DNA of 64,000 bases from the IMG/VR virus record IMGVR_UViG_3300031918_000006, positions 51,599 to 115,598 of that record; one strand, written 5' to 3'. Made by a program: the position numbers and the translations under genes. The notes under the pieces are model-generated. The model did no database searches, was not told the origin of the DNA, and saw nothing but the letters and a program-made list of their open reading frames with translations. Positions 1 through 64,000 of this stretch are shown here, one piece after another. Source of the DNA: a virus. Position 1 is the stretch's first letter. Each line of letters opens with the position of its first letter.

Positions 1-3000
1 ATAGTTCAGAAATTCAATTCACTAATAATTTAAATAATTTTATTAATCAAGAGTTTAATAAGACTTTCTTAGAAAATAGATATAAAGATGTTACTATTGA
101 AGGTAAAGAGTCTGATATGCCTACAGTAAGATTTGAATTATCTAAAGGAGTATTTATTACAGCTAATTTAGCAAACGGTGGTATCTCAATTACAGATGGT
201 ATTAAAACTACTGATTCTAAAGCACTTGATTTTAAAATAAGTCCTATACAAGAACAAAAATTAGTAGAAATTTTAAATAAAATCTTACCCCAATTACAAT
301 TAAGAGATGATAAAGGAAATGACTTTTATTATCCTCTTTTTACTCAAGTATTTTCTCCTACTCTGGATGATCATGTAGAAGCATTAACAGCTCTAGCTAA
401 AGTGGCTGGATATGTAGCTTATACTTCATCTATGGTTAATGAAATAGGTAAAGATGGTTTATTAGGTAGTAAATGGATGAAAAATTTTGGAGCAGACAAG
501 TCACCTTATATTAAAGATGATGAGGAGTTTTCTATTGCCAGAATGTTTCCAGGTTATAGTGATATAGCTAAAAATATTGGTAAAGGACTCTCTATTATTA
601 ATGGTGAAACACATAAAGCTGTAATTAAAGTAGGTAATGTTACTGTTCCTACAATTGGAGAAGTAAGACATTTATATGCTCTTCCTAAATGGAGGAATTG
701 GTTAATCAAGCAAAATGGTAATAAATTAACTGGAATGCCTATTGCTAGTAATCTATTTATGAGAAATCCTGATTTTTTAAAAGGATTTAAAATTAGAAGT
801 TTTGTAAAATCAGGTGATAATGTGAAACATTCCTCAGAGATGGCACCACTTGAAATAGCAACTACTTTCATAATGCATGACTATATAGCAGCTGCTAATA
901 AATACAATGAAGTTTACATTCAATCTACAGTATTCGCTGATAAAAATAGCCATAATAGTGTAGTTGTAAAACTAAATGAAGAAATTCAAATCCCAGGAAT
1001 TACTAATAAAATCTCTCTCTCAAATGTAACAGCTACTGAATTAAAACAAGCTGCTTTTTTGAATAATGCTACTTATTATAAAGCTATCTCAGATAAGTTA
1101 ACTTCTACTTATATACCAGTGCTACAGACTCTATTGCCTGGGACTACAATTGAATCTACTTTACAAGGAGTTCATGATGCCATGAGCAAAGTTCAAGAAC
1201 AGGATTTTAGAAATGCTTTTTATAAACATTATAATGGAAGTGAGTATATTATTGAAGATTTAGGAATAGAAAAGAATAAAAAAGATGGCACATGTGGTTT
1301 ATCTCCTTTATTAATTTACTATACTGAAATGTATACTGATAAATCAAAAACTACTCCTGCTTTTACAAAAATGATGAAAGCTAACGAATTGCTTTTTGCT
1401 AAAAGTTTAAACTCATATAATATGAATATTGAGTACATGGATGGTAAAGGAAGTCTTAATCCTTTATTTATTCGTAAGGGTACCTCAACTATTTTTGATA
1501 CTTTAAAAATAGCAGATGAAAAAACAGGAGATAGAATTACTAAAGAGAATTTTGAAAAAAATTGGGTAGATCCTTCTACAAAATACTTAACCATTTATAA
1601 AGGAGGAGAATTAAATCCTTTGCTTAGACATTATTTTTACATGGATAACTATATTTCTGAGAATTTATCTCAAGCTAGTATGGGGACTATTCATAATCAT
1701 CCATTTAAAGGAAAAGCTAAGGCTAAACCTGGTACTTTTGAGTTCTTTACTGAAATAGAATCTGCTAAAACAGCTGCTATGTATAAAAGACAACTTCAAG
1801 GTACTCCCATGAAACCTTTGAATTTAAATTTAATCAATGGTGTACGTGAAACTATGAGTTCTGTATTTTTAACTGATATAAATAATCCAGTTTATACTAG
1901 TTTTGGAATTAAAGATAAGATGACAGTAACTGACGGTTCAGCGCAAGTAACCCCTTTACAATATATTCTACAAAACAATTCATTACTAGAAAATTCAGTT
2001 GGTCCTAATGCTAAGATGTTTAGTTTATTTATGGATCCAAAGTATAACTCATATGGTTTAACTAAATATGCAGAATTTGGTATTACTAATGAAATGATTC
2101 AAAATTCTAAAGGTTCTACTTATGATCTTATGAATTTAATAGAAAAAAGTTACAGGTATAAACCTTTTACTAGGAGTATTACTATTGAGGAATTTAATCC
2201 TAATACATTTGATTATGATAAAACTTTAGTACAATATACTCCAGATATCTTAAAAGATTTTAAGGGTAATAATATAACTATTGAAACAATTGCTCCTAAT
2301 GGATTATTCTATGTAAAAAATGATCAAGTATATGAGATTAAATCTTTAACAAGAGGTACTACTATAACTCAACCTTCTGGAGAAGTAATAGTAGCAAAAG
2401 GAGAATCAAATGATTTTCAGGTGCAGGCTATAAATTTAACCACTGGAATGGCCGAAGTTCCTAAATCTGTTAAAATAAATGATTTATTTGATTTATGGCA
2501 AGCTTTGGGGGCCGAAAATTCAGTATCTATTGATAAAGAAGGACAATATTCTGGTAGTAGAAATCCTGGAGAGACATTAAACTTTACTGAATCTGATGCT
2601 TCTCATTATGCTTTAGCAGAATTTGTAAATAGAGTAGGCCATAAAATGGATTCTAATCAAAAGGTTAATTTAATCAATAAATATGGTTTAAGAGATCTAT
2701 CAGATCCACATACTAATGCTATATACTCTAAAGAAACTGAGGCTAATTTTGTAAAATTATTTCCAGAGTTTAAAGTAAATAAAACTGACTTTAAAGTACA
2801 CAATCAGACAAATACATGGCAACCTTTAAAAGCAATGTTCATTGGAAAATATATCCACACATCTGCACAAAAGTCAGGTGCTATAAATGTGCATAATATC
2901 GATGATGTGTATAACCAAACAAAACCAATTTATCCAGTAGATGTTCCAGCAATTTCTACAGGATTACTTATGACTACAGAGCATGAAGTAGAAGGCTCAG

Positions 3001-5951
3001 AGATCACTAAAATGACTCAAATCTATAGTGCTATAGAATTTATGGGTGATTCACATAATGTGTCTAGTGGGGTTTATAATGCCATTGCTGACGTCTTAAA
3101 TATTAAACTTAAATCTTTATTTGATGCTACTGAATTCCAAAATGTAAATAAAGAGGCATTATATAAAGAAGTTACTGACAATTTGATTCGCACATTTAAC
3201 TCTAAAGACCAACAATCTATTGGTAAGTTCATTGGACAGATGGTAGAAAGAAATTCAGACGAGATAAAAGCATTTACAGCTCAAGCCAAAGAAGCCGAAG
3301 CTATCACAGAAGATGCTACAGGTGAAGAGCCTGGAGTAGCTAGTACTATGAGTATGAGTATAGTTAGAGATGGTAAAAGAATGCCTTTTAGTACTTATAT
3401 GTACAGTTCTTTTATATCTCTTATGAGTAATTTTTTAAATAAAGAGGCTATTAAAGATAAACAGTCTGGCATTGCCTCTCCTATTAAACCTTCTGGAGGT
3501 ATGCTTCAAGTGTATGATTCAGAAGATATTAATGGTAAAAAAGATGTACTTTTAAGAAAAAATTACGATAAATTAAATGCTGCTGAAAATATAGTGGAAG
3601 CCCCAATTACTATTGGAGAGATTTCTTTAAATGATTGGGTAAGAGAAAGTGATGGTAAAACTATGAAAGAGTATCAAGTAAATACTCCAGAAAAGTTAAT
3701 TGCACTTAAAAGAAAGGATACAGGAGAATCTGTTCCAGTTCAAACTTTTAAAGGATTTTGGACAAGAGGTACAGTACAAAATGATACTAATAATGTTTAT
3801 CTATTTGGCGATAATACTAACGATAGGATGGTTACTAAATATATTCCTGGGGCAACCCAAGCTGTTATTAGAGGACTTCCTAATGCTATAGGAATTGATA
3901 CAAAGAGAGATAGAGGTACTACAAGTAAATCATTCTTAACAGATGCTGATCTTCCTTGGTTTAAATCACATGTAGACGAGCAATTAAAGAAAGCACAAGC
4001 TTTAGGTAAACCTATTATCCTTCCAGAAGATGGAATTGGAACTGGAAAAGCTATGTTAAAAGAGAAAGCTCCTGCATTATTTGCATACTTAAATGAGGCT
4101 CTATCTAAATTAGAAACAACTAAACCTTCAAAAGTAAAATTTGTAAAATTATATGGTAAACCAAGAGATTTACAACCACCACTTTTAACTTTTAAAGTTA
4201 TAGGTAAAGGAATGAAAGAATCTCCTATGTCTATTTATGAATTACCTGATTTTGCAATGGTTTATGACTATAAAGAAATTTTGGAAGATAAAAAACCCAT
4301 GACTGCAGAGTTAGGTTCTTTTTTAACTAAGAGATTTCCAGGAGAAAATATTGAGAAATTAATGAAGAATACCAAATTAGTAAACAATGCTTTACGAGTT
4401 AATATTCAAAGTATTTTTAATAGAATTGATACTCAACATAATGTCTTAATTAACGGAAAAGAGTATCCAGTAGAAGTGTTAACACGTTCTTCTGGGGAAG
4501 CCATTGGCCCAAATATTTATAGAACTATGTTTGACTTACCTAAGGGAACTTCAGTTAATCAAGTTACTGAAGATTTCTTATTTCAAAGAATGTATGATAA
4601 ATCTAAACCTGCTATCAATGATAAAAGTTGTTATGCTTACGTACAGAATCCAAATGGAAATCATATCTACATTTTTAATAAAGTTCCAACTGAATTTACA
4701 GAATATACTCAAGGTAAACAGATAAAAGAAATTAATGGACAGTATTGGGTAGTAGATGGTAATGGTGATCCCAGATATATAGCCCCATCAGGTCTTACAG
4801 GTACAGCACTTATTGGTGGAAAAAGAGTAGAAGTAATTGTCACTAATGATTTACCAAGTCTTCAAAAAACTCTTCAAGAGACTAAAAATTATGACAAAAG
4901 TTTACAAACTGGTAGAATTTATAATGTCAACGAAAATAATGATGCTATTCTTAAAGAAGAGTGTGCTATTCTAGCTAAAAAAAGATTTTCTAGTTTTAGA
5001 ACCACTTTAAATTATATTGCAGCACGTATTCCCGGACAAGGTTTCCAATCATTTACTGATTTAAAACTTGTAGACTTTATTCATACAGAAGGTAATACAG
5101 TTATGACTAACCATTTTACTTCCTGGTTAAAAGGAGAGGATTATGATATTGATAAAGGATTCTGGCTTGGATTAACTCTTAAAAATGGAATTGTAGTAGG
5201 TTGGGCTAATGAATTTGATTATAGCTCAGAAGAATCTCTTATAGCTTCTATGTCTCTGCCTTATCCTGATAAAAAATGGAGAAGTTTAGACACAGAAGAT
5301 AGTATTGATGATCCTGCAGAAGTTACACTTACTAACGAAGAAGTAGATAGCCTATTTGAAGAAAATATGTCCAAATTACGTAGTGATACTTTAGTTAAAT
5401 TAGGTAATATTGATAATTATAATTTCTTAGGAGAAAATCACACAGCTTATGAAGTACAAGAAAAAGTTAATGAATACTTTATGCAAACTATACCTTTAAA
5501 TGCTATGGAAGATGCTGTTAAGAATAAAATGGCTTGGGGTATTAGAGATGCTGTAGTTAAACCTGTAAACTTAAATCATACAGAGTCTCCTATTGGAATG
5601 GAAGAACTTAGAGATGAAGCCACGGAAGCTAATAGAGTTGTAAGTAATAATAATCCAATGAGTAAGGCTGATTTTCAATATGCAAACATGGTTGGTAAGA
5701 ATGTAATTGGTATTGCAGCTGTTGCATTAAAGATTTGGAGTGCTGCTTCTTTCTACGGAAATGATAAAGTAAAAAAGGGAGAATTTGCTTCTATATTAAT
5801 GGATAAAAATCTCAAAATTAACGGAAAAAATCGTTATATTGCGAGCCAAGCAAACCTTAACTTTAGTGCGAAGGCTTCTACTGTAATTACAGATGAATAT
5901 ATTGCTGATCAAGTAGGTAAAAATAATATTGAGGAAAATTGTAATGGATAA
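1..5951 (+). CDS. crAss-like phage giant RNA polymerase protein (5'-truncated by window edge)
   Basis: The reading frame is open from base 3, about 38 codons before the first in-frame ATG at 117, so the true start lies outside the window. About 1982 residues are visible. Counting from the ATG at 117, residues 1675-1679 (bases 5139-5153) read DYDID, the DxDxD metal-binding motif of the second double-psi beta-barrel of crAss-like phage RNA polymerase. About 40 residues upstream is RIPGQGFQS (R1637), similar to the conserved Arg/Gln loop that precedes the catalytic Asp triad in multisubunit and single-chain RNAPs. In crAss-like phages this polymerase is packaged in the virion and injected to transcribe early genes. 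It is first in a co-directional block of four giant genes, consistent with that role. The RNAP assignment rests on the motif plus context. The N-terminal 1500 residues show no other motif that I recognise. Confidence 0.85.
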   Translation, partial: SSEIQFTNNLNNFINQEFNKTFLENRYKDVTIEGKESDMPTVRFELSKGVFITANLANGGISITDGIKTTDSKALDFKISPIQEQKLVEILNKILPQLQLRDDKGNDFYYPLFTQVFSPTLDDHVEALTALAKVAGYVAYTSSMVNEIGKDGLLGSKWMKNFGADKSPYIKDDEEFSIARMFPGYSDIAKNIGKGLSIINGETHKAVIKVGNVTVPTIGEVRHLYALPKWRNWLIKQNGNKLTGMPIASNLFMRNPDFLKGFKIRSFVKSGDNVKHSSEMAPLEIATTFIMHDYIAAANKYNEVYIQSTVFADKNSHNSVVVKLNEEIQIPGITNKISLSNVTATELKQAAFLNNATYYKAISDKLTSTYIPVLQTLLPGTTIESTLQGVHDAMSKVQEQDFRNAFYKHYNGSEYIIEDLGIEKNKKDGTCGLSPLLIYYTEMYTDKSKTTPAFTKMMKANELLFAKSLNSYNMNIEYMDGKGSLNPLFIRKGTSTIFDTLKIADEKTGDRITKENFEKNWVDPSTKYLTIYKGGELNPLLRHYFYMDNYISENLSQASMGTIHNHPFKGKAKAKPGTFEFFTEIESAKTAAMYKRQLQGTPMKPLNLNLINGVRETMSSVFLTDINNPVYTSFGIKDKMTVTDGSAQVTPLQYILQNNSLLENSVGPNAKMFSLFMDPKYNSYGLTKYAEFGITNEMIQNSKGSTYDLMNLIEKSYRYKPFTRSITIEEFNPNTFDYDKTLVQYTPDILKDFKGNNITIETIAPNGLFYVKNDQVYEIKSLTRGTTITQPSGEVIVAKGESNDFQVQAINLTTGMAEVPKSVKINDLFDLWQALGAENSVSIDKEGQYSGSRNPGETLNFTESDASHYALAEFVNRVGHKMDSNQKVNLINKYGLRDLSDPHTNAIYSKETEANFVKLFPEFKVNKTDFKVHNQTNTWQPLKAMFIGKYIHTSAQKSGAINVHNIDDVYNQTKPIYPVDVPAISTGLLMTTEHEVEGSEITKMTQIYSAIEFMGDSHNVSSGVYNAIADVLNIKLKSLFDATEFQNVNKEALYKEVTDNLIRTFNSKDQQSIGKFIGQMVERNSDEIKAFTAQAKEAEAITEDATGEEPGVASTMSMSIVRDGKRMPFSTYMYSSFISLMSNFLNKEAIKDKQSGIASPIKPSGGMLQVYDSEDINGKKDVLLRKNYDKLNAAENIVEAPITIGEISLNDWVRESDGKTMKEYQVNTPEKLIALKRKDTGESVPVQTFKGFWTRGTVQNDTNNVYLFGDNTNDRMVTKYIPGATQAVIRGLPNAIGIDTKRDRGTTSKSFLTDADLPWFKSHVDEQLKKAQALGKPIILPEDGIGTGKAMLKEKAPALFAYLNEALSKLETTKPSKVKFVKLYGKPRDLQPPLLTFKVIGKGMKESPMSIYELPDFAMVYDYKEILEDKKPMTAELGSFLTKRFPGENIEKLMKNTKLVNNALRVNIQSIFNRIDTQHNVLINGKEYPVEVLTRSSGEAIGPNIYRTMFDLPKGTSVNQVTEDFLFQRMYDKSKPAINDKSCYAYVQNPNGNHIYIFNKVPTEFTEYTQGKQIKEINGQYWVVDGNGDPRYIAPSGLTGTALIGGKRVEVIVTNDLPSLQKTLQETKNYDKSLQTGRIYNVNENNDAILKEECAILAKKRFSSFRTTLNYIAARIPGQGFQSFTDLKLVDFIHTEGNTVMTNHFTSWLKGEDYDIDKGFWLGLTLKNGIVVGWANEFDYSSEESLIASMSLPYPDKKWRSLDTEDSIDDPAEVTLTNEEVDSLFEENMSKLRSDTLVKLGNIDNYNFLGENHTAYEVQEKVNEYFMQTIPLNAMEDAVKNKMAWGIRDAVVKPVNLNHTESPIGMEELRDEATEANRVVSNNNPMSKADFQYANMVGKNVIGIAAVALKIWSAASFYGNDKVKKGEFASILMDKNLKINGKNRYIASQANLNFSAKASTVITDEYIADQVGKNNIEENCNG

Positions 5952-8451
5952 AGGATGTATACATACATACAAAGGCGTAGAATATAGGAATTATCAAGAT
6001 TTAAAAAATGCATTAATTGAGGAGCAGAGTAGTCACTACTTTGCTCCTTTTATGGCTGCAGTTTTAGAAAAATTAAAGAATAATCCCGATATAACGGGCG
6101 TGCAAGAGATTGAAAAGGTCGTGAAAGAAATTTCTGATCAATTTATGTTGAAAGAAGATGTTAGTTTAACTTTGAGTCAGTTATTAAGTGCTGCTACTGA
6201 TAATGCTAAAGAATTAATCTTAGCTAAAATTAATGCAGGACCTGAAACTGCTGGAGTTTATGCATACTTAACCATGTTAGGAGTTCCTTTTAAAGAAATT
6301 GCTCAAATGATGAAGAGTGATGCAGTTAAATGGGTTATTGAGAATTCTCGTAAAAATATTTTTGATAAACAAACTGATTTTAATAGTATTAAAAGTTCTA
6401 TTAAAGAGTTTGAAAATGGCCCTAACGTATATAAATATTTAGATTTTGATAGGGCCAATATTTTTTCTAATATTCTAAGAGATAGTTTAAAAAATAGTAC
6501 TTTTTTAGGAGCACTTCCTTATGGTAATATATTTAAAGATCCCGAAGTAATTAAGATTCTCTCTAATACTGATAAAAAGAAAGGCCCAGTCGTAAAAATG
6601 CATTCTATAGGTGCTTTAATGTCTCCTATAGATATTACAAGTAAAGTTGGAGATACAATAGTAACTAAATCTTTAGATTTTAATATTTCTAGAGAAGATA
6701 TTAGTGAATTTTACAAAACTTTGCAAGAAGGTAATTTTATAAAAGAGTCATATGAACCTGTAGTTAATAAATATACAGAAGACGAGGATATGGATATGGG
6801 TTGGGAAGATGGTGAAATTAGAAGTAATAAAATTCCTGTAAAAATTGAGGTATCTAGATTTATACAAAAAATGATAGAATATTTAGATAAAGCTCCAGAA
6901 GGAGACATATCTGAATTTGCTAATATTATGGAAGATTCAAAAGAAGTTCTTATCTTAGGTAGAATGCTTTCTATAAATCAAGGTATTAAAACTGATAGTT
7001 ACTCTCAATATGCTTTTTTTCAGAGAGTTACTGATTATATAATTGAAAAAAGCAAAGGTAAAATGTCTTTAGAAACTCCAGAGAAAATGATGTCTGAGAT
7101 GATGGAAGAAATGCCTACTCATAGAGTAGACCCTAAATTTTTAGAAGAAGTTATGAAAAGATTCGATTTTAAAAAATTTTTAGGGATAGGTTTAACACAA
7201 GAAGACGCTACTATTTATAGAGAAACTAGTAAATTGTGGTATAATAAGATTAAATCCTCCTTTAATATTTTAGCTATTGTCTCTGATACTCCCCATTTTA
7301 ATGCAATGCTAGGAGTTTCCTCTTTAATGGAAAATATGAAAAGCATGCTCTCAGTTAAAGCAAAATTAGTTGATAAATTAATTAAAGATGTTTATGATAA
7401 ACATATTATAGCTTCAGATTTAACTGAGGAACAGATGGAGTATAAAACAATTGCTGATAAGGACTATTTTAAAATTATGGATTTTGCAAATGATTCTATT
7501 ATATTAAAGTGGATTCGTTCTTTAGACGACTCTAAGAGAATTTTTGCACATGATTCAAATACTTATCACACTATTGTTGATAATAAGATTGTTAAAGTTA
7601 CTGAAGAAAATAGGGAGAGATATCCACGTAAAATTGATGTTAGTAGTGCTGAGGGAAGACTAGATTTTATAGACATGGTTCATGAGATGATGTCTGTGTT
7701 AAAAGATGGAAAATTCTTAGTTAATGGTGAGTATAAAGAACATCCTCTTCTAAAAAACAATGCTTTTATACATTCATTCGATATTGATAAGAAAAGAGAT
7801 CCTTTAACTGGTAAAAACAATAAGTTCTATAAGCTTCCTATGAATATATTAAATGTAAATGAAGCTAATACTCATAAGTTTAATAGTTACTTAATTGGAT
7901 TTTCAGACTTAGCTAAAATTGAGTATAATGGAGTTAATATACAGAATTTATTATTCTTATATAATACTTTTATTCACAGGGATAAAATTAATAGAGACTC
8001 TTTAACAAAATTGTTTGAATCTTCTACCTCTGGTATTGAACATACTATGATGGGTGATTTTATTAAATGGGCTGGAGATTTTGATTGGAATGAAAAAGAA
8101 TTACAATCTTTATCCGAATCTAAAGAGTATGATTATGATATAGACGATATTATAATTAAAGGATTGGCTACTAAGATCTTCTCAAAAAACTTGGATAGAA
8201 ATGTAGGAAAATATGCTTATGCAGTCTTGTATAATGCTTCTACAGGAGAGTCTACAAAGCAATATTATGAGTGGAACAATAGTGCTAGTACTTATCAAAA
8301 ATATGATCACTTTAGTAGTGATTTAGCAATAGCTTCTAGTGCGGGATCACAAATTGGAGTACAAAGAGGAAATGCAAATGACTTTAATGCTACTTTAAGA
8401 GAAATCTCAAATAGAGGAATAATAATAAACAATGTAAAAATAGAATGTTAA
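5944..8451 (+). CDS. giant-block protein 2, unknown function
   Basis: An 835-residue protein immediately downstream of the RNA polymerase gene. The frame extends upstream to a TTG at 5929, but the ATG at 5944 is the more natural start and overlaps the previous gene by only 8 bases. The N-terminus (MDKGCIHTYKGVEYRNYQ) resembles those of the next two giant proteins: a short Cys-containing beta strand followed by 'Y/F' and a helix. This suggests a shared N-terminal module in the block. The sequence is mixed alpha/beta, with an acidic patch around residue 285 (TEDEDMDMGWEDGE). It has no transmembrane segment and no catalytic motif that I can recognise. By position it is probably a virion protein co-injected with, or a partner of, the RNAP. 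That is inference from crAss-like gene order. Confidence 0.7.
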   Translation: MDKGCIHTYKGVEYRNYQDLKNALIEEQSSHYFAPFMAAVLEKLKNNPDITGVQEIEKVVKEISDQFMLKEDVSLTLSQLLSAATDNAKELILAKINAGPETAGVYAYLTMLGVPFKEIAQMMKSDAVKWVIENSRKNIFDKQTDFNSIKSSIKEFENGPNVYKYLDFDRANIFSNILRDSLKNSTFLGALPYGNIFKDPEVIKILSNTDKKKGPVVKMHSIGALMSPIDITSKVGDTIVTKSLDFNISREDISEFYKTLQEGNFIKESYEPVVNKYTEDEDMDMGWEDGEIRSNKIPVKIEVSRFIQKMIEYLDKAPEGDISEFANIMEDSKEVLILGRMLSINQGIKTDSYSQYAFFQRVTDYIIEKSKGKMSLETPEKMMSEMMEEMPTHRVDPKFLEEVMKRFDFKKFLGIGLTQEDATIYRETSKLWYNKIKSSFNILAIVSDTPHFNAMLGVSSLMENMKSMLSVKAKLVDKLIKDVYDKHIIASDLTEEQMEYKTIADKDYFKIMDFANDSIILKWIRSLDDSKRIFAHDSNTYHTIVDNKIVKVTEENRERYPRKIDVSSAEGRLDFIDMVHEMMSVLKDGKFLVNGEYKEHPLLKNNAFIHSFDIDKKRDPLTGKNNKFYKLPMNILNVNEANTHKFNSYLIGFSDLAKIEYNGVNIQNLLFLYNTFIHRDKINRDSLTKLFESSTSGIEHTMMGDFIKWAGDFDWNEKELQSLSESKEYDYDIDDIIIKGLATKIFSKNLDRNVGKYAYAVLYNASTGESTKQYYEWNNSASTYQKYDHFSSDLAIASSAGSQIGVQRGNANDFNATLREISNRGIIINNVKIEC

Positions 8452-8452
8452 C

Positions 8453-11400
8453 ATGGCATGTACACTAACGTTCACTTTAGGTGGAATAAAATATAATATA
8501 CCTGCAGAAGGTAATCTTGCTGATTATGACGGAAAAAACCTCACAGATATATTAGGATCTTTAGATTCTCATACACAAATTAATTTATTAGAGAATATTT
8601 TAAAATATTCTAACATTCAGCCGTATGATTATGAAGAAAATCCAACTGTAACTAATTTAATAGCTTCTAATAATATTCCGAATATTAGTGTAAGCAAGTT
8701 AACAGAAAAATTAGGAGATTTAGTTTTACCTGATGGATCTAATCATTTTAAATTACGTCAAGTAGTTTTAAGTATGTTAAATGAAAAGACTGATAAAATA
8801 TCTTTAGTTTCTGCACAAATCACAGATGGTTCCAAAAAAGGACATGGAGTATTTATTTCACAAACTGGAAGTATCTATGTGCATGCTAAACCTAATGATA
8901 AAATTGATACTCTTGAGGATTATTTTTTAGGAAAGGATAGCAAAGTCTTACTAGAACGTCTTGCTCATGAATTAACTCATAGTAAATTAGATGCATTAAT
9001 GGTTAATCAACCAGAACTTGCCAAGGAATTAGTTGAGGAATGGAATTCAAAAAAAGGAGGATTATCTGATGAATTTAAGAGTATTAAAAGTAGTATTGAC
9101 AAGTTAAAAACAAATGAAGCAAAAGCAAACGAAATTATTGCTTATTACTTTAGTGATTTCCAATTACAAGGGGCTTATCAAAGTAAAACACTAGAAGATG
9201 CTTTTAAAAGTATGGTTTCAAATATAATTCCATTAGAAACAATAGTTTCTACTTCTACTCCTGGCTATTTTGATTCTTCCAATCCATATGAGGATTATGA
9301 CCATTCTAGATATAAGAATCATTGGGATGATCCTGTTTGGCAATATAGACATCCTGAATTAGAACCTCCATTCACAGGAGATACTAATGCTTCTCTTCAA
9401 AAAATGGTTGCAGAGATAGATCCAACTTCTGAGAATTACCAAGCAGATAAAGCTAAACAAATCTTAGCTAGATTTAATGCTAATACCTCTGATATTCAAG
9501 AAAATTCTGAATTTAAATACCAGAAATATGATGTTTCTTATGGAGCACCTATTGTTATTGATGATTTTAATAGAGATATTCAAATCTTAAGATTAGCAGA
9601 AAATGACTTGGTATTAGTAAGTAAAGATATCTTCCTAAATCCCAAAACAAAAGAATGGGAAGCTAGGCCTACTAAAAAAGGTGAGGAAAAGTCTTCATAT
9701 CGTCCTGTTATTAGTACTTATATTAATGCTAATAATGAAGTAATGATTAATCTACCTATTAAAGATGGTAGTGGTAAAACATATTCTCTACCAGCTAAGT
9801 TTGTAGAAAGTTTACGTAAATATGATGGAGATTTAATAGATACTCCTTATAATAAAGAAAAAGCTAAAGAATATGCAGATTGGATGGTTGCTAATGTAAA
9901 TTCAGCATATGGTGATGATCCTGCCGATAGTTCTATAATTAGAACTATAGATATTACTTCTAAAACTGGAAAAAGCTTTCAAATTTCAGTGGCTTCTAAC
10001 TATGAATCTTATGGATTTAAATTTTATAACCAAGAATCTGCTAGAGAAATCTATGATGGAGCTGAAGTTGGAGATGTAGTTAAAGTGTTTATAAAAGAAA
10101 AAGGAGATAAGAAAGCGGGAGGATATCGCGCTAAAATACTACGTAAATTTGGAAACTCAGTTGAAGTAGTTACTTCTAAAGGTGCTGTACTTATTGTAAA
10201 ACCCTCTGCTATCAATGAGGTAATCTATTTAAAAGAAAATCATCCAGACTTTTTATCACAAGTAGAAAATATTGATAAAGGGACTATTAGCCAAGATCTT
10301 ATTGATGATGGTAATAGTCAATTTAGAAAATATCGTAAAGTAAATTTTGTATCACAAAATAAAAAAGATGGGGAATTTCAAGATAAGATTAATGATTATT
10401 TTGATATTTATTCAAAAGAAGATTCTGCTATTAAAGTAGAGAGACGTCGCGCTGAAGTTAAAAAACTTAAAGCCGGAGATCTTATAAAGGTTAAATGGTA
10501 TTACACAGATACAAAAACTAAAGAAGATAGAGAAGTGTCACACTGGTATCCAGTAGTTACTAAAACCTCTGATTTAGTTTACTATTACAATTCTACTTCT
10601 GAGAAAGTATCTTCTGTGAATATTTTAGATGGTAAAGGATATGAAATCTATGGATTAGCTATAAATAATACAAATTCTTCTAAATTATTTGATGAATTTA
10701 ATGAAATCAGAAAAAGTATAGAAGGATTACGTAGAGATGATACTGGTACATTACTCTCAGATGATGCTATTAAAAATAACTTAGGAGAAGCTCTTAGAAA
10801 TGCAGAACCATCTAGTTTACAAGACATTTATCATATCACAGAAATAGAAGATGTAGATGAAGTAGCAGCTGGAGAAGATAATGACCTTAAATTATCAGTA
10901 TCTCAAGTACAAAGAGGTAGTATTGTTAAAGCCTATGTATTTGATATAGATGAAGAAGGTAGAGACAAAAAAACTAAAATTTATAAATGGTTTGTAGTAA
11001 CTGGCTTTGATGAAAACACTGGAAGACCTATATGTGTTACACAAACTAAAGATAAAAATGGTAAAACTGGTGTATATAAAGAATATCCAATTGAATTTCA
11101 GAATATTAAAGCAATAGGTCATAGATTAACTGATAATGCTGATTTAGGAATTTATGGAAATAAAACTCTAAAAGAATACTTAGATAAGTTAAGAAAAACT
11201 TTTGATACTATTAGTGAACCTATTTTTATTACTCAAGCTGAAACTCCTAAATATGAGAGATCAAATAGAACTTTTAACACAGCTTTATATGGTTTACTTA
11301 AAAACGGAAAGATGGGTTATGCAGTGTCTGATAAATATGTAATAGAACAATTTAAAGATAAGACTGATTTTGAAGAATGGAAGAAAAATACACCAGAAGC

Positions 11401-12637
11401 TAAAGGATTAACCTGGACTTATACTGAACCTAAGTTGTATATTTTAAGAGGTAAACAATATATGAAGAAACTCTATATGAATTACTTAGAAGTACACGGT
11501 TTACTTAATTATGAACCCAACATACATGATAGTGTAAGAATTGGTGATATAGTTACTGAAACATGGAAGTACCAAGGAGATGATGTTAAAATGGACTCTA
11601 TGATTACTGCTAAAACTCCTACAGGATTATGGGTGGAACGTTTAGGAAAAAGTCCTTCAGGGGATTCTATTTCGGTTAGAAAAAAGATATATAGACATAG
11701 AGAAGGAGTTGAATATCCTCAGATCTCAGATGTATACTTACATAAAAAACGTGATACTACCTCAACTTCTAGAGAAGACGCTAAAAGTAGACAAACTAAT
11801 CTTTTAATTGGTAATACTCAGTATGAAGAGAAGATTAAAAATCTAGATCAGGAAACTAAAGAAAGAAAAGCAAGTACTTTAAAAAAACCACTTAAAGCTT
11901 CTTTAGATACTGATAATTTCTATAAGAGTAGAGATTCGGAAAGTAAGATTATGGAAATTGTAGATAAACTACAATCTACTTATAATGTGCCTATTATAAT
12001 GCTTAGAACTAATGAGATTGCTCAAAGTTTTGGTGATATTTTAGGAACTGATGCTACTAAAGTTAGAGGATTTATAAATGAGGGTAAAGTTTATATAAAT
12101 TTAGATAAAGCTTCTTCTGCAGAACCTCTACATGAGATGGCACATATTATATTAGAGAGTATTAAAGCCAATGACTATAATTTATATCAAACGGTTATTA
12201 ATTCTGTTAAGTCTCATCCATACTATGATGCTATAGCTAAAAATTATCCTAATAGGGCCCCGGAAGACTTAGATGAAGAAGTATTTGTTTCTATTTTTGG
12301 AGAAAAATATAGAACAGTTACTCATAATCAATATAATAAGTCTTGGTATGATCAAAATGAAAGTATATTTACAAATATCTGGAATTATATGAAAAATACT
12401 TTTGCTTCTATTTTTGACAATAAATCTATCTTGGATATTCCAAATGAAAAGCTTGCTATGATGCCTTTAGACGAATTAATTAGTACCTTTGGGGACAATT
12501 TGATGGAAGGTAAATTTAAACACGTTTTAAATTATGATACATCAACTCTTGAGAGAAAAGTGACCAATTTAAAGACAAATCTTTTATCAAATGAAGATGA
12601 ATCAGAAAGTTACCTTAGAAAAACTTGTAATACTTAA
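8453..12637 (+). CDS. giant-block protein 3 with two zincin-like (HExxH) metalloprotease motifs
   Basis: 1394 residues, starting one base after the previous stop. Two separate zinc-protease signatures are visible. HELTH is at residues 172-176, with a later Glu in a NEIIAYYF helix. HEMAH is at residues 1227-1231, followed by a candidate third-ligand Glu in the DEEVFVSIFG segment. Both fit the gluzincin pattern (HExxH plus a downstream Glu). Between them are long beta-rich stretches with repeated short modules of the form 'GDxxKVxWYYTDTKTKED...W.PV', which look like small barrel domains. Zincin-like domains are known in the giant proteins of crAss-like phages and could process the virion polyproteins or act on host proteins after injection. 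Which of the two sites is active cannot be told from the sequence. Confidence 0.75.
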   Translation: MACTLTFTLGGIKYNIPAEGNLADYDGKNLTDILGSLDSHTQINLLENILKYSNIQPYDYEENPTVTNLIASNNIPNISVSKLTEKLGDLVLPDGSNHFKLRQVVLSMLNEKTDKISLVSAQITDGSKKGHGVFISQTGSIYVHAKPNDKIDTLEDYFLGKDSKVLLERLAHELTHSKLDALMVNQPELAKELVEEWNSKKGGLSDEFKSIKSSIDKLKTNEAKANEIIAYYFSDFQLQGAYQSKTLEDAFKSMVSNIIPLETIVSTSTPGYFDSSNPYEDYDHSRYKNHWDDPVWQYRHPELEPPFTGDTNASLQKMVAEIDPTSENYQADKAKQILARFNANTSDIQENSEFKYQKYDVSYGAPIVIDDFNRDIQILRLAENDLVLVSKDIFLNPKTKEWEARPTKKGEEKSSYRPVISTYINANNEVMINLPIKDGSGKTYSLPAKFVESLRKYDGDLIDTPYNKEKAKEYADWMVANVNSAYGDDPADSSIIRTIDITSKTGKSFQISVASNYESYGFKFYNQESAREIYDGAEVGDVVKVFIKEKGDKKAGGYRAKILRKFGNSVEVVTSKGAVLIVKPSAINEVIYLKENHPDFLSQVENIDKGTISQDLIDDGNSQFRKYRKVNFVSQNKKDGEFQDKINDYFDIYSKEDSAIKVERRRAEVKKLKAGDLIKVKWYYTDTKTKEDREVSHWYPVVTKTSDLVYYYNSTSEKVSSVNILDGKGYEIYGLAINNTNSSKLFDEFNEIRKSIEGLRRDDTGTLLSDDAIKNNLGEALRNAEPSSLQDIYHITEIEDVDEVAAGEDNDLKLSVSQVQRGSIVKAYVFDIDEEGRDKKTKIYKWFVVTGFDENTGRPICVTQTKDKNGKTGVYKEYPIEFQNIKAIGHRLTDNADLGIYGNKTLKEYLDKLRKTFDTISEPIFITQAETPKYERSNRTFNTALYGLLKNGKMGYAVSDKYVIEQFKDKTDFEEWKKNTPEAKGLTWTYTEPKLYILRGKQYMKKLYMNYLEVHGLLNYEPNIHDSVRIGDIVTETWKYQGDDVKMDSMITAKTPTGLWVERLGKSPSGDSISVRKKIYRHREGVEYPQISDVYLHKKRDTTSTSREDAKSRQTNLLIGNTQYEEKIKNLDQETKERKASTLKKPLKASLDTDNFYKSRDSESKIMEIVDKLQSTYNVPIIMLRTNEIAQSFGDILGTDATKVRGFINEGKVYINLDKASSAEPLHEMAHIILESIKANDYNLYQTVINSVKSHPYYDAIAKNYPNRAPEDLDEEVFVSIFGEKYRTVTHNQYNKSWYDQNESIFTNIWNYMKNTFASIFDNKSILDIPNEKLAMMPLDELISTFGDNLMEGKFKHVLNYDTSTLERKVTNLKTNLLSNEDESESYLRKTCNT

Positions 12638-12647
12638 AATAATATAA

Positions 12648-15600
12648 ATGAGTAAATGTAAATTCACCTTAACAGTAAAAGGTAATAATATAGAATTTGA
12701 TACTGAAGAACAATTAAATTCATATCTTAAAACCAATTATGACACTCTTTCTAGAGGTCATATTGGCGGAGATGTGGAATTATCTACTGTATTAGAAGGG
12801 AAAGAAAAGACAAAATTAGAACAAACTGTGGCTAAATTACAAACCATTGCTTCAAAGACTCCTGAGATAACTACTGTAGAGTTTAACGAGAATGGTGAGA
12901 GAGTAATTAAATCAGCCTATGAAGGTGTTACTAAAAGAATAAAGCGTCTTGCAAAAGCCGGGGGATTACCTGTGACTTATTATGATGAAAAAAATTATAT
13001 TGATAATAGATTGATTCAAATACGAAGCGCACTTCGTAGGGGGGTAGGTCCGGAAACTTTAAAGGCAGACTATGCTAATATTATCTCTAAATTTACCACA
13101 GGAGTTGAGCAATTAAAAGGAGCAGAGTCTGAAACTTATGATAAGCTAACTAAAGCTCTTATTATGCCTTTAATTATTAAAGAACAGGCACAAAGAAAAT
13201 TATTGGGAACATTTGGAACAAACTTACATAGAATGGCAGAGACATACTTTGCAAACAGATTAGAAAACTCAGATAAGTCTTTTTCCATTGGTAATTTCCC
13301 CGCAGGTATTACAAATCTTTCTACAGAAGGAAAAGAAAATTATTTACAGTATTTAAAAGAATTAACTAACTTTTTAAAGTCAGAACATGGAGATGATGTA
13401 GTTCTTCTCCCAGAATATAAAATATTTGATGATGCTACCAAATTAGTAGGAATTATTGACTTATTAGCAATAGATAGTATGGGTAAAGTTCATATTTATG
13501 ACTTTAAAGCCTCATATAAAGATCCTTCTGATTGGCATTCAGCTAAACAGATTGAATTTAAATATCAATTAGGCATTTATTCTAATATGTTGAAAAATAA
13601 AGGATTTGATGTACGTGGAATACAGGTTTTACCTATTACCATGCTTGATATTAATTTTGATGATGAAACTATTCCAAGATTAGCCGAACATCTTCCTTTT
13701 GATGCAAGTCCCTCTGAAGATATTAAATATAATATCAATAATAGTGTTATTCCTTTAACAACTGCTGCTTTCTTTGAATCTACATCTAATAGTCATGCTA
13801 TTATCACTGAAAATCTAAAAAAGGCTTGGGGATACAATTTAAAATTAAAATCATCCTACGCTAATGTTCAAGCTTTTAAAGATAGTAGTAGAGTTACAAC
13901 TGATATAAATAAACCTGGAGTATTCACTTTCTGGGATAATATTAAACGTAAGTTTATTGATAATACTGCTGAGAGTTTAGATAAAAACATTGAGAATTAC
14001 TTAAAATCAGAAGCTGAGGCAACCTCTTCTGAGTTACTCCGTTTTAAAGATTGGATGATTGCCTCTATTGCTGGGAAAAAACAACTTATAGACTTCAAAA
14101 GAAGAAGTGAGATAGGTAATATTCATATGGTAAGAGCTTTTGAAAAATATACTAAAGGAGGATGGACTTTAGTTGCAGATGATGCAGATCTAGATAGTTT
14201 AGGACTTTTAATGTTTGTAAATGAATCTAATAAGTCCGTAGAATTTGTATCTTATACAGTAAATGCTTTAAATAAAAAGGTTAAACTTCCAATTGGTTCT
14301 ACTATAGTAGGAAACTTTATTTCTGATGGTAAAGGACTTGAATTACCTGATTTATTACCAGCTACAAATGGCAACATAGAATTATTAAAGACTTATTTCT
14401 ATATTAATGAAAATGCAGAAAAATTAAAAGATTTTACTGTAGGTAGAGTTATGGCTTATAATCCAATTAATTCTGAATTTGTAGTATATAACAATGATGT
14501 GCTTAAAACTAATTTTGGATATTTAATCTCTAGATTAGAAGGTAAAAATACAACTTTAGAAGTAAATACTACTGATAAATTATTAGCTCTTCATAATCAA
14601 TTTGTTGAAATTATAACTGAACCTTCTACTTCACAATCAGAAAAAGATTTAGTGAATAAATACTTAACCACTTTAAATGATTACCAGAACACTGGCCGTA
14701 TGGAGAGTCTTAAAATTATACAAAAAGATTTACATATGTTATTGAACAAATATGGTCAACATAAAGTAAATAGTTTTATGTTATTTGAGGAAAAACTCTA
14801 TGGTATGATCAGTGAGGCTATTGTAGCAGAAGCTGACTTAAGAATTTCTACCTCAGAAAAAGATATTCCTAAATATAGTGCAAATGGTACTATGCTTTCT
14901 AATCCTGGAAGTATTGGCTCTCGTAATTTACGTGTATTTGTGGATGTAATTAAGTTATCTATGCATAAAATACGTAGAAGACAAACTGAATTCAAAGCAA
15001 CTAACGTTGAGATCTTTGATAAGTATCTAACTTCTAAAGGAAAAACTAATTTACGTAGAGCTACTGTTGGAGACAACATTAGGGCTTATGATTCTTTGTT
15101 TGAGGGAAATTCTCCTAATAAAGAACTTATTTTAAAGAATCCATATGATAAAAATACTCCACTAAATAATGAGGAAAGAGAATTTTTAAAGTATTTCTTA
15201 AAAGAAATTAATTTTAGAAGATTTAACACTCAATCTCTTGATTCTGAAACAGCTCAAGACATGATTTCAAGTAAGGAATGGTTTAAATTGCCTTTATTAA
15301 GAGCATCTAGTTCTTCAAAAGCTTCTAATATGAGTCTTAAAGGATTAAGAGATGCTACTACAGAAAATTGGAATAGTTTCTTAAATACTAATCACTTATT
15401 TGATGAGAAAGATGAACAAGCTGTAAAAAACAGAAGTGAGGATATGTTTACTATGTTTAATGAGTTTAATTTTCATGCACATCCTGATGCTCGTATGAAA
15501 TTGATCGAGCAGCAGAGTCCTAATGCATTTGAAACTAATTTAGAGAGAGTTTTAGACAATTTTGTATTTTCCGCTATTAGAAAAGAAGAATATGATGACA

Positions 15601-17078
15601 TGTTACCTATTGCTAATGCTGTACGTACTACTATCGCTTATAATGGATTTGGAGTAAACATTCCAGTTCCTAATGCCTTAGAATTTATGGATAAGTACTC
15701 ACAAGCAGCTGTTTTCAATGAAAAATCTATACCACCTGAATTAAGAGGAGTATACAAAGGGATTAGTATAATTAAGGATATTACTAGTAAAATGAACTTA
15801 GGTATTAACCCATTAAGTGGTTTTGTTAATACTTTACAGGGTTTATGGGGTAATGTGTCTAGAATTACTGCTGGTAAGTACCCAAACATGTTCGGAAAAG
15901 AAGATTATTTTTGGGCTTTGAATCATTTTTGCAAAGATTCCTCTGAATCTATGACTAAATTGACTGTTTTGGAGAATTTAAACATGATTTATGGTATCAA
16001 TAATATGGATATTAATATCCTCTCAGAGGTCATGTCAAAGAATAATAGTGGTCTTTTAAACTTCAAATCCAAGTATTTATACTGGATGGCGTATGCTCCT
16101 GACTATTTTAATCGTATGACTCTTTTTATTGCTCAAATGCATAAAGATGGTTGTTTTGAAGCTCATAAGATGGTTGGAAACCAAATGGTATATGATTGGA
16201 CACTTGATAAAAGATTCTCTGAGTATGCTAAAGGAAACACTTCACACCCAGACTATAATAATCAATTCTCTTTATATATGGCTGTTTTAGCTGATTTTAA
16301 TAAAGAAGGGTATGCCTTAACAAAAGGACAAGCACTACCTTATGCTTATACTGGAGCGCAAAGAGAGAGTATGAAAATGTTCTCTGATAGTATTCATGGT
16401 TACTATGACCATGAAAGTAAAACACTTGCAAATAATACTATTTTAGGGGTTTTATTCTTTCAGTTTAAGACCTGGATTACTGCTAAAAAAGATCAATGGG
16501 CTCTTCATCCTGATACATATGCTATTGGGGATTATGGACCACTTGTCTTAGATGGGGTAAAGCAATTTATAGATAAAGATGGAAATCAGACTACTGAAGA
16601 TACTGGTATGCCTATGATGAAAATGCAAGGCTCTTTTCAAGAGGGTATATTATATTCATTAAAAGGTATGGCTCAAGATTTTCAAGAAGCTAAATGGGAT
16701 ATTGGTAAATTATGGGAAATGACGAAAGAACATCCTGAGAGAATGTCTAATATGAAATTAATGCTTTTTGATTTAGGAGTAGTTATAGCTATGGCAATTA
16801 CAACAGGTCTTATTGATTGGGATCAACTAAAAAAAGATGACACTTATGCTTATACTATGTATAGAGCCATTATCAGATCTAGTTCAGATTTAAATGTTTT
16901 AAATAACGTTACCACTGTATTAGATATGAAAAAGTCACCATTTATGTCGTTTAACTATATGGGAGATTTAATTTATGGGATGGGACCTGTATTAACAGGT
17001 GATCAAGATTTCTCTAAATATCTCTTCACAAATACTGGTCTTTTGAGGCCGTTTACACCGCTGCTTGCAACAAAGTAA
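12648..17078 (+). CDS. giant-block protein 4 with PD-(D/E)XK nuclease domain
   Basis: 1476 residues, the last gene of the + strand block. The N-terminus (MSKCKFTLTVKGNNIEFD) resembles those of the two preceding proteins. Residues ~190-345 have the layout of a Cas4/RecB-type PD-(D/E)XK nuclease: a helix with MAETYFANRL, then LPEYK, GIIDLLAID (catalytic Asp), IYDFKAS (the D/E-x-K strand), and QLGIYSNML (the Q-x3-Y motif of the RecB/Cas4 class). The remaining ~1100 residues are unassigned. A short hydrophobic stretch near residue 1370 (FDLGVVIAMAITTGLI) may be a membrane-interacting segment. In context this is probably another virion-packaged protein. A nuclease fused to a giant injected protein could act on host DNA or on the incoming genome, which is inference. 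The gene ends just before a strong terminator. Confidence 0.75.
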   Translation: MSKCKFTLTVKGNNIEFDTEEQLNSYLKTNYDTLSRGHIGGDVELSTVLEGKEKTKLEQTVAKLQTIASKTPEITTVEFNENGERVIKSAYEGVTKRIKRLAKAGGLPVTYYDEKNYIDNRLIQIRSALRRGVGPETLKADYANIISKFTTGVEQLKGAESETYDKLTKALIMPLIIKEQAQRKLLGTFGTNLHRMAETYFANRLENSDKSFSIGNFPAGITNLSTEGKENYLQYLKELTNFLKSEHGDDVVLLPEYKIFDDATKLVGIIDLLAIDSMGKVHIYDFKASYKDPSDWHSAKQIEFKYQLGIYSNMLKNKGFDVRGIQVLPITMLDINFDDETIPRLAEHLPFDASPSEDIKYNINNSVIPLTTAAFFESTSNSHAIITENLKKAWGYNLKLKSSYANVQAFKDSSRVTTDINKPGVFTFWDNIKRKFIDNTAESLDKNIENYLKSEAEATSSELLRFKDWMIASIAGKKQLIDFKRRSEIGNIHMVRAFEKYTKGGWTLVADDADLDSLGLLMFVNESNKSVEFVSYTVNALNKKVKLPIGSTIVGNFISDGKGLELPDLLPATNGNIELLKTYFYINENAEKLKDFTVGRVMAYNPINSEFVVYNNDVLKTNFGYLISRLEGKNTTLEVNTTDKLLALHNQFVEIITEPSTSQSEKDLVNKYLTTLNDYQNTGRMESLKIIQKDLHMLLNKYGQHKVNSFMLFEEKLYGMISEAIVAEADLRISTSEKDIPKYSANGTMLSNPGSIGSRNLRVFVDVIKLSMHKIRRRQTEFKATNVEIFDKYLTSKGKTNLRRATVGDNIRAYDSLFEGNSPNKELILKNPYDKNTPLNNEEREFLKYFLKEINFRRFNTQSLDSETAQDMISSKEWFKLPLLRASSSSKASNMSLKGLRDATTENWNSFLNTNHLFDEKDEQAVKNRSEDMFTMFNEFNFHAHPDARMKLIEQQSPNAFETNLERVLDNFVFSAIRKEEYDDMLPIANAVRTTIAYNGFGVNIPVPNALEFMDKYSQAAVFNEKSIPPELRGVYKGISIIKDITSKMNLGINPLSGFVNTLQGLWGNVSRITAGKYPNMFGKEDYFWALNHFCKDSSESMTKLTVLENLNMIYGINNMDINILSEVMSKNNSGLLNFKSKYLYWMAYAPDYFNRMTLFIAQMHKDGCFEAHKMVGNQMVYDWTLDKRFSEYAKGNTSHPDYNNQFSLYMAVLADFNKEGYALTKGQALPYAYTGAQRESMKMFSDSIHGYYDHESKTLANNTILGVLFFQFKTWITAKKDQWALHPDTYAIGDYGPLVLDGVKQFIDKDGNQTTEDTGMPMMKMQGSFQEGILYSLKGMAQDFQEAKWDIGKLWEMTKEHPERMSNMKLMLFDLGVVIAMAITTGLIDWDQLKKDDTYAYTMYRAIIRSSSDLNVLNNVTTVLDMKKSPFMSFNYMGDLIYGMGPVLTGDQDFSKYLFTNTGLLRPFTPLLATK

Positions 17079-17117
17079 AAAAATAGCCCCTTAGAAATTT
17101 CTTTCTAAGGGGCTTTT
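17077..17117. terminator. bidirectional intrinsic terminator between convergent gene blocks
   Basis: A perfect 13-bp stem, 17085-17097 with 17102-17114, encloses the loop TTTC. It is flanked by an A-run at 17077-17083 and a T-run at 17114-17117. It works in both directions: it ends the giant-gene transcript on + and the transglycosylase transcript on -. Confidence 0.92.
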
Positions 17118-17121
17118 AATT

Positions 17122-17808
17122 TTATGAGGAAAACATTTTAAAATATTCAGTGATTGAGGTACCTAAAGCATCTACAAAACCTTTTTTAGCTCGATCTGAA
17201 TGTTTAGTACCATCAAACCAATCTTTTACTGTACCTGTGCCAAGTAAATGAGCTGCAGCAGCCATTCCATTCTCTGTAATTGGTATTCCTTTGAAACTAG
17301 TGCCTATATACTTCAAGTAAGGGGTCAACTTTTTAAGATTAATAGTTTTATAATTCAAAGCAGCATTATGTTGTGCATTTAAATCTGTATCATAATCTTG
17401 AGCAAGAATACCCACAGTTTTTAAACTATCATCATTAAATTGATATAGTCCTCTGTAAGATCCTTGTGTAGCAGTAGGTATTAAAGAGGATTCTCTTAAT
17501 CCTAATTTATATAAATAGTCTTTATTATACTCAGAAGTAGGTAACTGCTTTATTGATTGTATACTCTGTTGGACAGTTGGATTATTGGTATTAAAAGGGA
17601 CTTTTTTCTTTACAGGATAAGGAGTTTCTTCAGTAGGTCCATCTATTTCAGTCGATCCACCAGCTATTCCAGGTAATCCTGCCATAAAGTCCATATATTC
17701 TTTTAAATAAGGAGAGGGTTCTGGTATAGTAGAATCTATGCTTGTGGGTTTCACACCATTACGATAATTATTGATTTTTTCTTTAGAGGATTGATTAAGT
17801 AGGTCCAT
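17122..17808 (-). CDS. lytic transglycosylase / lysozyme-like peptidoglycan hydrolase
   Basis: 228 residues. The first ~95 are low-complexity and proline-rich. The catalytic region follows: GLRESSLIPTA with the likely catalytic Glu106, then SYRGLYQFNDDSLKTVG, the RGLxQF strand typical of SLT/goose-lysozyme folds, and later NGMAAAAHLLGTG. There is no signal peptide, so it either needs a holin or is a virion component used during entry. It has its own transcription unit between two terminators, with a candidate promoter directly upstream, and it lies at the junction of the virion and replication blocks. Both positions would suit a structural or lysis enzyme. The Glu and the RGLYQF context make the family call fairly secure. 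The choice between lysis and tail function is open. Confidence 0.75.
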   Translation of the reverse strand: MDLLNQSSKEKINNYRNGVKPTSIDSTIPEPSPYLKEYMDFMAGLPGIAGGSTEIDGPTEETPYPVKKKVPFNTNNPTVQQSIQSIKQLPTSEYNKDYLYKLGLRESSLIPTATQGSYRGLYQFNDDSLKTVGILAQDYDTDLNAQHNAALNYKTINLKKLTPYLKYIGTSFKGIPITENGMAAAAHLLGTGTVKDWFDGTKHSDRAKKGFVDALGTSITEYFKMFSS

Positions 17809-17828
17809 GTTCTTAGTTTTTGTTCAGA

Positions 17829-17859
17829 CAAAAATACGAAAAAAAAATACCCCACGCAA
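17829..17859 (-). promoter_or_regulatory. candidate Bacteroidetes-type promoter for the transglycosylase gene
   Basis: On the - strand, TATTTTTG (17836-17829) matches the TAnnTTTG -7 element. TTG (17859-17857) lies 20 bases upstream, close to the usual -33 spacing. The start codon is 21 bases downstream of the -7 element. The -33 element falls inside the loop side of the upstream terminator hairpin. Confidence 0.5.
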
Positions 17860-17882
17860 GACTTTCGTCTCACATGGGGTAT
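17841..17882 (-). terminator. intrinsic terminator after the 17885-18124 gene
   Basis: An outer stem pairs ATACCCCA (17847-17854) with TGGGGTAT (17875-17882), and an inner AGAC/GTCT stem (17859-17862 with 17867-17870) closes on TTTC. On the - strand it is followed by a run of seven or more U residues (17847-17841). It separates the large - strand operon from the transglycosylase gene. Confidence 0.85.
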
Positions 17883-17884
17883 AA

Positions 17885-18124
17885 TTATTTTTCAATAGGT
17901 TTTCTAAAGGATCTTTTGATTTGATTAGAAAAACTAGGCTTGATTATCTGTCGTTTCTGTTTCCTAGATAATGTCTGGAATTTTTCCATAGTCTCAAGCA
18001 TTTTTTTGTAATTTTCAGAGCTGTTTTGAACTTCTTCCATTGTAGTAGGAGTACTAAAATCAAACGCTGGATCTCTATCATTGAGATTGTTTTCTTCTGA
18101 GTAGTTTATTAGTCTATCTTGCAT
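17885..18124 (-). CDS. small hypothetical protein
   Basis: 79 residues, hydrophilic. The N-terminus is acidic and the C-terminus strongly basic (RKQKRQIIKPSFSNQIKRSFRK), which could bind nucleic acid. There is a probable short coiled segment around residues 30-52 (MEEVQNSSENYKKMLETMEKF). It is the last gene of the large - strand operon that ends at the adjacent terminator, 6 bases after the preceding gene. I do not recognise a family. Confidence 0.6.
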   Translation of the reverse strand: MQDRLINYSEENNLNDRDPAFDFSTPTTMEEVQNSSENYKKMLETMEKFQTLSRKQKRQIIKPSFSNQIKRSFRKPIEK

Positions 18125-18130
18125 TTTTTA

Positions 18131-18325
18131 TTAATTAATAAATAACTGCCCATCTTCATCGACTTTTATCGAGCATGCACAATTAATTCCTCGTACACCT
18201 TCATCCACTTCAATATCATCAGAAAGCTTACCATTTCCAAATTTAATTTGAACAAAATAAGCAGACCAAAATCCTGGATAAATTCCAGGAGCTATTATTG
18301 GATATTTTTCTAAACTTTTAGCCAT
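18131..18325 (-). CDS. small hypothetical protein
   Basis: 64 residues, compact and probably all-beta (IIAPGIYPGFWSAYFVQIKFGNG...CACSIKVDEDGQLFIN). There are two cysteines close together (CAC) and no transmembrane segment. It starts on the last base of the helicase gene, so it is translationally coupled to it. Function unknown. Confidence 0.6.
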   Translation of the reverse strand: MAKSLEKYPIIAPGIYPGFWSAYFVQIKFGNGKLSDDIEVDEGVRGINCACSIKVDEDGQLFIN

Positions 18326-19713
18326 TATTTGTAAATATGTGCTTTATGAGAAGCTCTAGAATAAGCAACATACTTAATCTTGTTTTTCTCAGCAATGTTA
18401 ATATTTTTATTGATATTAGGTTCACTTATAAAAGTATTAATATAAGTACTACCTTGTGCTTTATGACAACTTACAGCATAACCGTAATCGATGTCTTTAG
18501 TCTTTTTACTACCACTAGTGCAGTCTTGCATAAGAGAATGATTTTCTTTAAAAGGAAAGTATTCTTCTGAGAAGCATTTTCTTCTATTTTTACTTTTTGG
18601 TGCAAAATGAAGTGCTTTTTGTAGTAATTCATCATGAGTTCTTAAGTAAGCCCACTCTCCTTTTAATGTAGGTTCTACTATAAAAATCTCATGCACAGTT
18701 ATTCCACCCACTTCTTGTAATCCAGTAATATATCCTGGAACATTAAATGGACTCATAGCCCACTCAACCTTTTTTACTAGATAATCTTCTGAATTTTTTA
18801 TAATAGCACCAGTAGCATCTCTTCCAATATTAGAGTAACTCATTAATACATCTCCTATTACTAAGGGAAGAGTTTCCTCTGGAAATCTCATCTGACGTAT
18901 GATAGTGTTCCATTGCCTTACTGATGCATTGGTCCATGTAAGTAATTTAGCATACAAAGGATTCTCAATATACTCTTTCGAGCAGAATTTTAAGGCAAGT
19001 TGTTGTTTAAACTCTTCTAGATTAAACACTTCTAACCCTTCTCCTAATGTATTTAATATAGTTTTAATCTCTACTTCATCAAGACTTTTTGTAGAATCTC
19101 TTAGCATATCATTTAATATAAGTAAAGGATTTCCATCATTTTGTCTCTCAATTTTTGTTAAGGAGAATCTGGAGAGTTTTTCAGTAAAAACTTTACTTAT
19201 CTTTTCTTTTATAGGGGGAATTTGAGCAGAATCTCCAATGAAGATTATCTTAACTCTAGTTCTTTTAGCTATAATCTTCAAATAATCAAAGAGATCATCA
19301 TTAATCATAGAGGCCTCATCAATGATGAGAATCTCATATAGACTAATTTCATCTCGACCTGTTGGGTCAAATTGTAAATTATTTATATCAAAGTTCTCTA
19401 CGTTTAAATTAGGAGAAAGGCCAAGGAGAGACTGTAAAGTCCTTCCTTGTTCCCCCGTAAATTTAGAGATCACTTTTAATGCTTTATGAGTAGGTGCTGA
19501 AACTACAGCATCTAATTTTAAAGAGTCTAGTAGTTTTTTAATACTACAGCTCTTACCGGTACCAGCAAAACCTTCAAGAACAAACATTTGCTCCTTAGTT
19601 TGAAGCCATGCTTTTATTGTTTCTATTGCTTCTATCTGTTGAGGATTCAGAGTTATCAGAATCCCGGATGGAAGAAGTAATTGATCATCAGGTAAATTAT
19701 TCGTCAGTTTCAC
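18325..19713 (-). CDS. SF1B DNA helicase, Dda/PIF1/RecD-like
   Basis: 462 residues. Walker A is GFAGTGKS at residues 48-55. Walker B is LIIDEAS, followed by IIFIGDSAQIPPI (motif III, GDxxQxPP). The C-terminal domain has YAVSCHKAQGST, the motif V-like 'T/SxHKxQGxT' of the RecD/Dda/Pif1 group, and ends with YVAYSRASHKAHIY (motif VI, T/SRA). The enzyme would be a 5'-3' translocating helicase acting in phage replication and recombination, like T4 Dda. It overlaps the end of the DNA ligase gene by 17 bases, so the two are translated from one message. The family assignment is secure. Choosing among Dda, PIF1 and RecD2 would need a phylogeny. Confidence 0.9.
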   Translation of the reverse strand: MKLTNNLPDDQLLLPSGILITLNPQQIEAIETIKAWLQTKEQMFVLEGFAGTGKSCSIKKLLDSLKLDAVVSAPTHKALKVISKFTGEQGRTLQSLLGLSPNLNVENFDINNLQFDPTGRDEISLYEILIIDEASMINDDLFDYLKIIAKRTRVKIIFIGDSAQIPPIKEKISKVFTEKLSRFSLTKIERQNDGNPLLILNDMLRDSTKSLDEVEIKTILNTLGEGLEVFNLEEFKQQLALKFCSKEYIENPLYAKLLTWTNASVRQWNTIIRQMRFPEETLPLVIGDVLMSYSNIGRDATGAIIKNSEDYLVKKVEWAMSPFNVPGYITGLQEVGGITVHEIFIVEPTLKGEWAYLRTHDELLQKALHFAPKSKNRRKCFSEEYFPFKENHSLMQDCTSGSKKTKDIDYGYAVSCHKAQGSTYINTFISEPNINKNINIAEKNKIKYVAYSRASHKAHIYK

Positions 19714-20854
19714 GTATACACTTGAATATAGGTAGATTAGGCACTCCTTTTGGTGAGAGATGGAAGAATTTAATAGTAGCCATTTTTCCTATATAATCTT
19801 TAATATTTTCAAGATATTCAACTCTTTTAGCCACATTACCTGTGGGTTTAGCTTCAAATGCTATTCCTTTATCAGTAACTAAAGTGAACACCATATCCTC
19901 AGGACGAAGTCCTTTAGAACAACCGGTAATTTTAAACTCTGCATCTTGCATGAGTTTTACCTTAATCATACGTTTATCACGCCCACCTATTTTATATGTA
20001 GCAGAAGCGTCTCTCCAAATACCTCCTTCATAACCTTCTGAAATCCATTGGTCGTGGAGTTTCATAATAGTATCTATATCTTCAGATTCAATCTTAATGT
20101 GTTCAACTATAACTACTTTATCAGTAGTAGGTTGGATTTCTTTAAGAATTTTAAGTCTCTGCTCAAAAGTTAAGTCATCTGCTACAATATCAAAAATCCA
20201 ATACTGTAAAGCATCATGTCTCTCCGGAATATATTCTCTTTTGCGGGCATGTCCAGAAATTTCATCTAAGAATTTCCCGTGACAATATATTTCACCATCT
20301 AGTTGATAATCTGGATACTTGTCAAAGAAAGTCTTAAAACAACCATCTTTAACTATTTCAGTACAAGCAGGATCATAGTCCTTACCTCCTCTGCTTACAG
20401 TACCCATAAGTTTTTTAACCATCCTTACTCCGTCAAGTTTACGTGAAAGATAACCTATCTTTCCATTAATTATACGTAGTATTCTAGTTATAATAATTTT
20501 TCTAGCCTCATCTTCAGAGACTAATGAATCTATTTTACCTCTAGAATCTAGAGCTAACATAGGTTTTTTATTTCCGTTTCTATCTGTTTTGTGTTCAATA
20601 AGGTCAGTAATCTCATCTTTATATCCTTTGTCATAGGCTTTATTTATAAGACTATTAAATTCTAATTCCATTTGAGTTTTAATACATCTACCTGCTTTTC
20701 CTATCTTTATTTCTAAAGTAGGTTGAGAGACATCTGTTCCTCCAACTAAACCAGAGGATCTTTTAATTTCATATCCAGGAAATTTATCAATAACTTGAAA
20801 AGACACATATCGTGTCTTTCCTTTGCTATCAACATTATACAATGTTTTATCCAT
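19697..20854 (-). CDS. ATP-dependent DNA ligase
   Basis: 385 residues. Nucleotidyltransferase motif I is KLDGVR with the adenylated Lys139. Motif III is YQLDGEIYCHG, then WIFDIV, motif IV is EGYEGGIWR, and motif V is MIKVKLMQDAEF. The C-terminal OB-fold is present (KGLRPEDMVFTLVTDKG to the end). The first ~60 residues (LYNVDSKGKTRYVSFQV...SGLVGGTDVSQP) form the beta-rich N-terminal module found in related phage ligases. It seals nicks during replication and repair using ATP. It is the only ligase in the window, and its location next to the helicase fits a replication role. Confidence 0.93.
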   Translation of the reverse strand: MDKTLYNVDSKGKTRYVSFQVIDKFPGYEIKRSSGLVGGTDVSQPTLEIKIGKAGRCIKTQMELEFNSLINKAYDKGYKDEITDLIEHKTDRNGNKKPMLALDSRGKIDSLVSEDEARKIIITRILRIINGKIGYLSRKLDGVRMVKKLMGTVSRGGKDYDPACTEIVKDGCFKTFFDKYPDYQLDGEIYCHGKFLDEISGHARKREYIPERHDALQYWIFDIVADDLTFEQRLKILKEIQPTTDKVVIVEHIKIESEDIDTIMKLHDQWISEGYEGGIWRDASATYKIGGRDKRMIKVKLMQDAEFKITGCSKGLRPEDMVFTLVTDKGIAFEAKPTGNVAKRVEYLENIKDYIGKMATIKFFHLSPKGVPNLPIFKCIRETDE

Positions 20855-21173
20855 TTTTGTGATCTTCTATAAATTTGTCTAATAAAGATAATGCTTTCAT
20901 TCTATCAGAATAATATCCGGACATTATAGCAGTTTTTAATTCTTCATAAATATCTCTTAAAGTATTTATCGGCAAGGGTTTTATTACCATAGGAATTATT
21001 TCTTTATACATAATTCCAGTTTCATCACTTCTCTCTGAGGGTAAACAACATGTATTAGAACATTCCCCTTTATATTCAAAATAACATCCAGCACATCCTT
21101 CTAATGGGTCAGGCACAACCATAAGAGTAATACCTTTATAATCAAATGTATCCCCAATTTTATGCTCTTCCAT
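20847..21173 (-). CDS. hypothetical Cys-rich protein
   Basis: 108 residues. The N-terminal half begins with GDTFDYKGITLMVV and has a dense cysteine cluster, CAGCYFEYKGECSNTCC, which could bind a metal. It continues through CCLPSERSDETGIMYKEI. The C-terminal half is helical. It overlaps NadE upstream by 14 bases and the ligase downstream by 8, so it is coupled to both. No family that I can name with confidence. Confidence 0.6.
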   Translation of the reverse strand: MEEHKIGDTFDYKGITLMVVPDPLEGCAGCYFEYKGECSNTCCLPSERSDETGIMYKEIIPMVIKPLPINTLRDIYEELKTAIMSGYYSDRMKALSLLDKFIEDHKNG

Positions 21174-22032
21174 AAATTATAAGATTTCTTGGTATATTAT
21201 AAGGATTATTTCGTTTGAAATCAGAAGCATCATGTCGTTTTTTAATTTTCAAATATACTTCTTCTTTTACAGTTGTAGGAAATCTAACCATCTTTAAAAG
21301 ACATTGATCTACTTCAGCATAACTAGAAGCACCTAGTTGATCTAAATCACTATTTGTAATGCCTAGACCATCTGTAGGAGTAGCATCTATACAAGCTCCT
21401 AAAGCATAAGCTTCAGCTTGTTTATCTTCTAATTCCAATTGATTTACTAAATACTTAGATAAACCATATACTTCTGTTTTCCAGAGATTTTGAAACATTC
21501 CATAGTCACCAACGTCACCATGTAAAGTCCAGAAACCTAATAGATACTCAGTAAAGTTATCTGTGGAGAGAACCATGCCTTTATTATACTGAGCTAGATT
21601 GTAAAGATAAATCATTCTCATACGAGCTTTAATGTTACCCATACGTATCTTTTTCTCAAATTCTGATTCTTTTTTTAAAGGATCTATAATAAAAGTATCC
21701 ATAGTGTGAGATAATTGCTGAAAAGGAAATCCCAGATCCATCTCATGAAATTGAGTACAAAAATGTTTACCTATACCTAAGGCACGATTAATCTCATCTT
21801 TGTGATTACTCTGAATCGGAATACTTACTCCAATTAAAGGTATATTTAATTCATCACAAATAGGTTTAGCTAAAACTGCGCATAAAGCAGAATCAATACC
21901 TCCTGAAATTCCTAATACTAGAGATTTTAATCCACTATTAGATAAGTAATCCATCAATTCTTTTCTTATGTTATCACACATCAATTCATAATCAGTTTGA
22001 ATTTCTAATTGATACGTTGTATCTGTTATCAT
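21160..22032 (-). CDS. nadE: NAD+ synthetase (ammonia-dependent type)
   Basis: 290 residues. The PP-loop SGGIDS is at residues 43-48 (LVLGISGGIDSAL). GNIKARMRMIYLYNLA follows (adenylate binding), then VLSTDNFTEYLLGFWTLHGD and YGMFQNLWKTEVYGLSKYL, the nicotinate-adenine-dinucleotide and Mg-ATP binding segments of NadE. There is no N-terminal glutaminase domain, so it would use NH3. It converts NaAD to NAD+, the last step of the Preiss-Handler route. It overlaps the pncB stop/start by 4 bases, so the two are translationally coupled. This makes a NAD-salvage function deliberate rather than accidental. The ligase here is ATP-dependent, so NAD+ is not needed for ligation. Confidence 0.93.
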   Translation of the reverse strand: MITDTTYQLEIQTDYELMCDNIRKELMDYLSNSGLKSLVLGISGGIDSALCAVLAKPICDELNIPLIGVSIPIQSNHKDEINRALGIGKHFCTQFHEMDLGFPFQQLSHTMDTFIIDPLKKESEFEKKIRMGNIKARMRMIYLYNLAQYNKGMVLSTDNFTEYLLGFWTLHGDVGDYGMFQNLWKTEVYGLSKYLVNQLELEDKQAEAYALGACIDATPTDGLGITNSDLDQLGASSYAEVDQCLLKMVRFPTTVKEEVYLKIKKRHDASDFKRNNPYNIPRNLIIYGRA

Positions 22033-23180
22033 AATTTTAATTCTTTTTTACAGGTTATTATTTCTTCCGAATCACCAGTATTTTTTCCCAGATCATCTGA
22101 GATTTTAACTGTATGCTTATCACCAACTTTACTTAATTTAATTACTATATTTAAAGGTTTTATTCCAGTAATATCATTGGTTATATAAGTACCCACACCA
22201 TAAGTTTTATCCAAGGTGGCATTAGGTCTATAAGAGTCAATTGCATTAATTTTCTCTAAATTTAGAGAATCACTATACATCACTCCTTTAGCTTTTGCAA
22301 TTTTATTGTCAAGTAAATATTTCAAAACTAAATCAGTATAAATTAATGGATCACCACTATCTTGTCTAAAACCATCTAATTCTCTAGCATCTTTAGGATC
22401 TAAATTACTAAAGAAATGTGTAGAAGTATAAGTGTCTGTTAAGACTATATTTAACTTTTTATCATACACAGTTTTCCAAGTTTTCATAGCTTTTTCATTA
22501 GCTAAGATATATCCAAATTTAGCACCATGAAACATTATCCATTCATGAGCAGTAGTTCCTTTAATAGGAAGATTATGGATCATTCCAAAATACATATTAC
22601 TGGTTCCTCTTAAACCATTATTCATTTTTAGAATACTGATAGCTAAGGATTGTGCTAATTTAGAAAATCTTCTACGAGTCCCAAACTCAATAATATGATA
22701 GTCTTTTTCAGACATAATCCTTCCTTTTTCGGCAGTACGAGTTTTAAAATCACTTAAACTTGTATTAGGATTTTCAATTTCAAAATATACTTGTGAAATT
22801 ATAGCCATAAGTGGAACTTCCCAAAGGATAATATTTTTCCAATTTCCTTTAATTTTTATAGATAAATTAGAACCTGATCCTGTAATAATTACATCTTCCG
22901 GATTAAATCTATAATTTTTAATAAATTCAAAAAAATCTTCGTCAAATAGAGAACCTAAATCTTTTCTTAAAAAAAGTTCTTCTATTTGAGTTAAACTAAT
23001 ATTTGACATAAGTTTAACTTGTTCTCGAATTTCTGCACATACTTCTGGGGAAAATTCTCTTTTATCTCTATTATGGAATGTATACTCAACCTGTTCTGTA
23101 GGATAAGTTTTTAGTACAGCATTCAACATTGTGCATTTGTACAAATCATTGTCTAAAAGACTAGTTATTATTTGGTTCAT
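22029..23180 (-). CDS. pncB: nicotinate phosphoribosyltransferase
   Basis: 383 residues, close to the length of E. coli PncB (~400). Matching segments run the whole length: the N-terminal LLDNDLYKCTMLNAVLK, IILWEVPLMAIISQVY, EFGTRRRFS (the central phosphoribosyl/nicotinate site), GTSNMYF, GTTAHEWIMFHG, FRQDSGDPL (the PRPP-binding loop) and GVGTYITND...PLNIVIKLSK. It makes nicotinate mononucleotide from nicotinate and PRPP. It shares a 4-base overlap with nadE downstream. The family call is secure. I favour nicotinate over nicotinamide as substrate because the sequence follows PncB rather than NAMPT. Confidence 0.92.
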   Translation of the reverse strand: MNQIITSLLDNDLYKCTMLNAVLKTYPTEQVEYTFHNRDKREFSPEVCAEIREQVKLMSNISLTQIEELFLRKDLGSLFDEDFFEFIKNYRFNPEDVIITGSGSNLSIKIKGNWKNIILWEVPLMAIISQVYFEIENPNTSLSDFKTRTAEKGRIMSEKDYHIIEFGTRRRFSKLAQSLAISILKMNNGLRGTSNMYFGMIHNLPIKGTTAHEWIMFHGAKFGYILANEKAMKTWKTVYDKKLNIVLTDTYTSTHFFSNLDPKDARELDGFRQDSGDPLIYTDLVLKYLLDNKIAKAKGVMYSDSLNLEKINAIDSYRPNATLDKTYGVGTYITNDITGIKPLNIVIKLSKVGDKHTVKISDDLGKNTGDSEEIITCKKELKL

Positions 23181-23641
23181 GATGGTCTCATTATGTATTT
23201 ATTAGTATTTTCAATCTCAGGCATTTCGAATCCCTGTTCTTTGGCTCTCATCTTTTTATATTCTATAAATCGATTATTATAAAGTTCAGCTAAATCAGTT
23301 TGTACTCTTCTAAGTACCTCTAACTCATGTTCGGACCAGTATTTAGCGGCAACTCCTGCTTTAAAAGCAGCGTCATCATTAAATGGAGTTCTAAAATGGC
23401 CATAAACTTTAATTAGTCTAAAATACCACCACACTCTTCTTTTATGTCTTTCTGGCCATCCACTCCTTCCTGTATGTTGTACTGTTATGTTACTAAAACT
23501 TACTCCAGAAAATATATTTCCTGAACTACTTGCAGTTAGAGTACCTGTTGAGGTAATATTCCCTGAACTACTTGCAGTTAGAGTATCTGTTGAGGTAATA
23601 CTACCACTCATTGCATTAACTACTATTGCGGGTTGTGTCAT
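23177..23641 (-). CDS. hypothetical protein with serine/threonine repeats
   Basis: 154 residues from the ATG at 23641. The frame is open further up to 23692, but that stretch is occupied by a terminator hairpin, so the internal ATG is preferred. Residues ~10-45 contain an imperfect tandem repeat (TSTxTLTASSSGNI, two and a half copies). This is followed by a basic, aromatic segment (RHKRRVWWYFRLIKVYG) and a helical C-terminus rich in Glu/Arg. It overlaps pncB by 4 bases, so the three genes form one translational unit. Function unknown. The repeats look like a flexible or glycine/serine linker. Confidence 0.6.
   Translation of the reverse strand: MTQPAIVVNAMSGSITSTDTLTASSSGNITSTGTLTASSSGNIFSGVSFSNITVQHTGRSGWPERHKRRVWWYFRLIKVYGHFRTPFNDDAAFKAGVAAKYWSEHELEVLRRVQTDLAELYNNRFIEYKKMRAKEQGFEMPEIENTNKYIMRPS
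23518..23600. repeat. tandem 42-bp direct repeat within the 23177-23641 gene
   Basis: Two nearly identical adjacent 42-bp units, beginning near 23518 and 23560 (CTGAACTACTTGCAGTTAGA in each), differ by one or two bases. They encode the TASSSGNITST repeat in frame. The unit length is a multiple of three, so copy-number change would keep the gene open. Confidence 0.8.
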
Positions 23642-23651
23642 ATCTAAATTT

Positions 23652-23684
23652 AAAAAAATAGCGAATCGGTTTCCCAATTCGCTA
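23652..23684 (-). terminator. intrinsic terminator after the 23696-24151 gene
   Basis: TAGCGAAT (23659-23666) pairs with ATTCGCTA (23677-23684), with extra GG/CC pairing inside. On the - strand it is followed by seven U residues (23658-23652). It marks a transcript end upstream of the pncB-nadE unit. Confidence 0.85.
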
Positions 23685-23695
23685 AAAAACATTAA

Positions 23696-24151
23696 TTAAA
23701 ATGGTAAGTCATTTGTGACTTCTATTTTTTTTACTTGCATAAACAAGTTTACATTTTTTTGGATGAAATCAATTTGCTGAACTAAAATAGCATTTACCAT
23801 CTCACGACCTAATGCTCCTCTAGACTCGGTAGAGATTTGCATCATTTGTTTATTAGGTTTTAAAGCCCTACCCTCTGCAATCATAGTACCTTTCACAACA
23901 TCATACTTATCAGTAGGGTTAGTAATAGACAATCCGATAGAAAGTTCTTTAACTATTCTATCTTCATTCCAACGGGTAATAGTTTGGACTGATTTGCCTT
24001 TAATCACATCCCATTTGGTTTTTTGATTAGGCTCTTGGTATTTGACAACCTCCAATACTCCAACTATTACTGCATTATGTTGCACTGCATTACTGTCTGT
24101 GATAATAAATTCTTTTACAATTGTTTCATGCGAATCTGAATCTTTTTTCAT
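23696..24151 (-). CDS. hypothetical protein
   Basis: 151 residues, mostly beta strands in the first 110 (EFIITDSNAVQHNAVIVGVLEVV, ISTESRGALGREMVNAILVQQ) and a helix before the C-terminus. It ends in VTNDLPF, which superficially resembles the acidic/Pro-Phe tail of single-stranded DNA-binding proteins, but no OB-fold is evident. It is the last gene of a dNTP-metabolism unit and is followed directly by a terminator. Function unknown. Confidence 0.6.
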   Translation of the reverse strand: MKKDSDSHETIVKEFIITDSNAVQHNAVIVGVLEVVKYQEPNQKTKWDVIKGKSVQTITRWNEDRIVKELSIGLSITNPTDKYDVVKGTMIAEGRALKPNKQMMQISTESRGALGREMVNAILVQQIDFIQKNVNLFMQVKKIEVTNDLPF

Positions 24152-24162
24152 GATCTTATTTT

Positions 24163-24627
24163 TTAAATTAACGGGATTGAATCCCCATATTTTTTATTAA
24201 GTGCTTTATTTATACCATCCAGAATTACTCTTGTTTCTGGGGTTACTCCGTCTACACTTGTAAGACGAAACATTTTTTTCCATTCATATTTAGAACCACT
24301 TACATAAAAATCTGTTCTTATCCCTAGTGGTAAAATTTTGAAGGCTATTTTAGGGGAAACCCCTGCTGCAATCAAACTGAAGTAATTAACTTCTGCTGCT
24401 GCACATCCATCATGATATATTAATTCTGCTAAAGAATTTTCTATCATAGTTTCAGGAGTGATGATAGAGATTTCATCTGCCCTAATATCATCTGAGATTG
24501 TTTTAACTTCTATATAAGAACTTATTTCTCTACAAACTAATGCATCACTAGTTATTGCAACTATTATGTTATCAGTCTCTCTAGATAATAAATCTATAAT
24601 TTCAAAATGTGGTGTTATATATTTCAC
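24163..24627 (-). CDS. ThyX-like short paralogue lacking the ThyX signature
   Basis: 154 residues. The C-terminal half aligns with the second half of flavin-dependent thymidylate synthases: YFSLIAAGVSPKIAFKILPL corresponds to the 'Y..L...GV....AR..LPL' helix. It is followed by RTDFYVSGSKYEWKKMFRL, corresponding to 'T.F.WT.N.RSL.NF..LR'. The RHRxxSxNxxSxR signature that binds FAD and dUMP is absent. A full ThyX is encoded 700 bases upstream in the same operon. It may be a diverged subunit, a regulatory partner, or a decaying duplicate. The alignment is by eye. The resemblance is specific but partial. Confidence 0.55.
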   Translation of the reverse strand: MKYITPHFEIIDLLSRETDNIIVAITSDALVCREISSYIEVKTISDDIRADEISIITPETMIENSLAELIYHDGCAAAEVNYFSLIAAGVSPKIAFKILPLGIRTDFYVSGSKYEWKKMFRLTSVDGVTPETRVILDGINKALNKKYGDSIPLI

Positions 24628-24881
24628 TCTTCATTGGTTTTATAAGTAAAAGTCTTAATATCTGCACTTTGATGAAAACCATTTGCTTGACAAGATGGTT
24701 TAAATACTGTAACTTTTATTTCATAACAGTCTTCCACTTCATTGTAAGATAATCTGGTTTCACTACCAATAGTCTCACATTTTACAGTAGTAATAACTCC
24801 ATGATTTCTAGAACCTACTCTACTTGCAGTTCCTTTACTTCCATACACATCACCAAACATAAAAAGTCCTTTAGGTTTAGC
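24624..24881 (-). CDS. hypothetical protein
   Basis: 85 residues from the ATG at 24881, which overlaps the dUTPase stop as TAATG. A longer frame to 24923 exists but would run 47 bases into dut. The sequence is beta-rich (KGLFMFGDVYGSKGTASRVGSRNHG, EDCYEIKVTVF, SADIKTFTYKT) and carries three cysteines, one of them in VKCETIG. It overlaps the ThyX-like gene by 4 bases. I do not recognise a family. Confidence 0.6.
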   Translation of the reverse strand, partial: AKPKGLFMFGDVYGSKGTASRVGSRNHGVITTVKCETIGSETRLSYNEVEDCYEIKVTVFKPSCQANGFHQSADIKTFTYKTNEE

Positions 24882-25323
24882 CATTAGCTTTTCTCCCATC
24901 GGTACCAGTATGGCCAAAGCCACCCTCGCCTCTTTCTGTTTCAGATAGTTCTACTGATTTTTCCCATTCTATTGACAAGACTTCAGCCCAAACAAGTTGA
25001 GCAATTCTATCTCCAGGATTAATTGTAAATGGATCTTTAGAGAGATTTACAAGAATTACTTTGATTTCTCCTCTGTAATCAGCATCTATGGTTCCTGGGC
25101 TATTTAAGACCGTTACACCATGTTTAAAAGCTATTCCAGACTTTGGTCTCACTTGTATCTCAGATCCCTTAGGAACCTCTACAAATAGACCTGTAGGAAT
25201 AGCAGCTCTCTCAAGCATACCTAAAATAATAGGTTCTGTAATATTGGCACTAACGTCCATTCCCGCTGCCCATCTAGTTTCATATCTAGGCAATGCATTA
25301 TCTGATTTGTTTATAATTTTCAT
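24877..25323 (-). CDS. dut: dUTP diphosphatase (trimeric dUTPase)
   Basis: 148 residues with all five trimeric dUTPase motifs in order: I AGMDVSANI, II RPKSGIAFKHG, III TVLNSPGTIDADYRGEI, IV GDRIAQLVW, V GEGGFGHTG. It hydrolyses dUTP to dUMP, which keeps uracil out of DNA and feeds ThyX. It starts on a 4-base overlap (ATGA) with thyX and lies directly downstream of it, a natural functional pair. Confidence 0.95.
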   Translation of the reverse strand: MKIINKSDNALPRYETRWAAGMDVSANITEPIILGMLERAAIPTGLFVEVPKGSEIQVRPKSGIAFKHGVTVLNSPGTIDADYRGEIKVILVNLSKDPFTINPGDRIAQLVWAEVLSIEWEKSVELSETERGEGGFGHTGTDGRKANG

Positions 25324-26342
25324 AACGGTTTTTGTATTAATTGTCTATATTGAATCCAACCTTTAAAATTTCCAGACCATAGATGACCTTTTGAGTCTGA
25401 ATGTGTAAATCCACTTCCTACTCCTAAATTATAATTACTAATTGTGGGAACTTGAGCACAATGTTCAAAAGGACTCATATGCTTATTTTCCAGTAAGTTA
25501 TCATGCAATTGAATATCTTTATGATAATCTATCTTTCCATCAAAATTATTGTAAGATGTTCTTGCACAACGTGCTGTAGCTACTTTAAGTTTTAATTCAT
25601 TTTCTAATGAACCATGCCAAATAGTAGTACCAGATGGTATATTTTCTCTAATAAAATCTTTTAAATTAATTCTATCACCAAATGGCATATGCCATTCTCC
25701 AAGTTTTAAGGACTTAGGAGTGCTTTCTATCATTGCATCATACATTGCTTCAGCTAAAGCTTGTATATGTATTTCTGCTCCAGAATGACTTAAGTTCCAC
25801 CATTCCCATTCATTTAATTCATAAGGAAGTGTATGTACTTTTTCTAATTCTTTTCTTGATTTATAAAAAACATCAGGTTCAGTATTTACTGCATATTTTG
25901 GACATCTTAATTCAAAGAATCCGCTAAATTCAGTAGCTGTTACCAGTACTTTATGCCATAAAAATGGCTCTAAAAGACGGTTACAAAGTTGTTTTGTTAT
26001 ATTACTTTCACTAAACTGTATTGCTGCTTTCAATGCTGATTCTTTTGCATTTATCCAACCCCAATAAGGACTATTTGGATTTTCTTTTCCTGGTAAATAT
26101 TCTGTACCTTGCATTCCAGAATGATCTTTTTGCCACGCAATTGGAATAAAAGGATCTTCTATTACAGATGCCACCATTTTATAAAATGGAATAGCTCTAG
26201 AAGAAGCACTATTTCTACTAAAAACTCTATGAGTCATTAGTTCCGAATGTATAAATCTCGGATATGTTAAAACATAAGTAGTGATCCTATCTCCCTTTGG
26301 GGACATAGAATCACATATTATTTCTGCATTTATTTTGTTCAT
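25320..26342 (-). CDS. thyX: flavin-dependent thymidylate synthase (long phage form)
   Basis: 340 residues from the ATG at 26342, which overlaps the nrdJ stop as TAATG. An ATG 9 bases upstream is possible. The ThyX signature is present as THRVFSRNSASSR (the RHRxxSxNxxSxR class) near residue 37. It is followed by the helical segments ending EPFLWHKVLVTATEFSGFFELRC, and by the ENKHMSPFEHCAQ motif near the C-terminus, which supplies further dUMP contacts. At 340 residues it is longer than cellular ThyX (~220), because of the insertions seen in the phage subgroup. It makes dTMP from dUMP using FAD and methylene-tetrahydrofolate. It lies between nrdJ and dut in one operon. Confidence 0.9.
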   Translation of the reverse strand: MNKINAEIICDSMSPKGDRITTYVLTYPRFIHSELMTHRVFSRNSASSRAIPFYKMVASVIEDPFIPIAWQKDHSGMQGTEYLPGKENPNSPYWGWINAKESALKAAIQFSESNITKQLCNRLLEPFLWHKVLVTATEFSGFFELRCPKYAVNTEPDVFYKSRKELEKVHTLPYELNEWEWWNLSHSGAEIHIQALAEAMYDAMIESTPKSLKLGEWHMPFGDRINLKDFIRENIPSGTTIWHGSLENELKLKVATARCARTSYNNFDGKIDYHKDIQLHDNLLENKHMSPFEHCAQVPTISNYNLGVGSGFTHSDSKGHLWSGNFKGWIQYRQLIQKPL

Positions 26343-28756
26343 TAACCACATTTGTTATAACCACAATCCACATCAGAACATTTTACACATCCTTCAATAC
26401 GAATCATTTTTTTACCACATTCAGGACATTTTTCCTCTAAAATAGCCTCTATTGCATATTTTGCAAGAGTTCTTGTAATAGCTTTACAGAAAGCAGTCAC
26501 AGAAGTTGGAACTTGTCCAAGTTGATCTATGATAAAGTTTAAATCAATTCCTTGTCTTAAACCTAAAACAGAGATCATTCTTGTTAAAGCCTGCTCTTCA
26601 TCACTTCCAAAATAATTTGCAATATTTTTTATAGTGACTGATTCAGTCTCTAAGTTATAATTTTTACCTACTTTTACTAAATTACCCTTTTTTACAGCTT
26701 TACCTAAAGAAATTTCCATTTCTTTAAAAGCAAAGATTTCATATGGTTTATCTTTAAATAATCCTACAATTACTAACCAATCATCTCCAGAGGCTTTCAA
26801 GTGATGTATATCACAAGGAAGTGTTTTAGGACGTTTAGTTGTTATTGTTTGAGGATCACTTTTTTCAACCTTTTTTAACACTGCAGACATAGTACCTGCT
26901 CGATAAGTAGTTAAACCTTTAATCGTCCCAGTTTTCCAAGCCTTAATATAAAGACTCTTAAAGTCTTCATAAGGATAGTCATTTGGTAAATTAATAGTCT
27001 TACTTAAAGCTGCGTCTACATAACTTGAAACTATGGTCATGATACTTAAATGAGCATCTACATTTAACTGTTCAGTAGTTTTGGCCCACTCAGCTTTTGG
27101 ATCCCACTCACCAATACTTTTAAGATAATGTACAGCATAATCTTCAACTAAGGATTCTTTTACGTATCCTCCAGTTTGAGACCATTTATAAGTTATTCCG
27201 TCTAAAATAGTAGATTTAAATTGTGTATCACCTTCCATTTTAGTACCAAGCCATTTATCATGAGTACCTAAATCTCTTGGTAACACGTCTACACCATGAG
27301 TTCTTATATATTCTGTCATAAAGACAGGTTCAAATCCCCCAGATATATTATTAGCTAAAATACCAGTATTTCCTGTTGGTTGTACTGAAGTTAAATGGCT
27401 ATTTCTTAAGCCATAAAGCTTAATAAGATCCATAGTTTCAGAAGTTAGAGCTTGAGTCCAAAAATCAGATTCTAAGAAATTCTCATAATTCCATAAAGGA
27501 AATGGTCCTTTTTCTTTAGCCAATAAAGCAGAGGCTTGATAAATTTGATTAGTTACAAATTCAAAGTACTTCTTAACTAAGAGTTTACTTTCTTCAGATC
27601 CATACTCAACTTTTAATATCATTAAAGCAGAACCTAAACCAGTTACACCGATTCCAATTCTTCTCTTATTCTGAATTTCTGTATATTGTTCTGGAAGTGG
27701 CATAAATGTCACATCTATTACATTATCTAACAATCGGACAATTGAAGGGATATGTACTTCTAAGGCATCATAGTTCCAATCTTTCCTATCATCACTGATA
27801 AATTGAGTAGCATTAATACTACCTAATAAACAAGCTCCTCCAATTGGAAGTGGCTGTTCTCCACAAGGATTAGTAGCATTTATAGTTTCGATAACTTTTA
27901 GATTATTCATACCATTTACGGTATCAATAAACAAACAACCTGGTTCTGCTCTATTATAAGTAGAGGTCATTATTAAATTATACAATTCTCTAGCTGGTAT
28001 AGTCTTATAAACTATAATTTTTCCACCTAGTTTTTGCCATCCTTCAATATCACCATCCCAAGATTTTTTATAAAGAGGTTTATCTGCCTCAATATCAGGA
28101 AATATTAATTGCCAATCTTCATCGGCAAGTACAGCTTCCATAAACTTATCTGTTAATAGCACTGACATATTGAATTTAGTCAATCTACCTTCAGTTTGTT
28201 TCGCTGTTATAAATTCTAGAATATCAGGATGCCACACATAAGCTGTAACCATTTGAGCTCCTTTTCTATTCTTTTTCTTACCTTCTGTATTTTCTAATCC
28301 ACTTCCTGAAGTTATAACTCTAGATTGTGTATCCCACATATCTAATTGAGCTACACTACCTGGAGTAGAACTTCCAATTCCTTTAATCATAGCTCCTCTT
28401 GGTCTCATTACTGAGCAACAGAATCCATAACCTCCCTCGGATTTTAAAATAAGAGCCTGTCTCCTAAGTTCGGCCATGATGCCTTCCATAGAATCTTGGT
28501 CTTCTCCTCTAAATCCAGAGACAAAACAATTAATATAACTTGTTGATTGATAATCGGTACCAGCATTAGAAAGTATTCTACCTCCTGGGACGAATTTAAA
28601 ATTTTCTAAGGCTGAGTAAAAATCTTTTTTATACTTACCTGAATCGGCCTCAGCCTCGGATAACTTTTCAGCTACCCGAAGCCACATGCCTTCAATTGAT
28701 TCTTCTTTATACTGGTAAGTAGTCTTAAATATTTCTTCTGACAGCTTATTCAACAT
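26342..28756 (-). CDS. nrdJ: adenosylcobalamin-dependent (class II) ribonucleotide reductase
   Basis: 804 residues. Active-site motifs: SYINCFVS (Cys77), NPCGEQPLPIGGACLLGSIN (N296, C298, E300) and VQPTGNTGILANNISGGFEPVF. The protein ends with a zinc ribbon with paired CxxC motifs (CPECGKKM...CVKCSDVDCG), a hallmark of NrdJ. No small NrdB subunit or NrdG activase is present in the window, consistent with class II. It reduces ribonucleotides with AdoCbl, so it depends on the host's B12, which gut Bacteroidetes scavenge. It overlaps both the downstream thyX and the upstream 28746-29129 gene. The assignment is strong. Confidence 0.93.
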   Translation of the reverse strand: MLNKLSEEIFKTTYQYKEESIEGMWLRVAEKLSEAEADSGKYKKDFYSALENFKFVPGGRILSNAGTDYQSTSYINCFVSGFRGEDQDSMEGIMAELRRQALILKSEGGYGFCCSVMRPRGAMIKGIGSSTPGSVAQLDMWDTQSRVITSGSGLENTEGKKKNRKGAQMVTAYVWHPDILEFITAKQTEGRLTKFNMSVLLTDKFMEAVLADEDWQLIFPDIEADKPLYKKSWDGDIEGWQKLGGKIIVYKTIPARELYNLIMTSTYNRAEPGCLFIDTVNGMNNLKVIETINATNPCGEQPLPIGGACLLGSINATQFISDDRKDWNYDALEVHIPSIVRLLDNVIDVTFMPLPEQYTEIQNKRRIGIGVTGLGSALMILKVEYGSEESKLLVKKYFEFVTNQIYQASALLAKEKGPFPLWNYENFLESDFWTQALTSETMDLIKLYGLRNSHLTSVQPTGNTGILANNISGGFEPVFMTEYIRTHGVDVLPRDLGTHDKWLGTKMEGDTQFKSTILDGITYKWSQTGGYVKESLVEDYAVHYLKSIGEWDPKAEWAKTTEQLNVDAHLSIMTIVSSYVDAALSKTINLPNDYPYEDFKSLYIKAWKTGTIKGLTTYRAGTMSAVLKKVEKSDPQTITTKRPKTLPCDIHHLKASGDDWLVIVGLFKDKPYEIFAFKEMEISLGKAVKKGNLVKVGKNYNLETESVTIKNIANYFGSDEEQALTRMISVLGLRQGIDLNFIIDQLGQVPTSVTAFCKAITRTLAKYAIEAILEEKCPECGKKMIRIEGCVKCSDVDCGYNKCG

Positions 28757-29129
28757 CTACTCCTGGTTCTACTGGTTTTGGTATTTCTGGAACAACAATA
28801 GCTTCGATAGCTTCCTGCAGTTTTCTCATATAAGAGGCATCAGCAGCCAAATAAGCCTGTTTAATGTCATCATATAAGCTAGAGGTAATATCTATGTCTA
28901 ATTTATATTCCAAGCCTGAAAAACCACTTAAAATAGCAGCTTTAAAGGTATCTTTAGTATCTATATTTTCTTTTGTGAAACATAAAATATAAGAGTAGGA
29001 GTTAATCTCCTTGTCAAATATAAATGCTTTTAATTTTTCTACATTCTCGTTGATTGAGATCTGAACTTTTCCACCTTTAGCAGGATCTAAGTTGTTATCT
29101 AAAAATACGAGAATTTGATTAAACATCAT
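28746..29129 (-). CDS. hypothetical protein upstream of nrdJ
   Basis: 127 residues, alpha/beta (NQILVFLDNNLDPAKGGKVQISIN, YSYILCFTKEN), with a Pro/Glu-rich tail (PEIPKPVEPGVDVE). It overlaps nrdJ by 11 bases, so it is co-translated with it. There is no recognised motif. Confidence 0.6.
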   Translation of the reverse strand: MMFNQILVFLDNNLDPAKGGKVQISINENVEKLKAFIFDKEINSYSYILCFTKENIDTKDTFKAAILSGFSGLEYKLDIDITSSLYDDIKQAYLAADASYMRKLQEAIEAIVVPEIPKPVEPGVDVE

Positions 29130-29875
29130 AAAATTGAATTAATTAACAGAGTTCTCTCTGCTGGGTTAATAATTTCTTTTTTGTCGTCTGTTATAATTTG
29201 TGTGAAAGCATTGTACACATTAAACATAGACACTTCTTTTGTTAGAGGAACATAATATTTAGAATCTTCATTAATAAAAACACTCTTATATGCCTGGATT
29301 GCTATATCCGGGGATAATTTTACAGAATGTATGCTATTAACATGTTCTTTACGTAAACAATTGTCTACCCACTTTCCTAAATAATTAAGCACTTCTCCTC
29401 GATCTAAAAATGTTTCCTTCAACGTTTTGATTTCGTTGTCAAAGTTACTTTCCATTTCTAGTAATTCTTTTATATTGTACTTCATGACAGTTTCTGGAAG
29501 TAACTCCTGTACCGTGATCCATTTCGGATCAAATACACTTAAGTTCATACAAGCACTGTTTAAGTACCCTCTATATATTTTATATAAAGGTTTTCTCACG
29601 TCTAAAGCATAGATAAATCCTATAACTTCTTGATGATCTTCCACTGAATTTTCTTCTGGTAACAATGCTTGAATCCACACCTTATTATAGGTAATGTCTT
29701 TAACAGCTTGCTCAGTAGTTAATTGAGATGGTAATATAGCATTTATAATGAAATTGTCTGTAAAATCAGACATTTTTTCAATAAAGGGGTTTACATATTT
29801 TTCGGTAGAGAAGTATTCTTTTCCTTTAATAGTAGTTGCTTTACCCTTAATTAGATTTTCTAATTGTAAAATCAT
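29126..29875 (-). CDS. hypothetical protein
   Basis: 249 residues, mixed alpha/beta. A notable segment is YKIYRGYLNSACMNLSVFDPKW, followed by a helix-rich region (ELLEMESNFDNEIKTLKETF). A vague resemblance to DUF932-type phage proteins is possible, but I would not rely on it. It overlaps neighbours by 4 bases on both sides and belongs to the same operon as nrdJ and the GIY-YIG gene. Confidence 0.6.
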   Translation of the reverse strand: MILQLENLIKGKATTIKGKEYFSTEKYVNPFIEKMSDFTDNFIINAILPSQLTTEQAVKDITYNKVWIQALLPEENSVEDHQEVIGFIYALDVRKPLYKIYRGYLNSACMNLSVFDPKWITVQELLPETVMKYNIKELLEMESNFDNEIKTLKETFLDRGEVLNYLGKWVDNCLRKEHVNSIHSVKLSPDIAIQAYKSVFINEDSKYYVPLTKEVSMFNVYNAFTQIITDDKKEIINPAERTLLINSIL

Positions 29876-30513
29876 GGTCTTGTCCTCCCAAAAGTATTGT
29901 TGGCTTTTATTATATAGCCCTCATTACTTAATTCATCACGTACATTTAAAAACTTAGGAGCTAATCTTAAAATAGGATCCCCAGTGATGTAATGTTGTAG
30001 TAAATTTATAACTTTAATAGAATCAGCTTCTCCCCATTTAGCTCTAGTTTCATCAAAATCTTTGAATAAAATAACAACTTTAGGTTCTATCCCTTGAGCC
30101 CTCCAACCTACTATATAAGAATTTAATCTTATCTCAGCTTTTGAGGCATTTTTAGACAGTTTTTCATGACTGATTACTCGATCAATTGTCCCTTTACCTA
30201 CATATAAAGGAGCATGATAAAAAGTTTTCCCTGCAAAAGTCCAGGTAACTTCGTAATCTGGGTATAAGAACATGTAAGTGACCCAGTTAGGTGTTTCACT
30301 CATACTATCTTTATACTTATCCAGATGATCGCCAATATCTTTCAGATTAAATACAGCAGGTATCATATTCATGAAATCTGTTTTCTTTAACTGTAAATCA
30401 TCTTTAGTTTCGCGATATTCTAATTTTTTGGTGGTTAAATCTCTTAATTCTAAAAGGTTACCATCATACTTATCTTTAGCGTTAAATTTGTCTTTAGTAG
30501 ACTGAATTATCAT
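29872..30513 (-). CDS. probable GIY-YIG family endonuclease
   Basis: 213 residues. The central part has the order expected for a LEM-3-like GIY-YIG domain: YMFLYPDYE (first strand, GIY equivalent), APLYVGKGTIDRVISHEKLS (YVGKG with the following Arg/His), a helix with NSYIVGWRAQG, EPKVVILFKDFDETRAKWGEADSI (candidate catalytic Glu), and LRLAPKFLN with a late Asn. It is not inside an intron or flanked by one. Its role could be recombination, repair or host DNA degradation. The match is by motif only, with a divergent first strand, so confidence is moderate. Confidence 0.6.
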   Translation of the reverse strand: MIIQSTKDKFNAKDKYDGNLLELRDLTTKKLEYRETKDDLQLKKTDFMNMIPAVFNLKDIGDHLDKYKDSMSETPNWVTYMFLYPDYEVTWTFAGKTFYHAPLYVGKGTIDRVISHEKLSKNASKAEIRLNSYIVGWRAQGIEPKVVILFKDFDETRAKWGEADSIKVINLLQHYITGDPILRLAPKFLNVRDELSNEGYIIKANNTFGRTRP

Positions 30514-30514
30514 A

Positions 30515-31060
30515 TTATGCTTCTGGTACTACCACTTCTTCTACTCCAAAGAAAATGTATCTTCCTGGAATTATTTGAGGTGTCTGAATTTTTACTACTG
30601 CTGCTGAAGCAGTTCCTGCCGTCATTGTTTTACTGACATTGATGAGGATATCTGTGTTTAAAGTAACAGCTAATTCCTTAGCTTGTTTAATAACTTCTGC
30701 TTTCTTATCAGCAATTATAAAAGATGGGATGATGGGTAGTTCTGTTTTCACATCAACAAATTGATATACAGTTTTCCATTTACGAGTTCCAACTCCTACT
30801 ATGTTTTCAGACTTAACTGGTTTAGTAGGTTCAGTTACCTTATATTTTTGGATGATAACAAACGCACCTAGTCCGTTTTCTAATTGTGTTTTTTCTTTCA
30901 GCAAAAGTGCTGCAAATCCATCGATAGAATCGTCTATTTGTGGTTGTCCAGCTTTATTCCAAGCCTTAGTGGCATCTACCGCTAATTCAAAGTTTGCTTG
31001 ATCATTGAAGGTCTCGTCTAAAAAAGTACCTTCTGCATGTATTATTTTGATTGTTTGCAT
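30515..31060 (-). CDS. hypothetical protein
   Basis: 181 residues, soluble and rich in small and charged residues. It is predominantly beta in the second half (KTVYQFVDVKTELPIIPSFIIADKK, GRYIFFGVEEVVVPEA). An alpha-helix holds paired Lys/Glu near residue 50. It is one base from the GIY-YIG gene. No family known to me. Conserved unknowns of this size are common between the nuclease and RNR genes of crAss-like phages. Confidence 0.55.
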   Translation of the reverse strand: MQTIKIIHAEGTFLDETFNDQANFELAVDATKAWNKAGQPQIDDSIDGFAALLLKEKTQLENGLGAFVIIQKYKVTEPTKPVKSENIVGVGTRKWKTVYQFVDVKTELPIIPSFIIADKKAEVIKQAKELAVTLNTDILINVSKTMTAGTASAAVVKIQTPQIIPGRYIFFGVEEVVVPEA

Positions 31061-31065
31061 TTTAT

Positions 31066-31422
31066 TTAAAATGGTAAAAAATTGTTTGTAACTTCTCTAA
31101 TTTTTAGTACTTTATCTTTAATTTCTTTTAATCCTAAATCAGAGAATGGTTCTTGTTGACCTGAAAGAAGTGATTCACAATAAAAGGAAACTTTTATTAA
31201 AAATTCTTCTAATCCTTGGCCCACATCATCATCTTTTATAAGTTTCTCTATCACATCTATTACTTTTACAGAAGAATCTCCTTTACGAAGATCTTGAGTA
31301 ATATTACAAAGTAGTATTATGAGAGTAATTCTTTCTGTGTTTTTTATGCCAAAATCTAAGGCCCAGAATTCTTGAAATTCTTTTAGCTTTAAATTATAAG
31401 CAACTTTATCTTTTATTTTCAT
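31066..31422 (-). CDS. hypothetical helical protein
   Basis: 118 residues, mainly alpha-helical, with Lys/Glu-rich segments and a Leu-Ile-rich helix at residues 28-42 (NTERITLIILLCNITQ). It overlaps the PD-(D/E)XK nuclease gene by 4 bases, suggesting it is translated with it. It may be a small partner of that nuclease, which is inference from position only. It ends in NNFLPF. Confidence 0.55.
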   Translation of the reverse strand: MKIKDKVAYNLKLKEFQEFWALDFGIKNTERITLIILLCNITQDLRKGDSSVKVIDVIEKLIKDDDVGQGLEEFLIKVSFYCESLLSGQQEPFSDLGLKEIKDKVLKIREVTNNFLPF

Positions 31423-32513
31423 GGTATCATAACTGAATCGATTCCCTCTAATTCAGGAATTTTATAAAATGTATTTTTTGTATGATATGCAACCCGTTTC
31501 ACTAGGTCATTGTATTCCTTCATTCCTTTTTGTAAGGAATGTTGTCCAATTCTAAAAACTTGACAACGAAATGGATAAATAGTCTCCACAGCTACAATAT
31601 TAATTTGTAAATTCCATTCTCTTTCTCCATAAACTTTATTACAGTATGCTACTAACATAGCCATATAAAAGGCTAATTGCCTATTATAGTGATATTTTTG
31701 ATAACTACCTTCAATAAAAATTTGTTCACCCTCTTTATATTTATCTTCTTGCCATCTGCCTGGAAAAGATTGAATGGGACTTCCGGTTGATTTTAAGTCA
31801 TTCATAATAATAGTATTGGTGTCTAAATCAATACTCCAATTATCAATCTTACCTTTAATGGGCATCACAATTTCTTCTTTTTCAAGACCATTAGTGAATC
31901 TAGCAATAATATCCATAAGAATTACATCTTCATCAAAAGAGATGACGTTCTCTGAAGTTTCTGGATATAGTAGAGCGAAAGCATGAGGATTTGCTTTTAC
32001 GGACCCTACACATTTTAAACATTTATCTCTTTGATCTGCTGTAAGTACAACCATTCCTGGTTTACTATCCTCTTTAAGAAAATCAAGATAGGCAGCGCCT
32101 TTTTCTTTAAGTGCCTTTAACCTAGCCTCTGTAAGACATGTACTGTAATAATCATGCGTTTTGCATGCTACAGTTAGGGCATCATCATAAGTTAAGGGAT
32201 TTGACTCTCTTGTGCTTAATGTGTATGCTGTCTTGATAAGTAAGGACACCTTGCCACCTGGTTTTTCAAACTCTGAGAGATAATTTTTATCTTTCTCTAA
32301 GAGCAGAGCATGAATTGCTGATCCAAGTTCAAGTGCATTTGATTCAGAACTTTTTTGTTCTCTAAAGAATTTTTGAGGACTTCCACCTTGATCTGGATTA
32401 ATAAGAGCTAGTTTACTATTACTTATTGCTTCCAAAGCAAAATATTCAGGATCTTCCATTTTAATTCTTTCAACACTTTCTAGTACTGGGATTAATTCTA
32501 TGTCTTCGAACAT
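31419..32513 (-). CDS. PD-(D/E)XK nuclease, RecE/exonuclease VIII-like
   Basis: 364 residues. AISNSKLALI followed by LGSAIHALLLEK is the N-terminal helix-pair signature of the RecE/Cas4-type phage nucleases (GxxxHxxLL). The active site follows: MPIKGKIDNWSID (the catalytic Asp of the PD motif), then TIIMNDLKST (the D/E-x-K strand), and YNRQLAFYMAML (Q-x3-Y). It would process double-stranded ends for recombination, with the RecA-like ATPase at 42038-42775 as a likely partner. It overlaps the small gene downstream by 4 bases. The class is clear. Whether it is an exo- or endonuclease cannot be read from sequence. Confidence 0.8.
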   Translation of the reverse strand: MFEDIELIPVLESVERIKMEDPEYFALEAISNSKLALINPDQGGSPQKFFREQKSSESNALELGSAIHALLLEKDKNYLSEFEKPGGKVSLLIKTAYTLSTRESNPLTYDDALTVACKTHDYYSTCLTEARLKALKEKGAAYLDFLKEDSKPGMVVLTADQRDKCLKCVGSVKANPHAFALLYPETSENVISFDEDVILMDIIARFTNGLEKEEIVMPIKGKIDNWSIDLDTNTIIMNDLKSTGSPIQSFPGRWQEDKYKEGEQIFIEGSYQKYHYNRQLAFYMAMLVAYCNKVYGEREWNLQINIVAVETIYPFRCQVFRIGQHSLQKGMKEYNDLVKRVAYHTKNTFYKIPELEGIDSVMIP

Positions 32514-32515
32514 TT

Positions 32516-32902
32516 TTATACTTCTAGGTAAGTTGTATAAAATGCCATTACTTCTTTAAAATTAGGAGTAACAAGGAAGAAACCATCAACTGGTTCTATA
32601 TCTAAAAATGAATTTTCAATAGTAGTTTCACATAGATAATTTTCAATCTCATCTTCTTCTATTCCAAGTGAAGTAAGTAAATCTTCTACGAATTCAGAGA
32701 TATCTTCATTTTCATTAATGTAATCAAACACATCAATTTCTTCAATTTCTAGATCTCCCATATCAATTAAGATACCTTTGATCATTTCATCTAGATCCTG
32801 ACAATCACATGTTTCTACATAAAATTCTTCGTCTTCAACGAAAATTTCTTTTACTTTTTGCTGTTCTAAACTTAAAACAGCCTGTTCCAATAAATTCTTC
32901 AT
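32516..32902 (-). CDS. hypothetical acidic protein
   Basis: 128 residues, extremely acidic: residues ~20-95 contain runs of Asp/Glu such as CDCQDLDEM and DLEIEEIDVFDYINENEDIS. The net charge is strongly negative and there is no membrane segment. It could be a DNA mimic or a protein-binding inhibitor, but nothing specific supports either. It is the first gene after the 32916-32942 terminator, so it probably heads the nuclease/RNR transcript. I find no clear promoter motif. Confidence 0.6.
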   Translation of the reverse strand: MKNLLEQAVLSLEQQKVKEIFVEDEEFYVETCDCQDLDEMIKGILIDMGDLEIEEIDVFDYINENEDISEFVEDLLTSLGIEEDEIENYLCETTIENSFLDIEPVDGFFLVTPNFKEVMAFYTTYLEV

Positions 32903-32915
32903 ATAAAATATATAT

Positions 32916-32942
32916 AAAAAGGCCGGTATTATCCGGCCTTTT
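32916..32942. terminator. bidirectional intrinsic terminator after rIIB-like gene
   Basis: AAGGCCGG (32919-32926) pairs perfectly with CCGGCCTT (32933-32940) around the loop TATTAT. It is flanked by A's on the left and T's on the right, so it can terminate in either direction. It ends the rIIA-rIIB transcript. Confidence 0.92.
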
Positions 32943-32947
32943 ATTGT

Positions 32948-34087
32948 TTAGAGAGCTAAAAGCTCAGCTTGTTTATCTTGTTGTTTCTTGATCTTTGCTT
33001 CAGAAAGAGAAATTGCTTCACTACGAAGTTTTTCCCATTCTTTAGTTGTATGAGCATCGTATTCAGATTCTCTGTAAAGATTCTTGTTTGGTGCAAATAC
33101 TGCAGAGTGTACAAAGTACTCTCTAACTTTTAAAGCATCGAAATTACCACCTCTATAGAAAGAAGCAATATTAGCAGGATCAACGAAACAGTTCATCAAA
33201 AGACGATCTGGTGCATCATATGCTTTAATGTAAGAAAGACCACCAATCCAAAGACCAGCAGACATGCTATCATTATTAGTATTTACTTCATTCCAATCTA
33301 AAGTATGGATCGCTCCAACTACGATACGATGTGCTTTCTCACCACCATTGATGGAAACTGGATCACATCCTTGTCCCATGATAGGTGGCTCAAGTGCATA
33401 ATCTTCAGCATAATCAGGTAATGTAATAGAAACTTTACCAGATTCTTCATCGTACACCTTAGTATAACGATCAACTCTTTCACCAGTTTCTTTATTAAAC
33501 TTAGTAAAGATAACTCTACCATATTTATAGGTAGAAATTAAACCAGTTTTAGTAAGAGACACATCACGGAAAGTAGAACGTTCTGTAGCAACTTCAGAGG
33601 ACAAGCCATCTTCAGTCATAAGACGTTCTTTTTCTTTATGGTCTACTACAGTAGTAGTTAGATAAGAAGCAAATCTCTCTGCTTTATCCTTAGTAAAATA
33701 AGGATTTCTTAAGAATCTTGTCCAAGCATAAACTACTGGCATGTAGTCAATTTTCTTTTCAATACTCTCGATGATCCAGTCAACCAAGATCTTAGGTACT
33801 GGAATAGAAGAGACTACTCCTCTACTTTTTAGGTAATAACGATTTGTTTTACTGTTAAAAACCAACTCTTTACAAGCAGTTGTTACAATTTCAGACACAG
33901 TTGTCTGTACCAATGGTAATGTAGCAGCTAAAACAGCTTGAGCTTCTTCCATGGTTTCAGCAGCTTCAAATGCAGTTTCCTGTACTTTAAGAGCAGCATA
34001 TAATTCATCTGTGAAAAGTACATTGTACTTTGTTTCACCAATAATTCCTGAGAGTCTATCTCCCAATTTGTTAATCAATAATTTCAT
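32948..34087 (-). CDS. rIIB-like protein
   Basis: 379 residues. The core NRYYLKSRGVVSSIPVPKILVDWI...YMPVVYAWTRFLRNPY matches the conserved block of phage rIIB-like proteins. This is a domain that reads a short peptide and is followed by 'L..RNP'. Immediately upstream (15 bases) is the rIIA-like ATPase, the same pairing as in T4 and in crAss-like phages. In T4 rIIA/rIIB protect against the RexAB exclusion system and associate with membranes and replication. The biochemical role is still unclear. It is the last gene before a terminator. Confidence 0.7.
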   Translation of the reverse strand: MKLLINKLGDRLSGIIGETKYNVLFTDELYAALKVQETAFEAAETMEEAQAVLAATLPLVQTTVSEIVTTACKELVFNSKTNRYYLKSRGVVSSIPVPKILVDWIIESIEKKIDYMPVVYAWTRFLRNPYFTKDKAERFASYLTTTVVDHKEKERLMTEDGLSSEVATERSTFRDVSLTKTGLISTYKYGRVIFTKFNKETGERVDRYTKVYDEESGKVSITLPDYAEDYALEPPIMGQGCDPVSINGGEKAHRIVVGAIHTLDWNEVNTNNDSMSAGLWIGGLSYIKAYDAPDRLLMNCFVDPANIASFYRGGNFDALKVREYFVHSAVFAPNKNLYRESEYDAHTTKEWEKLRSEAISLSEAKIKKQQDKQAELLAL

Positions 34088-34102
34088 TCTTTGTTTTTAA
34101 AT

Positions 34103-36742
34103 TTAACAACATAAATCAGGGTAATCCTTTTCAAGTCTATCCCTTTTAATTTCAATAATTTCTTTAATCTCCATAGCTAATGCTGGAGTAATTTTTGAAG
34201 AATAGTCATTTAAACAACTAATCTCCGAGAACAACACTCCAAATACGGAGTCAAAGTCAAGAACCCATTCTAATTTATCTAGAATAGTTTTTTCGAAAAC
34301 TTCCACATGAATGTAGTCATCATCTCCAAACTTTTCAATACATAATTTAGTGGCTTCTTCTAATCCTTCATTCAAGATAGAAGTTTGTACACTAATGCTA
34401 TTATCAAGGAAAGTCTTCCAGGCAGCAGGTAAAACACCGAATGTCTTATCCCACCCATATACTTTGTTGAAGTCATTAATATACTTAGTAATTTCCTCAT
34501 AAGTAGTTTTTAAAGTAACACTATGTTCCTCTAATTTAGTAAAATATTTATTTCTACCATTAATCTTATGAGATATCATTCTTGCAGTAAAGATTTTCTT
34601 TAATTCAGGACACAAAGTTTTACCTTCGGCTCCAAATAAATATTTCTCCACATGTGTATAGGATCTAAAATGTTTTTCAATCTGTTTAGAGATTATACAT
34701 ACTCTAGGGTTTCCTTTAAATGGCGTAGAAGCGTCATCAGTAAATCTTTTATCTTCCCTACTAATAACATATAAGAAATGTAGTAGAGGTAAATCTTCTT
34801 TAGTCCCATAGACTATAGTATCTGTGCAATCTTGTAAATCTGAGAGTTTCATTTCAGTTTTTGATGAAATTAATTGGGTATCCCCTTCAATTCTGGGATA
34901 CTGTATTAGAATTTTTCCGTTGAGTTTTCTAAGTTTATTATAGTCTATTTTTTCAGCAGGGACTGTTAAGTCCACTATGTCTTCAGAAACAACTTCTTCA
35001 TCATCGGGATCAGCGTCTGCTTTAAAACCAGCAGGGACTACTATGTTTTCATATAAAGGAAGATTCTGATCTAAAATAACAGATAAGAAATATAAACCAT
35101 TTGTATAGCTTTTAATTCTTTCTTTTAATTTATCTTTATCCTCAACTATACTTAGTAGTTTCATTAATGGAACTTGATCTACAGCTTCTTCATAAGTAAT
35201 GGTCTTTTCCATGAAATCTTTAACGATTTTTTTGTACTCATCTCCACTTCCTTTAGATGCTTTTATAATCAAATTGATCTTATCATCTTTACAGATATAT
35301 GCAGATTTAAGTACTTCAGAATGACCTGTTTGTACATAAACCTTAGCTAATTGTAATATATTAGAGGTATTAACGTCTTCATATTTCAATTTATTTACAT
35401 AGTCTCTTTTAACTGAGCTATATTCTCTAACTTTTTTAAGAGACTTAGTTTCAATATAAGAAGAATTTATCATAGCTGATAAAGTCTGACTATATTTAAT
35501 CTTAGTGTCCTTATATTTAAGAGATAAAGAACTAAAACCAGTAAGACTGGCAAGATTCGAGAGAATCTTAAGTTCCTTAGAAGCTCCATTATTCATGGTA
35601 TTGATAGCTGCACAATTTTGTGCCCAATCTATAAAACCTAACTTAGATAAAGTATCATTTATCAGTTTTTCAGAGGTTTTAGCAAGATTATCATATTTCA
35701 TGAGAATACCTTCTTTTGTCTTAGTATCCCACACACAAGATTCTCTAGACGGAGTAACAGTGATGTCCTCCATGTTTACTTTCAAACCTAAAGAACCATA
35801 TTTTTGATCTAATTCTAATTCCTGGAAATCAATAAAACCATAACATACACCACCAATGATAAGATGGGGACGTGAATAGTAATGTTGCTCTGCAAGAATA
35901 TAGTCTTCTGTTTCTTGTAAGATTGTAGCTTGAAAATTAATATCTTCTACCCAATCGGTATGTTTTACTACAAATTTAAGTGGATTCTTAAAGTATAGTA
36001 GTTGAGACTTTACAGCATCAATATAGTCTCGTTTTTGATGTTTTTTAACATCCCAAGAAATTTCAACAAAATTCTTTGCCTCAGTTTTCTTGTAATAAAC
36101 CACATATCCATTACTAAATGTGATAGAATCATTTAAGGTTCCATCTAAGTTCCATTTAGAATAACAATTATCAATCTTATCTTTGTAGATAAGAAAGTGG
36201 AATTCTTTACCGTTATGTGCGGTTTTTAAAGTGTAATAATCAACTCCCGTAGCAAGAGGTGATTTACAACCTAACCCAAAGGTTCCTAATGTTTTAGTAC
36301 TTAATCTTTTAGTACTGTATGATATTTTAAAATATCCTTCTAGTCTTTTTCCTCCAAGACCTACGCCATTATCTTTAATAATGACTTTATCTCTAAGTTC
36401 TGAACCACCAGTTTCTACATAAGTCATGTAGACATTATCATCATTTGAAAGATACTTTGCATCATAGTAATCTTTATCAAATCTACTATCCCTATAAATA
36501 TCTCCTTCTCTTTCTACATAGAATTCACCCATTCTTTCTGGGTGAGCAAGGAGTATTTTAGCAATGTTTCTTTCCGTGATTGAATCAATTGCATTACTAC
36601 AACTTTCCCTCATAGAACTCTTTACGGGAAACTGATAGATATAAATCTGCACTGTATCCAATAACAGTGATATTCCGGCTTCATCTATTTCCTTTCGGTA
36701 ACCAGATGACCCTTCAGTTATTTCTTGATTTAATACTGACAT
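34103..36742 (-). CDS. rIIA-like GHKL ATPase
   Basis: 879 residues. The N-terminal GHKL (HSP90/gyrase/MutL) ATPase fold is clear. MRESCSNAIDS is the N-box, with an Asn for Mg2+ (Bergerat motif I). IIKDNGVGLGGKRLEG is the G1 box, and TKTLGTFGLGCKSPLA is the G2 loop. The long remainder has no recognised domain. It pairs with the rIIB-like gene 15 bases downstream. In phages of this class the pair is thought to act against host exclusion or to influence DNA topology/replication. Only the ATPase fold is sequence-supported here. Confidence 0.75.
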   Translation of the reverse strand: MSVLNQEITEGSSGYRKEIDEAGISLLLDTVQIYIYQFPVKSSMRESCSNAIDSITERNIAKILLAHPERMGEFYVEREGDIYRDSRFDKDYYDAKYLSNDDNVYMTYVETGGSELRDKVIIKDNGVGLGGKRLEGYFKISYSTKRLSTKTLGTFGLGCKSPLATGVDYYTLKTAHNGKEFHFLIYKDKIDNCYSKWNLDGTLNDSITFSNGYVVYYKKTEAKNFVEISWDVKKHQKRDYIDAVKSQLLYFKNPLKFVVKHTDWVEDINFQATILQETEDYILAEQHYYSRPHLIIGGVCYGFIDFQELELDQKYGSLGLKVNMEDITVTPSRESCVWDTKTKEGILMKYDNLAKTSEKLINDTLSKLGFIDWAQNCAAINTMNNGASKELKILSNLASLTGFSSLSLKYKDTKIKYSQTLSAMINSSYIETKSLKKVREYSSVKRDYVNKLKYEDVNTSNILQLAKVYVQTGHSEVLKSAYICKDDKINLIIKASKGSGDEYKKIVKDFMEKTITYEEAVDQVPLMKLLSIVEDKDKLKERIKSYTNGLYFLSVILDQNLPLYENIVVPAGFKADADPDDEEVVSEDIVDLTVPAEKIDYNKLRKLNGKILIQYPRIEGDTQLISSKTEMKLSDLQDCTDTIVYGTKEDLPLLHFLYVISREDKRFTDDASTPFKGNPRVCIISKQIEKHFRSYTHVEKYLFGAEGKTLCPELKKIFTARMISHKINGRNKYFTKLEEHSVTLKTTYEEITKYINDFNKVYGWDKTFGVLPAAWKTFLDNSISVQTSILNEGLEEATKLCIEKFGDDDYIHVEVFEKTILDKLEWVLDFDSVFGVLFSEISCLNDYSSKITPALAMEIKEIIEIKRDRLEKDYPDLCC

Positions 36743-36770
36743 TCTTTATTTTTAATCTTAATTCTTATTC

Positions 36771-37028
36771 TTATCTTATTTTTTCTATTAAGTCCATAGG
36801 CACTTCTTTAACAGGAGCTTTTCTCATAGTTTCTATTATATCTAAAGTAGATATTGTATACTTTTGTAAATCACATACAGAATAATCCATATTATTATAA
36901 CTTCTATAATTTATTCTAAATAAACAAAGTACTCCTCCTCTTTCTACTAAAATATATTCTATTCTCCCATCAGTACCTTTTGAGGAATTAATTATTTGCT
37001 CGGGTCTACAATTACCATATAAAAACAT
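36771..37028 (-). CDS. hypothetical protein
   Basis: 85 residues, alpha/beta (EYILVERGGVLCLFRINYRSYN), basic N-terminus. It starts on the last base of the dNTP-PPase/HAD gene, so it is coupled to it. Nothing diagnostic. Confidence 0.5.
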   Translation of the reverse strand: MFLYGNCRPEQIINSSKGTDGRIEYILVERGGVLCLFRINYRSYNNMDYSVCDLQKYTISTLDIIETMRKAPVKEVPMDLIEKIR

Positions 37029-37837
37029 TAAAATCCATCTAAATTAAATAGTCTTCTTGCTCCTACGTCAAATTGCTTATTAGCAGGGGTATCCATTAAA
37101 TAACCAGTAATTCCAATACTTTCAGCCTCAATCATATTGTCTAGTTTATCATCAATTAAGATGTTTGCACCAGATTTCTTTAAAGATTCTTTCTTTGATT
37201 CTCCCCATGGAACCACATAAATAGGTCTACAAGGTAAATTATTTTTCTCTAAAGATTCTTTAATCCATTCGATTGGAATGGAACGAGCTGTGATATAACA
37301 ATGAGGAACAAATTTAGGAAAATGCTTTACCGGCAAGTTAACCCAAAAATCTTTATCACTCTCTAATTCTTTAAGTTGTGCTGATGTAGCATAACTAAAA
37401 TCCCACCACATTATGCTCTCTTTGATGCCATATCTTTCTGCAAATGCAGGACTCCAATCAAAAATGCAATCATCTAAATCAAGGGCAACCTTTTTATTGT
37501 ATTTTTCCCATGCTTTAGGCCTATTATCCAACTCAGGATGAGTTTTATAATATTCTTTGATGAATGCGGCATTTGTAAGTACATGATCTATATGTAATAA
37601 ACCACTTTCTTTGTCAAAATCTTCTCCTCCTCTGAATGCTTCAAAATGTCTAAATAGACTTGCTGCAACAGATTCCCAGGATAATCCTTTTTCCCAATTT
37701 CTTACTCCTCCTTCTGCACTATATTTAGCATCACCATAAGTTAAAACTTCTGCTAATCCTTTTAAAGCGGAGGTCGGTATTAAATCATACCGTAATTTGT
37801 TTTTATTAAAGCGTAATGCTTTAGGTTTTTCTTCCAT
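37028..37837 (-). CDS. fusion: dATP/dGTP diphosphohydrolase-like domain + HAD nucleotidase domain
   Basis: 269 residues. Residues 1-105 match the phage DUF5664-type dATP/dGTP diphosphohydrolase domain: ALRFNKNKLRYDLIPTSALKGLAEVLTYG, KYSAEGGVRNWEKGL, and then ESVAASLFRHFEAFRGGEDFD and LLHIDHVLTNAAFI, an all-alpha fold with Glu/His/Asp metal ligands. Residues ~115-269 are a HAD domain: KVALDLDDCIFDWSP (DxDxx motif I) and CYITARS, then ILIDDKLDN (motif III/IV Asp pair), similar to 5'(3')-deoxyribonucleotidases. One polypeptide would therefore remove pyrophosphate and then phosphate from nucleotides. In phages the first family is linked to dNTP-pool control. The fusion is unusual but both halves are well supported. 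Confidence 0.75.
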   Translation of the reverse strand: MEEKPKALRFNKNKLRYDLIPTSALKGLAEVLTYGDAKYSAEGGVRNWEKGLSWESVAASLFRHFEAFRGGEDFDKESGLLHIDHVLTNAAFIKEYYKTHPELDNRPKAWEKYNKKVALDLDDCIFDWSPAFAERYGIKESIMWWDFSYATSAQLKELESDKDFWVNLPVKHFPKFVPHCYITARSIPIEWIKESLEKNNLPCRPIYVVPWGESKKESLKKSGANILIDDKLDNMIEAESIGITGYLMDTPANKQFDVGARRLFNLDGF

Positions 37838-38133
37838 TATTTCTTTTTTAATCTGCCCCAGATAACTACATCACACGGATAGTAATTAGCTGATACTCTT
37901 TTACGACAATCTTTAAATTGCCATTTATCCCAAGTCTTTGACTTAAATTTATGGAAAGTGGTTAATGTAAACATACAAATATCACTAGGCAATCCAATAC
38001 GAGGTACTCCTCGTGTAGTTTCATCTGAACTTTGTAATACAATCCAAACTTCTTCCTTATCTTCTGGTAATTTTACAAAAGGATTATAAAATTCCATAGT
38101 AATAAGATCCATTTTTACAGTTGTATCTATCAT
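37837..38133 (-). CDS. small phage protein, paralogous family member (WGRL tail) 1
   Basis: 98 residues. Shares a pattern with the genes at 38138-38392, 38389-38676 and 39386-39700: an N-terminal acidic or Asn-containing 'LPE/P..E-V' segment, a central beta region, and a C-terminal Trp-Gly-Arg/Gln-Leu (here VIWGRLKKK). This resembles the DUF551-type phage proteins, whose C-terminus is a Trp-x-x-Leu. It starts on the last base of the fusion gene. Function unknown. Confidence 0.55.
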   Translation of the reverse strand: MIDTTVKMDLITMEFYNPFVKLPEDKEEVWIVLQSSDETTRGVPRIGLPSDICMFTLTTFHKFKSKTWDKWQFKDCRKRVSANYYPCDVVIWGRLKKK

Positions 38134-38137
38134 AATT

Positions 38138-38392
38138 TTATTTCTTTTTTAATCTACCCCAACATTTAATATCGGCTTTTCTATAATCCTTATAACCATA
38201 TTCTCCAATTTCTGCAAATCTGGGAGGAGTTTTTTTGTAAATATGTGCTTTACATACTGTAATTTCTTCTTGAAATCTAGGATAACGAGAAGAAGCTCCT
38301 TCTTTAATTACCATGATTACTTGTTCTTGATTTTCTGGGAGTTCTTCATTAATATCAAAAAATTCCATTTCAACTCCATCAAATATTTTCAT
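38138..38392 (-). CDS. small phage protein, paralogous family member (WGRL tail) 2
   Basis: 84 residues. FDINEELPENQEQVIMVIKEG and the C-terminal KCWGRLKKK match the neighbouring paralogues. The C-terminal six residues are identical to those of the 37837-38133 protein. Probably a tandem duplication. Confidence 0.55.
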   Translation of the reverse strand: MKIFDGVEMEFFDINEELPENQEQVIMVIKEGASSRYPRFQEEITVCKAHIYKKTPPRFAEIGEYGYKDYRKADIKCWGRLKKK

Positions 38393-38676
38393 GGTTTAAG
38401 TCTCCCCCAACAGACTATGTCATCGGCTATGTGTTGCTCATGACGACTTCCAGTTGCATCAAAGAATACTATTCTCTCTTTTTTATAAATTTTAGTTCTA
38501 CAAACTCTTAAAAGAGAAAATGGATTATTTCCAATTGTATAGATATGCCCTCTAACACCTGTCCAAGTTTTTGCAGGAGATTCTTGTTTTAAAACCAATA
38601 AAACAAACTCACCCTGATTAGGATGATCAGTTTTAATATCAAACATTTCTATATTTACTGTGGGAAATATTATCAT
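38389..38676 (-). CDS. small phage protein, paralogous family member (WGRL tail) 3
   Basis: 95 residues. FDIKTDHPNQGEFVLLVLK corresponds to the LPENQE-VxxV segment of its neighbours. KIYKKERIVFFDA and the C-terminal CWGRLKP match member 2 (HIYKKTPPRF, CWGRLKKK). The N-terminal MIIFPTVNIEMFDI is close to MKIFDGVEMEFFDI of member 2. It overlaps member 2 by 4 bases. Confidence 0.55.
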   Translation of the reverse strand: MIIFPTVNIEMFDIKTDHPNQGEFVLLVLKQESPAKTWTGVRGHIYTIGNNPFSLLRVCRTKIYKKERIVFFDATGSRHEQHIADDIVCWGRLKP

Positions 38677-38927
38677 TTCTTCAACTTTATATTAAAGTGC
38701 TTCATGAATGCAGAGGCAACTGCATTTCTCCCAAACGCATCATTAGCTGTCATTTTGCTAATAGTTCTCTTATCAGTGCCATAAGTAAGAATCGTTAATT
38801 CTTCTTGACTTAATTCAAAAGTATCTCCAAAAAATTCTTCTATAGAAGGCCCTTTGAAGTTCTTTATTTCCTCTATTTGAGCTTTTACATAATCTTCAGC
38901 ACTTGTAATTTCTTTATTCTTTGCCAT
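38673..38927 (-). CDS. hypothetical protein
   Basis: 84 residues, alpha-helical and charged. EDYVKAQIEEIKNFKGPSIEEFFGDTFELSQEELTIL looks like one long helix and a helix-turn-helix. TISKMTANDAFGRNAVASAF resembles a helix with an Asn/Arg face. It overlaps the flanking genes on both sides. No family known. Confidence 0.5.
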   Translation of the reverse strand: MAKNKEITSAEDYVKAQIEEIKNFKGPSIEEFFGDTFELSQEELTILTYGTDKRTISKMTANDAFGRNAVASAFMKHFNIKLKK

Positions 38928-39411
38928 CTTGTTTTAAAATTAATTTAACAGTTTGATCGACTTGTAAATGATTTTTAGGCATGTATAATGTATAATCTAA
39001 TTGTTTTTGATTTAAATATCTTTTAAATAATTTAAATCTCATATTAAACACATCAGTTTGTACCCCTTTTGTTTCTATAATCCAATCTTTTCCTACAAAA
39101 TCTGGAGTATATTTTATGCTTTGTAAATTTTGTGACTTGGGTCTTAACAAATTTCCCATTCGTTTATCTGCTTCATATGAAACATTTTCACTCTTAAAAC
39201 CCTCTATTAATACGTAGGTTGTGGGTTCATATTTAAAGTCTATCTCAGCTTTTTGTAAAGCTTTGTAACAATACACTTCTAAACTACTTTGAAATTTAAC
39301 TCCATCATACTCAGATTTTACTGATCTAGCTTTACGTGGAACCTTTACTTTAGGCACTTTAATTACCTTAGGTTTTGGATCCTTTTTAATTCTTACTTTC
39401 TTCATTATCAA
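38914..39411 (-). CDS. PD-(D/E)XK nuclease, DUF1064 / T7 endonuclease I-like
   Basis: 165 residues. A basic N-terminus (KKVRIKKDPKPKVIKVPKVK) is followed by GVKFQSSLEVYCYKALQKAEI (a helix with the first conserved Glu), DFKYEPTTYVL, IKYTPDFVGKDWIIETKGVQ (TPDF with catalytic Asp, then the E-x-K of ETKG), and a final helix with FKLFKRYLN. This is the layout of the DUF1064/T7 endonuclease I-like phage enzymes, which can resolve branched DNA or cut at specific structures. It may be the phage's junction-resolving nuclease. Family membership is secure at the fold level. The substrate is inferred. Confidence 0.7.
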   Translation of the reverse strand: MIMKKVRIKKDPKPKVIKVPKVKVPRKARSVKSEYDGVKFQSSLEVYCYKALQKAEIDFKYEPTTYVLIEGFKSENVSYEADKRMGNLLRPKSQNLQSIKYTPDFVGKDWIIETKGVQTDVFNMRFKLFKRYLNQKQLDYTLYMPKNHLQVDQTVKLILKQDGKE

Positions 39412-39700
39412 AATTTAGATAATGCAGTTGTCCCCAATAAGCTACTTTGTCTATTGGTATTTTAACTACAGTCTTCTTGCCTGAATATACAAAATAAGGT
39501 GGACCACTTCTGTATTTTTTTAAGTAACCACTAAATATCCTACCATAATCTAAGAAGTTTTGAGTTTTTTTATCTAAGACCACAAAGGACTCATATGTTA
39601 TAAACACAATTTGTCCATTAGGTCTAGGTAACATTTCCGAAGTCTTATAAAAATCTAAATTTAAGTTTTTTTTTATTTCTGATAAATCTAATTTATCCAT
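39386..39700 (-). CDS. small phage protein, paralogous family member (WGQL variant) 4
   Basis: 104 residues. EMLPRPNGQIVFITYES aligns with the LPEN-E-V segment of the 37837-38676 genes. The later part is KVAYWGQLHYLNF, a WGQL version of the WGRL tail with an extra C-terminal extension. A separated fourth member of the family, overlapping the DUF1064 gene by 26 bases. Function unknown. Confidence 0.5.
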   Translation of the reverse strand: MDKLDLSEIKKNLNLDFYKTSEMLPRPNGQIVFITYESFVVLDKKTQNFLDYGRIFSGYLKKYRSGPPYFVYSGKKTVVKIPIDKVAYWGQLHYLNFDNEESKN

Positions 39701-40781
39701 TCTTTTCTAATTTTGTATGTTTAGTTTCCCAAACATCGTGTTTTTTATAGTGGTAGTCTAACTTTCCACTTTGTATCATTGCATCTAAATTATCTAAAAA
39801 TAACTTAGTTTTCTCTCTTCCATGTTTCTTATGAAAATCAGAAATATCTTTTGATTTATAATTACTTGGAATCCAATAGAATAATGCCTTATACATTTTT
39901 CTAAGAGTGCTCATAGCCTTCATACCAGCTCTATCTGGATCATACCAAAAAACCACATGTGTAAATCTTTTTTGTAAAGCTTCTACTTGTTCTTTTTTTA
40001 AATATGAATTTTCAGATTGTGCTGAGATTGCATAAAATCCTAATCCTCTTAAAGTTAAAATATCTTTCATAGATTTAGTAACTATCACTAATTCTCCTTT
40101 TTTAGGTAATAAGTGAAGTCCCTGTAATTTAGAAGTATTTAATAAAAATCTGTATTTTATCTTAGATGGAAAATAAATCTTCCACAATTCTCTATTATCT
40201 TCATGCCCTAAAAAATATCCATAAATTGGACATTTATCAGTAGAAAAATAAGAGGGGATATTGTTAAGAAATACACTTTTTATAGAATAAACTCTTCCTT
40301 CTTTTAGTAACTCTTTTGTTACACCAAAACTATTCCACCATTCAAGTTCTTTTTCACTAAAATCTTTTACCTCAACTTTGATATCACAAGGTTCCTTATT
40401 ATCAATAATTTCTCCTGTATAAACACACCTTGGATCACTTTTGGCAACATCTGGTATATCACATATTCTGAAATCATTAGCAATTATTTGTAAAGCTTTG
40501 TGATAAGTGCATTTATTTAAATACATTACCACATCGATAAAATTGAAATTAGTACCACTTCCAAAATCTTTATAACGTAAACCTGCCTTATCACTTCTAT
40601 AGAAGCTACAAGTTTCTCTGTGATCTACTCTTAGAGTAGATTTAAATAATTTTTTGGTGACTGGAACTCCCAGATAAAAACTCATGTATTGTTCTTCTGG
40701 GTATTTCTTCAGTAAAAGTTCTTTGGTTATTTCTGGTTGTATTAAAAACATTTTTTTGATTTTTTGCACAAAATAGAACAT
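39693..40781 (-). CDS. DNA primase with TOPRIM domain
   Basis: 362 residues from the ATG at 40781. An ATG at 40751 (MFLIQPEI) is an alternative. The N-terminal ~110 residues have the CHC2-like arrangement (ETCSFYRSDKAGLRYKDFGSGTNFNFIDVVMYL) but have lost the zinc cysteines. The TOPRIM domain follows: ELVIVTKSMKDILTLRGLGFYAIS, then VVFWYDPDRAGMKA with the conserved D-x-D, and SKDISDFHKKHG. The usual first catalytic Glu of TOPRIM (xxEGxxD) is replaced by Lys (TKSMKD), as in several related phage primases. It synthesises RNA primers for replication. A terminator lies 53 bases upstream, so this gene probably heads a transcript. Family call is strong. Confidence 0.85.
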   Translation of the reverse strand: MFYFVQKIKKMFLIQPEITKELLLKKYPEEQYMSFYLGVPVTKKLFKSTLRVDHRETCSFYRSDKAGLRYKDFGSGTNFNFIDVVMYLNKCTYHKALQIIANDFRICDIPDVAKSDPRCVYTGEIIDNKEPCDIKVEVKDFSEKELEWWNSFGVTKELLKEGRVYSIKSVFLNNIPSYFSTDKCPIYGYFLGHEDNRELWKIYFPSKIKYRFLLNTSKLQGLHLLPKKGELVIVTKSMKDILTLRGLGFYAISAQSENSYLKKEQVEALQKRFTHVVFWYDPDRAGMKAMSTLRKMYKALFYWIPSNYKSKDISDFHKKHGREKTKLFLDNLDAMIQSGKLDYHYKKHDVWETKHTKLEKNG

Positions 40782-40833
40782 TGTTTAATAAACAATCTTC
40801 ACAATGATCATTTGGGTAGTACATTTTAAAATA

Positions 40834-40853
40834 AAGGGGGTTTCCCCCCTTTT
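40834..40853. terminator. intrinsic terminator (bidirectional) after the 40855-41526 gene
   Basis: AAAGGGGG (40834-40841) pairs with CCCCCTTT (40846-40853) around a short loop of about four bases, with a U-run possible on either strand. It sits between the stop of the upstream - strand gene and the primase. Confidence 0.85.
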
Positions 40854-40854
40854 A

Positions 40855-41526
40855 TTATAAATCCGTTAAACTGTCCATTTTTAAATTACTGGGTGAACTT
40901 TTAGGAACATCCAGTCCTTCTAATTCAGCAACAGGTTGTCTAGGCATACTTGTTGGAGTTGCTTGAACAAAATTAGCAATTCTCTTCATCTCCTTATCGG
41001 TAAAACCTAAATTTGTACCAACATAAGTAGATGTTCTATAAACTACTTTTTCCTTATTAATTGCTAATGGGAAGCCAGGAAATTTAGCTGCACCATTCTT
41101 GTCTTTATCTAACTTGATTTGGATCTTAGCTCCTACGAAGTCTTTGGTAGAATCTACGAAAATGTTTCTCATATCTTCCCAACTCTTAATAGTTAAAACT
41201 TTAGTTCCATCTGTGATTTCTTTGTATAATACAGGATTAACTGCAGCAATAAGCTGTTTGAAATAGTCTTGAATTACCTCAGCGTTAGAAGGATTTTCTC
41301 CAAATTGGGAAGTAGTCCTTTTATAACCTTCTGGTTTTGGCTCAAAAATAGTATCTCTAAATTGTCCATGTTCGTTCTCGAACTTCACAACTATTACTTT
41401 AAATTCACCATTTTTATAATCTGCTTTTTCAACTCCTTTAAATTCAACATCATGAATCTTAAAGCCCTCTAATAGGGGTTTGCTTGTGCTTACATTTACA
41501 CTGTTATCAATACTAAATCCGTTCAT
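40855..41526 (-). CDS. replication-block protein, possible ssDNA-binding protein
   Basis: 223 residues. The first two thirds is beta-strand rich (FKIHDVEFKGVEKADYKNGEFKVIVVKFENEHG, then DFVGAKIQIKLDKDKNGAAKFPGF). The region after ~190 is Pro/Ser-rich and low complexity and ends in the acidic-hydrophobic LKMDSLTDL, a plausible SSB-like protein-interaction tail. It lies between the primase and the RecA-like ATPase, where an SSB would be expected. The OB-fold cannot be proven by eye, so the SSB suggestion is tentative. It ends in a strong terminator. Confidence 0.5.
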   Translation of the reverse strand: MNGFSIDNSVNVSTSKPLLEGFKIHDVEFKGVEKADYKNGEFKVIVVKFENEHGQFRDTIFEPKPEGYKRTTSQFGENPSNAEVIQDYFKQLIAAVNPVLYKEITDGTKVLTIKSWEDMRNIFVDSTKDFVGAKIQIKLDKDKNGAAKFPGFPLAINKEKVVYRTSTYVGTNLGFTDKEMKRIANFVQATPTSMPRQPVAELEGLDVPKSSPSNLKMDSLTDL

Positions 41527-41528
41527 TC

Positions 41529-42038
41529 TTACTTAATTATAAATTTTCCTATATTCAACTCTAAATCATCCCCTATATTAGTAGAATGTTCTAAAGTCTC
41601 TAGTGTTACTGCAGGTACAGATCCTTTAACTAATGACTGTCCTATTAATTTTACGCTGCCGTCTCCCATGTCTTTTACATCGAATATTTCCCCGTGTTTT
41701 AATAAGCTATCTCGTTGATCTCCCCTAAATGACACTGTAGATGCCTTTGTGAGTTTATTACCATTTCCTTCTTCATTGAAGACTTTAGCCGGAGCTAAGA
41801 AAGGTACGATAAACTCTCCATCATCTTTATATCTAACCACTAATCTATCCCCTTCCTTAACTTTTAAAAGTTCAGTAAGTCTGGGAGTTAATAGTAATTT
41901 GTTTGTGTCGAGTGTTACTTGTAACGCCTCGTTTATCTCAATTTGTTTTTTATTCTTTGTAGGTGTTTTGACAGAATCACCAACAGTGACCGATACAACC
42001 TCTTGGTTGATCGGATCAAAGTCAATTATAATCTTCAT
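41529..42038 (-). CDS. hypothetical protein of the recombination block
   Basis: 169 residues from the ATG at 42038, which overlaps the RecA-like stop as TAATG (a longer frame to 42074 would run into that gene). Beta-rich throughout, with MKIIIDFDPINQEVVSVTV at the N-terminus. The middle is an 'LLLTPRLTELLKVKEGDRLVVRYKDDGEF' segment typical of a small beta-barrel domain. It is translationally coupled to the RecA-like ATPase and could be its partner. Function unknown. Confidence 0.6.
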   Translation of the reverse strand: MKIIIDFDPINQEVVSVTVGDSVKTPTKNKKQIEINEALQVTLDTNKLLLTPRLTELLKVKEGDRLVVRYKDDGEFIVPFLAPAKVFNEEGNGNKLTKASTVSFRGDQRDSLLKHGEIFDVKDMGDGSVKLIGQSLVKGSVPAVTLETLEHSTNIGDDLELNIGKFIIK

Positions 42039-42775
42039 TACTCTTTGATTAAAGATGGATAGATTCGTTCCCAATAGGAAATGAACTTGCCATCGATTTT
42101 CTCAGCTACAACAATTTCTTGTCCACTTAAATGCTCTGGTCTAGCACCACACATAAACTCATCTCCAGTTCCAAAATTGATTACTGTCTGATTCTCAGCA
42201 TTTCTATATACATAGCCAATTGCATCAGAATTAGCCGAAGCTATTCTTTTACTCTTACCTACTAAATCTAAATCCTTTAAATTAAATTCAGCACCAGCTT
42301 TTTCTAACTGAGTGTCTTTTACGTGTCCTACTAAAATAACATTAGGACATACTGTTTCTACCCAACCAATTACTTTGAAAAAAGCTTGTCTAAGATACAG
42401 ATATCCTGCACCGTTAGGTAGAGTTAAAATGTTAGTCCCTACATAGTTAGCGCCCATTGGCGTTTGCTGATACATTTGAACAGCAAGAGGAGCACAAATG
42501 TCTTCTAATGCAGTTACAGTATCTAATGCTACAAATTCATAGGGATTACCTGCTTTTTTGATTTCTCTACAGATTTCTAGAATATCCTCTGCAGTTTTAG
42601 CTTTAACCTTTAAGGCTTCTACATAATCACTACCTGATTCTAGATCTATAATTAAGCAATTAGGTAAAGTGCTTAATAGAGTTGTTTTTCCAACCTTTGG
42701 TAATCCAAAAAGAATTAAATTCTTTGGATTCTGGGTTGTTGCTTTAATTTTTTCAGTTGGCAAACTTACAGCCAT
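42038..42775 (-). CDS. RecA-like AAA ATPase, Sak4-type single-strand annealing/recombination protein
   Basis: 245 residues. Walker A is GLPKVGKTTLL (residues ~24-34). Walker B is FVALDTVTALED. A late RecA-like element is VILVGHVKDTQ. The short length, the GLPKVGKT P-loop and the LxxDxE motif following (LIIDLESGSDYVEA) fit phage Sak4/'AAA_24' ATPases, a RecA/Rad51-core group used for phage recombination. It is presumably partnered by the exonuclease at 31419-32513 and possibly by the proteins immediately downstream. Confidence 0.82.
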   Translation of the reverse strand: MAVSLPTEKIKATTQNPKNLILFGLPKVGKTTLLSTLPNCLIIDLESGSDYVEALKVKAKTAEDILEICREIKKAGNPYEFVALDTVTALEDICAPLAVQMYQQTPMGANYVGTNILTLPNGAGYLYLRQAFFKVIGWVETVCPNVILVGHVKDTQLEKAGAEFNLKDLDLVGKSKRIASANSDAIGYVYRNAENQTVINFGTGDEFMCGARPEHLSGQEIVVAEKIDGKFISYWERIYPSLIKE

Positions 42776-42909
42776 AATATTTTTAATCGTATTAGTTAAA
42801 CATATAGTAAATATAAATATTCACTTTACGTAAGAGCCATCTTTTTCTTTGTGTTTGCTCTAAATGTTTAACTTGGGGGAATTACTTCACCCGGCCAGGA
42901 TATACCTGA
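42776..42909. other. 134-bp non-coding gap upstream of the RecA-like gene
   Basis: No ORF on either strand. AT-rich, with an imperfect palindrome CCAGGATATACCTG near 42893-42906. On the - strand there is a near-match to the Bacteroidetes -7 element (TATATGTTTA, about 20-30 bases before the RecA-like start). I would treat it as a likely promoter/regulatory region, but I cannot identify the site firmly. Confidence 0.35.
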
Positions 42910-44001
42910 CTAAAGGAAGAATCCAGTTTTTTCTTCTGGTTGTGTACTTCCTAATTTTTTATCAATCCACATGGGATTGTTAAATATTGAATAATCAATA
43001 TTAGAATCATCTCCATCACCAGTAAGTTCTGGTAATTCTTTGACTCTGTTAACTTTTCCATAAAAAGAGACAGGGACTACTTTTTCAGAGTCACCATATC
43101 TATTTTTCAATAAACATAGAAATCTTGCTTTATCACGAAGTTTTGTTATATCATAACCTCTGTGCTTCATCTGCTTTTCTTTAAAAGGATTGTATATTCC
43201 AATCACGATCTCTGCATCTTCACTTGGAGCTCCACTATCCTTAATATCCTCAAGGGTGGGTTCTAATAAATTTGCATTTCTTCTATCCATAGAAGTTTGA
43301 TCTCTATTTACTTGCATCAACACTAAAATAGCATATTTGCATTTATTTCTAAACCATAGTAAATAGGATGAAGCTAAATCAATCTCTTCTTTTTTACTTC
43401 TTCCTTTTGATCTTCTCATTAATCCAATATGGTCCATTATGACCAGACGAATTTGTTCAGGATTATTAGGAGTATAAAATTCAGAATTTCCCCTTTCTTC
43501 AAAGGTACCTTCAGATTCTGCATAAGTTTTTAAGAAAGCCCATAGGCTTTCACAATGCAAAGTTTTATCAAAAATCACTAAATGAGATTCGATTAACTCT
43601 AACCACTCCAGTGCTTTTAAAATATATGCATAATTATCATCTGATAAAGATTCTTTCTTTGAGAATATTTCCTTGTAACCTAACTGTATTCCATATGTTT
43701 CCATCATGAAAATACTCGCGAGTTTAGCAAGAAGCATCTCTCCAGTCATCTCTAAACTGAAATAAATTATTTTAAAATCTTTTCCTTCTTTCAACATGGC
43801 CATTAATGGCCGATAAATATAACAATATAAGGCTATTGAAGTTTTTCCACTTCCGGTTTTACCAAAAAGAACTGTATACATCTCTGGAGTTACACCATAA
43901 ATATACTCTTCTAATCTAGGCATTCCCATAGAAATACCTATATTTTTACCTTCTCTTCCTCTATCTATCTGATTCTTAAGCTTACTTCTATAATTACTCA
44001 T
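42910..44001 (-). CDS. replicative DNA helicase, DnaB-like (SF4)
   Basis: 363 residues, lacking the long N-terminal domain of bacterial DnaB. It has GMPRLEEYIYGVTPEMYTVLFGKTGSGKTSIALY (Walker A GKTGSGKTS) and FKIIYFSLEMTGEMLLAKLAS (the SLEM helix characteristic of DnaB). It also has RLVIMDHIGLMRR (Walker B/motif 2) and ILVLMQVNRDQT (motif 3), then the arginine-finger region DIKDSGAPSEDAEIVIGIYNP. It unwinds DNA at the phage fork. It overlaps by 4 bases the preceding gene, a candidate loader. The call is strong. Confidence 0.9.
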   Translation of the reverse strand: MSNYRSKLKNQIDRGREGKNIGISMGMPRLEEYIYGVTPEMYTVLFGKTGSGKTSIALYCYIYRPLMAMLKEGKDFKIIYFSLEMTGEMLLAKLASIFMMETYGIQLGYKEIFSKKESLSDDNYAYILKALEWLELIESHLVIFDKTLHCESLWAFLKTYAESEGTFEERGNSEFYTPNNPEQIRLVIMDHIGLMRRSKGRSKKEEIDLASSYLLWFRNKCKYAILVLMQVNRDQTSMDRRNANLLEPTLEDIKDSGAPSEDAEIVIGIYNPFKEKQMKHRGYDITKLRDKARFLCLLKNRYGDSEKVVPVSFYGKVNRVKELPELTGDGDDSNIDYSIFNNPMWIDKKLGSTQPEEKTGFFL

Positions 44002-44618
44002 ACTAATTCTGAGGAATCAAAAGTTGCTTGAAAGTTAGCTTTTACCTCTCCAGATTTAATTTTTGAAAGGTCTATCCATTTCCGTGAAATCACGAATTCG
44101 GCTAAACCAAATTGAATTAAATTGTTTTCTGTTGCCCACTTAACTAATTCTATTATTTCATTATGCTTATCTATTTTAAAGCGAATTGCTTTAGCATACA
44201 TGAAAGAAAAATCCTCTAAACTTCTAAAATGTTTAGCAATATTTTTCATTGGAAATGATTTATTTCCTGAAGTAATAAAACATGGATATGTAGTCAATAG
44301 TTCAAATCCCATATCTCCAGCAGTTTTAAAATATTTCTCACTAAATAGTTTTGAAAGTTTTATCTTGCTAGGATCAAAGGATACACCTGGACCAGGTATT
44401 TTAAAAGATTCATCAATAATTCCTTTTTCGAGTAGAGACTCTAATGTTTGTTTCGGAATATTGTCTTTTTTTGCTTGTGTAAAATATCTGAATAAACTAT
44501 CTGTATCACCTTCTTCACAGAGGTACAGTAACTGAATAAAAAACCACTCTTCAGCAGAAATTTGTAATGCTACCATTACATCTAGTTCTTTATTTAACTC
44601 AAGCTTTAATTTGTTCAT
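43998..44618 (-). CDS. hypothetical replication protein upstream of DnaB-like helicase
   Basis: 206 residues from the ATG at 44618, which overlaps the preceding stop as ATGA. A longer frame to 44660 is possible but would run into it. Mostly helical (MNKLKLELNKELDVMVALQI, QISAEEWFFIQLLYLCEEGD), with a possible winged-helix-like part around EKGIIDESFKI. Coupled on the other side to the helicase by a 4-base overlap. A helicase loader or primosome protein would sit here, but no motif proves it. Confidence 0.5.
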   Translation of the reverse strand: MNKLKLELNKELDVMVALQISAEEWFFIQLLYLCEEGDTDSLFRYFTQAKKDNIPKQTLESLLEKGIIDESFKIPGPGVSFDPSKIKLSKLFSEKYFKTAGDMGFELLTTYPCFITSGNKSFPMKNIAKHFRSLEDFSFMYAKAIRFKIDKHNEIIELVKWATENNLIQFGLAEFVISRKWIDLSKIKSGEVKANFQATFDSSELV

Positions 44619-44890
44619 ACTATTTGATGTGCTCCTTCTGGTGTTTTTACAATACACCACTCATATTGATCAATATATCTCTTCACAATATCTGTAAATT
44701 CCATACCTTCATCTTCTGTGTTAAACACAATGATGTATTCTATAACATCATCTTTGAATTTATAATTAGCAACTCCTATCTGTACCACTTGATCACCGAT
44801 CATGATGGTACCACATTTGTAGCAAATAAACTCAGTATCTTCTTTTTTAACCCTTAACGGATTCTTGCAATTAGGACATTCTATAACCAT
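44615..44890 (-). CDS. zinc-ribbon protein
   Basis: 91 residues. The N-terminal 30 residues form a C-x2-C (CPNC) and C-x2-C (CYKC) zinc ribbon: CPNCKNPLRVKK...FICYKCG. The rest is alpha/beta with no further motif. Overlaps neighbours by 1 and 4 bases. Could be a transcription or DNA-binding adaptor. Confidence 0.65.
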   Translation of the reverse strand: MVIECPNCKNPLRVKKEDTEFICYKCGTIMIGDQVVQIGVANYKFKDDVIEYIIVFNTEDEGMEFTDIVKRYIDQYEWCIVKTPEGAHQIV

Positions 44891-45153
44891 TATTTTTTTT
44901 GTAATCGGTCTATTTGTGCTGCAATCAAAGCTGCAGCTACTGTCAATCTCTGTACTTCTGTTTTTTGGAGAATTTTATCTCTAAATTTCTCCAACCAATA
45001 AAAAGGCCATTCAAATTGATCTGGATTAATACAAAATAATGCAGCTTTTATAAGTTCATTTTGAGAATAATCTCTATCATTTTGCTCATCAAACCCGTGT
45101 TTTTCGATTTGTTCTCGTCTTTCTTGCGTAATTAATTCTATTCCTGTTGGCAT
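44890..45153 (-). CDS. small conserved phage protein ('ERREQIEKHGF' type, all-alpha)
   Basis: 87 residues from the ATG at 45153. The frame extends to 45255 but that stretch lies within the helicase gene. It has the pattern of a widespread phage family: ELITQERREQIEKHGFDEQND, then ELIKAALFCI, then WPFYWLEKF, and finally TVAAALIAAQIDRLQ. The fold is all-helical and reminiscent of NTP-pyrophosphohydrolase (MazG-like) helices, but I cannot see a metal-binding Glu array. Function unknown. Confidence 0.6.
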   Translation of the reverse strand: MPTGIELITQERREQIEKHGFDEQNDRDYSQNELIKAALFCINPDQFEWPFYWLEKFRDKILQKTEVQRLTVAAALIAAQIDRLQKK

Positions 45154-45199
45154 TATTTTTTGTTGTAAGAGTATAAAGTTAGTAAAAATCTTTGATTTC

Positions 45200-46417
45200 T
45201 CAAAATCTAAACAGATATTTATTCTCTTTGTGTTCTTTTTGTTCAATATCTCCATTGGTCAAAACAATTGCGAGTTGTTCTTCATCAATGGTAATAATAC
45301 TTGCATCTTCTTTAGAGGCTTTTCTGAACCATTCTTCTTCTACAGTTCCTCGTAATACCAAATGAAAAATCTCGGAGGTTTTCTCTCCCTCGAGCCGTAT
45401 AGCTCTGCCTTTTCTCTGATAATTACTAGTCCATGAGGAAGTTCCTCCTAACACTATTGCTAAATTAACTCCTTTGATGTCTGCTCCTAATTCTATAGTT
45501 CTTATGCTATTTAGGACTCCCGATTCTACATCATTAAAAGCTTCTTCAATTAACTTTCTCTTTTTAGGAGTTAATTTGGAATGAATTGTTGATCCAATTC
45601 CAATACTTTCTGCCATTTCTATACTTTGTGAAAAAGTTATAGCTTTAGCATTTGGTCTAAAAGTTAGAATTTGTTTAGCTATTATAGCTTTAAATGCATG
45701 ATTATAAATAAATTTCTTTCTACCTTGTAAAGCTCTATTAAAGCCAAAAGTATGAATATCAACGTCTTTATAATCTAGATTATTTACTTTTGCGTATCTT
45801 CTACGGTTTATAACATTGCCTAACATAGACATAGCTAGGTCAAAATCATAATTAAAATAAGAGAAGTGAGCTATAAACTCAGTATTCATTTTCTGGTATT
45901 CTGTGAGATCCACATCTAAAAGAACTTTATACTCTCTGAATGGAGCTAGCCATTTATTAAGTATGCATTCTTTTAAAGTAACTTCCGCACAGACTGGTGC
46001 ATATTTTTTAATCAAAGTTTCCTTCCCATCCAATCTCTCGATTGTAGCAGTAAGTCCCATGATTATTTTATAATCCGTTTTTCTAAATACTTTACTAAAA
46101 GTATCTCCAGCCATAGAATGAATTTCATCAATTATTAGAAAATCAACTATGTGATCTCCTACAATAACTGAGTTTATAACCCAAACTTCAATATTGTTTA
46201 ATTCCCAGGCTTTTAGCAATTCCATCCATTGATTTTTAAGATATAATGTAGGTACTACTACCATTACTATACCCTCAGGATTATTTTTAAGGAACCATTT
46301 AATTGCACGCAATCCAATTCTAGTTTTACCAAAACCAGTTGCCCCAATTACAGTTCCTCTACATCCTCCTTTAACCCATGACATTAGAACGTCTGTTTGT
46401 CTTTCGTCTCTAGTCAT
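45200..46417 (-). CDS. SF2 DNA helicase (DEAD/DEAH, UvsW/XPB-like)
   Basis: 405 residues. ERQTDVLMSWVKGGCRGTVIGATGFGKTRIGL contains the Q-motif-like Gln and Walker A (ATGFGKT). The DEIH box is in FLIIDEIHSMAG. MGLTATIERLDG is motif III (TAT). AKAITFSQSIEMAESIG opens the second RecA domain. QRKGRAIRLEG is motif VI (QxxGRxxR). At 405 residues it is compact. Related phage enzymes (T4 UvsW) remodel replication and recombination forks. It starts on the last base of polA. Confidence 0.88.
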   Translation of the reverse strand: MTRDERQTDVLMSWVKGGCRGTVIGATGFGKTRIGLRAIKWFLKNNPEGIVMVVVPTLYLKNQWMELLKAWELNNIEVWVINSVIVGDHIVDFLIIDEIHSMAGDTFSKVFRKTDYKIIMGLTATIERLDGKETLIKKYAPVCAEVTLKECILNKWLAPFREYKVLLDVDLTEYQKMNTEFIAHFSYFNYDFDLAMSMLGNVINRRRYAKVNNLDYKDVDIHTFGFNRALQGRKKFIYNHAFKAIIAKQILTFRPNAKAITFSQSIEMAESIGIGSTIHSKLTPKKRKLIEEAFNDVESGVLNSIRTIELGADIKGVNLAIVLGGTSSWTSNYQRKGRAIRLEGEKTSEIFHLVLRGTVEEEWFRKASKEDASIITIDEEQLAIVLTNGDIEQKEHKENKYLFRF

Positions 46418-48670
46418 TAATGCTTCCAGAATGTATTAATAGCAGCATCAGCCTTTAAAGGAATAATTTTACAAAAAGGAGTTCCTCCTTTTACCATACA
46501 TTTCTCTAAGATATTCTTCCACTTTTCTGCTTCACTTTCTGGGACTTCCATTAGAATTTCATCATAGATAAAATTTACTATTTTCACCACATTAAATAAG
46601 TCTTGTTTCATAATTTCATTAAACAGCAGTACCAAAGCATATTTGCTAATAGAAGATGCTGTCCCTTGAATACGGTAATTCTGGGCTTTTCTCTGTATTT
46701 CACCTTTTGTCTTGAAATATTCTTTAACACGCGCTCTTAAGACTAAATCATTCGTATTTTCTCTATAAATCTTCCAGAAATTATTTTCCCTGGTTTCAGA
46801 GTCAATTTCTTTAAATTCTTCAAAATGTGGTATAAAATATTTATGACGAGTTACATCATTAAATTCAATATAACCATCTCTTACAGCATTCTGATATACC
46901 TTTTTAAAATAAGCAGGTAAATCTGGGAAAGCCTTAAAGTAAGCATTATATACAAATTCTCCTTGTGCTTCTGAAATATCACATCCTCTTGCGATTGTTG
47001 TGCCATTTCCACCATAAGCAATTGCGACATTTTTTCTTACATTTATCCATTCATGTAAGGTTAGACTATATCATCATCTTAGATTTCTCTAAGAGCCGGA
47101 CGCTTTTTCACTATATCACTACATATAGTTACTTCCTGTTATTAAGCCAATGTATAGCTCAGGTAGTCGTTGCACCTTCACAGAGTTTACTCTGTGCTTG
47201 GCTCAGGATTAGCATTACAGCCTTCCCTGAGTTCATCCGATTTTCTAATGAAATCACTCTCATTAGGGGCCCGCATTATAAAATAATGTCCCTTGTACAA
47301 GGTTTATTTTTTAAAGGCAACCCAGCCTTTTTTGCTAACTGTCTCTTATCAGCATGTTGTTTTTTGATCTCATCAGAAGTCAATCCAGAAAGTTCATCAT
47401 ACATCTTACTAGCAACAAAACAATGCTGATCACCAAATCCAGTCTTAAAGAACTCAATCATACCTCTATCTTGTGAAAGATTAGCAAGTACTACTGTTTC
47501 TTGTCCACTGTAATCACAATCTATCATCACATTACCAGGTTCAGATATAAAACAACTTCTTGTCTCAGGATCTGAAGGTAAATTACACATATTTGGGAGA
47601 TCTCTCTTACTATCTCCAGAGGAGATTCTAGAAGTATCCATTAATTGAGTAAAGTTAGTATGAATTCTGCCAGTAGCAGGTTCAATATACTTTAACCAAT
47701 TTTCACCATATGTTCCACATTCCTTCTGAAGTTCCTTGTACTTAATATAAGGAGTAATTATAGGAAATTCTTTCTTTTGTTTCTCAATCATCTTAGCATC
47801 CACTGATTCCCGTTCTTCTCCTTTTTTATATTCTGTGGTTTTTATACCCAGTTGATTAAAAAAAGGAAGTACTTGTTTAGATGAATTCCAATTCATGATG
47901 CATTTTCTCTCTGTAGAGAATAGATCCAATTGACTATCAAAATATTGATGATAATTGTTATCCCATAGATATTGGTTTAGCCCTTCTTCGGCAAGTCCGA
48001 GGTCCTGTTTGTTTTTCTCAAACTTAGCCATCCACTTTTCAGTATCCAATTTGATTCCACAATGCTCTATATATGCAAGAACTTTAACAAAATTATTTTC
48101 CAGGTTTAAAGCAGTTACTAAATCAAGTTCATTGATTTTTTCTATTTGTAGTTCCATGATTGGAATGATGTGTTCGACATCAGCCAATGCATAGTTAACA
48201 GTAGATTCTGTTAGTCCTTTATAAATAATTTCTCCTCTTACACTTTTATCCAGGGTCACCCCTAAATAATTAAACGCCAAATCTTTCAAAGTTCTGCCAT
48301 TATACTTTAAACCATTGGTTAGAAGTATTTCTGCAATATAAGTATCATATATTTTTCTAGGAATTATTCCATGATAATACATAAATCTTATATCAAATTT
48401 TAGATTTTGACCTACGATTAAAATATCCGATTCTAGTAAAGGTTTTATAACTTGTACACTTACACTTTCATGATCAAAAAGAACTTGAAAATCTTTTGTG
48501 CCAAATTGACTAGATAGAATAGCATCTTTATAACAATTTAAACCTCGAGTTTCAGTATCAAAGCCTAATATTTGTTGTTTTAGTAGCATTTCTAAAGCCT
48601 CTTCTACCGAAATAAGCTTTGCCACTTCCCAATCAAATAATCTAGGATTATTAGAAACTATATATTTCAT
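46417..48670 (-). CDS. polA: DNA polymerase, family A (with 3'-5' exonuclease), interrupted by a group I intron
   Basis: The gene is in two exons, 48670-47320 and 47027-46417, with an intron at 47319-47028. Joined, they give 653 residues. Exon 1 carries the exonuclease domain (GFDTETRG with D38/E40, ExoII LKFDIRFMYY, ExoIII YALADVEH). It also carries polymerase motif A (MIDCDYSGQETVVLANLS) and the start of the motif B helix (KRQLAKKAG). Exon 2 continues with AIAYGGNGTTIARG, QNYRIQGTASSISKY, and motif C (NFIYDEILMEV). Joining T at 47320 with TC at 47027-47026 recreates a Phe codon, giving RQLAKKAGFAIAYGG. This is the canonical RxxxKxxxF O-helix in uninterrupted frame. Both exons are open throughout, and only the exon junction breaks the frame. 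Unspliced, the protein would stop 15 codons into the intron. Confidence 0.9.
47028..47319 (-). ncRNA. group I self-splicing intron (292 nt) in polA
   Basis: Three conserved core segments occur in order on the - strand. The Q element is AATCCTGAGCC (around 47210-47200). The R element is GGTGCAACGACTAC (around 47175-47163). The S element is GATGATGATATAGTCTAACC (ending near 47059). The AGTC of S pairs with GACT of R to form P7. The boundary rules also fit: the upstream exon ends in U and the intron ends in G. The exon end GGGU can pair with GCCC near 47270-47267 as P1, giving a U-G pair at the splice site. No ORF or homing endonuclease is inside. Confidence 0.9.
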
Positions 48671-49512
48671 CTTAGTATAAATTCTTTACTAATAGCTACC
48701 TTCTGCAGTTCTATTTCTTTTTTTTCCCAGAAATCAATATGTTTTTTCACATCATCACTTAATGTGTATAATATTCTTTTTCTCAAGATATTTAACTGAT
48801 CCGTAGTTAATTCACTATACTTTCTGCTTTTTAAAGTAATTAATGCTCTAAATTGAGTATAGTTTAATCCGGTTGGAGTAAGTATTAAATTTACAGTTGG
48901 AGATAGATTTAACCTCTCTCTTATCACTGATTTTTTATCCTTCTCTGCACCTGCCTCATCCAATTCGGTGAGGTCTTTGTTCTCTTCTTTTGTAAACCAA
49001 ATTCCTTGCTTCAATATAAAAGAAAGGGTAATGTGTCGTCTATCAAATTTACCAAGCTTATCGAGACATCCCTCAATTATAAGTTCTATTGGTAAACTTC
49101 TGTGTTCCCTGGCTACGCTTAGTAAGTCAGAGAGTAATAGAAATTTTACATCAGTTGGAGTAATATTATTGCTCTTTATGCTACCTCTTATAGCATCTAA
49201 GATTGCAGTTCTGCTACTGCCTATTGATTCTGAGTATCTCAGAAATAATTCAACACCACACCGAAGTTGTTGTTGTTGAATCTCTTTAAAAAGAGAAATT
49301 CTACCTAAATTGCTTCTATCCTGAGATAAAAGCATAGACTGTATATGATTGTGAAACTGTTGAAGTTCTTCTTTTGTACAATCTACTAGTCTTACTTCTT
49401 CTTGAGTAAAACTATCTCCTACTCTTACTTTTGGAAATTTCCAAACGAAAGAATTAATATCATTTTCTTTTTCTTTTAAAGCTGTTTTTAGCTTTTCATT
49501 TAAATCACCCAT
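48667..49512 (-). CDS. hypothetical protein coupled to polA
   Basis: 281 residues, almost entirely helical and charged, with several long amphipathic segments (NEKLKTALKEKENDINSFVW, KKHIDFWEKKEIELQK). It overlaps the polA start by 4 bases, so translation is coupled. It could be a polymerase-associated or clamp-like accessory factor. No motif supports a specific name. Confidence 0.55.
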   Translation of the reverse strand: MGDLNEKLKTALKEKENDINSFVWKFPKVRVGDSFTQEEVRLVDCTKEELQQFHNHIQSMLLSQDRSNLGRISLFKEIQQQQLRCGVELFLRYSESIGSSRTAILDAIRGSIKSNNITPTDVKFLLLSDLLSVAREHRSLPIELIIEGCLDKLGKFDRRHITLSFILKQGIWFTKEENKDLTELDEAGAEKDKKSVIRERLNLSPTVNLILTPTGLNYTQFRALITLKSRKYSELTTDQLNILRKRILYTLSDDVKKHIDFWEKKEIELQKVAISKEFILR

Positions 49513-49594
49513 CTACTTGTTTTTTAATTATTTATATCTTTCCGATACATGTAGATTTTATGTGGCTTAGACTCCTTTAAGGAGCTTTAATTCT

Positions 49595-49921
49595 TTACTT
49601 TACATACAGTTCCTTAGAAATAACGGAACCGTCTTTTATTACATGTGTTTGCGGAATAAAGGAAAGGTAATAATTTGCTGAATATTGATAAGGAACTATT
49701 TCACCAGTATCTTTATTTGTCCAAGTTTCCTTGAAAGCTCTTACAAATTTATAAGTTAAGAATCCTTCTTGTCCTACATCAACTTCATCATCTATCCAAT
49801 TTGGACATTTGGTGACAGTTATATATTCATTGGTTTCTAAGTTCTTAAAAATATATACAGTGTAATTACCTGCCCTTTTCGCCATAAGCTGGACGCTTAT
49901 AGTTATTCCATGCTGTTCCAT
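49595..49921 (-). CDS. hypothetical protein
   Basis: 108 residues, beta-rich (GITISVQLMAKRAGNYTVYIFKNLETNEYITVTKC, GFLTYKFVRAFKETW). Could be a small OB-like or SH3-like barrel. It starts directly after the HAD stop codon (TAA then ATG). The 82 bases downstream (49513-49594) hold no ORF, only a palindrome, CTCCTTTAAGGAG. Function unknown. Confidence 0.5.
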   Translation of the reverse strand: MEQHGITISVQLMAKRAGNYTVYIFKNLETNEYITVTKCPNWIDDEVDVGQEGFLTYKFVRAFKETWTNKDTGEIVPYQYSANYYLSFIPQTHVIKDGSVISKELYVK

Positions 49922-50317
49922 TTAAATCAATCCTTTTTCTATTAGCATTTTTCTAATCACATCCCAATCTGCATATGGTCTTGAACTTAATTCAGGATCA
50001 TATACTAAAGGACATCCTAGTGCATCATCACCAATATAGAGATTTGCATAGCATTTATTAGAAGAAGTCCATCTTTCTTGTCCTGGATCTTTTTGTGCTG
50101 CATAAAGGGAAATTCCATTTTCAGCAAACCAATTTATAGCATCTGCTAAGTGATTACCACTTCGCATAGTATAAAGTATAATTAGGTGTCCCCTATTTAC
50201 TAAATCTATTAGTATAGGTACTGCTCCTATATCTTTTCCTATTTTGGGATACTCATGTGTCACACAAGTACCATCAAAATCCAAGCCCACTTTAATAGGG
50301 CCTACTATCTTTTCCAT
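49922..50317 (-). CDS. HAD-superfamily hydrolase (Bacteroides-type small phosphatase)
   Basis: 131 residues from the ATG at 50317. A longer frame to 50407 overlaps the AAA ATPase gene by 80 bases and is unlikely. Motif I is KVGLDFDGTCV (DxDG), motif II LIILYTMRSG, and the C-terminal aspartate region is LYIGDDALGCPL. The order and wording match a small Bacteroidetes HAD family (VGLDFDGTCVTHEYP..IG). It is probably a nucleotidase/phosphatase. The strong similarity to a bacterial family fits host-derived acquisition. Confidence 0.75.
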   Translation of the reverse strand: MEKIVGPIKVGLDFDGTCVTHEYPKIGKDIGAVPILIDLVNRGHLIILYTMRSGNHLADAINWFAENGISLYAAQKDPGQERWTSSNKCYANLYIGDDALGCPLVYDPELSSRPYADWDVIRKMLIEKGLI

Positions 50318-50327
50318 ATAGATCTCT

Positions 50328-51344
50328 TCATTTACTAAATCCCGTTTTACTCTGAGTAGTTTTGAATCGACTACTAGAGATAAATTTTCCCATATCTTTA
50401 AGTTCACCTATTGAATCTTCAATAGACTTACCAAAGATAAATACACTTTTTATAAACTCACCTAAGTGAGCTAGACTCAAACCTTCTGTTTTTGAAACAA
50501 CATCGTCTAAATCAACTTTGTCTAAATCAGTAGATTTGATTTTCTTTTCCAGATAGAACTTTCTAGTTTCTGCATTAGGTAAATCTATAAGATACCTTTT
50601 ATCAAAACGAGATGGCCTATTTAGAATTCTCTCTTCTAATTTTTCAGGATAGTTAGTACAAGCCAAGTATACCACATTGTGGCTCTGGTATATACCATCT
50701 AAAATGTTTAAAAGAAGAGTTTCATTATCTTTATATGCTAATAATCCATCAATATCCTCAATCAATGTTAGAATAGGAGTAGTAGGTTCAATATGTCTAA
50801 AGGCTTTGCCAATAGCGTTAACATACCTAACTAAATCATCCCCATTTTTAATACTAATTACAACTCCTTGTTTTTTAATAATAGCCTCGGATAATAGTGC
50901 TACTAAACTACTTTTTCCACTTCCAGGAGGTCCATATAATAGAATGCCTCTTTTATAAGCATATTTGTAATTCTTGAATTTTATTTCATTATCCCAGAAA
51001 TATTTCATATCATTTAAAATGGTATTAAATACAGGATCTGGTAATACAAATAATTCATCAAGATTTATTTTTTGCTTTAAAAAGACAGGCCATCCATTCT
51101 GATGGTCCCATTCTATATTATACATTCCTGGCTGTACAAATTTTGTAATTTTTACAGTATCTGAGGGAATATATTCACCTGGACGTATTTCAATCCATTC
51201 CTTATAGAAAGGTTTTACCTCTTCTTCAGCAGGCTCATCTCCAAATAATGGAGTCTTTATTGGAGGGGCCTCTATGTAATCAAACTTAATTTCTGCTGTA
51301 GGCTTTTTTGAAGCTCTCTTAGTTACGTTTGTAATTTCATCCAT
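50328..51344 (-). CDS. AAA+ ATPase, BCS1/FtsH-like
   Basis: 338 residues. GILLYGPPGSGKSSL is Walker A, TLIEDIDGLL is Walker B, and VYLACTNYPEKLEERILNRPSRFDKRY carries sensor 1 (N) and the arginine-finger segment typical of the BCS1/AAA group. The N-terminal ~120 residues are a separate module (TPLFGDEPAEEEVKPFYKEW...YNIEWDHQNGWP). It could act as a remodelling or unfolding ATPase for phage replication or assembly. The substrate is unknown. Confidence 0.78.
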   Translation of the reverse strand: MDEITNVTKRASKKPTAEIKFDYIEAPPIKTPLFGDEPAEEEVKPFYKEWIEIRPGEYIPSDTVKITKFVQPGMYNIEWDHQNGWPVFLKQKINLDELFVLPDPVFNTILNDMKYFWDNEIKFKNYKYAYKRGILLYGPPGSGKSSLVALLSEAIIKKQGVVISIKNGDDLVRYVNAIGKAFRHIEPTTPILTLIEDIDGLLAYKDNETLLLNILDGIYQSHNVVYLACTNYPEKLEERILNRPSRFDKRYLIDLPNAETRKFYLEKKIKSTDLDKVDLDDVVSKTEGLSLAHLGEFIKSVFIFGKSIEDSIGELKDMGKFISSSRFKTTQSKTGFSK

Positions 51345-51574
51345 TATTTTTTACCTTTTAGATATTCTAGAGTTTCCTCTAACTGAGCTATATGGGTCTC
51401 ATCAAGAATCATTTCATCCCAATTTCCATACTTACTTTTATAACCACACACATATTTTAATCCTACCCATATTCTTTGAAATACATTACGATAGTTTACT
51501 AAATGGATTTGTACTACTACAAGTCCTTTATTCAAACTAACTACAATCTGGTGTTCCAGACTGCAACAACTCAT
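51344..51574 (-). CDS. small phage protein
   Basis: 76 residues from the ATG at 51574 (a start at 51601 is possible). It has the 'W.G.KY..GY.....WDE..L......L...L' arrangement (IWVGLKYVCGYKSKYGNWDEMILDE) of a widespread small phage family. It overlaps the metallophosphoesterase gene. No known function. Confidence 0.55.
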   Translation of the reverse strand: MSCCSLEHQIVVSLNKGLVVVQIHLVNYRNVFQRIWVGLKYVCGYKSKYGNWDEMILDETHIAQLEETLEYLKGKK

Positions 51575-52103
51575 CAATACTAAGTTTTTCTTCGTTTTCA
51601 TTTTTAAAAGTTTTAATGATGTGTTCTAAAGAAACAGGTGTGAAGCCATTTGCATCAACTCCAACATCATACCAATTATCATATGAATGATAAGGAATGA
51701 GTCTATGTAGATGTCCACACAAATATTTTTGTTTATTAAAATGATTAGCAGAGGCTTCTGCTGGATTATGTACTAAAATAAAATCATAACCATCTCCTAT
51801 TAAATGCAGTCTTTCACATACAGTTTGAAAACATTCGGTAGGAATATTCTTCGTTCTATCATGATTACCTTTTATTAATATTTTTATTCCATTTAATTGG
51901 TCAAAGATTTCTTTTATTTTAGCTTTATTATAAGACATGGAGATGTCTCCTATAATATATACTAAATCATCTGGACCTACTACTGAATTCCAATTATCAA
52001 TTAAAGTACGATTCATTTCTTCTACATAGTAAAATGGCCTGTTACAGTATTTTATAATGTTTAGATGACCAAAATGTTGGTCCGATGTAAAAAATATTTT
52101 CAT
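51537..52103 (-). CDS. calcineurin-like metallophosphoesterase
   Basis: 188 residues. The metal-ligand motifs are in order: SDQHFGH (DxH), IGDIS (GD), KGNHD (GNHD), ILVHNP (H) and CGHLH (GHxH). It would hydrolyse phosphodiesters or phosphomonoesters, so a nuclease, phosphatase or cyclic-dinucleotide phosphodiesterase role is possible. It overlaps the 52100-52426 gene by 4 bases. Compact and complete, with no signal peptide. Confidence 0.85.
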   Translation of the reverse strand: MKIFFTSDQHFGHLNIIKYCNRPFYYVEEMNRTLIDNWNSVVGPDDLVYIIGDISMSYNKAKIKEIFDQLNGIKILIKGNHDRTKNIPTECFQTVCERLHLIGDGYDFILVHNPAEASANHFNKQKYLCGHLHRLIPYHSYDNWYDVGVDANGFTPVSLEHIIKTFKNENEEKLSIDELLQSGTPDCS

Positions 52104-52426
52104 CTCATTATAAACATTTGTCTTGCTAAAAAAACATTACTTCTAGAGTGTACTTTTGGGTATACTCCCTCAAATAAACACTTTATTATTATTTTTTTAT
52201 CAATAGTTGCTTTTGAAAAACAAGTTAAGTAATCCTCAGCTTCTTCATATGTCGGTAAGAAGTGAAATCCTGAGGTGTAAGTAGATCCTCTGGGGCCATC
52301 ACTAACTATTTCTTTAGTGGCAGTTATCCACTGGTTTCTGCACATTTTTCTAGATTTATTTATACCATGAAATAATGTAAGCAAAGTACCATCTGTATGT
52401 AAATCAAATATTTTATATCCTATCAT
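52100..52426 (-). CDS. hypothetical phage protein
   Basis: 108 residues, MIGYKIFDLHTDGTLLTLFHG...GFHFLPTYEEAEDYL. This matches a widespread family of phage proteins with a 'GYK.F....DG...LF' start and a later 'G.H....EA..Y' segment, of unknown function. It overlaps neighbours by 4 bases on both sides. Confidence 0.6.
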   Translation of the reverse strand: MIGYKIFDLHTDGTLLTLFHGINKSRKMCRNQWITATKEIVSDGPRGSTYTSGFHFLPTYEEAEDYLTCFSKATIDKKIIIKCLFEGVYPKVHSRSNVFLARQMFIMR

Positions 52427-52992
52427 TTTCTTCCAAAATCAGCTGGGATTTCTGTCCCGATTAGACCATTGTTCCAGTGGATAATTTTATTAGTATCCAC
52501 TTGCATAGCTTCTATTATAATGTCTTCCAACATTTTACGAGTTTCTAAAGAAATTAATTCTGACTTCATATTATAATGACCTTTGCTTAATGCTGATATA
52601 GCAGTTTTAGAATCAGTATAAATGTTACAGTTTAATTTATTCTTTGCTCTATAAATAGCGGCATAAGCCAAACCCATTACCTCTCCGGTATTGTTAGTAC
52701 CATCTTTATAAGTAGGAGACCTATAAATCACCTCATGTGTATCACTCCAAACCATTTGAAACTCCCAGAAGTTTTCTTTGATAGAACTGGAGGCATCCAC
52801 AGTAATATGGTGACCAACAGGGTACACATCTAAGACATAAGGTTTATAGTTTAAATATAGTTTAGCGTCTTCTTCTGTGGAAAATGACTTGAAATCAGCA
52901 CCTTTGCAGCCTTTTACAGCCTTGGAACACTCATCCCAGGAAGTATAAACTTTAGGTCCATCGTGTCCTATTCTTACTGCATAATACTTCAT
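52423..52992 (-). CDS. rnhA: ribonuclease HI with N-terminal viroplasmin (RNase H1-type) domain
   Basis: 189 residues. Residues 1-50 form the viroplasmin-like hybrid-binding domain: MKYYAVRIGHDGPKVYTSWDE...VKGCKGADFKSFS. The catalytic domain follows: HHITVDASSS (first Asp), NNTGEVMGLAYAAIYRA (Glu), NIYTDSKTAISAL (second Asp), and ADFGRK at the extreme C-terminus (fourth acidic residue). It cleaves the RNA strand of RNA-DNA hybrids, for primer removal. Confidence 0.85.
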   Translation of the reverse strand: MKYYAVRIGHDGPKVYTSWDECSKAVKGCKGADFKSFSTEEDAKLYLNYKPYVLDVYPVGHHITVDASSSIKENFWEFQMVWSDTHEVIYRSPTYKDGTNNTGEVMGLAYAAIYRAKNKLNCNIYTDSKTAISALSKGHYNMKSELISLETRKMLEDIIIEAMQVDTNKIIHWNNGLIGTEIPADFGRK

Positions 52993-53328
52993 TTAATACT
53001 TCTCGTAAGAAAATTCATTTCCAATGATTTCTCTTATAACAGCAGAAGGAATACAATCCATATCTTCAACTTCAGCAGTATCAGGAAATAAAGCATAAGT
53101 ATCATCAGATAAAAGTCCAACAGTATTGGAATCAATTCTCACCAATTTATGAACCTGGCTATGACTTCCATCTTCAAAAGGACCTTCAATGGTGAAATCA
53201 TCTCCCAATTCATACTCGCCTTCTAAAGCACCTTGATCATCAAGAAAACTTTTTAGATCTTCTTCATTGATCATATCCACATCTATAACCCAACTATCTG
53301 GGACTTCAATTATTAAACTTTGTGTCAT
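52993..53328 (-). CDS. hypothetical acidic protein
   Basis: 111 residues, strongly acidic (MINEEDLKSFLDDQGALEGEYELGDDFTIEG). Mostly beta-strand, with a helical C-terminus. Located between RNase H and a 44-residue Cys-containing gene, and overlapped by 4 bases by the latter. No family known. Confidence 0.5.
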   Translation of the reverse strand: MTQSLIIEVPDSWVIDVDMINEEDLKSFLDDQGALEGEYELGDDFTIEGPFEDGSHSQVHKLVRIDSNTVGLLSDDTYALFPDTAEVEDMDCIPSAVIREIIGNEFSYEKY

Positions 53329-53459
53329 TTTTTAAAAATTTTACCACACCTTTGACAGGTGTATTCATTAAACATGTCTGGGACTTTCTTAACATCGTCC
53401 TTTACAGTATGAATGTCATAGTACCAATAACTCCACCAACAAACAAACCAGTTTCTCAT
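53325..53459 (-). CDS. 44-residue CxxC protein
   Basis: ATG at 53459, stop 53327-53325. MRNWFVCWWSYWYYDIHT then YTCQRCGKIFKK: a very aromatic N-terminus and a single CxxC knuckle near the end, like small phage DUF1660-type proteins. Its start overlaps the stop of the 53456-53707 gene as ATGA, and its stop overlaps the start of the 52993-53328 gene as ATGA. These perfect couplings at both ends argue that it is real, although it is too short for routine gene calling. Confidence 0.65.
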   Translation of the reverse strand: MRNWFVCWWSYWYYDIHTVKDDVKKVPDMFNEYTCQRCGKIFKK

Positions 53460-53707
53460 AAGGTTAATCTCATTGATGATTGTAAGTCTTTAATGTCCTT
53501 GTAATAACCACTCATTCCGAACTGACCATCAATTCGAAATTCTATGTTAGTGCCAAGTTCATTTTCTAAGTCATCTAACTTTAATTCCAAAATGAAAGGC
53601 ACACCTTGTGGTGCACCTAACATATTGTGTTGTTGATAACTTTTAATCAGGATATTTTCAGATTTTTCTGAAAATCCTAAAGCTAGTAAGTCTTCTTTAA
53701 AAGCCAT
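53456..53707 (-). CDS. small hypothetical protein
   Basis: 83 residues, alpha/beta (FKEDLLALGFSEKSENILIK, VPFILELKLDDLENELG). It overlaps both flanking genes (11 bases upstream, 4 downstream). No motif that I recognise. Confidence 0.55.
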   Translation of the reverse strand: MAFKEDLLALGFSEKSENILIKSYQQHNMLGAPQGVPFILELKLDDLENELGTNIEFRIDGQFGMSGYYKDIKDLQSSMRLTL

Positions 53708-54068
53708 GAATTAGTCTTTTAATTTGAATTTTGCATTTTTTTTGAAAGATTAGAATACGATAATCTAAGACTCTCTTTACATAAGACTTAAGTTTTCGCT
53801 TAACTAATTCTCCGACTTTTACGTCTAGATAGGATTTAGTATTCGTTACTATCAATCTGTCTTTATATAAAGTGAATTCAATAGCACCATCCTTTATCTT
53901 GGTCATATCACCATTATCACTAATTTCAATAGAAGAACTGTTTCTTATGTGCAATTTTACAAATGCCAATAATTCATTCTCTTCTTCTGTCCATTCAGGA
54001 TCTATTGATTTAGAAGCACGATATCTTAACATCGTGTATTTCAAAAATAATCTTATTCTAGTTTTCAT
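53697..54068 (-). CDS. hypothetical basic protein
   Basis: 123 residues with a very basic C-terminal helix (KVGELVKRKLKSYVKRVLDYRIL...) and a basic N-terminus, consistent with nucleic-acid binding. It begins 17 bases past the 54085 terminator. Nothing more specific. Confidence 0.5.
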   Translation of the reverse strand: MKTRIRLFLKYTMLRYRASKSIDPEWTEEENELLAFVKLHIRNSSSIEISDNGDMTKIKDGAIEFTLYKDRLIVTNTKSYLDVKVGELVKRKLKSYVKRVLDYRILIFQKKCKIQIKRLIHGF

Positions 54069-54084
54069 TTTTTCTATTAAATTA

Positions 54085-54109
54085 AAAAAGGAGGTATTAC
54101 CCTCCTTTT
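54085..54109. terminator. intrinsic terminator after the ferritin gene
   Basis: AAAAGGAGG (54086-54094) pairs with CCTCCTTTT (54101-54109) around a six-base loop. It is followed on the - strand by U's complementary to the A-run at 54084-54089. It overlaps the ferritin stop codon region and ends the accessory operon. Confidence 0.9.
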
Positions 54110-54662
54110 ATGCTAACTCTTTAATTCTATTATCCAAGATAATCATATCCTGAGTAAATTCAAATTGATCTAAAGCCGTAGTTTGTTTGTTTTCTTCTTC
54201 TCGCTGTTCGATCACTAAAGGTTGTATTGCATTAAAAGATATAAAATCTCCCTTCTCCATACAAACCCTACAAATGTTCAAGATCTTCTCAGTTGTTTCA
54301 ATTTCTCTTTGTAATGCAGCTTCATGTAAACTCTTCAATTGTGCAATTGGAGTTTCACCTTCGATTTTTAAATCCTGTTCCTCTAAAGCTGGTATTGTAA
54401 AATCATAATTAGATTCAACTAAGTGACTGTATACCAATTCAGAATGAACTAATTCTCCATCTGCTGCTGTTTTAAAATATATTGAATTTCCTGTTAATCC
54501 TCGTACATCGCACCAAGTGGACGCATTAAGATACAATAAATTGTTTTGCTTCTCATGTGCTACCTGCTTGATAAACAAATCTGCTACTTCCTCAGATAAA
54601 TAAGTGACTTTTCTTCGTTCTGTTATTTCTCCCATATTATAAATTTTTGTAAAGTTACTCAC
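54108..54662 (-). CDS. ferritin-like iron-storage protein
   Basis: 184 residues. Aligned by eye with bacterial non-heme ferritin. Helix A is VAHEKQNNLLYLNASTWCDVRGL, carrying the E17 equivalent and the 'LY...S.WC' motif. Helix B is GELVHSELVYSHLV, with the E50/H53 pair. Helix C is LQREIETTEKILNICR, with E94. Helix D is FNAIQPLVIEQREEENK, with the EQxEEE motif of E126/Q127/E130. All ferroxidase ligands of bacterial ferritins appear conserved. It could oxidise and store iron, protecting phage DNA or limiting host iron/oxidative stress. A phage-encoded ferritin is unusual. It is the last gene of the accessory operon. Confidence 0.8.
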   Translation of the reverse strand: MSNFTKIYNMGEITERRKVTYLSEEVADLFIKQVAHEKQNNLLYLNASTWCDVRGLTGNSIYFKTAADGELVHSELVYSHLVESNYDFTIPALEEQDLKIEGETPIAQLKSLHEAALQREIETTEKILNICRVCMEKGDFISFNAIQPLVIEQREEENKQTTALDQFEFTQDMIILDNRIKELA

Positions 54663-54685
54663 AAAAATAATAATATCAAAGAGAT

Positions 54686-55090
54686 TTAAGAGAAGAAAGG
54701 AAAAACTTTTCCGTGGTAATACACAACCTTTACTTCTTCTGCCATATCATCAAAGAAAGTATGAAGATAACCAAGAATTTCATCCTGGTATAACTTAACA
54801 GAATAAGTAGTTTTAAAGTCCGGGACTTTTTTCAGGTTCTTCAAATGTACAGTAAGACCATGTTTGCATGTCCTAAGTGTTCTTGAAGGGGCTGATGCAC
54901 GATACCCTTTAATCTTGGGGAACATCTCCAATTCTGCTTTTTCCTGTGGTGTTTTTTTATGCCACTCGGGGTTCTGTACGAATAAAGGAAGGCGTAAACC
55001 TTCACGTACCATCAAGGCATCATCCTTGGTATTAACTGGTGAAATCTCTGATTTTTTCTTCTCAGAGACTTTTTTAATTTCTGCGCTCAT
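54686..55090 (-). CDS. hypothetical protein of the accessory operon
   Basis: 134 residues. The N-terminus is Lys/Ser-rich and disordered (SEKKKSEISPVNTKDDA). The remainder is alpha/beta with LRTCKHGLTVHLKNLKK and a Phe/Tyr-rich end. Basic overall. No family. Between the kinase/propeller gene group and ferritin. Confidence 0.5.
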   Translation of the reverse strand: MSAEIKKVSEKKKSEISPVNTKDDALMVREGLRLPLFVQNPEWHKKTPQEKAELEMFPKIKGYRASAPSRTLRTCKHGLTVHLKNLKKVPDFKTTYSVKLYQDEILGYLHTFFDDMAEEVKVVYYHGKVFPFFS

Positions 55091-55112
55091 TACTAAGTGT
55101 CTTTAGGTGTTG

Positions 55113-55436
55113 TTAAAACAATAAATCGATGTTTATAGGTTCTCCATCTTCGCACATTTTTATAGCTGTCTTAACGATAGTTACAACATCTGCACGTGAA
55201 TACCTTTGTGGGACTGGGACATGAATTGCCACTGTTTGATCTACTAATCTCCTTATAGGTTTCCCTTCAGAATCCACTTCTATTTCAAAATGGTCTCCTG
55301 CTTTAAAAGTACCTAAAGTTAAAGAATTAGAAACTGTGCTTCTAAAATCTTCTGGAGATAAGATAACTTTATCAGCTTCATCTACCCCATACAGTTTATG
55401 CCCGTCTACTACAACAAGCATTAATTTTTTTCTCAT
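55113..55436 (-). CDS. hypothetical protein of the accessory operon
   Basis: 107 residues, mostly beta with one helix (MRKKLMLVVVDGHKLYGV, GDHFEIEVDSEGKPIRRLVDQ). It lies 4 bases from the kinase gene, so the two are likely co-translated. No motif recognised. Confidence 0.5.
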   Translation of the reverse strand: MRKKLMLVVVDGHKLYGVDEADKVILSPEDFRSTVSNSLTLGTFKAGDHFEIEVDSEGKPIRRLVDQTVAIHVPVPQRYSRADVVTIVKTAIKMCEDGEPINIDLLF

Positions 55437-55440
55437 ATAT

Positions 55441-57108
55441 TTATTTTTTATTTGTCAAGTAAACGCTAGTAGGATTAACAATAATAATACCAGCATTACA
55501 ACAATGAATTACACTATTTTCTGACACTTCACTACACTGAAATTCATCCAATATAGACATGTCCAAACTTCTCATTAAGACAAGTTTATCATCTTGGGGG
55601 ACAACAATAATATCGTTGTTTAAAGTGTCATAGTATCTCAAACCTAAGAAATTACAATCAAAAAATTCAACTTGTAAGTTTTTAATAGAGAATACTTTAT
55701 ATATAATCTTGTCACTTTCAAGATATTCTACAATACCTGTTTGACCTGATTGTACTAAATTCTTTATTCTTTTCTGTAAGACTACTGAATTTAATGTGCC
55801 TTTCTCGTAAAATATTACAGATGAATCTGCTACTCTTTGAAAAAGACCATCAATATTGGTAAATCCCCCACCATATACATTATGTGATTGCATAGCAACT
55901 TGATGATTAAATATACTATTTAAAGTAAAATGAAATCTCATGTTATCTGTAACAATTATTAAAGTATCTCCAAATTGTCTTGATTTAAGCTTACCTAAAT
56001 GAGAAAATTCTTTAACCATATAATGTGTTTTATAATCACCATCTGCATAATAAAGAACTAAGTCTCTTAACAGTAAGAAATTATCATTAGAGGAAAAGAA
56101 TATAAGATCCTTAGATTCTGCTCTAAAAGAATGCATCACTCTGTAATTACCCTTTATAGAACAATCATAAATAATAGTAACTCCATTGTTTGTTATGGCT
56201 AATCTAGTTTTACTACTCGCACTTTTTGTTATTAAACCTCTAGTTATCTCTTTCATAATCAATTGATCAGTTTTAACGATGATCTGTGGGTTTACTAGTA
56301 TGTTGTGTTGTTGTGTTGTTAGTATATTAAGTTGAATAATGAATCTATTCCCCTTAACAAACAGCTCCATGAACTGATCAAAGAGTGCAATGTTAGTAAT
56401 GGGTTGATAACATTTTGGAATAATAACATCCTTATCATTCATTACAGTGAGTTTTTTAATCATTCTCTCTGCAATACTTAGCACCTTTTTGTTCACTCCT
56501 TTAAAAGGGTGGATATAAGTGAGTAAATTAAAAATAATTAATCCTATAGAAAAATAGTCAGCTTTAATACTAACAGTTCCACTATAAAGATAATCTCTAA
56601 TTTCATCAAATAATAAACCAGAGTGTTTACAGTTTGGTGTTTCATATGAGTCCACATCTATTAAATAAACAGAGCCAGATTCATTTACAAGTATATTATA
56701 AGGATTATAATCTCCAATGATTATGTTCTTACTATGTGCAAATTTCATTGCATCTATGAGCTTCTCAGCTATGTTTAACTTGACTTTGTCAGAGATATTT
56801 TCTCTGATACAAAAAGTTTTATTAAAAAGTGAGAGAATTGGATAGTGATCAGATGGTACTTTATTCATGGTAAATCCTAAGATTTTACCCTTAGAGTCAT
56901 AAACAAGTTTTTCTGGCTTAACAAAGATGTTGCTCTTTAATTCAGCCAAATCATTGAACTTAATTTCAGTAATGGTCTTTATACCAGGTAGGTATAGCTT
57001 CACTACTTCAATTCCATTATCAATAATCATACCTTCTCCACCTCTTGCAATCTCTTTTGAAGTATCGAGATCTACAATTAAAACTTTTTGTTTATTATAG
57101 AGTTTCAT
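55441..57108 (-). CDS. eukaryotic-like protein kinase fused to a beta-propeller-like domain (TerY-P type)
   Basis: 555 residues. ARGGEGMIIDNGIEVVKLY is the glycine-rich loop and the ATP-anchoring Lys37. HSKNIIIGDYNPYNILV is the catalytic loop with D133 and N138, and YLIDVDSYETP is the Mg-binding Asp segment in place of DFG. After the kinase lobe (~res 1-260) comes a ~280-residue part with repeated short beta hairpins such as FSSNDNFLLLRDLVLYYADGD and YKVFSIKNLQVEFFD, suggesting a beta-propeller sensor. This gene, the PP2C and the vWA protein form the kinase-phosphatase-vWA triad of TerY-P modules. It is separated from PP2C by two small genes and overlaps 57095-57376 by 14 bases. Confidence 0.8.
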   Translation of the reverse strand: MKLYNKQKVLIVDLDTSKEIARGGEGMIIDNGIEVVKLYLPGIKTITEIKFNDLAELKSNIFVKPEKLVYDSKGKILGFTMNKVPSDHYPILSLFNKTFCIRENISDKVKLNIAEKLIDAMKFAHSKNIIIGDYNPYNILVNESGSVYLIDVDSYETPNCKHSGLLFDEIRDYLYSGTVSIKADYFSIGLIIFNLLTYIHPFKGVNKKVLSIAERMIKKLTVMNDKDVIIPKCYQPITNIALFDQFMELFVKGNRFIIQLNILTTQQHNILVNPQIIVKTDQLIMKEITRGLITKSASSKTRLAITNNGVTIIYDCSIKGNYRVMHSFRAESKDLIFFSSNDNFLLLRDLVLYYADGDYKTHYMVKEFSHLGKLKSRQFGDTLIIVTDNMRFHFTLNSIFNHQVAMQSHNVYGGGFTNIDGLFQRVADSSVIFYEKGTLNSVVLQKRIKNLVQSGQTGIVEYLESDKIIYKVFSIKNLQVEFFDCNFLGLRYYDTLNNDIIVVPQDDKLVLMRSLDMSILDEFQCSEVSENSVIHCCNAGIIIVNPTSVYLTNKK

Positions 57109-57376
57109 TGAGATAAACTATTTTATCAAGAGCATCTTCTCTATTTTTCTTATTAAGAAAAATATATTGCTGATTATCATTATTCCAACCATCCCAGATT
57201 TTATCTGAGTCTTTGTAGATAATAATAGTAGGTAAATCCGGAGTACTTTTAATAAGTTCATCAATGACATTTTCAATATCATTAGTTAAAGATCTTCCTG
57301 CATCTAGATCTTCTAAACACAGTATACGATGTCCTTTATGTACTACTATTTCTGAGGTGTATTTACATTTTACCAT
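57095..57376 (-). CDS. small hypothetical protein within the kinase/phosphatase module
   Basis: 93 residues, alpha/beta (GHRILCLEDLDAGRSLTNDI, LPTIIIYKDSDKIWDGWNND). It overlaps the kinase start by 14 bases. Possibly an adaptor of the module. There is no recognised motif. Confidence 0.55.
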   Translation of the reverse strand: MVKCKYTSEIVVHKGHRILCLEDLDAGRSLTNDIENVIDELIKSTPDLPTIIIYKDSDKIWDGWNNDNQQYIFLNKKNREDALDKIVYLNETL

Positions 57377-57386
57377 TTTCTTTTTA

Positions 57387-57713
57387 TTAAATTTTTTTTG
57401 GTTCTCCCATCAACACATCAAGTTCAGGGGGATTAGACGGAGTGTCTTTTATTTCATCCTTAAATATGAAATCTATAGCCTCTTCTAAACTATATTTAGA
57501 AGGAATTTCCCAATTCCAACGTCTATTTACCATATGATAAAAGTTCCAAGAACTATAATATTTAGTAAATATACATTTAGGAGGTTCAATGTTACTTCTT
57601 TTACAATCTTTGTTTATTTGAATAAGAAACTGTGTTTCAATTTCTTCTTCTTCTGTAACAGCTATATATTCACCATCTTTAAATATTAGATAATATTCAT
57701 AGTCAGTTTTCAT
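57387..57713 (-). CDS. small hypothetical protein within the kinase/phosphatase module
   Basis: 108 residues: YYLIFKDGEYIAVTEEEEIETQFL is beta-rich and Glu-dense. It is followed by WNFYHMVNRRWNWEIPSKYSL and a Pro-rich tail. It overlaps PP2C by 4 bases. No family known, but its place between PP2C and the kinase suggests a linker role. Confidence 0.5.
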   Translation of the reverse strand: MKTDYEYYLIFKDGEYIAVTEEEEIETQFLIQINKDCKRSNIEPPKCIFTKYYSSWNFYHMVNRRWNWEIPSKYSLEEAIDFIFKDEIKDTPSNPPELDVLMGEPKKI

Positions 57714-58420
57714 AATATAAATCTTACTATAGACAAATCATCATAGTTAGAATATCCTTCTTTTAAAAGCATATTATATTTTCTAGCTAACATAGCTTCA
57801 CTTTTTATTAGAGTTTCCTCATAAAGTAAAGATTCTATTACTCTTGAACTAACATCTTTCTTTTCTTTGTCCGTGAAGGAATAAATTCCATCTGAACAAA
57901 TTGAAAAAGTCTTTTGCATTTCAAAAGTATACTCTTTAGTAGATAAAAGAGCTTCCTCAATACTATTTAAATGGTAAGCTAAATAATCAGGAGCATTACC
58001 AGGACTTTCAATTTTAGTTTCTTCAGCGCTTTTTCCATCACTTATATAGAAACATCCATCTCCTGAGACTAATACAAAGACTCGCCCATCTCGTATAACT
58101 GTTAAAATCACTGTAGAAAGCAATTCTAAAGGATCTAGATATAAAGAGGTTTTTACTTCATTTAAGGAATGATATAAACTTTTAAAAATGCTTCTACCAA
58201 TTCCTTCTAAAGACCACTCCTTATATATAGGAAAAAGATTATTACAGTAAGCATTTAAAATTTTATTGTATAGTGTTGAGACAAAATGACTTTTAATTCC
58301 AGTACTACATCCATCAAAGACGGCTCCAATATAAGTGTTGCCATCATTAAAAGTGAACAGATCATCTTCGCAATTTACGTGATGATCTGCTCCTCTTTTA
58401 AGTAAGGTTCTAACTTCCAT
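57710..58420 (-). CDS. PP2C-like protein phosphatase
   Basis: 236 residues. PP2C motifs in order: NCEDDLFTF (ED at residues 18-19), GAVFDGCSTG, VLVSGDGCFYI, FSICSDGIYSFTD and NYDDLSIVRF. These supply the conserved metal-binding aspartates of PP2C-type Ser/Thr phosphatases. At 236 residues it is close to the minimal PP2C. It starts on the last base of the vWA gene. In TerY-P modules such a phosphatase counteracts the neighbouring kinase. Confidence 0.85.
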   Translation of the reverse strand: MEVRTLLKRGADHHVNCEDDLFTFNDGNTYIGAVFDGCSTGIKSHFVSTLYNKILNAYCNNLFPIYKEWSLEGIGRSIFKSLYHSLNEVKTSLYLDPLELLSTVILTVIRDGRVFVLVSGDGCFYISDGKSAEETKIESPGNAPDYLAYHLNSIEEALLSTKEYTFEMQKTFSICSDGIYSFTDKEKKDVSSRVIESLLYEETLIKSEAMLARKYNMLLKEGYSNYDDLSIVRFIL

Positions 58421-59103
58421 TAGAAGCTGGTAGTAATGGGATTAGCACCAGATGAAGATTTAGAAATTGAAGAGCTGATAAAGCTAATCATTTTCTTAAT
58501 TTCTGCACCGGTATTTCCAACTACAGCAAGATGTTGAAATCCCATATCCTGTTGTGCTCTTTTGAATGAACTATCACTTCCTACTCCGAAGAGGATAGTA
58601 GTGAATGAAAAAGCATTGGCCTCTTTAGATGTAATATCTTCTAAGGTTTTTTTGATTACAGTTGGACGACATCTGCTGGAATTATCTTCACCATCGGTGA
58701 TACAGAATATCAATGTTTTCACATTAATACCAGATTGCTCAAGTGTATCACGATAATCTACAGCATTTTTAATACCATAAGCAACACCGTCATACAAAGC
58801 TGTACCGCCACCTTGTGGTACAAAGTTAATAACAGGTACTCCGGCAATTGGTTGAAATCCACTTCTTACTTTAACTTGGTGGTCAAACTCAATGATTGAG
58901 ACTAAAAGTCTATCACTGATATGAGATTGCTGCATTGTTTGAATAAAATCATTGAAAGCAGCATTAAAATCTTTTGCATAACTAGCAACTGATGGTGATA
59001 TATCAATTACAAATACAGCATTGACTGTTTCTTCTACCTGAATTAAATCAGTATCTACGTTATGGAAATCCAAGTGGATATCCAGATCATCTAAATCTTC
59101 CAT
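58420..59103 (-). CDS. von Willebrand factor A-domain protein, TerY-like
   Basis: 227 residues. The MIDAS motif is DISPS (D34, S36, S38). GGGTALYDG supplies the Thr, and ITDGEDNSS supplies the late Asp. The protein is little more than a vWA domain, of the TerY type. In TerY-P modules it is the substrate or scaffold controlled by phosphorylation. It shares one base with the PP2C gene, so the pair is translationally coupled. The triad context strongly supports TerY-like identity. Confidence 0.85.
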   Translation of the reverse strand: MEDLDDLDIHLDFHNVDTDLIQVEETVNAVFVIDISPSVASYAKDFNAAFNDFIQTMQQSHISDRLLVSIIEFDHQVKVRSGFQPIAGVPVINFVPQGGGTALYDGVAYGIKNAVDYRDTLEQSGINVKTLIFCITDGEDNSSRCRPTVIKKTLEDITSKEANAFSFTTILFGVGSDSSFKRAQQDMGFQHLAVVGNTGAEIKKMISFISSSISKSSSGANPITTSF

Positions 59104-59114
59104 TTCTTTTAAAA

Positions 59115-59954
59115 TTAAAGGGTTACATCAACTGATTTAATAAATTCAATGCCCATTGCTTTTGCACTTGCATAGGTAGCATCTCCTAGGAATCCTAGGC
59201 CAGGTACATCAGACATACAGTCCTCAAGAATAACAAATTTCTTTGCTAAAGTTGGAAATTGCATAGCTTGTCGTAATGTGTTTGCAACACAATGACTCTT
59301 AGCTTCTCCTGCAAAATATACTTTTTCAAATTTTTCCAATTTGTGTATAAGGTTTGCATTTAGCTGAGTTTCAGGATGTCCTTCAACTGGCACGTTAGCA
59401 CGAAAAGCACCAAAATGTTCAGTAAGAGGCCATGTGCCTTTGGTTACTACTTGGTGAAACTCACCTTTAGCACGACACCAAGACTCAACAGACAAGATAA
59501 CTTCTGGCATAATGGCAGCACCGGGACTTCCAATGATACAATGTTCTGGCCAAATATAATGAGGAAATTCTCCTTGTTTTTCCAATTCTGCTACATAAGC
59601 TGTGGCTTCTTTTGGATAATACTTTGGAGTCCACTTGCCTGCTAAGATATCAGCAGAAGTGATTTGTGTGAAAGGGCCTGGTAAATTACCGTCCTTATCT
59701 TGCCAGAATCCCGGATGTGATATGTCTATCACTTGATGAGAGTCCATGGTTAAACCGATGTAATCAATCTCAGCTAAATTTTTAGCTATAAAATTTCCTA
59801 CACGAGCCATATCGTTTTCAGCTCCAGGAACATACAAAGATCCTACCGGTCTTACTTGAATAGTTATTCCATCTTTATCCAGTATACTTTCACCTGGATC
59901 ACAAAAATCGACTTGTGCGTCGATAATCAGCAAAGCATTCTTTGTTCTTTTCAT
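59115..59954 (-). CDS. pncA: nicotinamidase / isochorismatase-family cysteine hydrolase
   Basis: 279 residues. LIIDAQVDF carries the catalytic Asp. TMDSHQVIDISH supplies metal-binding Asp/His/His. WPEHCIIGSPGAAI is the W-x2-H-C loop of nicotinamidases, TKGTWPLTE the catalytic Lys region, and VYFAGEAKSHCVANTLRQA the catalytic Cys. These match PncA better than generic isochorismatases because the metal site and the WPxHC loop are present. It would convert nicotinamide to nicotinate, the substrate of the PncB encoded at 22029-23180. The family has members with other amidase activities, so substrate is inferred from context. Confidence 0.8.
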   Translation of the reverse strand: MKRTKNALLIIDAQVDFCDPGESILDKDGITIQVRPVGSLYVPGAENDMARVGNFIAKNLAEIDYIGLTMDSHQVIDISHPGFWQDKDGNLPGPFTQITSADILAGKWTPKYYPKEATAYVAELEKQGEFPHYIWPEHCIIGSPGAAIMPEVILSVESWCRAKGEFHQVVTKGTWPLTEHFGAFRANVPVEGHPETQLNANLIHKLEKFEKVYFAGEAKSHCVANTLRQAMQFPTLAKKFVILEDCMSDVPGLGFLGDATYASAKAMGIEFIKSVDVTL

Positions 59955-59971
59955 TTTAACTTTTTATTAAT

Positions 59972-60157
59972 TCAACAATAATTCTCATATCCACATTCTG
60001 TGCAAGTATAGTATGTTTTATGACTATCATAACTAGATTCAATCATATCTTTATGAGGACAAGCTGTTTGTATAGCTTTAATAGCTTTTTTTAGAACATC
60101 TTCCCTTTTAGCAAGAGTTATCAGTTCCTCATTCCAGGCTTTTATTAGTACATTCAT
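59972..60157 (-). CDS. small Cys-rich zinc-binding protein
   Basis: 61 residues. Helical N-terminus (IKAWNEELITLAKREDVLKKAIKAIQ), then CPHKDMIESSY...YYTCTECGYENYC: a C-x-H and C-x2-C arrangement suited to one zinc ion. Lies 17 bases from the nicotinamidase gene and appears to head the accessory operon. Confidence 0.6.
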   Translation of the reverse strand: MNVLIKAWNEELITLAKREDVLKKAIKAIQTACPHKDMIESSYDSHKTYYTCTECGYENYC

Positions 60158-60169
60158 TTTTTTTACAAT

Positions 60170-60198
60170 AAAAAATCCCCAGCTTGTGGCTGAGGATT
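60170..60198 (-). terminator. intrinsic terminator after the 60202-60381 gene
   Basis: AATCC (60174-60178) pairs with GGATT (60194-60198), with a CAGC/GCTG inner stem. On the - strand U's follow. It separates the zinc-ribbon unit from the accessory operon. Confidence 0.8.
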
Positions 60199-60201
60199 AT
60201 A

Positions 60202-60381
60202 TTAATCTTCGTCTTCTTCTTGTTTAATTCTTTTAGGTTTGACTTTAATCTTACCTTTTAATTTTGTATTACTTGTATCTGTATTACAGTTAAAACAGAT
60301 AGTTCCTGTTAAAATAGCACTGTCGCACACGGGACACCATGTCTTAATTCTCTTTACTTTTGGAGCTTCTCTATTTGCCAT
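60202..60381 (-). CDS. 59-residue zinc-ribbon protein
   Basis: ATG at 60381, stop at 60204-60202. WCPVCDSAILTGTICFNCNTD contains two CxxC pairs with 10 residues between them, a classic zinc ribbon. The C-terminus is very basic then acidic (KIKVKPKRIKQEEDED). It overlaps the upstream gene by 11 bases and ends 4 bases before the terminator hairpin. Too short to be picked up by most gene callers. Confidence 0.7.
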   Translation of the reverse strand: MANREAPKVKRIKTWCPVCDSAILTGTICFNCNTDTSNTKLKGKIKVKPKRIKQEEDED

Positions 60382-60667
60382 CAGTAGATACTATAGTTTG
60401 AGTTCCAGAATCATATTTAACCTCATAAGGGTTAATTCCACTATTATAAGGTGGTCCTGTTTTACCATCTCTCATATTAGGACCACCTAATGTAACAGAT
60501 CCTAAAGATTGCCAAGGATTAAATAAATTAGTAACTCCAGGAATAATAACATAATCCTTTAATTCTTCTTTAGTAAATCTCTTTTCTAATTCTTGTACCA
60601 TATCGTAAAGTTTATACGATTCTTTTATAGTAATGGTCTTACTTTGTGTATCAATAACGAAATTCAT
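60371..60667 (-). CDS. small hypothetical protein
   Basis: 98 residues from the ATG at 60667 (MNFVIDTQSKTITIKESYKL). The longer frame to 60697 would place the start inside the -7 element of the adjacent promoter, so the internal start is preferred. Mixed beta/helix, with a glycine-rich C-terminal third (GSVTLGGPNMRDGKTGPPYN). No known family. Confidence 0.6.
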   Translation of the reverse strand: MNFVIDTQSKTITIKESYKLYDMVQELEKRFTKEELKDYVIIPGVTNLFNPWQSLGSVTLGGPNMRDGKTGPPYNSGINPYEVKYDSGTQTIVSTDGK

Positions 60668-60686
60668 TTGTTTATAATTTAAAACA

Positions 60687-60717
60687 CAAATATACAAAAT
60701 TTATTTGTTAAAACAAG
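60687..60717 (-). promoter_or_regulatory. Bacteroidetes-type promoter (TTG-N19-TAnnTTTG)
   Basis: On the - strand, TATATTTG (60694-60687) is a perfect TAnnTTTG -7 element. CTTG (60717-60714) lies 19 bases upstream, an exact match to the -33/-7 architecture of Bacteroidetes housekeeping promoters. It lies between the tRNA cluster and the 60371-60667 gene, whose ATG is 20 bases downstream. Confidence 0.7.
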
Positions 60718-60730
60718 TTTTCTTGTTAGT

Positions 60731-60811
60731 TGCGGGGGTGGAACTCGAATCCACGTTCCTTTCGGTTAATGCTTATGAGACATCGCTGGTTCCAACTCCA
60801 GTCTACCCCGC
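60731..60811 (-). tRNA. tRNA-Met (CAT) with an extended variable loop
   Basis: Acceptor GCGGGGT pairs with the CCCCGC 3' end, the D stem is CTGG/CCAG, the anticodon loop is CTCATAA, and the T arm is GTGGA-TTCGAGT-TCCAC. The variable region is about 13 nt with a CC-GAAA-GG hairpin, longer than usual for tRNA-Met. A tRNA-Ile with lysidine-modified CAT is the alternative. Confidence 0.8.
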
Positions 60812-60817
60812 TGTGTG

Positions 60818-60889
60818 TGGCGATAGTAGGATTTGAACCTACGACCAGAGGCCTATGATGCCCCTGCTCTACCACTGAGCTATATCGCT
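60818..60889 (-). tRNA. tRNA with CAT anticodon (Met or Ile2)
   Basis: 72 nt. Acceptor AGCGATA/TATCGCC (first pair A-C mismatched). D arm GCTC-AGTGGTA-GAGC, anticodon stem GGGGC/GCCTC with loop ATCATAG, and T arm GTAGG-TTCAAAT-CCTAC. A second CAT tRNA beside the first. One of the two may read AUA after lysidine modification. Confidence 0.85.
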
Positions 60890-60890
60890 A

Positions 60891-61100
60891 TTATACATTA
60901 CATTTACCACTGTGGTCTCTACCACAATCCATACAGGATCCATAATCATCCTCTGGCATTTGAGATACAGTAAGTTTAGATTTTACGATGTTATTAAGTA
61001 AAGTATCTATTCTATCCATTTCTTTTTTAACAGCCCACCAATCTTTTACATTATAGGCTCTATTTAAATTTGTGCGAATTTCTCTTATTTCTTTTTCCAT
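60891..61100 (-). CDS. small hypothetical protein
   Basis: 69 residues, a long helical N-terminal half (EKEIREIRTNLNRAYNVKDWWAVKKEMDRIDTLL) and a C-terminal CMDCGRDHSGKC motif (CxxC plus CxH-like), possibly one zinc. Lies between the tRNAs and ends one base past the second tRNA. Function unknown. Confidence 0.55.
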   Translation of the reverse strand: MEKEIREIRTNLNRAYNVKDWWAVKKEMDRIDTLLNNIVKSKLTVSQMPEDDYGSCMDCGRDHSGKCNV

Positions 61101-61114
61101 AATAATTAAATTTG

Positions 61115-61186
61115 TGCAGGATGTCGGGTTCGAACCGCGTTTTCTGATTGGAAGTCAGACACTTTACCAATTAAGCTACACCCTGC
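61115..61186 (-). tRNA. tRNA-Gly (TCC)
   Basis: 72 nt. Acceptor GCAGGGT/ATCCTGC, D loop TTAATTGGTAAAGT, anticodon stem-loop TCTGA-CTTCCAA-TCAGA (anticodon TCC), T arm GCGG-TTCGAAC-CCGA. The canonical T loop is intact. Confidence 0.88.
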
Positions 61187-61384
61187 GTTTTCGCTCACCT
61201 GAGTAATGAGCTAACAATTTCCGGTTTTTCTTTCCAAACCCTGCGGATGCTAATCCAAGAAAAAAGTCAAACATTACTGAGGAGAGTCGTTACACTCTTT
61301 ATCCTATCAGATCCTTTTGTACACAGAAGGATTAACTGACTCGCGTTTAAATCTGCGTTAGATTCTGAGTTCTCACACTCATTG
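61187..61384 (-). other. structured non-coding region of unknown type between tRNA-Gly and the split tRNA
   Basis: About 200 bases without a gene but with many inverted repeats on the - strand: AGAGT/ACTCT around GTAACG, ATCCTT/AAGGAT, a long AGTAATG/CATTACT stem enclosing TTTTTCTT/AAGAAAAA, and GGAT/ATCC. It contains GTAACGACTC, which resembles a group I R element, but the matching S element is not downstream. No canonical tRNA can be folded here. Could be a phage small RNA, an intron remnant, or a regulatory leader. Confidence 0.4.
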
Positions 61385-61917
61385 AGGAAGAAGTAGGGCA
61401 CCATCCCAAGTCCATTTCCATGGACCGTACTGATTTCAAGTCAGCCCTGCACGCCGTGCAGTTCATCTTCCATATCTTTTATTATTTTTTCTTTCCAATA
61501 ATTTCTTCTAGTAGAATTTTTATTTTTAGATTTAAATGTACTTAATTGACTATCACAATTAGGACATATTAATCTTAAATTTATTCTTTTATTATTAGAA
61601 GCATCTCCATCTATATGGTCTAAAACAAAAACTAAATTTTGATTATTCCATTTAGGAGTTATTTGGCAAATACTACATTGATTATTTTGCTCTTTTAAAA
61701 AGAAATCTTTAAAGTTTTTTGGTGTATAATTTCCTACACAATATTTATCGTTATCTGTAAGAAACCTTTGGTATGCATTTTCGTGATTGTGTAAAGAACT
61801 TTGTCTCATAAAAAATTTTAAATTAAAATACAAGATACTAATTTTTTTAGTATTTATGCATTTAATTTAAAATTTTTTATAAATTTTTAGTCTCTTAAAG
61901 CACTTGAGTACTCTTCC
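61385..61917 (-). pseudogene. tRNA-Ser (TGA)-like gene split by an insertion carrying HNH
   Basis: Upstream half (61917-61889): GGAAGAG, TA, a CTC/GAG D stem around AAGTGCTTTAA, then ACT. Downstream half (from about 61444 to 61385): GA-CTTGAAA-TCAGT, then a long variable arm (GTCCAT/ATGGAC), then TTCTTCC. Joined, they pair as a 7-bp acceptor (GGAAGAG/TTCTTCC, one G-U) and a perfect ACTGA/TCAGT anticodon stem with a TGA anticodon. The joined length (~88 nt) and long variable arm are those of tRNA-Ser. The T loop (ATGGTGC) is not canonical, so it may be a pseudogene or a processed split tRNA. It is interrupted by about 444 bases with no room for a group I core. Confidence 0.45.
61441..61809 (-). 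CDS. HNH endonuclease
   Basis: 122 residues from the ATG at 61809 (the longer frame to 61833 begins in an AT-rich tract). HNH motif: CSICQITPKWN, then LVFVLDHIDGDASNNKRINL (H-N segment) and LICPNCDSQLSTF (second CxxC and Asn). A zinc-stabilised HNH nuclease of the intron/mobile type. It lies between the halves of a tRNA-Ser-like sequence and its last codons overlap the downstream half. This suggests a homing-type element that inserted into a tRNA gene. The family is clear, the mobility inferred. Confidence 0.85.
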   Translation of the reverse strand: MRQSSLHNHENAYQRFLTDNDKYCVGNYTPKNFKDFFLKEQNNQCSICQITPKWNNQNLVFVLDHIDGDASNNKRINLRLICPNCDSQLSTFKSKNKNSTRRNYWKEKIIKDMEDELHGVQG

Positions 61918-61925
61918 AATTCCTT

Positions 61926-62444
61926 TTAATGCCCCAATATTCTAGCTATTGCTAGTCTAACTAAAGGAGCTTGACCAAAAGCCAGATTCTTTTCTTTTAT
62001 AGAAATTACATCTGCTTTACACCACTCAACATCTGATGTTTCATCTGTGATGGTAACTTTTGGTAATTCTTTTTTCTCAAACAAATATGCACTGCCAATT
62101 GAAACGTTCTGGCGATTACCAGTTGGGTCTGAGTGTACGTATACATTTGGATATACTGTCATTTCACCATCTCCTTTTGTGAAAGGTTCTTGTGCATTTA
62201 CATCAAATCCAGTTTCTTCCCTAATTTCTCTTGCAGTAGCTTCTTCCAAGGTTTCATCCCAATCAAGATAACCACATGGTAAACACCACCTTCCGGGCAT
62301 GTCTTCCATACTCTCAGCTCTCTTTGTCAATAGCACATATAATTCTTTTTTAAAGATTACAAAAACTATGCCAGTTACAGCTACACTTCTAGAATGCCAG
62401 ATGATTCCATCTTCTGTTTTGTATGCTTTATTAGGTCTGCTCAT
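61926..62444 (-). CDS. Nudix hydrolase
   Basis: 172 residues. The Nudix box is GYLDWDETLEEATAREIREETGF (Gx5Ex7REUxEExGU), preceded by MPGRWCLPCG. VLLTKRAESMEDMPGRWCLP is the usual strand and loop before the box. It hydrolyses a nucleoside diphosphate linked to another moiety. Possible substrates are NADH, ADP-ribose, capped RNA or damaged dNTPs. Given the pncA-pncB-nadE genes, an ADP-ribose/NAD role is worth testing. It lies 3 bases from the tandem-repeat protein gene, probably in the same transcript. Confidence 0.9.
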   Translation of the reverse strand: MSRPNKAYKTEDGIIWHSRSVAVTGIVFVIFKKELYVLLTKRAESMEDMPGRWCLPCGYLDWDETLEEATAREIREETGFDVNAQEPFTKGDGEMTVYPNVYVHSDPTGNRQNVSIGSAYLFEKKELPKVTITDETSDVEWCKADVISIKEKNLAFGQAPLVRLAIARILGH

Positions 62445-62447
62445 ATT

Positions 62448-64000
62448 TTAAATTTTTGGTACATCAATTAAAATAACTTTGATTTCATCTTTTTTAGGTT
62501 CTTCTGGTTTAAAAAAAGGACTGGCATAAGGAAATCCAGAGATGGCCCAATCATAGGACACTTCGAATCCTAAAGGAGTGATTTTACGTTCACCTAAAAA
62601 AGAGTCTTTTATTGAATCATAAATAGATTCAGAGAGCACTTTTTCTTCCTCATATAATTTAAATGATTTTTCTCCTATAAAACCATCAAAGTGACCATTT
62701 TTGGTATTACCAATAGCAGGAGATACTTTATATCCAGCTTCACCATTATATCTACCAATTTCAGTAATAGTCACTAATTTACCTAGTTCACTGTCTTTAA
62801 TCCCACTTCCAGGCCATACTGTTTCTACTAGATCACCTACTTTAAATTTATATGGGTACTTTGGAATTGAAAATTCAGTGACATTAAAAGGTTTTTCTAA
62901 GAAGTTATATTTTGAAATCTCAGATGAAGTAGCATATCTCCATGCTAATAAATCATCAGATAAGTCAAACATTAATCCGGAATGACCATTACTAGTATCA
63001 CCTGATAAGTCTTTACAAGGTCTTAGATAAGGATGATTTTCTCTTACTTTAAAACAATAATTTACTTTTGCACAATCAGTACAAACAGAAGTCAACTCTA
63101 AAATAACTATATAATCACCTTTTTTAGGCATAATTACAGTTTTAATTTGAGTAACATCATAAGGTTTACCTATCCTGTTGTATTCTTTGATTTCTTCTTC
63201 TGAGGCAAATCTCCATTTTTTCAATTTGCTAGATAAATCATAACACATAGTAGTAGTACCACTAGCCATTTGTCCAAATAAGTCTACATAAGGTCTAATA
63301 AAGGAATGAGCTTCACGTATTTTAAAACAGTAATTCATTTTTCCACAATATGTTGTGCCAAAATCACCTTCTAAAGTTACTATATAATCATCCTTTTTAG
63401 GAAAACCTTTTTTTAAATCAAAAACATTGTAAGGTTTTCCAAGTCTATCATATTCTGTAATCTCTTCTGGTGTAGCAAATCGCCACTCTAATAAATAATG
63501 TTGTAGATCCCAAGACATATAATCATGTCCATTGTTAGTAGAGCCTCTTAAATCTATGCATGGATATACTCCTACATTTGTTGTTCTTAATTTAAAACAA
63601 TAATTATTTCTGCCACAATTATGAGTTTGATCTGTGACTCTTACAGTAACAATATAATCTCCTGCTGTAGGAGTGTTTTTAATATTAGTAATATCGAATG
63701 GTTTTTTGAGTCTATCGTATTCTGCTATCTCAATATCAGTTGCATATCTCCATTCTTTAAGATCTCTTGATAAATCCCAAGACATTTGAGCATGACCATT
63801 ACCATTACTACCATGCAAATCAACACTAGGTCTTAAATAAGAAGTAGAATCTCTAACTTTAAAGCAATAATTTTCTTTTCCACAACTTCCTTCAATAAAA
63901 TTACCTTTTACAGTAACTATATAGTCACCTCTTGCAGGATATTTAATTGCAGTAAATAGTTTAAAAACTACTGTGGGATAACTATAATGATTAGACGTGT
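62448..64000 (-). CDS. tandem ~90-residue repeat protein (5'-truncated by window edge)
   Basis: The frame is open from the right edge to the stop at 62448. The apparent start at 63818 is a TTG inside a repeat, so the real start lies outside. About 517 residues are visible. Consecutive ~90-residue repeats share DYIVT (at about 63905, 63660, 63390 and 63115), a C-x3/5-NYCFK-x-R core, RP-x-DL-x-G, NGH-x-x-MSWDL and WR-x-AT-x-x-EI-x-EYDRLGKP. The C-terminus adds an SH3-like module (KFKVGDLVETVWPG) and a Pro-rich tail. Two Cys per repeat (CGRNNYC-like) could form disulfides or bind metal. No known family that I can name. It may be a surface or host-interaction protein. Confidence 0.6.
   Translation of the reverse strand, partial: TSNHYSYPTVVFKLFTAIKYPARGDYIVTVKGNFIEGSCGKENYCFKVRDSTSYLRPSVDLHGSNGNGHAQMSWDLSRDLKEWRYATDIEIAEYDRLKKPFDITNIKNTPTAGDYIVTVRVTDQTHNCGRNNYCFKLRTTNVGVYPCIDLRGSTNNGHDYMSWDLQHYLLEWRFATPEEITEYDRLGKPYNVFDLKKGFPKKDDYIVTLEGDFGTTYCGKMNYCFKIREAHSFIRPYVDLFGQMASGTTTMCYDLSSKLKKWRFASEEEIKEYNRIGKPYDVTQIKTVIMPKKGDYIVILELTSVCTDCAKVNYCFKVRENHPYLRPCKDLSGDTSNGHSGLMFDLSDDLLAWRYATSSEISKYNFLEKPFNVTEFSIPKYPYKFKVGDLVETVWPGSGIKDSELGKLVTITEIGRYNGEAGYKVSPAIGNTKNGHFDGFIGEKSFKLYEEEKVLSESIYDSIKDSFLGERKITPLGFEVSYDWAISGFPYASPFFKPEEPKKDEIKVILIDVPKI

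Follow-up and report, generated by a model that had tools for sequence, protein, structure and literature searches.

TerY-P triads were reportedly described by Anantharaman et al. in 2012, and triads of this kind are widespread, although to our knowledge neither their input nor their target is established. As described in one report, the triad consists of a TerY-like vWA protein, a PP2C phosphatase and a Ser/Thr kinase encoded in one operon, and the kinase carries a C-terminal zinc ribbon or, in a variant, an OB fold (PMC11090510). In Escherichia coli the order vWA-PP2C-kinase is found in yegL-pphC-yegI, where the first two genes overlap shortly and yegJ (DUF2314), on the opposite strand, parts pphC from yegI. 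A further phage-borne kinase/phosphatase module, the KKP kinase-kinase-phosphatase of P. aeruginosa prophages, has two kinases, and the accessible part of its report mentions neither a vWA protein nor a nicotinamidase (PMC11341870). Phages also resynthesize NAD+ from nicotinamide, either through NARP1 (Adps/Namat, PMC12774641) or by NadV-NadM/NadR salvage (PMC9503650). No earlier description of a nicotinamidase-linked vWA/PP2C/kinase cassette was found in the literature searched.

The window analysed here is a stretch of 64,000 nucleotides from a gut-type phage, whose terminase bore out the earlier assignment of the genome as crAss-like. This terminase was missed by Pfam PF03237 and was found with PHROGs. 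The genes of the unit under study all lie on the minus strand, and they are listed below in their predicted 5′ to 3′ order together with the flanking hairpins.

60174–60198, minus strand: terminator-like hairpin 5′ of the unit, with TTTTT after a 10-bp stem
59115–59954, minus strand: predicted nicotinamidase, a PncA-type isochorismatase-fold hydrolase; first conserved cassette gene
58420–59103, minus strand: vWA protein with complete MIDAS and conserved Ser-rich C-terminal stretch (phrog_7371, E=9e-16)
57710–58420, minus strand: PP2C-family protein phosphatase (Pfam PP2C_2, E=1e-8)
57387–57713, minus strand: 108-aa ORF between PP2C and kinase, no family, not conserved
57095–57376, minus strand: 93-aa ORF between PP2C and kinase, no family, not conserved
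55441–57108, minus strand: YegI-like Ser/Thr kinase with predicted C-terminal propeller-like domain (Pkinase, E=1e-8, over the gathering score)
55113–55436, minus strand: 107-aa ORF 3′ of the kinase after a 4-nt gap, in the same predicted unit
54686–55090, minus strand: 134-aa ORF with weak similarity to group I intron endonucleases (TIGR01453, E=0.005, far below the cut-off)
54108–54662, minus strand: ferritin, which closes the predicted unit (PF00210, E=4e-13)
54086–54109, minus strand: terminator-like hairpin directly 3′ of ferritin, 9-bp stem followed by a T-rich tail

Family matches and ORF coordinates placed the vWA, PP2C, kinase and ferritin genes where the preliminary description had put them, while the small ORFs proved to number four and not three. 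Its proposal of one transcription unit ending in ferritin agrees with the hairpin-bounded unit predicted here, but the start lies further upstream of the vWA gene, at 59954 or 60157, so that the nicotinamidase gene is included. In the region, 11 terminator-like hairpin sites were seen against 3.4 expected.

We then compared the triad proteins across 80 distinct cassette copies, in which catalytic residues were about 100% conserved. The vWA protein has a complete MIDAS (DxSxS...T...D; D34-S36-S38, T101 and D137) and a Ser-rich C-terminal stretch (S210, S212, S214 and S217), with 86–100% conservation of the MIDAS and Ser positions. As had been proposed, this MIDAS-type protein overlaps the phosphatase: the PP2C start shares one base with the vWA stop codon (TAATG). 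The PP2C residues D19, D36G37, G120D121G122, D177G178 and D227D228 were all 100% conserved. In the kinase domain (residues 1–255) the catalytic residues K37, D133, N138 and D151 are in place and 98–100% conserved. The C-terminal domain (residues 277–554), for which a propeller had been suggested, showed 28 strands in the predicted structure, and Foldseek matched it to CORVET/Vps, Nup159 and WD40 proteins, which are known propellers, supporting its prediction as a propeller-like domain. The model has a pLDDT of 89.5, and because its pTM is 0.53 the arrangement of the kinase domains is uncertain.

Profile comparison matched the cassette proteins to E. coli YegI (99%), YegL (94%) and PphC (93%), although of YegI only the kinase domain aligned and its C-terminal part did not. 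The TerY-like MIDAS vWA, the adjoining PP2C gene and the Ser/Thr kinase are shared with TerY-P. However, the kinase carries the propeller-like domain in place of a zinc ribbon or OB fold; paired CxxC motifs occurred in 0 of 79 cassette kinases. The neighbours also differ, being NAD+ genes rather than Ter or restriction genes, and TerD was present in 1 of the 46 cassette records searched. Membership in the Ter group was rejected on these two counts. The TerY-P designation given earlier thus stands for the Yeg-like profile matches and the gene order but not for the zinc ribbon or the Ter neighbours, and on sequence grounds the cassette resembles TerY-P/YegL-PphC-YegI. Nor is it the bare, compact triad first described, although all three members are there: it is a tetrad, with a nicotinamidase that both TerY-P and the E. 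coli operon lack. The two small ORFs between PP2C and kinase were considered as YegJ analogues, but searches gave them neither a family match nor a homologue in the other loci compared; homologues of the 107- and 134-aa ORFs were likewise absent from the other cassette loci compared.

The nicotinamidase gene lies 11 nt upstream of the vWA gene and had not been part of the triad in the preliminary description. Alignment with E. coli PncA revealed the Asp-Lys-Cys catalytic triad (D12, K172, C222) and the DxH...H...H metal site (D71, H73, H80, H138), all invariant in the 80 distinct copies, and the profile match to E. coli PncA was 98.9%. The AlphaFold model (pLDDT 93.5) gave nicotinamidases as its best 19 PDB matches in Foldseek, with TM-scores up to 0.80 by target length, and biuret and triuret hydrolases appeared lower down the list. 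The protein is longer than E. coli PncA (279 versus 213 aa), with insertions relative to it, and it did not reach the curated PncA equivalog NF008623 (36.4 bits, cut-off 174). Judged by sequence and model, the product is a predicted nicotinamidase with an intact active site that belongs to a divergent PncA subfamily. Among 50,697 phage records this type of nicotinamidase occurred in only 4, and in all 4 it adjoined the kinase and vWA genes. Bacteria also use it without the triad, so that catalysis does not depend on the latter; of 62 bacterial members found apart from a complete cassette, 22 have a nicotinate phosphoribosyltransferase (NaPRT) gene no more than 1 kb away, for example in NrtR-pncA-pncB-nadE operons.

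The core gene order, which had been thought possibly new, recurs in dozens of phages. The 80 distinct copies with nicotinamidase-vWA-PP2C-kinase in that order comprised 64 from virus records and 16 from bacterial or archaeal contigs, and strict order was found in 74 viral loci. Searching from the kinase side gave 80 phage loci, with the nicotinamidase in 77, all four genes in 73 and strict order in 66. Profiles were required to reach these relatives, as a single-sequence kinase scan of IMG/VR returned no matches. The distance matrices of the four proteins correlated with r=0.75–0.87, above every one of 1000 shuffles, and gene order and all active sites were kept at 20–40% kinase identity. Some phages have larger gaps and inserted genes inside the cassette; in locus L003, for example, the vWA and PP2C genes flank a 592-aa ORF with HNH-like sequence. 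In some copies the order is preserved even across insertions that part the genes by kilobases. In the tree, viral and cellular copies are intermixed, with at least 6 label changes. These results showed that nicotinamidase-vWA-PP2C-kinase is a conserved four-gene unit.

The recurrent neighbours of this unit are NAD+ synthesis genes, namely NaPRT, NadE, NadD and NrtR-type Nudix genes. The Preiss-Handler route runs from nicotinamide through nicotinate, NaMN and NaAD to NAD+, and the window holds the following further genes.

61926–62444, minus strand: Nudix hydrolase, 2 kb 5′ of the nicotinamidase gene (PF00293, E=5e-18; NtrR model, E=1.6e-5)
22029–23180, minus strand: NaPRT (PncB), for the second salvage step from nicotinamide (TIGR01514 equivalog, score of 328.5 bits against a cut-off of 269.55; also found in the whole-record search)
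21160–22032, minus strand: NAD+ synthetase NadE, last step (TIGR00552, 124.8 bits, cut-off 63.65; also found in the whole-record search)

The pncB and nadE genes overlap by 4 nt and lie 36 kb away from the cassette. TIGR00482 gave no match for NadD in the 115.6-kb record, which may be incomplete; the phage is thus predicted to encode three of the four enzymes of the route from nicotinamide, NadD being the missing one. In the crAss-like relative MT835470 a classical pncA-pncB-nadE set is contiguous, whereas our phage retains pncB-nadE, with the cassette nicotinamidase standing in for the classical PncA. Bacterial NrtR-pncA-pncB-nadE operons (locus L108) have the same nicotinamidase subfamily and the same downstream enzymes but lack vWA, PP2C and kinase. 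In place of NrtR the phage has its short Nudix protein, which by family comparison groups with the NrtR-type Nudix proteins that adjoin cassettes in bacteria and is too short for their DNA-binding domain. Full-length NrtR-type regulators stand beside 8 of 18 bacterial cassettes, and 1 of the 18 has NaPRT on its own strand no more than 9 kb away.

Enrichment of NAD+ genes was assessed from record counts and from position within the same genomes, the set of cassette-free large phages sought through two terminase searches consisting mostly of short fragments. NaPRT was present in 24/45 cassette records and NadE in 25/45, versus 20/50,697 and 43/50,697 phage records by tblastn; about half of the cassette records, many of them fragments, show no NaPRT or NadE. 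PF03237 marked 13 of the 45 and was not used to exclude records. Of 24 records, 11 had NadE no further than 10 kb from the cassette (2.1 expected; reached in 0 of 20,000 simulations), and of 22 records, 8 had NaPRT at such a distance (2.2 expected; 17 of 20,000).

We lean towards reading the locus as a NAD+ salvage cassette of Preiss-Handler type, to which the triad is linked and whose activity would be regulated by phosphorylation. The kinase and PP2C may together determine how far the vWA protein, with its Ser-rich tail S210–S217 as the best candidate site, or the nicotinamidase is phosphorylated. The MIDAS vWA could serve as an adaptor, dependent on Mg2+, by which the nicotinamidase or a complex of NAD+ enzymes is held or gated, and the propeller-like domain might sense or dock the input. 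With the missing NadD step supplied by the host, the outcome would be NAD+ resynthesis, switched on in infection, from nicotinamide freed by NAD+ consumption, including that by host NADase immune effectors. Because the cassette is met again in dozens of large phages and in some bacteria, often beside other NAD-making genes, these phages may have a NAD+ supply that can be switched in infection. NAD+ is a main battleground of bacterial immunity, and a regulated viral NAD+ pathway would bear on the survival of NADase defences by large phages. More tentatively, large phages, crAss-like and huge ones among them, could possess a third, Preiss-Handler-type route of NAD+ reconstitution, in which a vWA adaptor would let reversible Ser/Thr phosphorylation gate the entry enzyme, as a signal-responsive switch that restores NAD+ once the NADase immunity of the host is triggered; the module would have been repeatedly exchanged with bacteria, where it would be part of NrtR-linked NAD+ regulation. 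Nicotinamidase, NaPRT and NadE tied to a kinase, a phosphatase and a vWA protein differ from NARP1 and NadV-NadM/NadR, and point to a large-phage NAD+ supply beyond these systems covered by the literature searched. Order, co-evolution and neighbourhood tie a TerY-P-related triad to one defined NAD+ salvage reaction, providing concrete substrate candidates.

Homology of the triad to YegI/YegL/PphC is also compatible with a TerY-P-like defence or superinfection-exclusion module that senses and blocks competing phages, in which case the nicotinamidase would be a metabolic accessory. In P. aeruginosa, TerY-P triads give protection from phages (PMC10889362), a TerY-P-like module whose kinase has an OB fold is a stand-alone antiphage system (PMC11090510), and for Ter genes in jumbo phages a role against superinfecting phages was proposed (PMC7824862). 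We consider this unlikely here: no nuclease or other effector is conserved next to the cassette, NAD+ enzymes and not restriction genes recur as its neighbours, TerD is as rare as noted above, and the PADLOC matches were to generic kinase and PP2C models only. It is less probable still that the enzyme acts on a different amide or on a nucleotide immune signal and that the triad controls that reaction. The isochorismatase fold does span several amidases, the biuret and triuret hydrolases in the Foldseek list among them, and the insertions relative to PncA would suit another substrate, but every nicotinamidase catalytic and metal ligand is kept, the closest structural matches are nicotinamidases, and the bacterial homologues sit in pncA-pncB(-nadE) operons.

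We give an equally low chance to a passenger cassette, a NAD-linked unit from bacteria transferred as a whole, whose triad and nicotinamidase have no joint function in the phage. The intermixed tree and the gaps and inserted genes of some phages fit such a passenger, yet neutral passengers would have decayed, whereas order and active sites persist at the kinase divergence given above and order survives kilobase insertions in some copies. A switch for host stress or iron control, put forward in the preliminary description, is very improbable. Ferritin does lie within the same predicted transcription unit, but it is not conserved, and the iron switch was rejected for this reason: it was absent from the 10 nearest cassette records searched, neither it nor the small ORFs had a homologue among the other cassette loci compared, and no other iron gene was recurrent beside the cassette. 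Among the nearest cassette carriers, ferritin is specific to the source phage.

The gene unit of the window phage runs on the minus strand from 59954 to 54108 with intergenic gaps of −14 to 23 nt, and is bounded by two terminator-like hairpins (60198-60174 and 54109-54086). Profile searches revealed that the parts named in the preliminary description, a TerY-P-like kinase/PP2C/vWA triad with a ferritin, were all real, and that the first gene of the unit, a nicotinamidase-like enzyme at 59115-59954, had been overlooked. The unit comprises:

59972-60157, 61-aa ORF, possible first gene of the unit
59115-59954, minus strand, nicotinamidase-like enzyme, first gene of the conserved cassette
58420-59103, minus strand, vWA protein
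57710-58420, minus strand, PP2C phosphatase
between PP2C and kinase, minus strand, two small ORFs
55441-57108, minus strand, kinase
between kinase and ferritin, minus strand, two small ORFs
54108-54662, minus strand, ferritin, last in the unit

Just upstream lie tRNA-Met(CAT) (60817-60889) and tRNA-Gly(TCC) (61114-61186), and 62448-63818 encodes a protein of 456 aa in which a unit of ~90 residues occurs in three or four imperfect copies, with no homologue in the loci searched.

A tblastn search with the three triad proteins of the window phage, with inspection of the loci, recovered the triad in one fecal contig and in huge phages with genomes of 462-595 kb, in every case with the same nicotinamidase-like enzyme ahead of the vWA gene. 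A profile of the enzyme then gave 80 IMG/VR loci and 80 genome loci. When these were scored with four protein profiles, the order was exactly enzyme-vWA-PP2C-kinase in 74 viral loci and rearranged in others. All four genes stood within 13 kb in 100 loci, and by kinase sequence 80 of these are distinct copies (64 from virus records and 16 from genome contigs). Neither the small ORFs nor the ferritin of the window phage had a homologue in the cassette loci retrieved for comparison, and no ferritin was found in the 10 nearest cassette records searched. Since some IMG/VR records may be plasmids or parts of chromosomes mis-called as viruses, the number of records sets a ceiling on the number of phages; those carriers that encode a phage terminase, and the phages with genomes of 462-595 kb, are secure. 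The converse scan with a kinase profile yielded 80 IMG/VR loci, with the enzyme in 77 and all four genes in 73; because the two locus sets share contigs and the kinase profile was made from cassette members, they show a single association from two sides and are not independent. Furthermore, pairwise distances of the four proteins were correlated (0.75-0.87), exceeding all 1000 shuffles. In a 485-kb phage (L003, 4030-5808), an ORF of 592 aa that contains repeats and HNH-like sequence is inserted between the vWA and PP2C genes, and kilobase gaps occur at cassette gene borders in several other phages. A calcineurin-like phosphoesterase (window 51537-52103) has members of its family close to the cassette in 10 viral loci.

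Alignment with E. coli PncA showed that the catalytic Asp, Lys and Cys and the full set of four metal ligands are retained in the window enzyme; these residues were 100% conserved across 80 distinct cassette copies. The first 19 PDB matches of its AlphaFold model (pLDDT 93.5) were all nicotinamidases, and the enzyme fell far under the NCBIfam PncA cut-off. Among bacterial members outside the full cassette, 22 of 62 lay within 1 kb of a nicotinate phosphoribosyltransferase (NaPRT) gene on the same strand, some in the order NrtR-pncA-pncB-nadE. The cassette enzyme is predicted, from alignment and model, to be a nicotinamidase, and it belongs to a divergent subfamily.

We found that the most frequent cassette neighbours, when all surrounding genes were clustered and the cassette's own members set aside, include Nudix proteins, NaPRT, NAD+ synthetase (NadE) and NadD, the last three named from sequence and profile searches. 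Whole-record searches of 45 cassette records found NadE in 25, NaPRT in 24 and a NadD-like match in 19 (7 above cut-off). Among 50,697 phage records, tblastn with the window phage's own proteins detected NadE in 43 and NaPRT in 20; the two methods are of unequal sensitivity, and the ratio is indicative only. Within single genomes, 11 of 24 records had NadE no more than 10 kb from the cassette (2.1 expected by chance; reached in 0 of 20,000 simulations), and 8 of 22 had NaPRT at such a distance (2.2 expected; 17 of 20,000). The window phage carries overlapping genes for both, each above the curated cut-off:

22029-23180, NaPRT
21160-22032, NadE

Its crAss-like relative MT835470 (L312) has a contiguous classical pncA-pncB-nadE operon at 22908-25928, in which a 192-aa nicotinamidase directly precedes NaPRT and NadE. 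No nicotinamidase occupies the corresponding slot in the window phage, where the cassette enzyme, at a distance of 36 kb, stands in for it. Full-length NrtR-type Nudix proteins flank 8 of 18 bacterial cassettes. By sequence motifs, genes resembling those for NMN adenylyltransferase, NAD+ synthetase and NaPRT lie opposite the cassette in one Rhodoferax contig, and in a Lloydbacteria contig (L152, 12402-16442) the cassette is followed by a second, classical nicotinamidase and NadD-like, NaPRT-like and ADP-ribosylglycohydrolase-like genes, a putative dense NAD+/ADP-ribose locus.

The triad itself gave profile matches to E. coli YegI (99%), PphC (93%) and YegL (94%), whose genes stand in the same order, yegL-pphC-yegI. 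The kinase has its catalytic residues in YegI-like form (GDxNxxN and DxDS), and a zinc ribbon, which is fused to the kinase in TerY-P, was found in none of 79 kinase copies. The last 280 residues of the kinase were modelled with 28 strands, the number expected from seven four-stranded blades if blades are counted from strands, and Foldseek matches included CORVET/Vps, Nup159 and WD40 proteins; with a low pTM (0.53), the model does not fix how the two domains are placed relative to each other. In addition to a complete MIDAS, the vWA protein has near its end a Ser-rich stretch (S210, S212, S214 and S217, 90-100% conserved in 80 distinct copies) that is the most obvious candidate phosphorylation site.

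Judged by their sequences, the parts of the window phage support a predicted NAD+ salvage route from nicotinamide, for which the host would supply the NadD step. A parsimonious role for the triad would be control of the first salvage step, or of a complex of NAD+ enzymes, via reversible phosphorylation, possibly triggered by the level of NAD+ or ADP-ribose, by NADase immunity or by the stage of infection. The main rival is a TerY-P-like defence role for the cassette, and TerY-P has demonstrated antiphage activity (PMC10889362). TerY-P and its variants (PMC11090510), Ter genes in jumbo phages (PMC7824862), viral NAD+ systems (PMC9503650) and NARP1 (PMC12774641) have been described. Neither the nicotinamidase-triad cassette nor a phage Preiss-Handler pathway was found described by full-text literature search or in the available portions of these four papers; PMC10607447 tabulates a gut-phage nicotinamidase without further comment.

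Viral and cellular copies were intermixed, with at least six label changes, in a tree built from nicotinamidase, vWA and kinase domain, and the window copy grouped with three fetched loci (L009, L013 and L011) and LR756500, beside a Bacteroidota copy. The nearest fetched homologues of the window NaPRT and NadE were in a Marinilabiliaceae contig, LR756500 being equally near for NadE. A Bacteroidota host is likely on these sequence relationships. The window makes up the final 64 kb of a virus record of 115.6 kb whose terminase and portal match PHROGs. The terminase is nearest to that of a 117-kb fecal phage (44%), followed by those of crAss-like phages (about 28%), so the crAss-like assignment in the preliminary description was reasonable. 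This crAss-like genome also carries an rIIA/rIIB-like pair at 32948-36742 (the rIIB match being weak). The FAD-dependent thymidylate synthase ThyX may be split or interrupted in this phage: two ORFs (24163-24627 and 25320-26351), which flank a dUTPase ORF, match one part of it each.
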